From contig OX485804.1 in the NCBI GenBank assembly GCA_950295325.1, positions 55,366,001 to 55,430,000 of the forward strand: a stretch of 64,000 bases of DNA, read 5' to 3'. The position numbers and the translations under genes were made by a program. This stretch comes from Polytrichum commune (taxonomy: Eukaryota; Streptophyta; Polytrichopsida; Polytrichales; Polytrichaceae). This document shows positions 1 through 64,000 of the stretch, piece by piece (the stretch's first letter is position 1; every line of letters begins with the position of its first letter). The notes below the pieces were generated by a model. It had not been told where the DNA came from, searched no databases, and worked only from the letters and a program-made list of their open reading frames with translations.

Positions 1-3000
1 TCCTGTTGGACGACTCAACTTGGAACAGACCTCTAAAGATGGAACCAGGCGCACCTGCAAACCATTAACTTTGCAAACTCTGAATGTGCATACAATGAAC
101 ACACACATCTACTAAATGAAACATTTTCACTACCAAGCAATAACTTGGTCAGGTGACAAACTGCTCATCAATGCCTCAATAACATTAGCAAATCTGAGCA
201 AGAAATTTACCACAAGAACAGTCTGGTGCGTGACAAAGACAACCATTCCTCCTACTCCTTCATCAGTTGAATTTGCACCGTCATATAGGAACTTACGACC
301 AACATCCACAGCACCTACACCACCAACAACGCCACCCATCACACCACCCATCACACTTCCTAGAGTAGGAGGAGGGGAAGCTCCTCCTTGTTGAGCTGGA
401 TTAATGCCACCTGTGGCTCGAAATTCTTCATCTAGCAGCAAGGGTGACACTGATAAGACGGTCCCTGTCCGTGGACCATCCAGTAGTACCTACCCTTGAC
501 CAAAAACCAAAAGAACAAACATCAACTTCGGCACAAATCCTCAGTTCACTTTTCAAGAAGTAAAGTGCAAGTCCTGTAACAAATATAAGAGGATACTTCC
601 AATGAGCAAAATCTCTGTTAAATACATATGGAACAATTATTACCTGACAAATGAGGCACCGCAAATAGAATATGCATACAAGTTCTCTATTACGAACTGC
701 AGTCATGCATGCATCTCAATCATAATCAGAAGCCAGATGTCAGAATAAAAATTGACTTGAAGGAGATTTTATAAACCTGTGTGGTGACAGAAAAACGACG
801 CAGAAGAGGAAGCATTTGCTGAGAAAATGTGTGTAGTGCAACCTTCCCCTTGCAATCTCCACTAATGGCACGGAAGTAACGAGCAGCTGGAGCATCTTGT
901 CCTAAAAACAATGTATGTACAATGGCTAGAGTGTGCTCAGCAACCTTTGTTACTGATTGCCTTGAAACATCCCACAAACACAGAACACCATTGGCATAAC
1001 CAACTAACAGCAAGTCGCCTTGTTGGTTGAAGCAAAGGGAAGTAACAGCTGCACCCACTTTGTCGGTAACACCTCCTAGAAGGACGGCCTGCATATTGAT
1101 GAGTGTCCAAAGGAACATCATTACTTGTCCTTCCAAAAATGATTGATCGTCTTGAGAACATATAAATGTACATAAGCACTTCATGACCATGACAATCTGG
1201 ACAAAGCATTAGTTGGTTACTACAAGATAGTCTGTTAATGTAGAGATTACCTTGTCTCTACAACTAAAACTACCAGTACAATCCTACAATATGCATCAAC
1301 AGACAATCTGTAAATATGAAAAATTATTTATAAATAATAAATAAATAAAACACACACACACACACACATCTTTTGCAGTTTAGACTGTAAACAATGGGAT
1401 CAAACTGGCCTATTAAAAGATTTTGACCACAGCCAAGCTTCGGCACAATGGAGAACATCCAGGGCATGTACAAGAGTCCTGATAGAGATGGTCAAAGGTA
1501 AACCCCAACCTTTGTTGGATCCATTTCATCAGCACTGCGTGTGGCCGAATACTTGCTAGGAGTTACCAGCACAGCTCCTTTGGACAATCCAACGGCGATG
1601 AAATTTGCATGCACTGCCAATGCTTGTGGAGATCCATGATCTCGCCTCATGGCAGCTGAAGAAAGTGCATGAGAGAGCGTGCCAGCAGACTCGAGCTGTA
1701 AGAGACCTATTGCAGGTGGACCTCTCTGGATGCCCTCCAATTGCATGGGTTGCGCAGCCGCCCCCTCCTCCCAGTGCAGACCTGAGGAGGCATTCCGTTT
1801 CTCCACTTCTTCCGCCAGATCAAATGGTGTCGGGTGATGACCTGGCTCCTTTTCATTGCTCTCTTCAACCACTTGTGCATCCAATTCTGGATTATGCATG
1901 CGTAAGGCGGCGTCCACATGCTTGCCCTTTCGGCGTAAAGAGATTTGTTGAGCCAGTGCACTTCGCGAGCCAGCCTCATCGGAGTCCTCATCAAAACTGG
2001 GCTCATCCATCCCACTACTAGCCTCATCTTCGCCACTAGAACTTGATGAGGAATCTGCACTGGTAGTATCCGACTTGTCAATACTCCCAATCAGATTATC
2101 CAATCGATGGATATCGGCTTCCATCTCCTCCTCGGCTTGAATTTCTTCACATGAATTTAGTAACAAACCTATCTCTTTGTTTTCTTGGAGGTTGATACCA
2201 CTTGTATGCTCCTGGGAAGAGTCAACTTCAGGAAAATCAGAGAGCTGAGGTTGTTGAAACTCTGACCTAAAGTTGGGGTCATCAGCCCATTTCTCTACTT
2301 CGTTCAAGGAATTCCTTTCCTCATTCTTCCCATCCTCGTCTCTGGCAGTAATAGAGGACTCGTCTAAGCCATTCGATTTCAGCTGGACAGAAGTTCCTGT
2401 AGATGATTCCGAATTGTCCACCCCTGGTTCCTGATTTCCCAGTCCATAGGCTCTGTTTTCCCCAATTTTAGTGTCGACAGAGTTGACCTCCACCTGAGAA
2501 TTTCCAGGATTATCCTCAGATGTTGGCAATTCAACATCGTGAATGACATCAGAATTGTCCAAGTGATGTTTCGAGTCCCCATACTCTGCAGTCGCAGACT
2601 TCTGCAATGCAACGGACGTTGTTCGACCGACCTGCCTCGATGCAGCAGCTGCTAAAGCCAATGCTGCCCCTGGTCGTGGACCCACACGTGTGCCTCTAGC
2701 CACCCCTGTGCGACCAGACAACAAATTCGAAAATTCTGATGATGATGATGTTTGAAACCTCCTACTTACCATACCACCTGCTTCTGCTGCATCACCACCA
2801 ACCCTACTAACCCGATTCCCATCTTCTTCAAAACCATCAATTCTCCTCCTAAATTCCCAGCTGGGACTACTTCGGACCAATTCAGTGGTGGATGATTGCA
2901 CCGACGAGTGCGGAGACGATTGCAAATCGTCCTGGAGTAGCAGATTCCCACCACCCTTAATTTCCTCCTCAGCAACCCCTACCACATCATCATCGTCATC

Positions 3001-3456
3001 ATCATCATCATCATCCTTAGCAACCCTAATCGCATCATCATCATCATTATCATTAGCGACCTCCTCTGCCCCATCCGACCTTCTACTCTCTACATCGCAA
3101 TCCAATTCATCCGCATCCCCACCGCCATTCTCCAATTCCACCAACGCGAGCTCCAAACCCTTCTCATCCGCCAATCCTTCACCTCCAATCTCGCCATTCA
3201 CACCAAAATTCTTCTCGTCTCCTATTTGCACCTGCGGCACCCCGACACTTCCCGCCACTCGCTCGTCATCATCGTCATCATCCTCATCGCCATCCTCCTC
3301 GCCATTATCATCGTCGTCGTCACCGGGATCTGCGTCATTCAGAATTTCATCCAGGCTGCGCTCGAGCTCGAGCACGTCGATGTCGATGTCATCGTCATCG
3401 CTGCTCTGCGCGTCCAGGAGCGCGTCCAGGTCGAAATCCCCGTCGGAAGAATGCAT
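1..3456 (-). CDS. VPS8: Vacuolar protein sorting 8 (VPS8), 5' part, partial
   Basis: VPS8 is a CORVET tethering subunit that acts in Rab5-dependent endosomal fusion. Four exons are visible on the minus strand: 3456-1510, 1088-777, 489-211 and 54-1. The gene runs off the window. Each junction has GT/AG and phase 0. Exon 1 (649 codons) encodes a long acidic, low-complexity N-terminus with an Asp run coded by a (GAT)n tract near 2985-3045, then a segment beginning the beta-propeller (AVHANFIAVGLSKG). Exon 2 encodes WD40-like blades (TSLCFNQQGDLLLVGYANG, LCLWDV, HTLFLGQD), which match plant VPS8 closely. Exon 3 has a Gly/Val-rich loop and VVFVTHQTVLVV. I chose the start at 3456 (MHSSDGDFDLDALL) because it opens the acidic leader. 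An in-frame ATG at 3477 is possible. The family assignment is firm; the N-terminal half is poorly conserved and rests on continuity with the propeller. Confidence 0.88.
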
Positions 3457-3861
3457 TGTGCACAGATACAGATACAAATACGAATCCTCTCACTCTTAAA
3501 AATGCCACCATGAGGCGAGCATCCCATTCTTGCTCATCCGAGTGCTATGCGAGCAAACCCTAATCAGTGCCCGGCTTGGCTTCTCGCTGCTCTTGTATGA
3601 ATGATGAGCGACTGCGCGTCCTTGCCAAGGACACAGGCGTCGCTACGTTACTGAGTCGGAGCCTCCGTGAGGTTTTGATGGTCTTCCTGACATTCATCGT
3701 AGAGAAGCCCCAGGCTTATTGTCGCGCTCCTAGAATAGGTAGGTAGGGGTGGCCTCTAGTATTATAAATTATAATGAATAATTGTTAGGTCGACCATGTA
3801 GTTTACGTGGTCAAATGACATGTCAAAATTTGATTTTCATCGCACACATGAAGAGGAGTAA

Positions 3862-4007
3862 CATAACATTATTAAACAATGTGCATTCATTCATGTGGGC
3901 CCTGAGAATATAATCAGATCCCGTTTGAATTTGCACTAGCTACGGCATCCCATGATTATATTCTCCGGGCCCACATGAACAAACACACATTGCTTAATAA
4001 TTTTATG
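3862..4007. repeat. 146-bp inverted repeat (MITE-like foldback)
   Basis: Arms at 3862-3916 and about 3953-4007 are reverse complements with scattered mismatches. Both contain caatgtg, catgtgggcc and gagaatataatca (or their complements), around a loop of about 36 nt. The size and shape fit a foldback MITE or its remnant. No target duplication was established. Confidence 0.6.
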
Positions 4008-4830
4008 AAGGTATCAACTTTGTATTAGAAATAAGAAACTTGACCAACTTGGATGACAAGTTAGAGCCTAGTTGACACCTTACATATTGAATGTGATCAT
4101 TTTAAGCAGTGTGTGGTCAATATAACAATCCCCTAATATGATGGGTCTCACATGTAGGTTACAAACCTCAGCACATTGTAGTCACCGCCTTCCGCCACAT
4201 GAACCAGTTGTCGTCCCCAATTTGCAGTTTCAAAAGGCAACTGCCACCCTAGTCGTCAATGCATGTTGGGACCAAAATTGCAAATTTATTGGTTTATTTA
4301 GCATAAAATTTAGCAATTCAAAGCATTGTGATTTTTACACACTTCTCATTGTGTTCATCTATGGTCCTATGCTATAAAATTCCTAGTTTTTATCAAAAAC
4401 TCGACAATCATTACCAATGAAAATGTCAACATGCGGCTTGGTATTAATGAGAGCCCCTTTTCAATGGTTCAATTATTTGCCTCTATCCTTGACCAAGGAC
4501 AAACCGAATTCCAAGTTCAAGTTGCACCATATGTGCTATGCAGCATATCGACTACATGAAAAAATCGGGTGTTTTTTAATAGCAATCCTTCCTTCCTCAA
4601 AAGACTATAGAATTGAATACATTACAACATTGTCTTTCTCTTTTTGAAATTAATTACAGGTTGACAACACGAAAATGGTAGAACTGTGAGGCTCTGTCCT
4701 TTCTTATGAAAAAATATAATTATAGATGTACACTTTGCTCATGCCAGCCCATGGCTATTTACTATACCTACAACCAACTATAATCAATTATATTTTTTCA
4801 ATACATTTTAGGGAACAACCATAGTTAATT

Positions 4831-4833
<3 letters not shown>

Positions 4834-4876
<43 letters not shown>
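4834..4876. repeat. (TA)n microsatellite
   Basis: An uninterrupted alternating TA tract of about 40 bp, followed by degenerate taactata-type repeats to about 4950. Confidence 0.9.
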
Positions 4877-7800
4877 CTATGATTAACTAGATATATGCAA
4901 CTATAACTATAACTATATATATAATTAACTATATTTTAGAATAACTATAATTAACTACATTTTTTGGCGGGTCAAATCACAAACAACTTTAATTACGAAA
5001 GGCAACTAGTTAAATAATAGTTGAATTCGTTGGTTAGTAGTCCAAGGTATGCAAGCTTTCATTATCCATGTTAAATAAATTGGACCCAAGGAAGAATAAT
5101 AAGATGAAGCAATGTCCAAGTGTGAACACAAAGTGGTTAGGAAATTTGCTCTTGAAACATAAAAGTTAATACATAGTCTCCATCCTAGAGACAGAGCCAA
5201 TAAACAAGAGGTTGATTTTCACACACTAGAAGAAAACTTGTCCATTATAACTGTCCGTTGCGACTTGGCCATTGCGATTCATAGTGGGGGAAAATGCATA
5301 AATCTATCATTTCAGTTGTTAACTAGAGGGGTTTAATTACCAATTCTTCACAAGTTACAACCATAAACCTTTGATTAACAACCAAAATGATTTATTTATA
5401 CATTTTGTCGTCAATAATCACAATGGCCAAGTTGCAGTAAATGATTGAAATCATTCAAATCGGAATTGAGGAAGGTGTTGATCTAGGCTCCATAATCAAG
5501 GTTCTCCACTTCCCAATGTGGTGTTATAGGGGAAACTCTTTTATCATTCAATGTTGTGTAAGTGGACAATATTGTTAGCAAATTCTACATGGGTCATTTG
5601 CCAATGAATACCGAGTTTAATGCGAATATTGGTTATGTCATGTCTCCTAAGTGGTCACACGTAAGATAAAATATTATTGAATTGCTTTTCATTATAGAAT
5701 ACCCACAATACAAGTTGGTCGGCACCTCACATTATCATGCCACCTCCTAATTTGCCCATCTTGGTCACAAAAATCAAGCATGTCATAGCTCATTGGATAG
5801 CACTCCTAATTATGGAGATGTTGGGTGCAATTCGACTTTTGCAAAGGTGACTAAGGGGTTGTTTACACCATGGACCATGAAGTCATCCCAAGGTAAAATT
5901 GGGACCGGAGTTTCTATCTATCTATCTCATCCCAAGGCCATGTAAAATTTGTGATTGACTGTTGAATTTGTCCCGGGATCACTTTGGATTATACCAAGGA
6001 AAAAATGTCAAACTGAGCCTGAAGTTCGAGGTCCCCAAAATACATATTGTAAGGCCTACATTATCCATCGACATGGTCCAACGGGTTTTGTAGTGGAAGA
6101 GACAAAAGATGTGTTCTAGAAGGAAAAGACATGGGCCCATGCTTGGGGAATGTTGTTATAATAAAATTTTAATGATTTTTTGGAAAGTGAAGAGAAGTGA
6201 AGACAAAAAAAGACAAAATAATGGTTTTTTTCTTCAAAATTACATTTTTAGGCATATATTAATTAATTAAATATATATATATATATATTCATTTATTGGT
6301 GCATGTTCATTCATCTTACACATTTGATTTACACATAGTGAAGGGCCTAAATATTTTGTAAATTGTTTTTCTTTAAAAAATTGGATCATGGAAAAAAACC
6401 ATCTTCTATGGTCTGGCTTCATGGTCTGGCTTCATGGTCCATGGTATAAACTGGCCTTAACTTATGGATTGTTTACATCAAGGACCATAAAATTATCCCA
6501 TGCCACAAAAAATTGGACGGGATCTATCAAGGTGCACCTCCAACACCCACAACGCGACAGACTTGCACTCTTCCAAGGTAGTTGAGCATTCGTCATGGAG
6601 ATGAAAGATGGAAAATTAGTTATTACAAAGATAAAAAGAAACATATGAGTTTGTCACTAAGGCCCGCAACCTTCGACTACACCTCAAGGGAGAATCACTA
6701 CGCCATGAACATGCATTTAACTTCTTCAAGGCCCTCGTGCGGAAAAACTACTACTCCAAAAAACAACATGAGTTCATGGGCCTCACCAAACCGGAGCTAA
6801 ACAAGAATTTCACATTCCTTACCCTTACCACGGAAGAAACACAGGACGTCGTGCTCAAAGACGAGTTTGTTTTCAACCACGAAAAACTTTAAGTAAGCAT
6901 CACATGAGATCGAGGTGCCGGCAACCCATTGTAGCTATAGATTAGTACAACCTTTGTTACCAACAACATCCCACAACATAAAATTCAAATTTCCATCACA
7001 CGGACCATAAAGCAAGTCTCCAGTGCAAACAATATAGTGGGAGTTAGCTTCGGCACCAACAATCACCCCCACATCGACAAATAAACGGGATGGTGTCATA
7101 TTCAATGTCATGGTATACACGGAATGGCTACACAAGTCAACATACATACTCGGAAAATGCGTAGATTTCATACCACACCGAGGGAGTATAGATCGCACAA
7201 ACCCCAACAACACAACGATCCATCTTGCACACGCATTTGTAAGAGAAACAATAGCAGATAAAATCCAAGCAATGACCAACGCCACTAATCCCAACCCACT
7301 CATCACCCAAAAATACCTTACTAAGATCATGAAAGACCTCGAGGACAAGCTTGACGAGAAGTTCAACGCCCTCACTACAACAATCAACGTTCACACGGAT
7401 CAGAGATTCAAAACAATCACGACAACAATCGTCCACTACACCACATACCTCTAAGCCCTCCTCAGGACGATCGCCTACGAATTACAACAATCCAATCTTC
7501 GTATGCAAGGGTTAGTCAACGGCCTATCCGCCGCCGTCCTAGAAATCCTTCAATGGACCATTTCATTCCCAATGTCACAATGACTCAACACAACTGCTCC
7601 ACCGCTCCCACTTCAAGCGCCCCCGGGCTTCCATGACAACCCACCAATGCACCACCAAGGGCCTCCCACATTTAATGGATAGTTACCACATAGCCTACCT
7701 TCAATGGTCCCTATATGTTTTGTGTTGTTTTTTCTATTATTTCTATAATACATAGCACAAACTCACACTTTGGACACCCCGTGCACCCCTCATATGCATT

Positions 7801-8281
7801 CACATTATCTACCAACAATTATGTTCCCACAACCCTACAAATACTCAACACCAAAACACACCACCAAAACACCACCTAAAATCACAATATAAACTAAGTA
7901 AGCTAACAACACTAAGTCTTACATTCATAATATGGCTAAACTACCTCCCCCCTATCAACCAAGAAAACCCTTATTATCGTACCTCCCATACCCTCCACAA
8001 CCAAACTCACACCATAACCCCACAAACGGAAACTCCAACACTCATGCCACAACACATAATATACGCACATAATACGGTAACCACTACGTCTCCTACACAT
8101 GCCATAGCCCCACAAACAATCATACTACCCCACCCCTCATACCAACCACAGATGCAACACCAAAAACCCATGCATACACACCATCACCTTCTACATAATA
8201 GAACATCCTCACCATTAACACCCAAATATATATAAAATAACTACATACATCATAGATTTTCAAACACTCATACTCTTAAGC

Positions 8282-8308
8282 GGAGACATACAACCCAACC
8301 CCGGACCA
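8282..8308 (+). other. 2A-type ribosome-skipping motif in the old LINE copy
   Basis: The codons read GDIQPNPGP, preceded by a leucine-rich stretch (LILLSG). This matches the D-[VI]-x-x-N-P-G-P core of 2A peptides, at which ribosomes skip the final Gly-Pro bond. Its place upstream of the endonuclease matches the motifs in the large LINE copy. Confidence 0.75.
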
Positions 8309-8936
8309 CTCACAAAAATCTTTAAAAACCTCCCAAAAGAATACACAAAAAGACAAAAACAATACTTCATAACACTCACCCTAAAAACTTAAACCCCAAT
8401 ACCAACACCTAGAAGAAATTTTCACCCCACACTTGGCCCAACATGCTCCATCCTACTATAACACAACCCTACCACACCTCCGTCGAGACAGTGTCTTCCT
8501 ATCACAATACTTCCCACATTACCAACTATATGCTTTCATAATTGCCCTAAGCCTAGTTCCCCAACAATGTAATGAACAACTGTCCAAACATCTCAATCCA
8601 AGATGTCTCACTATACTACGAAGGCTCCAAAACACTGGACCATACCAATACATGGAATCTCCCTACTTGACACAAATACTCACCAAGTATACATCACAAA
8701 CCCCCTCAATAATATCCATACATAACCACATTAACCAATAAATATCACAAGGAAACTCCATCACTCAACAAAACCTCCCACAACATTTCCCCCTCATACC
8801 CAAACAACTCCTCCAAGTAATTGCCCAACGCACCCACTAGATCATTGGTTACACAAATACCCATAACCCCACAAACAAATAACCCCCCCCCCAAACCATA
8901 ATGTACACACACACACACACACACAACATCAATACC

Positions 8937-9560
8937 CACATTGTCACATGGAATACGGGGCACATTAGCTCCAGCCTACCAGACATCATAGAACTTATGC
9001 ATACCCTACACAACAAACCCAACATTATCCTACTACAAGAAACTAAACTAACCAAGAACAAATCTACCACATACATAGACAACAAGTTCCTAGAAAACAC
9101 CAATACACTACGAATGACCCCCCCCCCCCGTAATTCAAAAAATATATATATACCACTGACAACATAATCAAAATCCCCACCCCAGCCCCTATCTCACCTT
9201 ACCTTCAAGTCCTCAATATAGTCAACACGCCGCTAGCACCATTCCTCATTATGAATCTATATATGCCATCACACCCACAAGACCTAAATCTCATACCTAA
9301 CATTATACTCCAAATCAACATCTTTATAAAGCATCACCCTACACACATAACCATACTCGCAAGAGATTTCAACAGAGACATCTTTCTCACCCACTAGCCT
9401 CATTGATGGTTTTTATACTAACATACCAAATAATACGCACATAACATGCACAACCCTACTCCACCAAAATCAAAACTCGGATCACTACCCCGTCAACCTA
9501 GACCTCGGTCCCAACACATTGGTCCAAAAAGTTGACAAACCCATAACACACACCCCAAGA
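8937..9560 (+). pseudogene. LINE APE-type endonuclease remnant
   Basis: Fragments of an exonuclease/endonuclease/phosphatase fold are readable: a first-strand TWN motif, an LLQETKL motif carrying the metal-binding Glu, a LYMPSHPQDL segment, and an RDFNRDI segment in which the usual Gly of GDFN is Arg. A DHYPVN-type segment lies near 9480. In-frame stops and frame changes make it non-coding. It aligns in order with the intact-looking endonuclease at 40444-41859. Confidence 0.65.
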
Positions 9561-11365
9561 ATTACATACCCCATACCACCATAAATAATTCAAAAAATAC
9601 ACACCAAATTCCACGAAGCCACCAACCTTACCACACAATCACTCATTCAAAAATTACACACTCTACACCTTCACCATACATAATGGGAAGACGCCCAAGA
9701 AACATTCCTAGACATAATCAACACACTAAGTACATGCACCAAGGCAACATGCCTCGACACACAAACCCCCCACTCACTATCACATAAAGCCCAACAACAA
9801 GGTGGCCTCCTCCCACGCAAAAAATATGGAAATCCCACCTCAAGATATACCACACCATTAGGAAAGCAATACGTACAGTACACTCCATTACCATACACAA
9901 GATGGCCAAACCATTAGGACATCCAACAATTGTACACTCTAAGAAATACACACATCCCCCCAACCCCCGTCAATGACGCAACCGTCGAGCAATGGATTGA
10001 AGAATTTGCTACTATAGGCCAAACAACCCAGATAAAAGCCCACAAAATCATCACCAAACAAACCGCCATCAACTGCAAAAAACCCATCCATAAAGACAAA
10101 TGGGGAGCCGAAGCCTAAAACAACACTTCCTATGTCAATGGAATAACCACCCAATCAACATGACAAAATGGGTGGAAGCATCAATACTCCTCCACCATGA
10201 CAATATTACCCTAGACCACAACATATTCACACTTCACAAATCCTTACAAAGCCAACTCAAAATCAACACCCTAACCACATACAACTCATGCATAAACCTT
10301 TTTGCAATCCCAAGACCGAAGATTCATTTGTCCACCCATCACAACCAATAACCTCACTTTAAACACTAAGGAATGTAACCCATACAAAGATATCATCACT
10401 ACCAAACCCACTATACAAATACAAGGAGCGGAATCCAATATGTACAACCAAATGGGAGCATACATTCTAACCATGGTCCTCATAAGGCTACAATGGATAT
10501 GGGAAAGATATAACCAAAATCAAATGCACCCTATGACCCACTTTCTAAACCCCCCACCACAAGATTTTGCCACCGAAATACTATGGTTAACCCAAAGATA
10601 TATTATAATCCTTCCAGAAATAAAACTCAAAAAACATGACCCAAACAATAACCATCAAACCCTCCAAGGCTCCACCCCTCCACCCCTCCACCCCTCCACC
10701 CTTCAAGCCCTAATAGAAACATATAATAATACACATTCGTACTACTCCTCACCCCTCACATGCCCAATAACACTTACCCAATACAACTCCCCACACAATT
10801 GAGGCATATTATTTGGCTCGACAGGACTCGCACACTCATCAAAATGGAAAGGTAATGGCATGGCCCACCCCGAGACCTCAAAATTGCCATGACATTCATC
10901 CATTGGGCCCGCATGGCAACCCAAGAAAACCGCAACACCACAACCAACATCATAATCAATCATAAAGAGAATCCCCTCCTAGTCACCCATGCAGAAATAC
11001 ACATAATAACAACCATCCCACCTAACACCATACAATACAACCCCGCAATGGAATGGCCAAAATATCTACACCAATTAGAAAACCAATACACCTCCATCAT
11101 TAGCATACATAACCAAAGCCCCCCCCCCCCAAGGTAACTCACAAACACCCAACACACTCACAACCAACATACTTGAGCTTTATAACACTCAAGCCAAAAT
11201 GCACTCACAACAAACTACCCCTTCTAAGGAAAAAGTAAAACTCTCCCACGCATGGCATAAAGCCCCAATTTACGACTACTAGGAAGGCAACCACCCAACA
11301 CAACCCCTACCAATAGAACTCTACCACACCCACCCTCTTAAATACAATCCCCAACAATGCATATA

Positions 11366-11790
11366 CATTGACGGATCATTTACCCCCCCCCCTTATGAGA
11401 ACGGTGTTGATAACACAGCTAGCTCAAGGGTATATTGCCCCGCCAACAATCTTCGAATTGCACAAAGACTCCCAGGTCTACAAAACATCCTTAGAGCTGA
11501 ACTAAACACCCTCCTCATAGCAATCCAAGAAACACAACAACACACACAAGATACACACATCTTTACAAACAATCTTAACAATATATACCTAATGCATAAT
11601 CATATAAGACATCCATCATCCCAACATAACCATCATGATAAATTACTCATTCCCGTTATAGTCAACCACATAACATGGACCACACACAAAATCACAATTC
11701 AAAAAGTCATAGCACACACGGGAATAATAGGCAATGAAATTGTAGATCAGCTAGCAAACAATGGAGCCCTCTTAGACAAACCCACCAACA
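11366..11790 (+). pseudogene. LINE RNase H remnant
   Basis: YIDGSF (first catalytic Asp), an RAELNTLL helix (catalytic Glu), FTNNLN at the place of the second Asp (here Asn) and AHTGIIGNE near the C-terminus follow the RNase HI order. The domain is broken by a frame change near a poly-C run at about 11385. A CCHC-like segment follows downstream (about 12220-12300), as in the other copy. This is a remnant, not an active gene. Confidence 0.6.
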
Positions 11791-11895
11791 CCCCTAGGAT
11801 ACATACGGCCCATACTACGCCATATTGGCTCAACGGGGTCCCAACAAGTACCCACAGAGGTGCCATACGGAACCTACAAACATTAAATAAAAAAC

Positions 11896-11972
11896 AACGT
11901 CGGGGTTTCTTTTACCCTGACGTGAATGGGAGCCCGTTCTCTCTACCGTGATCATGTTTGACCAAGCGTCAC
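11896..11972 (+). repeat. Dispersed 77-bp repeat inserted in the LINE copy
   Basis: This segment interrupts homology between the two LINE copies. It recurs in inverted orientation at 15534-15611. Shared landmarks are gggtttctttt, gaatgggagcccgtt, ctctaccgtg and tttgaccaagcgtca. It is probably a fragment of an unidentified transposon. Confidence 0.65.
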
Positions 11973-14251
11973 TGTAGCACCTATAAACATACATTAACAA
12001 AGAACACAAAAACCAAGGATTAAGGTGGGCCCAATCCAAAGTCGCATACATAGATAAATGGACATCCAACGACCAAATCAACTCCAAACTCTCCAATCAA
12101 TTTTGGAAAGACCCCGGAATAACAGGCACCCAAATTACACAAACTCTCAAATTCCAATACGCTCAATACATGGGTAACCACTGTAAAAATAAATTCTGGC
12201 CCAATTTATACCCAAACTATACATTATGCCCTAGCAATGCCTTAGACATATGGCCACATCTACTTTCTACATGCTCAAACCAACACTTAAAGGGACTACG
12301 TATAGCACGACATAATAAAGCGGTCCACCAAATCGTACATACATTACAATCAAGCAAACACACAAGATGTTATACCCTTATAAATGCAGGTAACCAAAAC
12401 CTCAGACCACAAGACAACACAGTCCCACCATGGCTACTCCAATGTACATGCCACACCATACCATGCACATGTCTAGCCAAACTTATTAGACTAGACATAC
12501 TATGCATACTAGGTGCCCCCTCCGAACCCCCCCCCCCCCAATGGCCAACCCCACCAAACGTCATACAATTCATTGAATTCACATACTATCACGACAAATT
12601 CCCAAACAATGCACACAATGAAAAAACTACAAAATACAACCCACTCATCCAAACACTCAGAACGATCGGGTGACAAGTAAACCCTCTCATCACTATCACA
12701 TCCGACGTTAGAGGGGCCATCCACGATCAACCAATTAAAGACCTAGAAAATCTCTAAATCCCTAAAAGAGAAATCAATACACTTATGAAACACCTACACC
12801 AAATTGCCATTAAATACCTCACATACTTGATATTAAACAAACACGGGGGGGGGGGGGGTCACACCCCCTTACATTTTGTAACCACGTGCGATAATGGGGT
12901 ATTTAATGGGGGGGTATTTATGCACCTCTCGGTATTTTTTCCCTCCCTATTTGTAGATGTAAAGTTACTTTGACATATTTTTAAGCACCCTATGTTTATT
13001 TGTAAATTTTTAGAGAGACCAATTTTTGGCATCATATTTTTTTTATAAATCATACAAGTACCAAATAATGAACGGAATACTATAGCATTGCAAAATCAAC
13101 TATGTGAGCAACAAACGTTCCACACCATCCATCTTATCATTTAATCAATTTCAATTAGTTATACCAATGCTAAAGCATTCAAAATGCTATTCAAAACACA
13201 ACCAATAACACTTGGAATTTAGTTAAAAGATTACCAATGAACATGAAGATAACAAAATGTACAAGCTAACATAGACAAGTTGTAAACACGGATAGAACAA
13301 AACAAGAATTATAAGCAATTGTCATAAGACATGAAATTTTGCATAATTATCTACTCCAAAACAAAAGATTGCATTCAATTGAAAAAACCAAATACAAAAA
13401 TTGAAAACATTTACTTTAATTGTGTTCACAAACACATTCAACCTTGTACCAAATATTTACAATGTGAAGGGTTAGAATATAACTATGCACCCTCCGATAC
13501 ATGTCAAGGTACATATCGATATCCTCTACAATGTCATGATAAGACAAAATGTTTTGGAGAGATTTAACACCAATGATGATTATTGGCATGAGGCGGGCAA
13601 CCTTCGAAGTCTCCAACCACTCCATCACGTATCCTCCAAGGCAAAGCGCAATCCTCCGAGTCTACCATGGTGAGGTGCCAAATGTTGTAGCGCATCATCG
13701 ATCATCTACAAAAGGTTGTTGTAGCAAAAAAACAATGAATAGAATGTTGGCATATTAGACACTACTAGCAAGACAAGTAAAACTAATAACAAAAATTTAT
13801 GAAGAACGAACTACATTCCAATCTTAATTCTCATAATTTCATGGCTTGAAAACTAGGTTTTTTGAGTTAGAGAATTGAACATGTTTATTTAGAAATCTAT
13901 ACAAGACCAAACAACAAGAAAATGTGCAAATTCAAGGTTTAGGAAAGCATAATACCTAGCTTCCTCCGAAATTGAATTGAAAATCAACTCATCATCTTCA
14001 TGCATTTTAAAAGTTTAGTACATGTTTATCACTTCAACCATCCAATGCTCATTGATAAACGACGTCTTTGAATGAAGCAAGAGAATTTCATAGATTAAAT
14101 AACACCTACTAACTTAGAAAAAAAATTCCATAACAATCATGCATGATTTGTACACTAGAAAGAACATTAGTCATTTTGTGATATGGATATGGAGTAACAA
14201 ACAATATCTTACATCACTATTAATTTCATGTTGACTTTTCAACAAATTTAT

Positions 14252-14962
14252 TCAAGGAGTTCCCATCAACCGATCAAGCTCAAAGACATCCCTCTCTACA
14301 TCAAATGACATAGTCACTATGCAAATTATGCTATCTACATCAATCCAAATAGAATCTGAGTGGTCATATTTGAATTTAAAGTGTCCGGGGACTTTTCTAA
14401 AATAATTAAGATAGACCATAAAACTAAATCCGACAATATTTGTTTTTTTACCTTTGTTTACCTCCCGATTAAGAAGATCAATAGGATGCCTGCAACTTCC
14501 CCACCTTGTACCTACCTTTCGTCTCATTTTTTGAACTCGTCCTATACACCATGTGCCCCGGTCAACTCCATTGAGGACACATGTAGGTTGCAGATTTTTG
14601 GAAGGATTTCCCCTAGTCCTCCTAACAGCTGATTTAACTATAGATGAGATAGTTGTCGTACCTCCTTGCATAAAATACACTCCACAATCCATCCCAAGAC
14701 CCAACAACATTTTTTCTGTAGAAGATGAGGCATTGATGTAATCACCAACATTATTAAAATAGATTGAATTTTTCACTTTAGTTAGTCTATCCTTAGACAA
14801 AAAAGGATTAACATTCAATTGTAATACTAAAGTGGACTTATAAATATTATGACCATCATATTCAACAAAAGGTATTACCTTATCTATGGAAAGTGCAGTG
14901 CTAACTTGAGGCTCCTCCAAGTTCAACATCTCCGACATCTCCCCTTCACACTTCACCAACAC
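14252..14962 (-). CDS. Hypothetical protein, 236 codons, possibly transposon-derived
   Basis: This is an uninterrupted frame in otherwise AT-rich, gene-poor DNA. I do not recognise the product. Visible features are a basic central part with CIGRVQKMRRKVGTRWGSCR, a GLGMDCGVYFMQGG segment and an aromatic-rich C-terminus (FSFMVYLNYFRKVPGHFKFKYD). There are no obvious signal peptide, membrane segments or catalytic motifs. Its surroundings contain only repeats, so it may be part of a transposon or the last exon of an unrecognised gene. The start is uncertain, because the frame may extend across an intron upstream of 14962. Confidence that it is a real protein is low. Confidence 0.3.
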   Translation of the reverse strand: MLVKCEGEMSEMLNLEEPQVSTALSIDKVIPFVEYDGHNIYKSTLVLQLNVNPFLSKDRLTKVKNSIYFNNVGDYINASSSTEKMLLGLGMDCGVYFMQGGTTTISSIVKSAVRRTRGNPSKNLQPTCVLNGVDRGTWCIGRVQKMRRKVGTRWGSCRHPIDLLNREVNKGKKTNIVGFSFMVYLNYFRKVPGHFKFKYDHSDSIWIDVDSIICIVTMSFDVERDVFELDRLMGTP

Positions 14963-15533
14963 AAGACCTACTACCCAAACGCTTCACCGCCTTCACGCCA
15001 CTATGCTTGTCCAAACCCTAAGCCAACCCAAGGGCCGTTGAGAAGTCACAATGTTCCTTCCCCCCAAAAAATCCACAACATTTTCCCTCCATACTAACAC
15101 TTTTCATTCAAATTTGGACAGAATTTACACAATTCTTCATCCAAGTAGTCAAACCCATAATTATTCTATTGATTCTACTACACACATTTGGGGGGATCCA
15201 ATATCTATAATCCCATTTTTTTTCTACTGATTACTAAAATGGAGGAATTATTCACTGCCCTATTTTATATATAATCATGTATGGGACATATTTCCAAAGC
15301 TATGGTAGATCTAACGAAGTTATAAATTTTACCCTCAACGAATTAAATTGACCCTATTTTTTATCTCACGTGGTTTCTAAAATTCCGATAGTCACCCCCC
15401 CCGTGTAAACAAACAAAAATTAGACAACAAACAACCCCCCGTTGATCCCCCCTAGAGACTAGGGGTAGTGCTCCCGTGAAAACTAAAGGAGCCCACGGTG
15501 CCCACCTCTCGAGAGGAAGGAAGTACCCTTACG

Positions 15534-15611
15534 GTGACGCTTGGTCAAACACGAACACGGTAGAGAGGAACGGGCTCCCATTCATGTTAGTGCAAAAGAA
15601 ACCTTGACGTT
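15534..15611 (-). repeat. Second copy of the dispersed 77-bp repeat
   Basis: This is the reverse complement of 11896-11972, with scattered substitutions. It lies outside any LINE sequence, so the repeat is an independent family rather than part of the LINE. Confidence 0.65.
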
Positions 15612-15888
15612 ACTTTTATTTTATTTTATTATGTCCCATGTCAAAGGGCATTTTTCCACAGTCACACTTCCATCCGACTAGTAAGACTGCATTTTAAAAA
15701 CCTTTGGGCTCCTAACTAGGTGTAAACTGAACATGGACCAAGAGATGTGACCATGCACCAAAAACGGATGTGTTGATTTTTTAAATATATGTCAAAAAGG
15801 GCAATTTTTGGATTTTTCTTCATGTTTGACCTTCTCCTCTTCTTCCTCCCTTCTTTCCCCATAACTATGGAATGGTTTGGACACGTAT

Positions 15889-15917
15889 GTGTGTGTGTGT
15901 GTGTGTGTATATATATG
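15889..15917. repeat. (GT)n(AT)n microsatellite
   Basis: A tgtgtg tract runs directly into tatata. Similar (CA)n tracts occur at about 1351-1369 and 8901-8925. Confidence 0.9.
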
Positions 15918-17383
15918 ACATTTCTTTCCCATGGTCCCCTAATATTTTCAAGGAGAGAGCCTCTCTTTTGCCTCTCCCACTGCAAAACCCTTTGGACCAT
16001 GATGCAAACAACCCCTCAAATGTCACCATGTATTACTCACCTATCCAATTAAGCGATAATATTGTTGATTAGGAGCCAAAAAAAATGTCCGATTAAAGAA
16101 GCTAACTGAAATAGCCTCATATACCTTATTCCCTCTATCATTTCTAGGTAGGAGAAAAAACATGGAACGTTTTATAAAGATGAGGAGTTTGACTTACAAG
16201 GAAAGCAGGTGGAAGCATATAGTGTGCATTGTCATCCACTCTCCGCTTTAAATTCCCAAATAGTGACCCACTCTATGCGAGCGGGTTGGGTTGAGCATAG
16301 GGGAAGATATGGCACTCAAATGGTTATGTTTGACAACGTATAGACCTGGCCTTGATTTTGTTTGTTGGTATAGGACACTTCACATTGCGTAATATGCCTA
16401 TGGGCATTCCAATTTCCCATAACTCTTGCTCAATCAAACTGTGGATGAAATTAAGGCTAGGTCTTTATGTGAAGTGAGATCCTCGAGAGAGAGCATCATC
16501 ATAATTAGGCCCTTGTTCGGGCTCCTGTCTTAGGGGGTCCTTATATTTGACTATGCCTTGTCTCTCGGGCCTCACCTATTACTTAACTCCTTGCAGGGTT
16601 GCTTACCTACAATAGAGGTGCCTATTCCTGATCATGACCCCTTAGGCAATCTATAGGATGCTGAAATTTCCATCAAGTTGGGACTAAATTTTGATCACGT
16701 TGAAACCAATAGTGCCATGATACATGTCCTAGTCTTGAGTGCTATAGTGAGGACGAATGAGCGGTTATGGCAGACTCTAGACATTGATAATATGTTCGGG
16801 CCAACTTTTGGCTTAAAAAATTCACAGTATTTTTGTGTTAAGGAATAAAATTACCAATTTTTTTGCAATCCTCTTGATTTCTATCTCCTACATAGATAAA
16901 ATTTGCACTGCCTTATACTTCTCTAGATCTAGCGCAAAATCTCTTCAATGATCGGTTATGAGTGCCTCTACTCTAATACCTTCATGTAATGTCAAGTGAG
17001 TAGAGGCCTTAAGTTAAGTCGTTAAGACTCACGTTAGGCTAGCTAGCATGTTATGTGCTGACTCTTGACTATTAGGCTAGGATGATGATGTCGGATGGTC
17101 AGCCAAGGAGTGACGCCAGCCTTGGACGGCCCAGATGCTACTAGCCCGGCTATCCATCTCGCTTTGAATTCCCAAGGCCCAGCTTGCCTCTCACCTGATC
17201 GCCCATCCAATCAATCATCGCACTCCTCCTCGTCGCCCAATTTGTGGCCTGCATCATCATCGTTGTTGCTGCAATTGCTGCAGTATCGAGGTGTTGCAGC
17301 ACTTCAGTCGGAAGAACGATTCGTAGGGGGGTGGGGATCGAGAGAGGGAGGGGAGTTGCGTAGAGTCAGTTAACTCAGTAGCT

Positions 17384-22630
<5,247 letters not shown>

Positions 22631-22692
22631 TAGGTGTAGATGTAATCTGGTATCAGAAATTAAATTAGAGAGTAGGCAGGTAGTTCTTGTTT

Positions 22693-22698
22693 AATAAA
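22693..22698 (+). terminator. Probable polyadenylation signal of RPI
   Basis: AATAAA lies 63 nt after the RPI stop codon, in the interval shared with the convergently transcribed CEP131-like gene. Confidence 0.55.
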
Positions 22699-23049
22699 GA
22701 TCTTCCAACATATTACATGGCATCTGCTATTACATTTTGCAAGTATTTTCATCAATAACCACCTTCTAAAGCTTCTTCTTTCCTCTAGGCGACTGTCTTG
22801 AATGTTCTCTCTTCAATAGCAGGTGTTTGTAGGTATTCACCACAACCAAGAACATTGTACCAGAGGACTTGAAGTTTGTGAACTGTATTCTGTTTACAGA
22901 GACCTGATTCAAATTAGGTATCAGTAAGGTTCTCAGGGTTCTAGACTATTGCTGGATTGAAAATTGCGTTATCTTATATTTTTTTTCTTTCTTCTCAATC
23001 CGGCTCTTCATGCTGGGGGCCCATTCTCATTGGTTCTCCCGTAGTGTGA

Positions 23050-26000
23050 CTATTCTGAGATGAGTGCATTGTGTTCTTCCTGTAGCAGTGACTCTGTGGA
23101 CTGGATCTGCTTGTGGGCTGCAAAAAGCTGCTCTTGCAAGGTTGCTATGATGATGTCTTTTTTCACTAATGCTTGTTTCACGCGTGTCTCTATTTCTCCC
23201 AGCTCCTTGACCTGAACCACAAAAACAGTCTTCAAATATCCGCAATGCGTGAGAGGAGAAAACTTTAAACCCTAATTCTTCACACTTTGCATGAAATGTA
23301 TGCAGATTAATTAAAGTTCATGTTGGAATTTCTGTTTAGTTTACTCTATGACACAGAAGCTGCACTCACAGCTTGAAGTGAATCCTGTTTTCGGTCTACC
23401 AGAGATGTACATCAAGCTATTATAGTAGTACTATTATTCTGCTTGTCATGAAGGGCTGCTTGGTCAATTTGTATGGTGCTCTCATCAAGCTCACTGGTTT
23501 TATTACATTCCTGTAGAAGCCATCAAAGTTTTTCTCTGAATCAGGTTGTGACTCTTGTCTGACATTTGGATCGCTTTCAAGCCTTGAGGATCACATCATG
23601 CAACTCAATAGGAAAACAAGACTGTTAGTGTCAGGAGGAGTAATCCACACCATAATATTTTGTGTGCATAGAAGAACCTTGCGAGTGCGCATCTCATCAG
23701 CTTGTGTGTTACGTTGCCGTAACTCCAACAATGCTTCTTGTAAATTTTTTCGCTCCTCATCAAGTTTCGCCTCACAGCGATCTTCTTGCATCTTAAGTTC
23801 ACTTTCATGTCGTGAGATCTGTGACACATTGAATGAAGCTCTTGGTACTCAAAAAGAAAGTACAACAGGTTGTACAAATCAACTTGTACAAATAAGGTTG
23901 TGTTGCTATGCATTATGAGTCTTATCATGCCCTTGAATGTCATCCAATCAGCATGACAGGGTGTAAGGACTGCTGGCCTTTTTATTATTTCGGATGTAAC
24001 CTTTTACATCTCCTGAAATGTTTGTTAGCATAGTGCAATACTCTTGCCCTAACCACACACAGGTTCCGGTCTGGCTGATGCCCAAGCCTAAGCAAGTTTG
24101 GTGGGCCATGGTCAAGAATATGAGCCCATACATGTCTAACCTAAGATGGCAGAGCATTATCACATGTTGGTCCCTTGTTTTTTAGTTCGATTTTCAAGTT
24201 CAGTCCTGAACTTGACCTTGTAAAATTTCAAGGCTGATGTCTACAAGTTTAATGTCGGGATTGAGCTTGCAAATCAATCCAACAAAAGGAGTTATAAAAG
24301 CTCTACCATCTTAGGGACATGCAAGGGTTAGTTTCCACGTAGGCCGTTTGCCCACCAGATTCTAGTGGGCGACAGCCTATATGGAAACTAACCCTTGCAT
24401 GCCCAAATCGTGTTTCGCTGCTTTTATACTAACCAATAACTATAGAATGATGTAGTGTGGTGTCATCCAAGTCAGCATGGCCGAGTGGTCTAAGGCGCCA
24501 GACTCAAGTTCTGGTCTTCGTAAGGGGGCGTGGGTTCGAACCCCACTGCTGACAGAACGTCCGATTGCGGACGTTGGAGTGACGTTTTGGTTTCTCTGCC
24601 ACATGTGGTTGTCCAACTCTCACAATAGCTTGATCATAGTGCCGACTTCAACAGTATTGTTTGGTTGCTCTTTTTCTCGTTGCTGATATGTGGTTAATCT
24701 TCACGTGTTTTCTGTTTTGGGTGTTCTGGAGAAAATTGGGTAGCTAGGTGGCCTGCTAGAGTGCACTGTTTCTGAGCTGGGTCATAGAACCGATCAACGC
24801 ATAAGAAGTTGATGGACAGCGAAAATTGCAGTGAGTTGAGCGTGCATATTTTTCAAATTATATCACAGGAGTGTTAGGGGAGCATGAATGTTACTCCTGA
24901 GCCGGTGTTGTCAAGTGAGGCATGGAACCTGGTTGTGAAGTGTTTGGATGAGATGAGTTTGGCTTTGGAGATCTTTGTGCAATAACTCAATTTTCTTCGA
25001 TGAGTTCTCAAGCGCCGATTCTGCTCTCGTTTTCCCCTGCAACGATTTATGTTCCAATGCAAATAGAATTTTTTTAGGCAATGCGGATAACCTTAGAATG
25101 ATAATATTGGGGATACAAACCTCTTCATTGAATCTTGGTAGATGAAGAAGGCATTGTATTGGAAGATAAGCAAGAATGAGGTGTTTACTAATGAATGATT
25201 GCCACTTGACTATGCTCGGCATTCACGCATTTACTCAAGGACCTTGATTCTTGAGATTTTCTTTCTTTCTTGAAGCTAAAATAGAAAGAGCGTGCTTACA
25301 CATGCTTAAGAATGCTGTGATTAAACAAGACGACAAAGGTGACTTACCAGGAGGGCAGTATTACTGAGGTCAGTGATGCTCGACTTGCACACTCTTAACT
25401 TCTTTTCAAGCTCAACCTTCTCTTCAAGTAGTGAATCTACTTTGACTGCCATTTCCTTCCTGTGTTGTGCCATCCACTCCTCCTTCTCAGTCTCAAGTCT
25501 TTCAATAACAACCTCGATCTGTTCATCTCGTTCTTTTGTCAACCTGACATGGCACCACAGGTACGATGCATTCACCAGGCACGTCTTCGAGATTTACTGA
25601 ATTGCCTACTTCCTATTCACATCCTAATACGCTGAGTAATGACAGACAATGAACACTTTTTATTCGTTCTGTTGTTGCTGTCTCATATCCACTCTAATGC
25701 AAATTACTGTCTCATTGTCTGGTAACAAACAACACAGAACAGCTTTGGTAGAGTTTTGGCCTTCCTTTTCTTAGCAGTGGAAGTTAATGTCCACACCAGT
25801 GTTGTGTAGGTACCAATATATTTGGTACCATCCGGGTCTGGATAATGAGATATTTCCATTTCTTGATCCCATTCCGGTACGGGCATTTCGAGAAGAATAA
25901 TATTTCTCATATTGGCCGGGTCTATGTACCATGGAATGAGCTCGATACTTTGATCAAATTACACACATCAATATGGTATGCACTCGATTATTCAGTTCGG

Positions 26001-29000
26001 TATAAAATTTTGATGGTAAATGGATATCAATCTTCGCATGGTAATGCAATTCTTGATACTAGGTAGGAATAATCTCAAACACTATAGCACCATACCCAGG
26101 TGAGCCCTATATATCTGCACGACTCTGGTCCATATCCATTGTGAAAATGTGGGTCGCGAAGTTTTGGCATCTGTGATCTTATGGTGTTCAAATTCCAAGA
26201 TGTGGGTTAGCATCAGGCAGGGCCATGGTGAAAGTAGGGAGTACTTGTCACGAAGCTCTTTCTCTCTTTCATTCAGCCCTTCGGTGACACGGTCCTCAAT
26301 TTGTTGCTGCCAAATGCGATATGTTGCCGTTACTTGCACCTGGAGCTGCTCTAATTCCTGGTCCTTCTTTATCACCACTTCCTCCATTTTCTTTTCCATC
26401 TGTTTCTTCAGTGCCTCCTCTCTGCATTATCCAGCCATGACACCTTAGTCCAGTCCTATTCCATTCACACAGTAGCCGTCCATTGGAAAGTTTGAAAGCG
26501 TCGGAGCATAACACTCTCTGTAGGATGATGAGTGAGAGAGAGAGACATATATAGATGAACTGCAACCATATGTTTGGTAGGCCAATATTGTAGTTTAATG
26601 TGATTGAGTTAATGTGAAATCACCGTTGATGAAATATGAATTTCAAGGTTTGTGATGGAATAAAGACCTTTCGGCAGCCTCCTTTTGGAAACAAAATCTT
26701 AAAACTGCGATCCTACGTTTGGTAGAAATCAATATTGTGTTTTAATTTGATTAGATTCACATGTGAAATCGGTGTTATGATATATTAATTTCCAGGTTTA
26801 TGACCGAATAAAGACCTTTCGGCAGCCTCCTTCTGGAGACGCGCAAGCAGGTCCTGAGAGTACTGCTTATCCTCTCGGCGGGCGGCCTCCGAGCGTTCGA
26901 GTTGGGATGTGATCTCACTTGTTACGCGCAAACGCTGCTCACTGGCTTGCTCCTCAAACCTGCCAGTTATAAATAGAGATGGAATGGAATGTTTAGAAAT
27001 TCATAGATCATTTTATCAGCGGGGTATTCGAATTGCTTAACCTCATCCCACGAAACCTGACGGTGGTCTTTTGGATCCAAGAGACGCGTAGTGTATTTTT
27101 TCTAAATTCTGAGATACAGAGCTATTCGTTACAATTGTTTTTGAGGAATCACTGTATGAATGTGCTGTACTGGTGCAAAAACATCGAACTCAGTGCACTG
27201 AAGATTAAAGCCATCCAGGACAGAAACAATGATTCGATCACAAGCTGTAAAGTGGGGTGCACATTGCATTAATATTGCAGTGCAAGAAATCTAGAGCGAG
27301 TCTGTTAACCTCTTAGCCAAGTTCGAGATGCGAGAGCTTGCGGCGAGACGCTCCTTGTCCAGCATCTCGTCTGTCTCCTGTTCTCAAGGTTTACACAATC
27401 ACCGAATGGATGAGTGTGAGAGTGGCTGATGAGATAATTAGGTTTTAAAAAATATACGACATAAAACTTGGTTCAAATGGCAGTATACAGATTTCAAACT
27501 TAAACAATTTGAATAGGAGGAAAGGAGCAACCAGCTGGAGCCGGTCACGCAAGTCGCACAATTGACGTCGATGCTCCAGGTGCTGGGCTTCTAGCTGGCT
27601 CTGTAAGTAATCTGCATGTGTAGCCTCTAGCTTCGCCATTTCTTGCCTATGCTTCTGCCAGCCAGTTCCACGATCTAGTCATGGTTGCTTCTTCTAAATA
27701 CTTTACGAGACCGTGTATCAATTGCATCACCGACCAAGCTAGCTTCATGGAGGAACGCAAGGAAAAACTACTACTTAATTGGGGTGTATTTAAACTGAGG
27801 TGGCTTCAGGGTGCCATTCCTTTTCTTAAGTGTGTATTTAGCATCAACCTCATTCTACAATGACCATGATGTGATGTGATGTGATGAAGTAGGAGACGGA
27901 CTCTGGAATGCAGGGTTAAAAGGAGGGCCTTCTATGAGGAATACATCATTGATGGTATCAAGGTGGGGCTCAAGACCCCGGAGTGCAGTCTCCTTCATTT
28001 CCTTCATCTTCTTCTCCTTCCACACCTTCTGCCTCTCTCTTTCTCCCACGGCCCATATTTCTTTTGCCTGCATTGACATGGAAGCCATCACTGGCATTTT
28101 GACCATAATCTGAGCAAGAGCCACACAATGCAGGGCACAGCCTCTAGAGAGAAGACTATACACCATAGAGGCTGGAGACTGCGAGGTGGACTGAAGCTTG
28201 AACTTTTCTGGCAATTACTTATGTAATTTAATCGCACTCGAGAGAGTCAATTCAACAAACCTGCATGTAGTCAATACCTTCTTCATCTCGCGTTGCCATT
28301 CCGCAGACAGTTGTTTCTCCTTCTCATCAAACTGCAAGGGTGACCATGTACATGTCATAAGTCAAAGAACTACTGTGTCCTAATCTTTTCTTGATATTTG
28401 TTTTGTTTTTGTCCCTTAGTCTCACAAAACATTTTACCTGCTCAGATCTCTTCTTTATGATATTGACAATCCAATTTCCAGTGCCGAAGCTTTTCAGAGA
28501 AGACAGGTAAGCTAGGCTGTCACACTTGGGGGTGGGATATAACCTTGGTTTCTGCAGCAGCAAGAATTCCAGCAAGGTTGCAACACTTCTCGGAGATTTT
28601 CTCCTTCTCCTTCAGCATCTTCTCGTTCAATGACAGATGGTGCTTGATAACATTCTTATACTCTGCCGCTTGGTTTTCTAGCTCCTTGTGATACTTCTCT
28701 CTTTCTCTGCAGAGTCACCGAGCAGGATGCAATGGTGATCAAGAAATAGCAAGCTTTGAAACAACCACGAGGAATTGGCAGCCAGCTTGAGATTACTTGC
28801 TTACCATAGTGCAAGCTTCTATAATTGCTACGTGTGTTACTTACCTGTTGGAGATTGTACAAAGCCCTAAACAGAGTGATGCTTGTAAGTCAAGCTTTAG
28901 TTCAACGGCCATTTAACCTATAGTTCCACTAACAATCTCGACTGAAGTGATTTGCTTAATGGTCCTTGCCAGACTTTTGAAGGAAGAAAGCACAGACAGT

Positions 29001-32000
29001 GATTGAAATGTTGAAAGAATACCTGTGCACACAATTTTGCTTCTCTTGAAGGAGTTCCTCATTTTCTGCTTTCAGCTCAGCGATGCGGGCTTCATGCGCA
29101 GAGATTTTTTGCTTCAACTCCTGCACTTTCTTTCGGACTCCCTCAAACACAGAAACAGCGACTGTCGAACTGCTGATGCTGTCACCCGCAATTGCAGGAG
29201 GACTGGAATGAGCTGTTTGTGAGGAACTCGTATGAGACATTGTGTCTTCTGCTTGTTCTAAAACAGTTCGCGGTGAGCCGTTCTCTCTAGGGCTGTAACA
29301 AATGCATGGATTCTCCTTCTTCACCATCGGCTCTTGACATCCGTTCAGCTGGTTGGACTCCTCCACTTGGCCGAGGTATGAGAGAATGCTGCACAATTTT
29401 TCTGTAGACAGTGACGCATGCATGTACTTCTCCACAGGAAATCCTTGCTTGATGGACGCGGCCAGTGTCTCTACTGCAAATATAATTGAAATTTTCACAT
29501 CAGGTTCTCATAATCAACATAATTGTGGTGAATGAAAACGTTCATTACAAGATTTGAATATTAGGATCAATCAAGTATTTCCTGAAGGTGGATCTATACA
29601 AGGTCTTCAAAAGGTACCTCCTTCCCTAGGCATACTTTGTGCATACTTATTCTCTACTCTCTGGAGGATATTCGTGTCGCAGTTAACGACAACAGCGTCA
29701 TTGTGAGCTTCCCCTCCCAAATCCTCTTGAGCATGCACACAGCTTTGCACATCAACGTGTTTTTCGTCTACACTGCTCTCGGAGAAAGTCGAATCTTCTT
29801 TCAGCGAAAACAGCAATCGTCGTTGACACCCCGATGATGCTTGTCTAGAGCTTTGGAAATGCAGTGGCTTCTTGGTATGTGGAGGAGACATCTGATGATT
29901 CCTGCCGTCTTCAATCTCTTCCTCACAAACTTCAGCAATTGGTATTAACTGTTGTTGCTGCTGCTGCTCGTAAAGAGTTTCAACCTCATTTGCGATGCAT
30001 GAAGCTGGCGGTAGGGTAAGGGTCTGTGTGGAGTTTGGAGGTCCCGCATCCTGATCTGGTCCTGGAGATTTGTTTGTTCGGAAGGCAGAATTTAACTGCC
30101 CATGGTGCAAATTCAACGAAGGAAGAACAATCATTGCGGAGTCCGTCGCAGTAATCGGGGTACACTTTGCCTGCTCTTCACTTTGATGTCCATCTGCGTC
30201 CTGATTTTCATGATACAGGAACCTGGACGGGGATTCCCTTTCGTCTCTCGATTGGTCTGTGTCGCTGGCTGAATCCAGGTCTGTAATTGCTCTATTAACA
30301 TCTCCCTGAGGAATTCGCTTTATGAACTTGGATCTTCGACTTAGTCTGCCGGTTCTCGTTTTCGGTATAACCCTAGCACTAACAGCACCTGTCTCCTCAC
30401 AATCTTCAAACATGACCTCCGCTTCGCTTTCGACGTGTGTAGTGCTACTGCCAGTCTCTAGGAACGATGACTCCGGTGTGTGCACGGACCGCTCGATGCA
30501 TGTCTGGATGGTGGAGCTAGCCACAATTTGAGGGATTTTTGCCCACCGTCTGTGGGATGGCATATCTTCACCCTCTTCATTGGATGTAACACTCTCATTG
30601 TCGTGCAACGGTAATGAGCTGCTCAAAGCCTTGGTTGATCCAAACCTCCTCATCACTTTCAGCCTTCGCGTCTCCTCGCAGTCCCTTACAACCTTCACAA
30701 TTTCTTCACAACAGCTCTGGGACTTGGACCACTTTCTGACATCTCTCTCCTTCAATTGCTTCCACTTCACGGTACTGCTCGGTGACCTGCACTTTCGGAT
30801 GATGCCATGCTGGTCACTATCTAGAACAGGGCTACTCGTAGCACTCCTCCAAGCCCCTGACCTTGATGTCTGCGAAATGTGTACGTCGATGGACCTGTCC
30901 TGAAGCTCAGGAGAGGTGGCCATGGTAGGGCAGGCTACGTAGGCCATGTTCGATCGCATCAGAACTTGCTGACCTTGCGAGTTAGGGAAAAGGATGGCCT
31001 CCACCTTGTTCAAGATTCCCCCCATGTCCTCCTGCACGCTTCCTCTCTCGCTGCTCTCTGGAATCCCTCTCTTCCGTGTCACCGATGCAGAGCAGGCCGC
31101 TGATCTGCATCCGTGGAGCTCATCCCTGGAGGTCTCACGGAGTTCCCAAGACCTGAACTGCTGAATCAACTGCGTGTTGCCGTCAGGGGTGAGCACTCTT
31201 GTCTCCGACTTCTCACAGCTAGTATTTCCCGCCGTGCTTGGCCTCTGAGTTGTATCCAAATTATGGCCAACACTCCGTGGACTCGCCTGCAGGAATGTTC
31301 CACAACACGCTCACGGCCTTTATTCCAACACTCTTACTTCACTGTAGTATCCCATTGTGTCAATCAAATCGAGAATGTTATATGAGCCAAAATTTAAAGA
31401 ACCTTGCGGAAACATAAAGACGACCTTGCGGGGAATGATTCAGCCGAATTGTTCACAATACTTCGAATTTCCATCAGGTCGAATAACAGAATGTTCCATA
31501 CAATGTTCCACAACACTTTCAGGGCATTCATTCTAATCCTCTCACTTCACTGCTCTAGCCTACAGTGTTGACCAAATCAAGAATTGAGGTCGAGAATGGT
31601 GGAAGATCCAAATTTGTAAGACCGGTAGGAACCATGAAGATGACCTCGCGGGGGAACGATTCAGCCGAATTGTTCACATTATGATGAATTCCACCAAGTC
31701 GAACAACAGAATGTTCCACAACAGGCTTACGGCAATCATTCTAACACTCACTTCACTGCTTTATCTTATCGTGTTGAACAAACCAAGAATTCCGGTCGAG
31801 AGTGGTGGAAGAGCCAAAATTTCACAAACATTGCGGAGACATTTAAAGACGATCTTACGGAGAATGATTCAGTCGAATTTTCCACATTACATTGAATTCC
31901 ATCAGGTCGAAGACGGAGGGTTAACCTGAACGTGAGATCGACTTGGAGGGAACGGATCGAGGAGCTCGTTAGATAGGGTTTGCCGTTGGCGTGAACGGAC

Positions 32001-32372
32001 CTGCCTCGACTGGACCTCCGAAGTGGTGAAATCATAACTGACAGCACGACGCTCGCTCGACGGCCGCACACCACTTTTCTGGACAGAATCAGTCGAACTG
32101 GAAACTGCAGGAGTGTTTAACAGAGCATTCGGCATCTTCGAGTGAAAAGAGCTGCCAGTTTTCCTTGCAGACGGTGCACCGATATCGATGGTAGGTAATG
32201 CTGCTGTTATCAGCGACGTTTTGCAGGTGGCCTTCTTCCGGCCTAGCTTCTCCGGCACTGCCACACCACTCGAGTTATCAGTATTGGATATTAGGCTCTT
32301 GGTTCCATCAAGCTCTACGAAAGATAGAGCACATGATATCTCACATTCATCTATAGCCAATGTAGCTTCCAA
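23050..32372 (-). CDS. CEP131: CEP131/AZI1-like centrosome-cilium coiled-coil protein
   Basis: CEP131 is a centriolar satellite and basal-body protein needed for cilia. Fourteen exons join in consistent phase to about 1341 codons: 32372-31926, 31286-29618, 29473-29023, 28706-28544, 28331-28278, 28067-27945, 27654-27532, 27377-27310, 26959-26816, 26421-26245, 25543-25348, 25036-24929, 23818-23678 and 23211-23050. The N-terminal half is low complexity. The C-terminal half is coiled coil and carries family landmarks in order: SEKC helix, KEMKETALRGLEPHLD (CEP131 has an RGLEP motif here), EKELRDKLTKERDEQIEVVI, and a terminal RVKQALVKKD...LQEQL helix. The start codon is unresolved. The first listed exon has an upstream in-frame stop and no ATG, so it probably continues across an intron to an upstream exon (candidate at 33123-33311). 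Family assignment is by recalled motifs. Confidence 0.82.
24319..24400. other. 82-nt near-perfect hairpin in CEP131 intron
   Basis: Arms at 24319-24337 and 24382-24400 are perfect 19-bp complements. Pairing continues inward (gtaggc with gcctat, gcccac with gtgggc) to a loop of about 9 nt. The size and pairing fit a plant miRNA precursor or a small foldback transposon. Which strand is transcribed is unknown. The host intron is transcribed on the minus strand. Confidence 0.65.
24471..24554 (+). tRNA. trnL-CAA: tRNA-Leu (anticodon CAA)
   Basis: The 84-nt sequence folds as a class II tRNA. The acceptor arms GTCAGCA and TGCTGAC pair fully, followed by discriminator A. The D-arm contains the A box (tggccgagtggtctaag). 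The anticodon stem CCAGA/TCTGG encloses loop CTCAAGT with anticodon CAA at 24505-24507. A long variable arm is present, and the B box ggttcgaac closes the T-arm. There is no intron. It reads UUG codons in the cytosol. It lies inside an intron of the CEP131-like gene on the opposite strand and is transcribed from its internal promoter. Confidence 0.97.
26640..26695 (-). repeat. Partial duplicate of a CEP131 exon end
   Basis: The phrase aataaagacctttcggcagcct around the donor of the exon ending at 26816 recurs about 140 bp away in the downstream intron. Flanking similarity (aatttcaaggttt vs aatttccaggttt) marks a small tandem duplication. The duplicate keeps a donor-like site but no acceptor. 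Confidence 0.6.
31290..31925. repeat. Three-copy tandem repeat filling a CEP131 intron
   Basis: Units of about 210-230 bp share agaatgttccacaacac, ttcattctaacactctcacttcactg, gtggaagagccaaaattt and gaatgattcagccgaattgttcacat phrases with substitutions. Together they fill nearly the whole intron between exons 31926-32372 and 29618-31286. Confidence 0.75.
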
Positions 32373-33050
32373 TCTTCACTCGCACGATTAATCCTCCATT
32401 CAACTCTCACATTCTGGTAGACACTCATAACATGTCAGCTGATGAACGCTTGGCTACTTTTAGTCAAAGAGATCGGAGGTTTTAAGAGATCATCGACACT
32501 TGCTAAAAACTCGTATCAGTATTGAGAGGTATCAGTATCGAGAATTAGGCTCTTGCTGCTTCTATTAAGCTCTGCGAAAGATAGAGCACATGGCATCTCA
32601 CATTCATCTACCGCCAATGCAGGTTTCAGATTTCACGCGCACGATTGATCCTCCATTCAACTCTCAGATTTTGGCAGACGCTGAATATATCATCTCAGCT
32701 CATTGAACGCGTGGCTACTTATAGTCACGGAGATTAAAGGTTTTAAAGAAATCATCGACACTTGCTAAAAAGCATTGTATCAGTACGGAGAGTTATCAGT
32801 ATTGAGAAATGGGCTCTTGCTGCTTCCATTAAGCTCTACGAAGGATAGAGCACCTGACATCTCACATTCAACTACAGCTAATGCAGCTTCCAAGCTTCAC
32901 GCGCACGATTGATCCTCCATTCAATTCTGAGATTCTGGCAGACAATAATTACATCATCTCAGCTCATTGAACGCGTGGCTACTTATCGTCAAAGATAATA
33001 GAGATTGTAAGAGACCATCGACACTTTCTAAAACCGGTTTTGCTTCTGTG
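32275..33050. repeat. Three-copy tandem repeat across the CEP131 5' exon
   Basis: Units of about 250 bp share attaagctctacgaaagatag, agcacatgacatctcacatt, cacgcgcacgattgatcctc and gaacgcgtggctactta phrases. The unit nearest the gene overlaps the first listed CEP131 exon. Each unit carries a pyrimidine-rich minus-strand stretch ending in (T/C)AG, resembling a splice acceptor. Confidence 0.7.
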
Positions 33051-33122
33051 CTTGTATCACCACAGGTAGAAATTTGGTAAGCTTTTCCTTCTCATTCGTT
33101 CTACCGATGTAAGAATTGAAAC

Positions 33123-33311
33123 CTGTTGTTGAATAGAGATATATGATTTCTGAGCACAAGCCTCGAAGAAAGTGTTCAAGTGAGCAAGGAAGGAAGGAAG
33201 GACGGTATGGTGCATACCGATGTTTGCGACGTATTCTTCAACCACCTTCTTCTCGAGAGAGTCGGAGATGACTCTCGGAATTGTAAGGGACTGCTTCAAA
33301 GGCTTCCGCAT
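33123..33311 (-). CDS. Candidate upstream exon of the CEP131-like gene
   Basis: An ATG-initiated frame of 63 codons (MRKPLKQSLTIPRV...) ends at a CAG|GTTTCA donor-like site. It has a balanced composition with an amphipathic SLEKKVVEEYV helix. It lies just upstream of the CEP131-like gene on the same strand, which otherwise lacks a start codon. The phase to the next known exon could not be matched to a convincing acceptor, so the link is tentative. Confidence 0.3.
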
Positions 33312-33319
33312 CTGAACTG

Positions 33320-34937
33320 CCTACGTTTACTTTCCTCTCACTTCTGCTGCATCCTGCATTTCTCGCGACCTCTTTCTTCGGCTTAAACTGATATCTCCCG
33401 CTTCAGCGATCCAAACGGATCATCCTAAATTGCTGCCATGTCGAAGACGAAGATTGCGACACAACTCAGATTCTGCTCCCAATCACGCAAAATGTTACCT
33501 CTGAGAATTACTGATTTGTGAAGCGACTGGTGCAAATGATTTATACTTTGTGGCCTTCGGTGTTGCACTCTCGCGCGGTGGCAAATGGTGTGAGGAACGG
33601 AAACTGTGTCTGGCGTCTGGGAAAGCAACCACGGGGTAACTGTCCACGAACGATAATCGCCTTCGTCCGTCACAGTCACAGTCACAGACGAAGGAAGTTT
33701 AGGTGTTGTGCTGGCGGGTCGATAGATGGACAATAAGCATTATGTTGCGAGCTCTTCTGAGTTGGGTGGATACCTATATTTGAGTGGTATGTTGGCAAGG
33801 GCTGTAGCTAAGAATTAAACTAATCTGCATTAGACAAATAAGGTTAGTATTATTTATTGGACACTTAAAAGACATGTTTTGGAATGAGATTGGACTACGT
33901 GTTTAAAATACATCATATACCTCAGCTTTAGTATAATTGGAAAGGTCTATGTTATCATTTAAAGAGAATTAGTATCTTCACTTTAACCTCTTGCAACTTT
34001 GCATGTCAACTTCAAATTTGAAACTTGAAATGACAATATGTGTGATTCACAATCACTATCTAGATGAGATGATTCTTGATCCAATCCAACTATCAAAATT
34101 GTGTTTAGGGTTGAAGGTGCCTTAGTAGGGCTTATCTTATATTACCAAGTATCAATAGTGTACATATATTGGAAATTAGAAGTTGATGTAAATGAGATCT
34201 CAACTACTTTCCCCATTTGTTGTCATTGGTTGAAGTCAAGATGATAAATCATCACCTTCCAAACCATCACCCTCTTATCCTTGAAGGACGGGAGTTGACA
34301 GTATGATTTGGAGAGCAAATTCAAAGTTTTTTTTTTAAAGATATGGAGACACATTTTAGACTAAATCCATACAATTGGAAAAACATATTGTCATTGATTG
34401 TCACCAAATCATTTCAAAATCAAATTCTTTAAGAAACGAACCATGAGCCTAATAGGTAAAGGTTGAAAACACTTTGAACTTCGGTTGATTGGCTACACAA
34501 AGTGATGGTTGAAATTGAAAATAATCATCTCCAAAGCCTTATTGTGTTGATTTCCCCATTGATGTAAATTTAGTAACACAACAATATTGTCAAGGGTAAT
34601 TGAATGTGGGAGATTGCATCAATACGAATGTCAAGTAGTTGTATCAAAGATAAAGTGAAGTTAAATTTCTTATCATTGATAAAAAAATAAAATAAAATTA
34701 TACATGTTATATGAGTAAGAAATATAATGAAAAATAGTTCTTTTTTACAAAAGACCTACCTATTCAAAAGGACCTTGAAATCATATTTCAATCTCTCGCC
34801 AGTCCTTTAATGATTAACAAATTGTGAAGTGATGTCTTGACCATTAGAGATGGGGTAGATAACTGTGGTATAATTGATGGCTTGACTTGATTGCTCTTCA
34901 CTCAATCTATTATATGGACTGAAAAGGAAAAGAAAGT
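33320..34937. other. Intergenic region between CEP131-like gene and LINE
   Basis: About 33320-33740 is the GC-richer 5' flank of the CEP131-like gene. From about 33800 to 34930 the DNA is AT-rich with no recognised coding or RNA feature. The boundary with the LINE is set by its target duplication at 34938-34949. Confidence 0.5.
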
Positions 34938-34949
34938 TCATGGGAATCA
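34938..34949. repeat. LINE target-site duplication (3' side)
   Basis: TCATGGGAATCA precedes the GAA-repeat tail of the LINE. The same 12 bp lie at 59219-59230, beyond its 5' end. Confidence 0.8.
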
Positions 34950-35167
34950 GAAGAAGAAGAAGAAGAACTCCGGTCCCTTTCAGGGGCCGGAGTGAATAAA
35001 GTATCTGTTCGTAGGACATCCTAAGCCACACCCCAGGGTAATGGCGTTGGGTGTAATACTGCTTCACCCTTTTCAGGGAGTAGACACTATATTAGTAACA
35101 TGTTTTTACTCTACCGGGTTAACCGGTGGAATGGGCTTAGGGGGTGAGTACATTGGGTTTTTAAGAT

Positions 35168-36479
35168 TTAAGTATAGTTTTGTAGATTATTGAGAGGTTG
35201 CTTATTTTCAATCCGTCTTTTGTGGATTAGTATTGAGTGTGCGTATTGTATGGCGATTATGTTGATTTGTTGAAATGTATGCCGAATTTGTGATGTGGGA
35301 AGTTTGAGTTGTGTTTCTAGTGCCTTCATTGAGGGGATATGAGTTGTGGCTCTAGCGCCGGATGCTAGTACTATGAATGGGGCAACCTTCCAGCCCTTCG
35401 TAGTGAGGGTGTTAATAAGTGGTTGATATTTCATGGTTTTTCTTTCTAGTGTTTCGGCCGAGAACCTATCATTACAATATGTGAATTCGATGTATTGTAT
35501 TGTGACTTCTTGTGTGGGTGCTTCTGGGGGGGGGGGAATTGTATGGATGACTGATGACACATAATATGTTGGGTTTGAGCCGAGCATTGCAATGACATCT
35601 TTGGGTGTTGCATGTGCATGGTAATAGCCATGTAGGTACTGTATTGTCTTGTGGAGAATCGTTGTGTGTTCCTGCGTTCATAAGTGTATAATATCTGGTA
35701 AGTTTGTTTGAGATGAGAAGTTTACGAATTTCCCATACCGCTTTGTTATGTCTATTTGTGATTAGTGCGTGGATGTGTTGTTGTTTACATTTAAGGAGTA
35801 CATGTAACCATGTATCTGCTTCCGGGGAGTTACAGATAGGGCATGTGTGGGATGGGTATGCGGTTCTACCAAAGAAGAGTTGTTTCCTGGCATGGCCCAT
35901 ATATTGACCAGTTCTAAATTTTACTAGGCATGTTTTTTGTTTATCGGTGATAACCGGGTTGTTCCAAAAAGCATTTGATAATGGTTTGTCAATGTCTTTG
36001 TTGTCAAGCCATTTGTGTAATTGGTGCGTTTGGGATGCCATAATTGTTAGGTTGTGTTTTTTGTCGTGCTTAAGTATGTATTGTCCAAGGTGTCGTATGG
36101 GACCTTTATCAGGTGTGTCTTGCATTGAGTGCCACCATTGTTTGTGGAGATAATATGGAGTGGGGTGTGCATGTTCGTGTGTTACTAGTGCATCTCTATG
36201 TGCTAGTTCACATCCCATTTTGGCTAATTTATCCGCTTGCTCGTTGCCACTAATATTCGTGTGGGCTTTGACTTTATGAAGTGTGGTGGTTTGTGTGCGG
36301 TCTTGTAACATTTTAACTATAGATTCGAGTATTTTCTTGTCTGGGTGACTATTATGTACGGTTGGGTGTTTTATTTGTGTGTTGATGAGATATAAAACAT
36401 TGAGACAATCTGTGAAAATATGTGCGGGTTCATGATGATATGTGGTAGTAAGGAGGCGGAGGGTGTGGTGTATAGCCAT
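35168..36479 (-). pseudogene. LINE RNase H C-terminal half, zinc knuckle and tail
   Basis: The frame from 36479 holds the rest of RNase HI: AELMAIHHTLRL-type helix, IFTDCLNVLYLI with the second catalytic Asp, and KVKAHTNISGNEQADKLA. It is followed by CPICNSPEADTWLHVLLKC, a CCHC-like motif usual at the C-terminus of RNase-H LINEs. The first catalytic motif (YYTDGSF) lies in the previous frame near 36650, so a frameshift at the G run about 36609-36615 splits the domain. A second frame change at a G run (about 35525-35535) separates the tail ending at 35168. Confidence 0.75.
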
Positions 36480-36490
36480 GAGTTCTGCTC

Positions 36491-38863
36491 TTAAAATAAT
36501 TTGGAGTCCATGTAATCTTTCTGCGATTTTGAGATTTTTGAAAGGGTTGTATATACCATACCCTGCTTTTTCTCGCCTCCAGTGCTCGATCTTGGGTTAT
36601 TTCTTTGGGGGGGTATGAATGATCCATCCGTATAATAACAAAATTGTGGTTGGTATTTGAGGGGTAGGCATATGTTGTGGTTAGGGAGTAGGGGGGTGCT
36701 AGCAATTGGGAGCGACGGTGGGGAAGGAGGGTATGCGAGTTGGGACCATTTCTTACTTCGATTTACTGTGGTATTAAATGGTGTTGGTGGTACATTTGTG
36801 GTGAATATGGTGGGTATTTGGAGTGTGGTGCCAATGGTGTCCATTTGACATGCATAGTTTCTTGGCCGAGGGGGAGAAGTTTTGTGGTGTATGCATAATA
36901 CTTGAATGTCGCGGCTTTCTATTCGGGGTTCGATTTGTAATTCGGGTGGTATTGTGGGTTCATCGTATGTAATGGTATATGCTTTAAAATGTGTGATGAC
37001 GTGCGAGTCCGAAAAAGGACCATTATGGGGGTGTAGGTTGTGGTACCAGTCGGGGTCGGTGTTTATAAGTATTGTTATTGTATCTGGGTCATTTTGAGCT
37101 GCAAGTCGTGCCCAATGGAGGGCTTGTTGGGTGTCTTTTTCGGAATGAGGGTGGGCATACCCATTCCCAATCCATTTATGTTGGAAGGCTGTCCCTATTG
37201 ACCCAAAGACTTTATCTCTAGGAAATGGGGAGGAGAATTGTCTTAGTGATGTGGGACATGTGACTGGGGATGAGAAGTGTGAATGTGTGATTTGGAATGA
37301 GTCAATGATGTGTTCAAGGATGGCATGTGGTAGTGTGTAGTGGGAGAGTTTAAGGGGGTCGTTTTTAGGCATTCTATATTTGTACCGTTGGTACAACCAT
37401 GCTACTTCCTTTTCAAAGGATTGTGTGGGGGGTTCTAAATTGTGCGATTGATGGAGTGCGTTTTGATATTGTTGCCATAGCCATTGTAATCTTTGTTCCG
37501 GAATGGTAATGATATGGCGCCCATCTTCGTCATAAATATGTGATGCACCATGTTGACTTTGGATGGTGGGTTGTGTGCATGCGATGTCACTATCGGGGTT
37601 ACATTCACCAATATTGATTTGACATTGAGGTATGATTTGTGGGGGGGGGATGTGTCTTGTGTCTTTTATTTGTGCTTCATCAAAGTTTAATTTTAGGATG
37701 TCGGTAAAGTGTTGATTTTGTTTGTGAGTATAGTATTGTGTTAGTAGTAGTATGTTATGGTTTATGGTATTTTGGTTCTCCCATGGGAATAATTCTCTTT
37801 GAGGAAGCCATTTGGTGTATATTGATTCGTTTGGGAGTATCCATTGACATAGATAGGATGTAGATTCTTTTGTAATTTTGTTTTTATCTTTGTAGGTGTG
37901 GGAACGGTCATTTATTATGGAGTGGAGTGGGAATTGTATGTGGTTTCTTAGGATGTGCGGTGGTGGTTTTGGGTATTCGGGTGGAGGAGGTGGTGGTGGG
38001 GGGTGTACATTGTGGTTACTAGTTCTTGTATCTATATGACGATTTAGTATTTTGTATGCATCTTTGAGGGTGTTCCGGCATTGATTTGGGCATGGTGGTT
38101 CACAAAAAAGTATTTGGGCTTGGTCTAAGGCGGCTTTAATTGTTTTAGTGGGTGTGACATAGTAGTTTTTGAATTCATCGTTGGTCATTAATTGTGTGCC
38201 ATTGGAGTGGGTTATGTGTTGGAGCTCGGTTATGTTGTGTAGTATTAGTTGATGGAGGTATTTTAGAGAGGTTGTAGGGGTTAATGTTGGTATATTTTGT
38301 GCTTGTTGCATCCATTGTGTTTCGAGTGGTGTGGGAAGGAGGGGAAATTGTGCAAGAATGCTTTTTAAATGGGCTCCGCTAGTTGTTTTGAGTAGGTATA
38401 GGGTTCTTGTAATTGGCGATCTGATACAATCATGTTGGGTTATTCGTGGTAGGTTTAGCGATCCGCCATGTTTGGCAAGTATGTATTTTGTTAGTCCGTT
38501 ATATATTTTCCCTAGTCTTCCTTTGTTATTGAGGGCATTTATGAGTTGTTCTCCGATACATGTGATGTATGCATTTTTTAGTGAGAATGCTTCCATGCCA
38601 AACATAGCTTGGGGGAGTTGTGTGATCGCGTTTGACATACATTTTGGGAGACCACATATAATTTTGTGTAGAGCAATTACTTTTTTATCAAGTTTCTTAA
38701 TGGCGGGAAGTGAATAGGGGACCGCATAAAAGCTATAGGCAATGCCGGCTCTTATGACTGTATCAACCATTTGTATCTTTTGCTTCATAGTGGTTGGGCA
38801 TGAGGTTAGTAATTGCATTGTTGGGCTAGTTTGGTTGTTGTTATGTGTGTTTGTATTTTCCAT
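36491..38863 (-). CDS. LINE post-RT region with unassigned conserved domain
   Basis: The 790-codon frame starts in the RT thumb (VDTVIRAGIAYSFYAVPYSLPAIKKLD) and ends just after the first RNase H motif. Between them, about 37050-37300, is a segment with FSSPVTCP, FGSIGTAFQHKW, GNGYAHP and ALHWARLAA. The same landmarks survive in the diverged copy at about 10738-10960, so the domain was maintained by selection. The layout recalls N6-adenine methyltransferase-like domains of some retroelements, but the catalytic (D/N)PP(Y/F) motif is not present (AHPH instead). I leave the function open. Confidence 0.6.
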   Translation of the reverse strand: MENTNTHNNNQTSPTMQLLTSCPTTMKQKIQMVDTVIRAGIAYSFYAVPYSLPAIKKLDKKVIALHKIICGLPKCMSNAITQLPQAMFGMEAFSLKNAYITCIGEQLINALNNKGRLGKIYNGLTKYILAKHGGSLNLPRITQHDCIRSPITRTLYLLKTTSGAHLKSILAQFPLLPTPLETQWMQQAQNIPTLTPTTSLKYLHQLILHNITELQHITHSNGTQLMTNDEFKNYYVTPTKTIKAALDQAQILFCEPPCPNQCRNTLKDAYKILNRHIDTRTSNHNVHPPPPPPPPEYPKPPPHILRNHIQFPLHSIINDRSHTYKDKNKITKESTSYLCQWILPNESIYTKWLPQRELFPWENQNTINHNILLLTQYYTHKQNQHFTDILKLNFDEAQIKDTRHIPPPQIIPQCQINIGECNPDSDIACTQPTIQSQHGASHIYDEDGRHIITIPEQRLQWLWQQYQNALHQSHNLEPPTQSFEKEVAWLYQRYKYRMPKNDPLKLSHYTLPHAILEHIIDSFQITHSHFSSPVTCPTSLRQFSSPFPRDKVFGSIGTAFQHKWIGNGYAHPHSEKDTQQALHWARLAAQNDPDTITILINTDPDWYHNLHPHNGPFSDSHVITHFKAYTITYDEPTIPPELQIEPRIESRDIQVLCIHHKTSPPRPRNYACQMDTIGTTLQIPTIFTTNVPPTPFNTTVNRSKKWSQLAYPPSPPSLPIASTPLLPNHNICLPLKYQPQFCYYTDGSFIPPQRNNPRSSTGGEKKQGMVYTTLSKISKSQKDYMDSKLF

Positions 38864-39843
38864 TGTAGTGATGGAACTAAATTGATGCCTAGGTAGACAT
38901 ATGGTTCGTGTTGGCTTAGGGTAGGGATGGGTTGGTCCCGGAAATTGATATTAGCGTTTTCGAGGTGTGTTTTGAAGGCTTGGGGATTTAGTTTCGATTT
39001 GTTAGGGCATCCGGTGACGGCACATTTTGGGATGCCAAGGTCCATTCCTGCCCATTCGCAATATTTGTTGAGTTTGTTTAGTTGGAGTTGGAGAGAGGTT
39101 AGGTTGTTGGATATTGCGGCTAGGTCATCGGCGTAGGCTGCAGAGCTTAGTTTAGTATTGGAGGTAGTAAGGGTGTAGCCGTTATTTCCCCTTTGTAACC
39201 ACCTAAGAAGTGGTTCAAGGAAGATGATAAAAATGTACGGGCTTAATGTATCTCCTTGTATAGTTCCTCTTTGTATGGGTATAGGTTGAGTTTTACCAAA
39301 ATGTTCGCCGGTAAATGTAGTAGTGGATTGTGCGTAAATATTGCCTATTAGGGCCACCGCGTCTTGTGGGTATCCTAGGTCTTTCATAATAGCAAGAAGT
39401 CTAGCGTGGTCAATAGATCCAAATGCATTTTTAAAGTCAATGTATAGGATGTAGATGTCTTGGTTGGTGAATCGTGCATCTTCTAAAGCGGCGATTATAG
39501 TTTGTAGTTGTCGTGCAGTGCATCTTTCGGCTCGAAAGCCCTCTTGACTGTCATGTAGGATTTGGTATTTTTCTCCGTATGCGGAACGGATGCTTGTAAG
39601 TGTACTAGTGAATAGTTTATAAATTGTATTAGCGAGGGCTATGGGTCTATGGTTGGTAAGGTTGTGGGGGTTTCCCTTTTTGTATAGAAGTATTATGAGA
39701 CTTGTTTTCCAAGATTCGGGGATTTGTTTTTGCTTATAACAATGCTTAAAAAATAATAGAAGCAATTTGTGGAATCTTGGTGGCATGCTTTTCAATATGA
39801 CTTTGGGTATTTTATCAAGTCCTGGGGATTTTCCATTGGCCAA
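38806..39843 (-). CDS. LINE reverse transcriptase core
   Basis: The 345-codon frame contains non-LTR RT motifs in order: SPGLDKIP (block 0/1), IPESWKTSLIILLYKKG, NHRPIALANTIYKLF, an LYIDFKNAFGSIDH block with catalytic Asp (about residues 136-145), GTIQGDTLSPYIFIIFLEPLL and AAYADDLAAI (YADD at 237-240). All three catalytic Asp residues are present. It overlaps the next frame by 58 bp at a frame change. Upstream (39850-40440) the link to the endonuclease continues in broken frames. Confidence 0.9.
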   Translation of the reverse strand: MANGKSPGLDKIPKVILKSMPPRFHKLLLLFFKHCYKQKQIPESWKTSLIILLYKKGNPHNLTNHRPIALANTIYKLFTSTLTSIRSAYGEKYQILHDSQEGFRAERCTARQLQTIIAALEDARFTNQDIYILYIDFKNAFGSIDHARLLAIMKDLGYPQDAVALIGNIYAQSTTTFTGEHFGKTQPIPIQRGTIQGDTLSPYIFIIFLEPLLRWLQRGNNGYTLTTSNTKLSSAAYADDLAAISNNLTSLQLQLNKLNKYCEWAGMDLGIPKCAVTGCPNKSKLNPQAFKTHLENANINFRDQPIPTLSQHEPYVYLGINLVPSLQWKIQTHITTTKLAQQCNY

Positions 39844-40443
39844 ATTTTTGAGGCATATGTTATATGTCTCTTGATCTAGATATGTATGTAAGGGAATTAG
39901 CGCGTCCCCTCTTTTTTCAATGGTGTATCCATTTAAGTCGTGCCACGGGTATTGTCTAACGCCGCATATGCATTGTGGTGTGTGGTCGGGTTGATAGTAA
40001 CATGTTGGAACGGTGGATCTATTACTAGTTGATTGCTGGACGTGTATTTCTTGTGCGATATCTTTCGGGTTTGTGAGGATGTTGTTATATCTATCGATGA
40101 GACAGTCGAGTGAGGGGGTGTCATTACTCTTGAAAATTTTTCTGTTTATTGTCTTGGGGCTCTTATCGTAGAGTTGTTGGTATTTGGATATGGTTTTTTT
40201 GATTTGTGTGTTAGTATAATCACTCGTAATTTTTCGGGCTTTGTGTTTAGCTTCTTTTGCTATTGTGGCTAGTGTGGCGATCCATGAGTTGTATTCTAGT
40301 GAGGGATCGGGTGGTGGGGGTAAAGTAGTGTGGGAGTGGTTGATTAATTCGTGAGTGACAATAGGATGGGTGCGCCAATTCGGGTTGTTTTTTATGATAT
40401 ATATTATCTTACGGATTAGGTGGTAGGTCGATAGGTTTAGTTT

Positions 40444-41859
40444 CTAGTGTTTTTGGGATTTCTTTGGTAGGTATCCTCCTTGTTTAGTGATATGGTTTAG
40501 GAGTATGGATATTGGTGGGACGCTACATGTTTCGAGGACGGTGGTAGTGATGTTGTCAGTGAGTGTGTCAAATGAGTTGTAAGCTAGTTGCCATTGTTCG
40601 CTTGTCAATTGGTTATTTTGTAAGAGTTGTGTAAGTTCGTTTATTTGGTTGGAGTTTCTTTCAAAATATTTTGTGTGGAATTCGTCGAGGTTCTCTTTTG
40701 GTATGGGGTTGAGTATCCTAGGTGGGGGTTCGGAAGTTGTAAGTGGGTCTTTGGCAATGAGTATGTGTGGGGGGATTTGTAAATGTATGGGAAGGTGGTC
40801 GGAATTTAATTTAATATTTTGGTTTGTAGTGGAGGTGTATTGGTTGTTGTTGGGGGTTTTGATGAAGAAGCCGTCAATTAAACTATTTTGTGTGTAGTTG
40901 TGTTCTCCTTGTCTTGAGAATGTGGTATTTGTGGAGATGTAGGATAATTCTAGGCCGGTTGTGAATGAGCGCCACATATGATCCTCCGGTTGTGGAGGTG
41001 TTGTTTGTAGGTCGTTTTGCCTTCCAATTAGGGCGATGTCCCTATTAAAGTCGCCACATAATATGTATGTGTGATTAGGGTGTAGGCGTATTTGATTAGT
41101 TATGGTATCTTGTATGATAGGGATGAGAGGTATGAGAGGTATGTCTTCCTCATGTGAGGGCATGTACATATTGATTAAAAGCCAAGGTTGTAAGGGTTGG
41201 TTTGCTATGCGGGTTATTTGAAGGAACGGAGATATCTCTGCGGGTGTAGGGATTTTGGCAAGGTTACTTGAGAATGCATGTTTTTTGTGGACTAGTAGTA
41301 GTAAGCCACCTCTATAACCTATGTAGGTCATTCTTTGGCGTGTGACCCGTGTGATGGTGTGCGTGTTATTAAAGAAAAGTTTGTAATATGGGAATAATCT
41401 TTGGATATGCTTTGTGGATTTAGTGGCGGATAGTTTAGTTTCTTGTATGGTGATAATGGAGGGGGGTTTTGGGGGGTTTGTAATTAAGTCTTGTAGGCAT
41501 GGCATGGCGGTGTTAAGAGATGAGGCATTCCATGTTATAGCATATGTTTCTTGACTTGTTAGTGGGATTGGTTTATTTGGGGATGATGGGTTTTGTATCG
41601 GTGGGGGGTTAGAATGTATGTATTCATTTATGGGTTCGTTATATCTTAATGCTTCTATGAGGAGTTGCCTTGGTAGATATGGGAATACTTCACTTATGTT
41701 TTGGATGTTAAGTGTATTGGGGTTGAGGTGTATATAGTCATATAGTTTTTTGTGTATTGTGTTGGGAGGGGTGATAATGTCTTTGTATATGTTATGAAAT
41801 TGTATGTATGGATGCGGGGTGTCTATGTGTCTTTCTGGGGGATTGGGAAGTGTTGTCAT
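40444..41859 (-). CDS. LINE APE-type endonuclease
   Basis: The 471-codon frame encodes an exonuclease/endonuclease/phosphatase domain at about residues 105-350. It shows TWNASSL, IITIQETKLS (metal-binding Glu), LLINMYMPS, ILCGDFNRDI, SLIDGFFI and LNSDHLPIHL with the catalytic SDH. The nuclease nicks target DNA to prime reverse transcription. All key residues are present. It is preceded by the 2A-bearing region and followed by RT. Confidence 0.9.
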   Translation of the reverse strand: MTTLPNPPERHIDTPHPYIQFHNIYKDIITPPNTIHKKLYDYIHLNPNTLNIQNISEVFPYLPRQLLIEALRYNEPINEYIHSNPPPIQNPSSPNKPIPLTSQETYAITWNASSLNTAMPCLQDLITNPPKPPSIITIQETKLSATKSTKHIQRLFPYYKLFFNNTHTITRVTRQRMTYIGYRGGLLLLVHKKHAFSSNLAKIPTPAEISPFLQITRIANQPLQPWLLINMYMPSHEEDIPLIPLIPIIQDTITNQIRLHPNHTYILCGDFNRDIALIGRQNDLQTTPPQPEDHMWRSFTTGLELSYISTNTTFSRQGEHNYTQNSLIDGFFIKTPNNNQYTSTTNQNIKLNSDHLPIHLQIPPHILIAKDPLTTSEPPPRILNPIPKENLDEFHTKYFERNSNQINELTQLLQNNQLTSEQWQLAYNSFDTLTDNITTTVLETCSVPPISILLNHITKQGGYLPKKSQKH

Positions 41860-41935
41860 TTTGTCTAGTAGCTGTGATGTCCAGTCTTGTGGAGGTGGTT
41901 GTTGTAGATATGTGTTGCATATGTCCGTTGAGGGG

Positions 41936-43071
41936 CTAATCGTTACAACTAATGCGTAGATGATTCGTGGGGGGGGGGGGGTGATCTATGTGTTGTTGTA
42001 TGTAATTGTGTAGGTGTGGGAGTGAAAGTATTGTTTGTGCATGTAAGTGTTGTGTGGCTTGAAAAAAAGGTTGGAATGTTTTGGCTAGATGTTGGTATTC
42101 GGGTTGAAATTTGATCGTACTTGGTAGGAAGTATGTATTTTGTCGCCTTTTGTGGGCGGTGGGGTGTGTTCGTGTGAGGTTAGGCATAGGGCCTGGATTA
42201 GGGTGGATATCACCACATTGAAGTATAAGTAGTTGTTGTTGAGTGTGGGGTTTGAATATGATGTTTAATTGTGGTTTCTTATTGGATATGTGTGTAACGG
42301 GTTTAGGTTGGTTCGTGTGTAGTGGGGAAAAGTTTGGTGGTGTATTCATGTTGCTTGTGTCTTTGGATGTATTTGGAGTATTGCTAGGTTGTAAAAGGTT
42401 AAGGGTATGGTTTGGGGGTATAGGTGTATGTTGGTTAAGGTATTGTTCAAATAGATTTTTAAAGTGTGCGTAGAGGATGAGTATGTTGTGTGTGAGGGAT
42501 TGTTTTTTTTGTTTTGGGTGTATTCTATTGTATGGTTGTTAGGGATGTGTATTTGAGGGCCCGGGTTCGTTTGGATATCGCCTCCTAAGAGGATGATTAT
42601 AGAGTTGTTCCATACGTAGTATTGGAAGGCTTTGCTTTTGGGGTTTTTTAGATTTATGTGGGTTATGTATCGGAAGTTGCCTATATATGTTGTGGTGATG
42701 AGGGGTGGAATTAGAATTTTGGGTTGTTCTAGTGGTAAGGGTGGGGAGTTGTTTATTGTGTTGTACATGTTGTTAGGGGGGTTTTGATGGGAGGTGATGG
42801 AGGCTTTGTGGTGTGAGTGAGTTATGCTATTTGGGCGTATTGTTACATTTGGTGTGTAATGTGAAGTTGTGAGGTTGTAATGGCCATATGTGATTGATAT
42901 AATGCATGTAGCAATGAAAGTGGTGGAAATGTTTTGGGTGTATGTGCCCTTTTTATTTATAAGTAGGAGAATACATAGAATATGTGTGAGTATCGTCCAT
43001 GTATGTACTAATGGTGTGCTATTCATGGGGGTGGTTTGGGCCTTTGTGGTAGCTTGATGGGGGATTCCCAT
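41936..43071 (-). CDS. LINE N-terminal region with two 2A-type motifs
   Basis: Two overlapping frames (43071-42346 and 42349-41936) encode Thr/Asn/His-rich sequence. Each holds a D-I-x-x-N-P-G-P motif preceded by a leucine-rich stretch: GDIQTNPGP at 42556-42582 and GDIHPNPGP at 42188-42214. 2A peptides release the upstream product without a stop codon, so the region may yield two or three separate proteins ahead of the endonuclease. A frame change between the two frames and a G run at about 41969-41980 may reflect decay. Confidence 0.7.
42188..42214 (-). other. 2A-type motif, second
   Basis: GDIHPNPGP after LLILQC. It matches the core D-[VI]-x-x-N-P-G-P. Confidence 0.8.
42556..42582 (-). other. 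2A-type motif, first
   Basis: GDIQTNPGP after IIILLG. It is the counterpart of GDIQPNPGP at 8282-8308 in the older copy, or of the second motif. Two motifs 368 bp apart in one LINE are unusual. Confidence 0.8.
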
Positions 43072-43232
43072 AGTGGGTGTTGTGGAAGCCCGGGGGTGCT
43101 AGATGATCGGCGTTGGTGATGTCCATGGAGGTGCTTGGTGCGGAGGGGAGGCGTGCAACATTGGTGTTGGGGGGGGTCCGGCAAGGTGGCGGCGAGCGTT
43201 TGCATTATGTTGTGAATGCGGTGATTCGATTG

Positions 43233-44159
43233 TTAAAACTCCATGGCCATGGCGCTCATGATGCTATGGATGTTAGTTGCATGGGTCTTGAGCGTGTCGG
43301 TGGAGGCCTCAATACGCATGTCCGTATTGAGGTTAATATTGTGGGTAAGGGTGGTAAGCTTGTCGTCCATGGACTCGGTAAGTTCCTTTAAGGCTTTGGT
43401 GAAGAGCTTTTCGGATACAAGTGGGGAAGAGGCGGCGGTGTTGTGCATCGCTTGGACTTTTTGGGCTATGACCTCCCGGACGGGTGCGTGAGCGAGTCTA
43501 ATGGCGGTCAGGTTAGGTTCGGTACCATCGATGCTTCCTTTGTGTGGGACAAAATCCACCCGCCTTCCAAGTATGTACGTGGACTTATTGCTCCATTCCG
43601 TGTACACTGCCGCATTGAGGCATTGGATATGGCACCGCCCGGATTGGCGATCATCCCCTTGGTTGGTTTGGTAACCAAATGTGATTCCGGTGACGTTTTC
43701 CGCTCCAAAAAGTCACTTGAGGGATTTGGTAATTGCGGATTGAGATTCACGTTGGGGTAGATTACTCGCAACGAGGGTGGTGCTAATCTTAAGCTCCGAA
43801 GGGTTGCCCACGGCCTTGTCTTTGGTGAGGCTTACTTTGAGTTGCTCCGAATGGTAAGTAATGCCGTTGTTGAGAAGGTCGGTTTTTGTCTCTTCGGTGG
43901 TGAGCGTAATGAAGGCGAAATCGCGATCAAAGTCGGCTTTGGTGAGGGATAGGATCTCCACCTCCCGTCCATCATAGTAAAAGTCGCGCATGAGAGTTTG
44001 AAGAATGTCGACGGCCGAGTTATTTCGAAGGGCTTCACCTTTGAGGTGGAGTCGCATGTTTTTTGCTTTGGTGACTAGCTCAAAACCTTTCTCCACCTTA
44101 CCAATAATGGTTTCGCCGTCACCCATTGTCATGACGAATGCTCTCTCTCCTCTAAGCAA
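43233..44159 (-). CDS. LINE small ORF(s), unknown nucleic-acid-binding-type fold
   Basis: The frames at 44159-43713 and 43607-43233 follow ORF1 directly. The first, with FAFITLTTEETKTDLLNNG, has the mixed alpha/beta texture of the RNA-binding domain of many LINE ORF1 proteins. The second, with YTEWSNKSTYILGRRVDFVPHKG, ends in a helical coiled-coil-like tail. Both have clear counterparts in the older copy (about 6585-7454), so both are coding in origin. They share a frame but a stop and intervening frame change separate them here. Neither has an assigned function. Confidence 0.55.
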
Positions 44160-47100
44160 GGCTTAGTCCGTCGCGCATCGGGTTTTGGAGGTGTAGCTTG
44201 ATGAAGCCGGCCCAGTTCCGCGTGACCGTATTGATGCCGATGTCTATGAGGTTGGTGTAGGCGGTGCCGAGTGGCATGTTCATGAGGCGGAGCCTGTCTA
44301 TACATGCGGTCTTGACCTCCTTGCGGTTAAGCGTCTTGTAGTCGCCGTCAAAGCGTATGGTCACATGGAAGCCGTCGGTGAGGCCCGTATTGGGGGAGGT
44401 CGTCTCGTACATAGGGATTTGTGTGAAATGTAAGTGTTGCCCAGGCACCGCATCCGGTCTCTCGATGGGGAAGAGAGTTTGCTTGGTTCTAGGAAACGCT
44501 CTTCGAAGTGATCGGAACTCACGTACTTCACTTGCGGGAGTGCCCATGTTCGTAAATTCCTCATCCGTGCGCTTTTCCACTAGTAACTTCTTACCAAGTT
44601 GTATGGATAGCGCTTCATGCATGTGGAATCCTAACCACATTTGTCCGAGCATGTCGATGCCTAGGGTGGCGGCACGTTTGGACCTTGAGCTGGATGGTGT
44701 TGATGTGGGCTGGCGTGGGATTGTGGATGTTGCCGTGAAGTCGTCGGCTTTCCTTCTCTTGGTATTTTGGCTCTCCGATGTATTGTCAATTCGTGGGTGG
44801 CGGTGTTGGAGCATTTGTGGTGTGCTCTCGACGATGCGGGCGGATTTTGGTGACGTGGCTTGTGGGACTTGGATTAAGTGACGCTCCAAAGACACTTGGA
44901 TGAAGCTCCCGCCATGCTCTGGGGACACATTCTCGAGTTGGGCGTCCATGTCTAAATCTTCGTCGGCATCGAGCGGATGTTGAGAGCTCCGTTGATGTGA
45001 GGTGGATGTGTGCGGCGGTTGAGCTTGGATTTGTTGTCGGAATGCCGTGTATTGGTCATCCATCCCAGTTGGCGGCTGTAAATGATGAGAGGTGATGTCG
45101 TCCCGTATGCTTGGTGTCGAGGGCGGCCTAGCTCCTATGTAGAGAGTTCCGTCGTTGGTGTTGAGTGCCTGTGTGGCGTTGGTGTGGGGTGACTGTTGTG
45201 TGTCTTGGGTGGCTTTCGGTTGAGAGGGTCGGCCTGGCTGGCTTGGGGCAGTGTGTTGTGTCTGGACTGTCGATGTGTGTGTGCTGTAGTTTACAATGTG
45301 TTGTCTGAGTCTCTGATTGGGCATGCAAGAATGATAATGTGGGGAGAAGGAAGGTTTGCTTACCGTGATGTTGCGGATTGTGCTGCAAGAGGCGTGATGG
45401 TTGGCGTCTGTGGTAGACTTACTGACAGGCGGTGTGGATTGTGCAGGTTGGTGGTTGTGGCCGGGAGACAGCGTGGGGGCAGAGTCTGCGGTGTAGTGGA
45501 GAGGGCAGGACGCTGGCGTCGGAGCTGGAGCAGTGATAGGATGCTGGAGCCGACCCGGGCGGGAGGAGCTGGGCGATCTGGGTGGCGGTGATTGCTGTAA
45601 TAATCTGTTGTGTGTGGATTGTTCTGTGAGGTGCTGCGCTACTCCAGATGAGGGCCGAGTTTGTGGGTTGCCGCGTCTGTAAGATTTGGTGTCTATGTCG
45701 CTGTCGGGGAGGAGAAGAGTTGTGAAGATCCTAGGAATTGAGCAGAGGGGAATTGGTGCGAATGCGGGGATTGAGGGTGACCGAGAGAAGGGAGTGGAGG
45801 GTGTCGGATAGAAGGGGGTGGGGGGTAGGGGAATAGGTGTGAAGATCCTGTGAATTGAGCAGGGGGGAGTGGATGTGAGTGCGGGGAGTGAGGGTGTCGG
45901 ATAGAGGGGAGTGGAGGGTGGGTGAATGTGCGCTAAGGGGCAGGGCTGAGCTGGATTAAATAGTTTGAGGCGAAGGCAAGATTGGGTGGTGCTGTGAGGA
46001 TGATTGTGGGAATTAGCAGGTTTTGGGCAGGTTGTAGTATTATTTCGGTGTTCCGTGTGTGATGGGCGGTGTCCCGGATGTGTTTGATGCGCCGTGCTTG
46101 GAAGGCGGTGCTCTGGAGTGGCATTGATGTTGTGTGCGTCATGGGTTGGGGGAGTGTTGTGGGGAGATCGTGATTGTTGGTGTAGCGGTGTGCGGTGCTC
46201 TGGAGTTTCTATTGTCATGTGGGCAGTGTGGGTTGTTTGCGTGTTGCAGGGGGGGCGTGTTTTGGGGTGTCGCGGTGTGCGGTGCACTGGAGTTTCTATT
46301 GTTGTGTCTGCGGTGTGGGTTGTGGGTGGGTTGCAGGTGGAGTTTCTATTATGGTAAGCTGTGTGGGTGGTGGTGTGGAGATGGTGGCGTTGGTGCGGCG
46401 GTGCTTTGAAGCAGTGTGTTTGGAGTTTTCCGTAGGTGAGAGGTTCCGCAGTTGGAGTTCCGTGGTGGCATCGAGTCCGGGGGTCTCGTCTGGGTGCGGT
46501 GAGGAGCTTGCAGGGCTCTGAGAGAGCGAGAGGGGTGGATATTGGGAGTGGAAGGCTGAGTGTATGGATGTGGAGGGCGGGAGATGGAGGGGGAGGGTGG
46601 TATGAGTAGTGTGGGGTGAGAAGAGAGAGATGAGTGATGTTAGGTGTGTTGGTGGGTCTGTTATGTAGTGTTGTGTACATTCTAATGTAGGAATCTGTGT
46701 GTGCAGGTCCTCCGACGGTGTGTGTTGTGTGAGTTGTCTGTTGGCTGTTGGTGGGTGTGTGTGGCTTGTGGTGTGAGCAGGCGATGGGAGTGCCGGTGTG
46801 GGGTCGGGGTTTGTGGGGTGAAGCTGCTTTGAACAAGGTTCTTCGGTGGCGACCCCGGCCTGGTGGCTTCTGAGGTAAGGAAAGGGTTGTTTGGGGCGGC
46901 GTGTCGAGTTGGGTTGGGGGTGTTGTCACGGTATGCGGCGTCGACGGCCGCACCTTATCCGTTGGGTTTCATCCATCTAGATTTGGATGGATGAATCTAG
47001 ATGTGGAGAGGAAGGCTCCTAAGTGAGGAGCCTCCTCCTTGGCTTGGCATTCTTGCCAAGTCAAGTCTTGTGAGTTAGTGTGTGGGGAGAGCTTGTGTGA

Positions 47101-50100
47101 GGTGTAGATTGCATGATTTTGCAATAAATCTTGAGTTCTTCTCCCCCTATTTACACTCTTGGATTCTCCCTTGGTGGAGTGAGAGATAGCTTGACTAATT
47201 GTGTGCATTTAAAGAGAGATTTAGAGTTATTGTGAGTGTTCTACTCTCTTCCTTCTCACTTGGCAAGAATGTGCTTGATTTCTTCTCTTTTCTTCAAATC
47301 TTGAGCTCCAACACTCAAGAAAGAGTGTGAGGACAAGTGGTTGCGAAATTTTGGAGCGGAGGAAGACAAACATTGCGGATTCGCGGAGAAACAAGGAGGA
47401 AAAATGTGTGCTTATGACGTGTTCACATCATTTTAAATTGTGGTGAGAATTTTTTGAATTTCCCACGGAATTTTGTACCATTTGGTTGCTCACAAGCATG
47501 AATTTGTGAAGTGGGAAGTGTACAAGCATTTGTGATCTTCAAATGGATCAATTTTTTTCTCAAAAAAAAAAAAAAACAAATTTAAGTGAAGAAGAGGGAG
47601 GCGGCGTGCCTCCCTCCACTGCCTGCTGTTCTGCTGATGGTCTGGTCGGCAGCTGGTCTGCTGTCTGCAGCGGCTGTCCGCGGTTGCCTGCGGCGGCCCG
47701 CTGCCCGACCCGCTGCCTGGCTGCTTGGCTGCCCGGGTATCGGGGAGACTGTTGGGCATAAACGGTCTACGACCTGGCTGCCTCCCTGTCAGCCAGGTAA
47801 CGGGAAGATTTTGGAGCATAACCAATTGAGAACCGGTTAGTCCTTGGTACAGGAAGCGGGAAGGTTTTTAAAACATAACCGGTTGGGACCTTAGTTTTTG
47901 CAAGCCCAATCGGTTGAGACCTTAGTGTTTGTAAGTCCAACCGGTTGTGTATTTTATTTTATTTTTGTTTTAATTGATCAATGCGTTAATGAATTAAAAG
48001 CGGACTTAATTAAATTAAATTAAATTAATTAATTAATTTTGTGTTTTCCTTCAACTTCTCATTTTTCTTTTCTCTCTAAGAGGTCAATTTCTTGTTTTCA
48101 TTAATCATGAACACAAGATAAAACCAAATTTCTTATAAAATATTAAGGTGCTTGGGATTGTTTTTAGGGATCGTGTTGCACGAAATTTCTGAGTGTCATT
48201 GGAAATTGGGTGGCATATGGAATTCCGTTCGGCCTAAAATAAATTATTATTAGGGTCGAATTGTGTTTGTCAACACATATTCCCGGCATTCTTGTGAGGA
48301 GGGATTCTTAGGTTGTAGTGGGAAGATGAGAGATGTGCATAGGTAGCATTTCATTTTCTTAAGCAACAGGGGCTCTTCATTTTGACCACCAACCGCAGGC
48401 GGGTGCCGGTTGGTCGCAGTCGCTTTCAATTTCTGCTTAACTGTTGTTTGGGGAAGAGGATCCAATGCTGAAAATTGCATTGTTTTCTGTCTTTTGTTTT
48501 GGTACCTTCCCCCGTGGCGGGTTGTATTGCTGGCAGTTGTCGGCATTGCCCCATTTTGTGTTGTTATAGATTGTGATAGGGTACTGTAGAGGTGAGGTCG
48601 GATTAATGACCGACGGGACCTTTGTTTGTGCACCAAGTGGGCGGTGCTTGTTTTCACTTGTGGTGAGGCTGGGTTAATGATCAGCAGACCATAAGTTTTG
48701 GTGGTGGTTGCAGGTGCAAGTTGCCTTTGACACTTTTTCTCTTTGTACCTGGATACTAATTCATTTGGGTTGTTGATTCGCTGACCATCCCATTGTGGGT
48801 TTATGGTTACAACTCGTACTCAACACTATCGTTCTCCATCCCCAGGAGCATCGGAAGGTCATCCCTCGGACCTCTTGGACGTTGAACCAGTAGTAGCACC
48901 CAACGAGGCTTTTCAGCCTACTTCGGCGTGGGGGACTATCACTCGGTCTCACGTCCTGTGGGTGCGAATCTTTGACGATATGGAGGAGGAGACTAGGGGA
49001 GGGATACGGGACCGGTTTTCCGGTCGAGCAGGGACCATTTCTCTGCAAGACTGGAAAATCCAGTTTCGTACGTGGATGCGAGAGAAACGCCAACGCAATA
49101 CCAATTTTAACGATTGGTATGCGTTTGAGCTTCTGCCTCAGCATTTGGAGCATAAAGCTCTCTAAACTTATGAGCAGTGGACGGAGGCTCATTGGATGGA
49201 GCTGCGCCAGGTGGAGCGGTACTGGGAGACTCGGGTTGAGTTGGTATCCGCATTGAAGGAAGGCGCAACTTCCAGTTTCATGGCCGTTCCGGATGTCAAG
49301 ACGGAGGTACCGGAGGGAGGTTATGTGGTGGATGTAGAGGGAGCTCCTCCTAGTGAGCCGAGGGCTACGGGTCCTGCTCCCACTGCGGCGAGTACGTCGA
49401 GTCCAATTCTTCCACTCTCGCGTTACGCCATGGCCACCCAAGCGGCTTTAGCCTCTTTAGGGGCTCCGCCAGATTTTGAGCCATTGCGGGCATTTGAGCT
49501 GCATCTACAGGGGGAGTACGAAGGCTTCCGTCGTGACCAGATGCAGCGGATACAAGATTTCAGACGGGAGAAGGACGATACACCTCGTACCATGTATACG
49601 AGGTTGGCGAGGTTTGCCAGAGAATCTGGAGGTGTATTCGCGGAAAGTCAGTTGGTGAAGGTGTTTTTGTCAAAGATTGACAAACGTCTCCTTGACTTGG
49701 CGCTACCCAGGATTATCATGGAGTTTGGTGGTCGAGCGACACTCGCAGAGGCATTCGCTGTGGTGGAGCAGTGTGATCGTGTATTATGTCAGCACGATGC
49801 CACTGATTTGGTGTCCTTGCTAATGGATTCTAGCAAATCCCGAAGAGTTCCGGTTGCGGCTTCGGGATTGGCGGAGGCCGAGGTAGACAAGACCATGTAT
49901 TGTTGGTCTTGTGGGCAGGCCGGCCACGCTAAGAAGGATTGTCCTTCGAAGCAAAGGCAAGCCCAGACCGTCACTACTCCGAAGCGGAAACCATTTGTTC
50001 CCGCTAAGGGCTCGGCGAAGGGGACGACGGGTAATCAGTTACCCAAGCAGTTGAAGTGTTCCCATTGTGGGCGGAACAATCACGCGGTAGAGAACTGCTT

Positions 50101-53100
50101 TGCTCTCCATCCTGAGAAACGTCCTTCTTCCGACCGGGAGAAGACGTTGGAGGCGAAGATTGGAGCCATAGAGGAGAGGTTCAAAAGCTTGGCGTCATCC
50201 GGCCAAATCTTGGCCTCACCGTCCTCCTCCGGAGCTCAGGCTAGTTCTTCTACTCCGGATTACTATATGTTCGGAGCCTCGGGCGAGGTGGTGAGTTCCG
50301 CGGCCGTGACACGTGCTCAAGCCGTGTCACAATCCTTACCTTCGACTACAAATGAATATGTGGCAAGCTCGCGAGCTCGGGACAATGCGCCTGCGGACCA
50401 AATTGGTCAGGCACGACTACCATTATCTTTTGGATTGGCCGATGCCGTCCAATCTGTCAGTGGTCGTCATCCAAACGATGAGGTTTCACATTCAGCGACT
50501 GATGTGGCGCACACGTTGGCATCCAAGGTGTTGCACACACCTTTGTTCACGGCCATGGAGTGGTCATCGCTAGAGTTCCAACCTGCTAAGGTTTTTCACT
50601 TAGCAGGTAGGATTTTGGAAGGGAAGGCATCCTTACCTTCTCTAACCGTGGCTCAAGCCACTATGGACATCCCTGCTTCTGCAGATCCTGAGGATGTGGC
50701 CAAACGGCGAGCGAGACTTGCGGCAGAGACCATTGCGTCTTTTGACGCACACGCCTCAGATGACAAGGCACCGACCACGTCTTATGACTCACCAGTATCC
50801 GCGGGTGCAGCCTATTTGTCTGATGTCGCTGCTAGACCTGTCCGCGAGCGCCGCGGTATTCGACCCGGCGTTGTGTGTATGGTGAATGATACCGGAATTT
50901 TGGTGGTCTGTCGCACTGGGAGCAATGCTACTCGGGTTGCTCCCCGTTGTGTGATGATGGATTCAGGGGCACAGTCAGTTATGATCGGCAAGAGGCTTGC
51001 CCAAGAGTTGAGGTTGACGGCCCAAGATTTGGCTCCCTGTCCATTCACCATTGTCACATCCATTGGTCACGTGGAGCGGGCCATGGGTTATACTCGAGAG
51101 CCATTACAGCTTAGCTTCCGAGTGAAGCCTGGAGATTCACCCGCACCTCTTCTTCTTAGGTGTGCAGTGACGGATGCGACCAACTATGACATTTTAGTTG
51201 GTCAGCAAGCACTTTACCCTCTTGGTTTTGGTTTGGACAACTGGATTGAGGAGGTGTGGATTCGACTAGGTTGGTCGGCAGGGGATGGCCGCAGAGAACT
51301 TATTCCCGTGGCTTTCGCGGCGGCCGCGACCATAGCACCATTGTCTATGGTTTTTGGATGTGGTGCTATGGTGGACACATTGCCTTATGGTTCCGCATTG
51401 TTGGAGGAGTCATTGGCATTCATGGGGAGTACAGACGATCAACGGGATATGACACCTAAGGGTGCATTGGTGCGCCATCCCAAGGATTCCCTTCCTCCTT
51501 GGCGTGATTCCGCCGAGCTATTTCGGAGGTGCGAGGATATTGTTCACTCTCTCACTCCTAGGACACCGGTCATACCGGGTGTCCTCTCGGCATTGGCACA
51601 TCCCATTTTATGGCAGCTGCCAGACGCGGGGATTACTTTGGTGGAACTGTTTGGAGGCATCGGCACAAGCTTAACGGCCGTATTGGAAGCTGGCCTCACG
51701 GTCAGACGGTATGTCTATGTGGACAACTCTCCAGTGTCCACCCGTGTGGCTCGTCACCATCTTCACCAGTTGATGGTATTGTACCCCCAGCAGTTACACC
51801 CAACTGCCATTCATGGGTGTTTTTCACGTCTCCCTCGTGATGTTACACTCATCAGTGAGGCCGACTTACGACACTTGGGCCTGGTGGATATGGTGATTGC
51901 GGGATGGCCATGTCAAGGCCACTCACGTGCTAGAGCAGGCCGAGGTTTAGAGGATCCCAGGTCTAGCCTTTTCTGGGACCTCATCCAGCTTATGCAGTGG
52001 TGGTTTATCCACCAACCTTCCCCTCCAGGGTATATCTTCAAGAATGTACCTTTGTTGGGAGACTCTCGGGACAAGGTGTTGGAAGGCGATTATTATGTTC
52101 GTCAACACCTTGGAGATCCCATTTTTGTGGATGCCGCGAGCATTGGTTCTTATGCCCACCGACCTCGGTGGATTTGGACCAACCTCGCACCGTCATCTAC
52201 TTTAGCTGCAGCATTTTCTGCAGTGCCTCCACCTTTTGATCAAAAGGTGGATGACATCTTGGATCCAAACCGGACTTCTTTGCCGGTTATTCGAGATGAT
52301 TTACCCCCGTTGGCATTAGTCAACAAAATGGGGGCACCACGGCGGGCCTTTCCCACATTTATGACGTTTCCACAGTCATTCGCTTTCCGCGATAGGGGGC
52401 CGGGTATGGTGTGGGATGTTCACACCAAAACCCACACCGAACCATTGGCTGACGAACGGGAACGTGCCATGGGATTCCGCACTGGCACCACCGCAGCTCC
52501 CGGCCTTTCTGAGGGCCAACGACGTTTCGTGTTGGGCCAAGCTATGGATCTTCATACTATGGTGTGGACTGTTGTTTTATGCCTTTCATTGCAAAGGCAT
52601 CGTGGTGACCAGTGGTTGTCTCTGGGGGCAGAGGACTCTGGTCAGGGGGCACAGCGGTCCACACCCATGGAGGAGGGAATTTACGCCATGGTTGGAGAAG
52701 CCGAACGAATTTTTCAATTCGAGCAGCATGTGATGGAGGAGCTTCGAGCTCAACATTTTTACACTGCTTCGGTTTCTTCGCCTCCGGTGGTGGCTTCATC
52801 ATCACATATTGGTGGTGATGAAGAAATGTCAGACTCTAGTACTAGCACCGAGACTGGGGGCATGGTTAATGCCCCCTCCTCTCATTAGCAATTAGAGTCT
52901 GTGCCAGCATTAGGTGGTTCTCCTTTGGTGGAGAGGGAGACTACAGAGTTTGATGATTGGCCACTTGAATTAGGCCCTCGTCTCACTGGTGCTGAGGCAC
53001 GGAAGGTACGAGCATTTATTCGCTCGTACCGTAGATGTTTTGCTTTTAGCCTTCAAGATCTTGAAGGTTATAAAGGAAAACCCATCCACATTCAGTTGGA

Positions 53101-56100
53101 GGACGACCATCCCATTTTTCGGAGACCTTACAGGTTGAGTGTTTCCGAGCGGATTGGCGTTCAGGCTCGTTGCCGAGAGCTCTTGGCAGCAGGGCTAATC
53201 GAACTTTCCAACGGGGAGTATGCTTGTGCTACGGTTATGCCATCGAAGAAGGATATCTTTGGCAATTGGACGGAGAAGCGGATGTGTGGGGATTACCGTC
53301 CAGTTAATCGGAAGACCAAGTCGGATCGATATCCCATGCCAATCCCGGAGGAGTTGTTCGATGTCCTCGGATTTGCTCAAGTCTTTAGCACGTTGGACTT
53401 GAGATCCGGCTATCACCAACTCCCATTACTTGTGGGAGACCGAGTGAAAACCGCATTCTGGGGAGTTGATCAAGATGGGAAGGATCAACTTTACCATTGG
53501 AAGTTTCTTCCATTTGGCCTGAAGAATACACCCGCTGAGTTTCAGCGGGTGATGGATTAGGTTCTCTCGGGCTTGCCCTTTGCTCGGTGTTACATAGACG
53601 ATGTGATCATCTTCAGCACAACACCACAGGAGCATGTGAGGCATCTGCAATCCGTTTTTGAACGGTTGCAGCGGTGGGGATTGCGCTTGCACCACGGCAA
53701 GTGCAAGTTTTTCCATGACCGGTTGGCATATTTGGGGCATATGATTGTTCCAGGAGGTCTTGGGGTATAACAAGCTAAGGTGGACGCATTGCAGAAGATT
53801 CCGGCACCGGTAGATGTGCCGAGACTTCGTGCTTTCTTGGGCTTGGCGAATTACTATCGGCGATTCGTCAAGAACTTTAGCTTGATTGCCAAGCCGCTCA
53901 CCATTTTCACGAGCAAGGACCAACCTTGGACTTGGGGTCGTGAGCAGCAACAGGCATTTGAGACATTGAAGCAGAAACTGGGTACGACTCCAGTGCTTCG
54001 ACGTCCAGATGTCTCCAAATCTTTCCAGTTGCATACAGACTAGAGCTCATTGGGTTTGGGAGCAGTTCTTACTCAGAAAGATGATGTTGGCCGGGAGTAT
54101 GTTGTTGCTTACGCGTCGCGAAGCAACAACACGGCGGAGGCCAATTATTCGTCCTATGAGGGAGAAGCATTGGCGGCGGTGTGGGCTATTGCCCATTTCC
54201 GGCCATATCTTTATGGTCAACACTTTACTTTGGTGACTGACCATCAGCCGTTACGGTGGTTCATGGAGTCGGATAAGCTTACTGGCAAGCTTGCCAGGTG
54301 GGCTTTGTTGCTCCAGGAGTATGACTTTGAGGTGGTACACCGTGTTGGGATTACCAACATGGATGCAGATGGACTCTCACGCAATCCAAGTCCTTCGGAT
54401 GAGGACTTGACCAGGGCCAGGTGGCATGGAGATTGTGATCGAGAGGCGGTTCCAGGTTGGCACGCGGCTGCCTACCTCACTTTATTTTCTGGTGCATCTG
54501 TTGAGATTCCGATACAGGACTCGGATGATGAGACTGATCGGCCTCAAGTTATTGCGGATATATGGGAGGATCATCCCGTATTGCATAAGCTTCAACAGGG
54601 TACCTTTCCTTTGTCTATTTCGGCAATGGAAAGGGATAGGATTGGACATCGAATAACAAGGTTCCGTTGGGAGAACGGTTTGTTATTTCGATTGTGGCCG
54701 GATGGGACAAGGCGTATTGTTCCTAGGCCGGATCAGCGGGCCTCCTTGGTGCGACAAGTGCACGAAGAACTTGGCCATTTTGGCATACGCAGGACACATT
54801 CGATGTTGCGTGGCCAATATTGGTGGACTGGCATGTATCAGCAGGTGGCTGCATATGTCGGGAGGTGTGAAGTTTGTGACCGGGTCAGGTCTAGCTTTAA
54901 CACCTTATCACCTCAATTATAGCCCTTACCTATCATGGAATTAGGCTACCGTTGGTCGCTGGACTTCGCAGGGCCGTTGGTGGTTACACCACGTGGAGCA
55001 AAGTATGTTTTGGTGATGGTGGAGCATTTTAGCAAATGGATTGAGCTTGTTGCTCTATCCCAGAACTCTGCAGAGTTGGCCGCGGCCGCCTTTTTGGATC
55101 GTGTGTTAGCACGTTTTGGAGCACCAGCTGAAGTGTTGACAGACCAAGGGAGGGAGTTCCTTGGTGCTTTTGAGGAGTTGTGCACTAAGGCTCTCATAGA
55201 TCACCGCACCACCTCTCGGGATCATCCAGAGGCAGATGGCTTGGCTGAACGGGTGGTTCAGACAACCAAGCGTGGCTTGAGGAAGTATGGATTACTTCGG
55301 GGAAGCCACCGGGATTGGGACCTTATGTTGCCATGGATTGCTATGGGCTATCGATTTAGTAGGCAGGCCTCTTTGGCATCTTACAGCCCATATCAATTAT
55401 TGTATGGACGTGAGCCTATACTCCCGAGTTCTATTCGGAAAAAACTAGTTCCAGTTGTGAACTTGGATGATCCAGACCTTTGGGCAGAGTGTTTACAGGA
55501 GCGGGCTCAATTCTTCCAGAGGGCCATGCCTATGGCCATGGAGAATTTGTCCATTGCTCAGCACCGTGACACATTGCGTTATGCACGCATTCGTAGTGGT
55601 GCTTACCGACCTCAGTTGCGGAGATTTCGGCAAGGGGATTATGTTTATCTTCAACGTGAGGCGCCTACGACATTGGATGTCAGGACGGGGCGCACTATCC
55701 TTCGGGTGAAGGAGGTGTTGCCGAGTGGTTTGTTATTGTTGGAAGGCAAGGATGGCAGGGAATGTCGCGAGCATTCCAAAAACTGTGCCCCATGTCATCT
55801 ACCTATTAAGGGTACAGTTCATCCTGAACTGGCTGTCGTACCAGAGGGTCTTCCATGTTTTGTGTGTGGAGAGAAGAAAGGAGCGGCTACTATGCTCTTG
55901 TGTGATCAGTGTCAACGCGGTTGGCACATGGCATGCTTGAGGCCACCCTTGACTTCTCTACCATTTGGACAGTGGAGTTGTCCTCGCTGTCGAGGATCTT
56001 CGGTACTTGGTGCTTCCACCAATCGTACTCAATGATCCTGTGTGGTTTTCATCATCTTGTGCCTGTCCAAATGGAAAATGAAGAGTTATAGCATAGAGAC

Positions 56101-59100
56101 GCGATCAACATGAGGCGGTGGATTTAATTCTTTGGGATCTGATGGCCAAACATCAAAGGCGATTAAGGATTGGGCTCACCTTGTACCCAGCCTACAGTTC
56201 CTTAGAATAACGTTTACCACACTAGTTAGTTGCGGAGCAATCTTTCATTATCCATGCCCTTAAGATTGGCATTGGTCCTAGCTGCTTGGCGGGACTCCAT
56301 AGTCAGCTGAGGGGGGGGGGCATGTCGAGGTGTGTTGTTTATGTGTGACTTTGCTATGTTTTAGTGTTGTTTGTTAGTGGTGGTTGGTACTCGAGCTGCA
56401 GTGACACACAATCGCTATTTACACGACAGCTGTCACGGTATGCGGCGTCGACGGCCGCACCTTATCCGTTGGGTTTCATCCATCTAGATTTAGATGGATG
56501 AATCTAGATGTGGAGAGGAAGGCTCCTAAGTGAGGAGCCTCCTCATTGGCTTGGCATTCTTGCCAAGTCAAGTCTTGCGAGTTAGTGTGTGGAGAGAGCT
56601 TGTGTGAGGTGTAGATTGCATGATTTTGCAATAAATCTTGAGTTCTTCTCCCCCTATTTACACTCTTGGATTCTCCCTTGGTGGAGTGAGAGATAGCTTG
56701 ACTAATTGTGTGTATTTGAAGAGAGATTTAGAGCTATTGTGAGTGTTCTACTCTCTTCCTTCTCTATTGTCGATGTGTGTTGTTTATGTGTAACTTGGCT
56801 ATGTTTTAGTGTTGTTTGTTAGTGGTGGTTGGTACTCGAGCTGCAGTGACACACGATCGCTATTTACACGACAGTGTTTTTTTTCGGTTTGGTGTTTTTG
56901 TGTATGCGGTAGGGGTTGTTGGTGTGTGTGGGGCTGGTAGTGGAATGTAGATGGTGGGTTTGTGTTTGTGGGTATGCATTGGTGTGGGCAGTGTATGGGC
57001 GGAGGGGGATGTTGGATGGCTGTGTGGGTGTATTCGGGGTGGTGTAGTTTCTTTGTGGATTGGCGGGGTGGGTTTGAGTGAGGGAGAGGCAGTGCGTTTC
57101 TGGTGTCTGGTGAGCGGTGATTGTTGGCAGGTGGGGTTGTGACTCAGATGGTTGGGGGCCCGTCTGCGGTGCGTGTCGAGCCATGGATAATAGCTGCCGG
57201 TACGTTTGCGTTGTTTTTGTGTGTGCTTTATGTAGTCTGTGTATGGTGTTATGTATTGTGGTCTTTGTGTGGAATATTGTATGGCAGCTTTGTATGAAAA
57301 TGTCGGGTGAATTTGAGTGCCAGTGTGGGGGGGTGTCGCAACCCTTGCTAGCCCCCCTTGACAATCTTGCCAATTTTCAATTCTAGCAAAGGTTACGAGC
57401 GCTAACCATTCGCATTCCGCCATGCTAATGGTTAGCTCCTCCTACCCCGGACCTTATAGTTCATAGGAGGGAACCAACCCTCTTACTTTGCTTTCGGGAC
57501 TCACCCCTTAATCGGTAACTCATTTCTTGGATGTGGACTTCCATCCATGGAAGTCCAATCCTATGTTGATCATCGCGTTGCCGGAGCAACACTACAACAA
57601 CCCGAACCATACTAGGCAACTATGGCCTCACAATGGGCCAATGCCCATGGAGGCCGTGCCGTTCGGCCTCGGGTGGGTGAGGCCACACCACCTCACCCAT
57701 ATAAGCCTCTAGGACTTCACGCGGGGCCCCTACCCCACCGTCAACCAACCTCTTGTCTCTCTACCAAGAGTTGGGGCCAAGTGGACATTTTCCTTTAGCT
57801 GCTGGGCCTAGAACCCCCCCAGCAGCTTCAGACCATCATAACTTCCTTGTATGATGTCTGATCATAACAACCAACCACTCCATGTTCATCTACGCTTCAC
57901 GTAGATGCCGATGGACTCCTCACTTGCTCCATTTGAGCAAGTCTTGAGGAAGTTATGCCTGTTTGAACCTTGGCAGTCCCGGGAATCACTCCCAGGCACT
58001 GCTGTACCAGGGCGCTGTCCCGGGACAGCGCCCCACTCAAATGGCCATAACTCCTAGCTCACACCTCCGATTGAGGTGTTCTTGAGCTTTCTAGAATCAC
58101 CACGCCATGAGCTACGCATAACTCATGGCCTTACCCTTGTGCCTCCTAATCTTCGTGGGTGGGAGGCGTTCCCAACGCCCGGGGCCCTCACCCACACTAG
58201 GATCACTTGGGCCCTCCCACCAACGGCGCCACAAGTCCCGGGTGTCACTCCGGGGTCCCCCTTGTGCCCATGGTGTTTCGGGCACTCCTCATGGAGAGGT
58301 GCGCGACAGGGGGAGAATCCTGTAGAGGAATAGGAGTGTGTGTTAGGGTTATGGAGTACCTTAGTGCGTTGGATGTGGATTCGAATCTGAGGGGTTGCAA
58401 TGCATTCGGTGTAGCTCCTGATCTGCTTGCTTGGTGGGGGGTGTGGATGTGCTTGCTCGACTCAGTGGTGAGGCGTCTGGAGCCCGGGAGGTTTGGCAAT
58501 GCATTCGGTGTAGCTCCGGAGCCGCTTGCGCTGTGGGGGTTGTGGGTGTGGTCGCCCGGCTCGGTGGTGAGGCGGCTGGATCCCGGGAGTGTCCCTGCAA
58601 CGATTTCTGCTGCGCCTGCTCTGTGCGGATCTGGTGGTGAGTAGGGGTGACGGCTGCTCCATGGCGGCGCTCTGGCCCCACGTGGGTTCGGTGGTGATGG
58701 TGGGAGGCGTAGGTAGAGATGTGGTGCGTAGTTGTTGAGGCCAAGGCTTGTAGGGTATATTGGGTTAGGTGAGGGGAACGCTTCCGCGTGGAAGAGGCTA
58801 AGCAGTGTGTATAACACTTTTAAGTTTATGAAGTGAGCGTTGGGAAGCTGGCGCCGTTGGTGACCATAGAATGTTGTGTCGAGTATCTGGGTTGGTGTCG
58901 CTTGGTCTTCTGGTTGTCTCTGGGTTGTGAATCTGGGTTTGTTGGCTACTGTGTATCGCCGGTGCGCGCGCTGCTTGTATTGAGGGTGCCTCTCGGTGGC
59001 GGGTGAGCACTTTGCTTCTCGAGCGTTTCTGCATTGGCGCTGTTCGTCTTGCTTGTGTGCGGGATCTGTGTTTCTGCCGGTACATGTGTGTTCGGCTTCG

Positions 59101-59207
59101 CTGTCTTGGCGGTGTTTCTCCTGCTTGGTGAGGGTTCGGTATCGGGGCTTCTGTTGTCGCCTGGGCTGTCCTGTGGTGCGGCGGGCACCATCGCTCCGGC
59201 TCCTCAT
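44152..59207 (-). CDS. LINE ORF1, 1374 codons, interrupted by two insertions
   Basis: Three minus-strand blocks form one frame: 59207-58309, 57328-56874 and 46919-44152. Removing the solo LTR and the Ty3-type element together with one target duplication each gives exactly 4122 nt without a stop. The product is extremely rich in Pro, Thr, His, Ser and Gln and looks disordered for most of its length. The last 200 residues are more globular (LGIDMLGQMWLGFHMHEALSI, NWAGFIKLHLQNP), and the older LINE copy shares them. Near the 5' end a segment is tandemly repeated (SGATPNAL twice). The start at 59207 is the first ATG near the 5' end but touches a target-duplication-like sequence, so it is uncertain. 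Confidence 0.7.
46924..47258 (+). repeat. LTR segment B, left copy
   Basis: It begins TGTCACGG and ends CTTCTCA. It contains three local inverted repeats: catccatc/gatggatg, ggctcct/aggagcc and cattcttgccaag's partner ggcttggca. An AATAAA signal lies at 47123-47128. It contains the 14-nt complement (47048-47061) of the primer-binding site. The matching right copy is at 56431-56765. Confidence 0.85.
47259..47271 (+). other. Probable primer-binding site, self-complementary
   Basis: CTTGGCAAGAATG directly abuts the end of LTR segment B. Together with base 47258 it is a perfect 14-nt reverse complement of 47048-47061 inside the LTR. It does not match the initiator-tRNA site usual in plant Ty3 elements (TGGTATCAGAGC). 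A tRNA primer starting at TGG (47261) is an alternative. Confidence 0.55.
48803..52888 (+). CDS. Gag - protease - DNMT3/DRM-like cytosine C5 methyltransferase
   Basis: One frame runs from the ATG at 48803, broken once by TAA at 49163. The uninterrupted part (49196-52888, 1230 codons) has a retrotransposon Gag domain (about residues 80-215), CCHC knuckles at 236-249 and 288-301, and an aspartic protease motif MMDSGAQS (Asp589). A full C5-MTase follows in the unpermuted motif order: I LVELFGGIGTS (Phe819), IV AGWPCQGHS (Cys906), VI FKNVP (Lys949 where Glu is expected), VIII AHRPRWIWTNL and X LGQAMD (1113-1118). Spacing and the HRxRxxWxNL block resemble DNMT3/DRM enzymes. Such an enzyme would methylate DNA in or near the nucleus. 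The MTase lies between protease and RT, so it would be made at Gag stoichiometry if the 3' amber stop limits RT expression. This copy is probably catalytically dead (Lys949). Confidence 0.9.
52886..52894 (+). promoter_or_regulatory. Amber stop in TMV-type readthrough context
   Basis: TAG CAA TTA separates the Gag-MTase block from RT, and the same frame stays open beyond it. It matches the UAG-CAR-YYA consensus known to give a few percent readthrough in plants. Confidence 0.7.
52889..56035 (+). pseudogene. RT - RNase H - integrase - PHD finger, in frame after the amber stop
   Basis: The frame continues without indels but has stops at 53558, 53768, 54041 and 54920. RT motifs are MCGDYRPVNRKT, FSTLDLRSGYHQ, WKFLPFGLKNTPAEF and CYIDDVIIFS. 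RNase H has FQLHTD, GEALAAVWAI and VTDHQPLRW. Integrase has the HHCC domain (HEELGHFGIRRTH ... CEVCDRV) and the DDE core: SLDFAGPL, LTDQGREF and HPEADGLAERVV, with all three acidic residues present. After it lies a C4HC3 PHD finger at residues 308-352 of the last block (CFVC, LLCDQC, GWHMAC, WSCPRC; about 55856-55990). A PHD finger reads the histone H3 tail, so it would replace the chromodomain of plant chromoviruses in choosing insertion sites. No frameshift is present, so decay is recent. Confidence 0.9.
56311..56322 (+). other. Polypurine tract
   Basis: Gctga plus ten G, then CA, directly before TGTCGAGG of segment A. Plus-strand synthesis would start here, which sets the 5' end of the LTR at 56323. 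Confidence 0.75.
56323..56428 (+). repeat. LTR segment A, first copy
   Basis: 106 bp starting TGTCG and ending CGACA. It has a TATA-like ctatttacac near its end. Segment B follows after the dinucleotide gc. Confidence 0.85.
56431..56765 (+). repeat. LTR segment B, right copy
   Basis: About 98% identical to 46924-47258. AATAAA at 56630-56635. Confidence 0.9.
56768..56873 (+). repeat. LTR segment A, terminal copy
   Basis: 102 of 106 positions match 56323-56428. It ends CGACA directly at the target duplication GTGT. Confidence 0.9.
57334..58308. mobile_element. Solo LTR of an unrelated LTR element
   Basis: 975 bp starting TGTCGC and ending GCGACA (perfect 6-bp terminal inverted repeat), flanked by GGGGG on both sides (57329-57333 and 58309-58313). 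It contains no ORF of note. Removing it with one GGGGG restores the reading frame of LINE ORF1, which confirms the ends. It was left by recombination between the LTRs of a full element. Confidence 0.85.
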
Positions 59208-59218
59208 GGGAATCACTC

Positions 59219-59230
59219 TCATGGGAATCA
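59219..59230. repeat. LINE target-site duplication (5' side)
   Basis: TCATGGGAATCA, identical to 34938-34949. A second tandem copy at 59204-59215 leaves the exact LINE 5' end uncertain by 15 bp. Confidence 0.75.
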
Positions 59231-60916
59231 CTATAAGGTTCACCACAACATGTGACATGTTGGCCACTCGAACACATGGAGATTAAGTAACACACCACCT
59301 GTTGTGGTGCACCTTACAATGACCCCCTTGGCAATTGAAATTAACTTAATATACTTACATGTTTAGAGGACCCCATAAGGCAACCTTAAAAGGAACACAA
59401 TGAAGAGTTGATAACTATAAAACTCCAACAACCATGTGGGAGCATTGAAGATCATCATCAATATGCTAATATCTAGAATATTACTAGATGTACCACTTTC
59501 ACAAATGGCACTACCTAATTGAGGCCTATATACTAAACATACATGATGAACTCCGAGGCCCTTGTGTATGTCTAGTGGAGTCAATGAGCTTTAGTGCCAA
59601 CTTATGTACAACTACACATGATGTCAGTTTTTATCCAAGCAATAACCAGGTTCATGGCCATTGACTTGGTTTTCATTTTGATAAACATGTTTGAGTTCCA
59701 AACTCTTCTAAGGTATGTGAGTATTATTTGGTTCATTTTTCATGTTCCCCAACATCTACCAATTAGATTTACACAACAAAACTCATGTTGCATTTACAAA
59801 TCTACAATGCAACATTTATAACTGAACTAAAAATCAAGCCTCCTTGATTTACTTATGGTTATTGGAAGTGCATGTTTGTTGATTTCTTAAATGGATACTT
59901 AGATCCTCCCAATTGGGAGAGTAGTTATTAACATTTGAAGATGTAGTCCAATCTCTTTAAAACATGTGTCTTTATTTTGTTTGCTCTTTGATCCTCACCA
60001 AACCACATAGAAACGAGCCACTTAAGATCATCTACCTTATTCTAGGCTCAATGATCACCACAATTTGGGGGACCTATATGATCATTTAAGGAAAGTAGAC
60101 TTCCATAATGAAAAAACAAAATTCATTTGAGCTCCACAAATTGTGGGGAAAATGGGTACAGCCTCCATTCGATAAGCTAATCATCTCGTACTAATCATGT
60201 GTTTGATATCCAAAGAGAAGTGGGCTAATCGGAAAAAGTGTTGGTTTTAGGCCCACTCATCTAAATCATGCCAGCAATAGAAAAGATGGGTATGAAGACA
60301 TACATTTGATTCACTATGGACAAGGTGTACACACAACACAGTAGTAAAACTGAGGACACTATGGATGTATAACGCCAGGGAAAATGTGCACTTGTGCTGG
60401 TTTTCCAAAGAAAGCAGGCTACGAGAGAGGATTTCAAGGTGGGAATGGTTGGCAACCCAGAAGATATGGCAGACCATTGGTTCTGCCACAAATACAATGG
60501 GCCTGTGGAACACATTAAAACACATGGGCTGCCTGACTCTAAATCCAGAGTGGAAATTCTTGATCAAAAACATAAAAGCACCAGAAAATGCAAAGGAAGC
60601 ATAGGTGCCTGAAGGCTTAGAGACTGCTTGCACCAGTTTCAGTAGCCATGCCCTTCTCAATAACTGGCTCCCTTACATGGCAGTATTATCTGATAGCTCA
60701 ATTCCCTGGATAAATTCCAGACAATCATTTCCCCGTCTGCAGAGTTCCTTGGGAAGATCCTACCTAGCCACTCTGTATGATCTCATGTTTCTCAACAATT
60801 GGTACAATAGTCAACCTTGCTTGAACATGAGGGTAGACCATTGATGGGTGTAAACACTCCAGGCACAACCATGTAAATATATTGAGTATTCCTGTAGACG
60901 TTGACGAAGCAGTGTG
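59231..60916. other. Intergenic region between LINE and NUP43
   Basis: AT-rich DNA with no recognised gene. The first bases contain a caccacaaca/tgttgtggtg inverted repeat at about 59241-59310. The NUP43 3' untranslated region should occupy part of 60600-60916. Short open frames at 60247-60660 and 60365-60612 show no domain I can name. Confidence 0.5.
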
Positions 60917-63894
60917 CTATGCTGGTCGTTTGACATACAGGATGCTTTCATGCTCCAGTGCACATATTATTTCCTGCAAGACACCATCTCCAATGACTTA
61001 ATAATAAATACTTGAGCACATGCAGGGTCTCCTTGGAAGTGAATGCATTGGTACCCTTGGTGTATTTCTTCAATTCGTTCATTATCAACCATGATCCACT
61101 GATAAGAAATGGTAATATCAGATTAGGCACTTACAGAACCAAGGTCAGAGTCAACATCAAAGCTGTTGATGGCACATGACTCTACTGCCAATTCCATAGC
61201 AGAGCCTGGACACAAGGGCAGACAGCTCATCAGCTTTTCATAATGCAAAAATAAAAAGACAAGGAATCATTTTGAGTCCCGTTAGCTTGCAAAACAAGAT
61301 AAGCCTGTAGGAATACATGTCATGAAACTTGAGACCAAGTTATGCATGTTTGTTTACACCAAGAAAACAACAATACAGTTATCCTCTGACTGAACATGAC
61401 TTTTGGTCCGCAGTTGGTTGTTTTTGCATAAAACACTTTCCATGTTCTGTAAATTTTCGGTGCATCCTTGGACGTAGTGTGGAGGTTTGCACTAAGAATA
61501 TTCTATATTGGTTAATTGAGAGTCGAACTCAGTTTGGCATGCCAAGCAGTGCTAAAATGAGTTTGGCCCTGAATGAACCGAAATAAGTTGCTCTTTGTTA
61601 AAGTTCAAACACTACCTCCAAGCATGCACCACAAATGAAAAAGAAATAATAAATATTGTATGCAAAACAACCAATGGAAAATCATAAGGGACCGACTCCT
61701 GACAAAAAGACCCCTTGTGTTGAAGGATAACACCAATGGTAGAGTCTTCTCATTGATTTCTTAAGTCTCCACCAGTGAGTTAGTTTGGAGAGAGTACAAA
61801 CCAGACTCAAGAAGAGCAAGGATGCCGTCCTCAGAGCACATCAAGACTGGGGGGACCTTGCCAGATTCAGTTCCATGACCCCCTCCTTGGAGGGCTGGAT
61901 CTAACTTCACATTCCAGATTTCACCCTCTGCCACTGTGGCAGGTCCTAATAAGGAACTGGCCTTACTCCCCCTTGTTCCTGCAAGGCTGAAAAGCTCATT
62001 CTGCCGTCTGAGATCCCATGCCAGTACTGTTCCAACTGATCCCCCCACCTTCACAAACATGTCATGAAATGGGTCATTGGTTTTGAAAAAGTGAACTGAC
62101 CACATGCAATGTAAAGGCATCCTCACAAATTGCCCTCACAGACACCTTTAACCTCAAGTCAACAGTTTAAAGGTGGAGTTTAACAAAGTAGTCACCCACA
62201 CGTTCTCATTATCATTAAATTGAAGGTGGTATGTCCCCTTTTAACTCTTCCACCACTTCGAAGATGCGACATATAGAGTGTTTCAACTCCTCTAGAAGGG
62301 AATCAACTATCATAATCTCACAATTATTGACCAATAGAATCTTGGCTTCAACCTTTCTTAAGTAGAGCCTTGTGCATTGTGAGAAATTAGTTCTAATCAT
62401 GGGATCCACAATTTGGAAGTGCTCATATAGAATGAACATGTGAAACATATAAGGGGCTACTCTCATCTAAACTAGAGTTACCTGATTTAACTCCCCTTGA
62501 CATTAGTGCTTGGTCTACAATGTATGGTCATGCCCTAAAACTATCGTTACTCATGACACGCAGCCAATTTGAAAATGGAAACAAGTTGCTGACAAGTCAC
62601 CAAAGAGATGACAAGAAAACTGCATAGGAGGATAACAAGTAAACCCAGTTCACTTGCCCAAACAAATAAAAAGTTGGAAAGTGAACTCTGAATTAAAAGC
62701 TTACCACACACAAATGTTTGCGGGAAGGGTGAACATCAACAGCATGGATACTGCCAACTCCATCTGCACCCGCCCTGTTTCTTCCCATCAGTTTCCATTC
62801 TGCAAAAATCAATCTACACATCCTGAGAATACTGCATAGAAACTATCTATCCAAGGATTCAACCATACCTACACCCACGCATGCGGACCTGCTGTATGCA
62901 ATTTAACAGTGCCACAGGTTGAGCTCATTGGTATATTTTTAACTTGCATCCAAAAAACTTGTATTCCGATGCATCGTAAGCACTTGTGAACTTCTTAAAG
63001 AAAAGAAGCCAACCCTAAACCCTAGACCCTTTTCATCAACGGCCTCTTAAAGATGGACTTTGAGCCCAAGGCTTATAAACTTGCTTACTTTTCATATTCC
63101 AGTAAGACTGATTGTAGGCATGTTGTAAAGCACTGTGTACAACCTTTGCAAGACTATTGTAGTTGCTAGCAATGCCTTCTTGATTGCAAGTGCTTACCAT
63201 TTTGCAGGGGATTGGGCAACAGCTCCACCTGGCCTACGGATGTCCCACCATTGAATGCCTGCTCCTTGCCCAGCCAAGACAAATTCGGTGGGTGATGCCC
63301 AGGATACTGCAGAATATGAAAGCACACCATGATTGTCATGCAAGCAATCTCCCTGTAACCGTGATTGTCCAACCTGCATAAAAATACACCATTGTCATTG
63401 AATTGGTAATCTTTGTCAGAATATAGAGAATCAAGATGTGAAACTCAGCTCCAAGATCTCTGTCTCAATTGTATTACCAGAATCTTGTTCCTACACGTAT
63501 AGCTTATATTTCATTTAAAAGGAAATGGAAAGGTGAATCCAGCAGCATTACAGCAGGTGAAACCTTACATGCACCAAGTTGATTTTTCCGTCACACCCAA
63601 CAGTAACACACTGCAATGAATCTCTTTGAATGTCGAGTGCTAAAGGCACTCCATCATGTAGATGTTCCAGCACATAAGGTGGAGATTCCAGTGAAGGATT
63701 CATGGCGTCAATCAGGAACACAGACACGGAACCAGTCTGTGAAGCTAAAGCAAGTGCAACGTTCATTTGATTCGAGGAAGCTTTCATTGCTGATGTCCGA
63801 GTATTCAAATTCCATGAAGCCTGTGTCTCCATCCATGGTGATTGGCCTGCAACATCAGGTATCTGGAGGGAGGCAATCTCAAGAGTGGAGCGTC
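60917..63894 (-). CDS. NUP43: Nucleoporin Nup43, 5' end outside window
   Basis: Nup43 is a WD40 propeller subunit of the Nup107-160 (Y) complex of the nuclear pore. Six phase-compatible exons are visible: 63894-63569, 63373-63198, 62774-62705, 62048-61802, 61205-61135 and 60973-60917 (stop TAG at 60917-60919). Landmarks shared with plant NUP43 are ASQTGSVSVFLIDAMNPSLE, QCVTVGCDGKINLVH, VSWASPTEFVLAGQG with IQWWDIRRPGGAV, IHAVDVHPSRKHLCVVGGSVG with TVLAWDLRRQ, MCSEDGILALLE, ESCAINSFDVDSDLGS and the short terminal exon IICALEHESILYVKRPA. The first exon or exons, with the start codon, lie beyond 64000; 63895-64000 looks intronic. Nothing suggests the gene is broken. Confidence 0.92.
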
Positions 63895-64000
63895 CTGCTC
63901 GAATGAATCATCCAAAAAATAGTATTCAGAACTTCAAGGTCCCATAGAACTCTTCAGACACAATCTAGTGTGATTGGGATTGAGCTACACACCCTACAGA

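Follow-up and report, generated by a model that had tools for sequence, protein, structure and literature searches.

The window analysed here, a stretch of 64,000 nucleotides of Polytrichum commune DNA, contains one complete Ty3-type element of approximately 10 kb (46924-56873, plus strand), in which a DNMT3-type cytosine methyltransferase (MT) sits between the protease and the reverse transcriptase (RT). Taking identity and anatomy jointly, this copy almost certainly belongs to a multi-copy family of the Ty3 type and has decayed. The best overall explanation, to which we assign a probability of roughly 0.55, is an MT-carrying Ty3 family related to the algal element KnitGypsy-Dnmt3, whose MT would methylate the element's own cDNA and whose PHD finger would steer insertion. 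Cytosine methylation is normally deployed against retrotransposons; here purifying selection has preserved a methylating enzyme in a retrotransposon family, which also carries a finger of the histone-reader type.

The element is enclosed by a GTGT target-site duplication (46920-46923 and 56874-56877), and all of its coding features lie on the plus strand. ORF1 (48803-52888) carries gag, a CCHC zinc knuckle (49898-49948), an aspartyl protease core with DSGA (50951-51037) and the MT domain (51536-52573), and ends at a UAG within UAG-CAAUUA (52886-52894). The knuckle and protease, which the sequence-only reading had placed upstream of the MT, were recovered there as weak Pfam matches below the cut-offs (E 0.003 and 0.01, respectively). 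Downstream in the same frame, Pfam matches in ORF2 identified part of RT (RVT_1, 52940-53557), RNase H (54044-54322), the integrase H2C2 zinc-binding domain (54728-54892), the integrase core (rve, DDE; 54947-55228) and, at the integrase C-terminus, a PHD finger (PF00628, E 5e-11; 55856-55990). This Ty3/Gypsy order of PR-RT-RH-IN with a DDE integrase bears out the earlier assignment to the Ty3 type, but the extent of 48803-52888 given at that time covers only part of the element, and a premature stop at 49163-49165 breaks the frame from 48803. The RT, RNase H and integrase frames contain additional premature stops, including one after the RT match; with these stops, and with Lys in place of the motif VI catalytic Glu, this copy is dead and decayed. 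A host gene lying beside an element was considered and rejected, as the target duplications enclose a single unit. To the earlier reading the analysis adds the PHD finger at the integrase C-terminus, the splitting of the terminal repeats, a stop of the leaky type and the loss of the catalytic residue.

The Pfam profile DNA_methylase (PF00145) matches the open frame 49166-52885 above the cut-off (E 3.3e-8), covering residues 891-964 only, and motifs I, IV (PCQ), VI, VIII and X were found in a single frame and in unpermuted order. A profile built from eight family members, compared with PDB, matched DNMT3A at E 1.3e-23, so that a chance motif match was rejected on this and on the Pfam result. 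On motif order and on a profile match closest to DNMT3 the domain is of the DNMT3 type, with catalysis predicted, and an AlphaFold2 model of the MT of a sister copy (L015) has a mean pLDDT of 92. The same profile gave 87 bits for DNMT3A versus at most 22 bits for DNMT2-type enzymes, which makes it very unlikely that the MT methylates RNA in the fashion of DNMT2, acting on a tRNA primer or on the RNA genome of the element, even though an MT contained in the Gag product could be packaged with genomic RNA and RNA methylation has been raised for the LINE type (PMC5890265).

The former label "DNMT3/DRM-like" was right in its first half only. A search of the genome with the DNMT3A sequence, in which 150 of 292 candidates were scored, returned mostly known copies of the element, one DRM-type host exon and some further places. 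DRM methyltransferases have a permuted motif order, with X before I; the host exon shows this permutation, while the element MT runs from I to X, and a DRM-like permutation was therefore rejected. The motif set, earlier called complete, is present in the window copy in outline and is not intact, since motif VI reads FKN, as opposed to FEN in relatives, and the motif I loop is changed too. In an alignment of eight members, three from this genome, one each from Marchantia, Closterium, K. nitens and Chromochloris, and one further member, the Cys-Gln of motif IV is present in 8/8 and the Glu of motif VI in 7/8, the exception being the window copy.

The MT was found upstream of RT in 20/20 copies of a systematic RT-based sample (directly for 19, with the MT of L033 taken from the MT-based search). 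It is thus a fixed part of the family; the idea of an MT peculiar to the window copy was rejected, and the absence of the domain from other copies, named beforehand as grounds for refutation, was not seen in this sample. At first look there were 593 MT candidates (117 scored) and 1384 RT candidates (150 scored), numbers which are not copy counts. The 117 scored MT matches are spread over all seven large contigs, and contamination was rejected on this basis. Many copies have stops inside the MT.

Selection on the MT segment, for which a dN/dS test had been proposed, proved to be purifying. Among members of subfamily X, dN/dS was 0.24 for the MT and 0.15 for RT, and in comparisons of X with Y it was 0.11 and 0.05, respectively. 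In subfamily Y, which is young, the MT value is 0.57, compared with 0.22 for RT, 0.23 for integrase and 0.26 for protease; because it exceeds those of the other domains, constraint on the MT may be looser than on them. Together with the dead window copy and the stops inside the MT, this value is what would be expected of a passenger in the process of loss, but given that selection is purifying both inside X and across the two subfamilies, and given the MT in every RT-sampled copy and relatives with the MT from liverworts to chlorophytes, we regard such a passenger as highly improbable. Retention for a non-catalytic role, such as nucleic acid binding or the shaping of Gag particles, with methylation incidental, would also fit the value of 0.57, as well as the Lys found at the catalytic Glu in the window copy and in L037. 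This alternative appears quite unlikely against the residues read from alignments of the other copies scored, in which the catalytic Cys is present in 38/39, the Glu in 38/39 and both Arg of motif VIII in 39/39, and against the conservation of motifs IV and VI in the eight-member alignment. Catalysis by the family MT is very probably under selection, and enzymatic activity is predicted.

The UAG at 52886-52888 parts the MT from RT, leaving the two in a common frame and in separate ORFs. UAG-CARYYA follows the MT in the window copy and in 18 of 20 full copies, frame shifts having hidden the site in the other two (L009 and L012), and from its sequence this is a conserved stop of the leaky type, at which readthrough would be expected. 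The earlier statement that the MT precedes RT in the same element holds for the order and the shared frame, but the conserved stop divides the ORFs. In the proposed mechanism the MT would be made within the abundant Gag-protease product and then packaged, and would methylate newly made double-stranded cDNA, inside the particle or within the integration complex, before integration, so that a new copy would arrive pre-methylated. We put the chances that the element's own cDNA is the main MT substrate at about even. Genomic copies would decay through deamination of methylated cytosines, and the death of the window copy would probably have the same cause. C-to-T decay was seen in CG, CHG and CHH contexts, which host enzymes explain equally well. 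CpG depletion does not set the element apart, its observed/expected ratio being 0.74 as against 0.81 in the left flank and 0.63 in the right.

According to the text of de Mendoza et al. (2018; PMC5890265), DNMT3 domains from DIRS-type retrotransposons of dinoflagellates carried out de novo CG methylation in yeast; the DNMT of the Klebsormidium element had no activity in yeast, a result that the authors call inconclusive. It is possible that the MT instead acts in trans on host DNA or chromatin, for example by saturating or misdirecting host silencing. The many matching places in the genome and, by sequence, the location of the MT in ORF1, upstream of the stop, are in keeping with such action, and for Symbiodinium the authors weigh an influence of retrotransposon DNMTs on the methylome of the host (PMC5890265). 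We consider it unlikely, since Klebsormidium, which carries such elements, is described as having an ordinary plant-like methylome (PMC5890265).

The best PDB matches of the PHD finger include fingers of CHD4, ATXR5, KDM5, UHRF1 and AIRE, several of which bind histone H3 unmethylated at K4. Judged by these neighbours, binding to H3K4me0 and a consequent steering of insertions are predictions about as likely to be right as wrong. The finger would tether integrase to H3 tails unmethylated at lysine 4 and so direct insertions into silent chromatin, where they would do little damage and meet little counter-selection. Chromoviruses, the chromodomain Ty3 elements, have a chromatin reader at the integrase C-terminus; the present element similarly joins a Ty3 integrase to a C-terminal reader, but has a PHD finger in place of the chromodomain.

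Retrotransposon-borne cytosine methyltransferases do occur in dinoflagellates and charophytes, as the earlier reading stated, the cases being SymbioDIRS-Dnmt3 and, from the charophyte alga Klebsormidium nitens, KnitGypsy-Dnmt3 (de Mendoza et al. 2018; PMC5890265), between which the paper reports finding no relationship. The closest known system is KnitGypsy-Dnmt3, in which a Dnmt3-type MT is likewise part of a Gypsy polyprotein and which is intronless and under purifying selection; the paper places its MT in the Pol ORF (PMC5890265). Because its MT lies in ORF1, before the UAG, the element here, which is also from a different host lineage, is classed as a related variant and not as a member. 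The main text of the paper does not contain "PHD", and no mention of a target duplication was found there for KnitGypsy-Dnmt3 (PMC5890265), while the present element has both. The K. nitens protein P0108 has the same order as the element, PR-MT-RT-RH-IN (protease by eye), with 47% identity over 944 aligned pol positions and 43% over 250 of the MT, and is probably a copy of KnitGypsy-Dnmt3; another K. nitens member of this pol family, P0133, has a PHD finger.

A chlorophyte relative, P0181 (source label Chrzof1, which we take to be Chromochloris zofingiensis), shares a related RNase H, a DDE integrase with a PHD finger and a DNMT3-type MT with the same motif order, but there the MT is placed after RNase H and ahead of the integrase, with a G-patch domain behind it. 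Deposited proteins of Marchantia, Calypogeia, Sphagnum and Closterium carry the MT domain as well. The two domain orders among relatives separate in both the MT tree and the RT tree, suggesting, across liverworts, Sphagnum, Closterium, Klebsormidium and chlorophytes, either one old capture that later moved or two captures; the paper regards its Gypsy case as acquired independently within a single algal lineage (PMC5890265). No description of a DNMT3-carrying Ty3 element from a land plant was found in the open literature, mostly searched without full text. Precedents do exist in the charophyte element (PMC5890265) and in the deposited proteins of Marchantia, Calypogeia, Sphagnum and Closterium. 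A multi-copy plant family of such elements is described here, a related element having been known from one alga.

The terminal repeats are arranged A-coding-B-GC-A-B. The first A (46924-47257, 334 bp, starting TGTCACGG) has 7 differences from the second (56431-56764), and the first B (56323-56428, TGTCG...CGACA), with a purine tract (56309-56320) just upstream of it, has 4 differences from the second (56768-56873), which forms the right end. The GC spacer (56429-56430) at the B/GC/A junction lies within the palindrome GACAGCTGTC. Both repeat pairs were found in the window copy, L010, L011, L015, L025 and L023. Instead of a canonical pair of full direct LTRs, A is found at the left end and B-GC-A-B at the right, and the element works as a Ty3 element by its domains, with a non-canonical end structure. 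DIRS-style A-coding-B-A-B repeats are also present in KnitGypsy-Dnmt3, despite its Gypsy domains (PMC5890265, Fig. 4 legend), and in SymbioDIRS-Dnmt3, which shares the Dnmt3-type MT but has a tyrosine recombinase (PMC5890265). Neither the tyrosine recombinase nor the missing target duplication of the DIRS order was observed here; the integrase is of the rve DDE type, and 4-bp duplications were present in 12/12 copies with both ends found (15 examined).

The integrated molecule ends in TGTCAC...ACGACA with 4-bp duplications, which together with the split repeats raises a separate question, namely how integrase locates its ends. Cutting at the B-GC-A junction of a circle-like molecule would account for both. 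Animal DNMT3 joins an ADD domain to a catalytic domain, the same pairing of reader and writer. A wider but unlikely picture would be that of an old green-lineage retrotransposon group with a reader and a writer of silencing, the integrase PHD finger and a DNMT3-type enzyme made with Gag-protease, in which new copies are placed already methylated in H3K4-unmethylated chromatin and the DDE integrase joins the element from a molecule resembling a two-LTR circle by cutting the internal palindromic junction. Recent movement of the family is indicated by the compared A1/A2 stretches: of the 14 copies with a pair found, 4 show no differences between them (for subfamily Y the examined stretch stops within the second A). 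With young copies in the host, self-methylation of element cDNA becomes testable. In the window copy, excision of the element and one duplication leaves an open frame of 1111 aa across the join.

The methyltransferase lies in an open frame at 49166-52888, in which Pfam matched DNA_methylase (E 3.3e-8, over residues 891-964) and, ahead of it, CCHC and aspartyl protease weakly. Matches to RT, RNase H, H2C2 and rve follow in the next frames, as does a PHD finger (E 5e-11). With a single sequence, the best PDB match was DNMT3A (E 8.7e-8), followed by DNMT3B, DRM (2.7e-6) and bacterial enzymes; an eight-member family profile gave DNMT3A at 1.3e-23, HhaI at 7e-8 and a DNMT2-type enzyme at 7e-4. The best DRM match with this profile reached 4e-12 (4onj) and covered just the half that holds motifs I-IV, as the permuted layout of that enzyme would predict, and neither DNMT1 nor chromomethylase was among the 60 PDB chains matched up to E 1. 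Modelled with AlphaFold2, a sister copy gave a mean pLDDT of 92 and a pTM of 0.90. Judged by these comparisons and the model, the segment is a DNMT3-type C5-methyltransferase, and the cytosine methyltransferase that the sequence-only reading placed in a retrotransposon is real, with DNMT3A first in both searches. At L058 (G000 C2:4703540-4704190), an exon of a host methyltransferase of DRM type has motif X ahead of motif I.

The genome searched has 64 contigs totalling 408 Mb, about 406 Mb of it in seven of them. First-look candidates, which are not copy counts, numbered 352 for PF00145 (123 scored), 593 for the methyltransferase protein (117 scored) and 1384 for RT (150 scored). Twenty full copies (L009-L028) were drawn from the PF00145 search and are thus selected for possessing the methyltransferase; all 20 share the order CCHC-gag, protease, methyltransferase, RT, RNase H, integrase. 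The gag N-terminus was unmatched in L010 and the PHD finger in L009, the other 19 matching the latter, and ten copies, L010 among them, have no stops inside ORF1 (gag, protease, methyltransferase) or ORF2 (RT to PHD finger) beyond the natural ones. To sample independently of the methyltransferase, every seventh of the 150 scored RT matches was taken (n=20), these being the nearest to the window RT, with more distant families of the genome outside the sample. The methyltransferase lay within 2.6 kb upstream of RT in 19 and, from the methyltransferase protein search, about 3.3 kb upstream in the last (L033), so that copies lacking the domain, named beforehand as evidence against the reading, did not appear among the 20.

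Seven of the full copies are window-like (subfamily X). The other 13 (subfamily Y) are 54-70% identical to the window in gag, protease and methyltransferase, and mostly 84-90% from RT to integrase; divergence between the subfamilies is strong in the former and slight in the latter, which could mean that ORF1 evolves fast or that the subfamilies have recombined. Catalytic residues were scored in 39 loci (L001-L048 minus eight duplicates and L033, whose stretch held no methyltransferase). The motif IV Cys was present in 38 (the remaining one without the region), the motif VI Glu in 38 (Lys in L037), each of the two motif VIII Arg in all 39, and the motif I Gly in 36 (one Ala, two without the region). 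The dN/dS comparison suggested with the sequence-only reading was made by pooled Nei-Gojobori on eight X copies (window included) and ten Y copies (without L009, L012 and L023), using only pairs with dS >0.01. The methyltransferase gave 0.24 within X (27/28 pairs), 0.11 between X and Y (55/80 pairs, dS near saturation) and 0.57 within Y (41/45 pairs), which is young, its dS being about 0.02. The X-X, X-Y and Y-Y values were 0.15, 0.05 and 0.22 for RT, 0.15, 0.03 and 0.23 for integrase, and 0.31, 0.13 (8/80 pairs) and 0.26 for protease; gag gave 0.15 within X and 0.33 within Y, with no usable X-Y pairs. These ratios indicate that the methyltransferase is under constraint, looser than that on RT, the signal being weak in the youngest subfamily.

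In the window copy itself, premature stops interrupt the frames of gag, RT, RNase H and integrase, and the catalytic Glu of motif VI is Lys. Among the eight X copies, 138 substitutions are unique to it, made up of 87 C-to-T or G-to-A changes, 22 in the opposite direction and 29 transversions. Relative to the sites available, the C-to-T/G-to-A changes amount to 21/772 at CG, 20/694 at CHG and 46/2626 at CHH, and other copies show the bias to varying extents (L010, 113/301; L015, 11/11). This pattern agrees with deamination of methylated cytosines whatever their context, and would be compatible with either host or element enzymes as the source.

The whole element occupies 46924-56873, with GTGT on either side, within the long frame of a minus-strand LINE (35472-46919 and 56878-57441). 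In silico deletion of the element and one GTGT restored an open minus-strand frame of 1111 aa adjoining the LINE frames; this frame, in which Pfam found no match, is probably the LINE ORF1. The ends differ from ordinary LTRs, with a 334-bp repeat A on the left side and, on the right, the series B, GC, A, B, in which B is 106 bp long. In six copies (window, L010, L011, L015, L025 and L023) both repeat pairs lay inside the sequence examined, and L026 and L028 have B-A-B at the right end. Integrated ends read TGTCAC...ACGACA; in X the same two ends meet internally as ACGACA-GC-TGTCAC, with the palindrome GACAGCTGTC inside, and in the Y copies compared the internal junction is likewise ACGACAGC-TGTCACG. 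The junction between the second A and second B is identical in five of the seven X copies compared, L025 differing by one base and the window being three bases longer. Of 15 copies examined, L026 and L028 gave no left end and L018 no right end; all 12 with both ends located have identical 4-bp target duplications, against a mean of 1.15 in 12 when the same 4-mers were paired at random. In Y, ACGACA occurs twice and the outer one was used as the right end. Such duplications characterise a DDE integrase rather than a tyrosine recombinase. Directly ahead of the first B lies a purine tract. On one reading the canonical LTR would be B-GC-A, and integrase would cut a molecule like a two-LTR circle internally, at B|GC|A.

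UAG closes ORF1, with ORF2 behind it in the same frame, in the window and in 18 of the 20 full copies, the 18 whose frame is traceable. The hexamer that follows is CAATTA, CAATCA or CAACCA, every one CARYYA, and the UAG-CARYYA string occurs in 37/40 loci in a search not tied to the ORF boundary. UAG with CARYYA is the tobamovirus-type readthrough context; the methyltransferase would then be co-produced with Gag and protease, at a level above RT and integrase. PDB matches of the PHD finger (among 60 of 105) include the CHD4, DPF3, KDM5, ATXR5, UHRF1 and AIRE fingers, and these neighbours suggest that it binds H3 lacking methylation at K4.

De Mendoza et al. (2018) describe DNMTs carried by LINE and DIRS elements of dinoflagellates and, in Klebsormidium nitens, KnitGypsy-Dnmt3, with DIRS-like repeats and under purifying selection; in yeast they demonstrated activity of the DIRS-type DNMT, whereas the Gypsy-type DNMT showed none, a result that the authors call inconclusive (PMC5890265). 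A 2025 survey restates the report for streptophytes and dinoflagellates, naming the LTR type Copia (PMC12344493), and the portions seen of PMC9516144 and PMC8616336 hold nothing on DNMT-bearing retrotransposons. 'KnitGypsy' occurred in one paper only of the literature searched, which was mainly open-access with few subscription journals and preprints; it yielded no land-plant description of such an element, nor one of its PHD finger or target duplications. What the sequence-only reading picked up is real. It is less novel than claimed, since elements of this kind are already published and the window copy is dead. Anatomically it has more to it than was claimed: a stop of leaky type, the PHD finger, and repeats that are split yet flanked by 4-bp duplications.

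The methyltransferase search returned 65 proteins, with Marchantia polymorpha, Calypogeia fissa, Sphagnum fallax and Closterium as named sources. The pol search gave 802 matches among the 8000 candidates scored; the 120 listed add K. nitens, Riccia, Haematococcus, Tetrabaena and Chromochloris. A methyltransferase profile matched 101 of the 181 proteins from these searches. The domain precedes RT in 25 (in one record without RT, it precedes RNase H) and follows RNase H in 36; for the remaining 40, domains required to read the order are missing. In trees of 45 two-domain proteins, built without an outgroup, the two orders separate with support of 0.97 (methyltransferase) and 0.56 (RT), and pairwise distances in the two trees correlate at 0.64. 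The one apparent exception, P0160, has no matched RT in its record, and its order RNase H, methyltransferase, integrase agrees with the other group. The two orders may stem from one capture with a later move or from two captures. In two relatives with the methyltransferase after RNase H (P0042 and P0181), a G-patch domain lies between it and integrase. The C-termini of P0042 and P0038 carry, by eye and most clearly in P0042, a class I amino-methyltransferase-like stretch after the PHD finger, where Pfam found no match.

The LINE also encodes, on the minus strand, an endonuclease (40447-41985), an RT (38809-40443), a PCIF1_WW domain (36494-38950; PF12237, E 3.6e-10) and an RNase H (35475-36596). 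PF12237 is a family that includes an RNA adenine methyltransferase; methyltransferase-related domains are found in two different retrotransposons of the window, the LINE and the Ty3-type element. A minus-strand frame of 665 aa at 1495-3489, with a VPS8 beta-propeller match near its end just below the curated cut-off, is perhaps a host gene exon.
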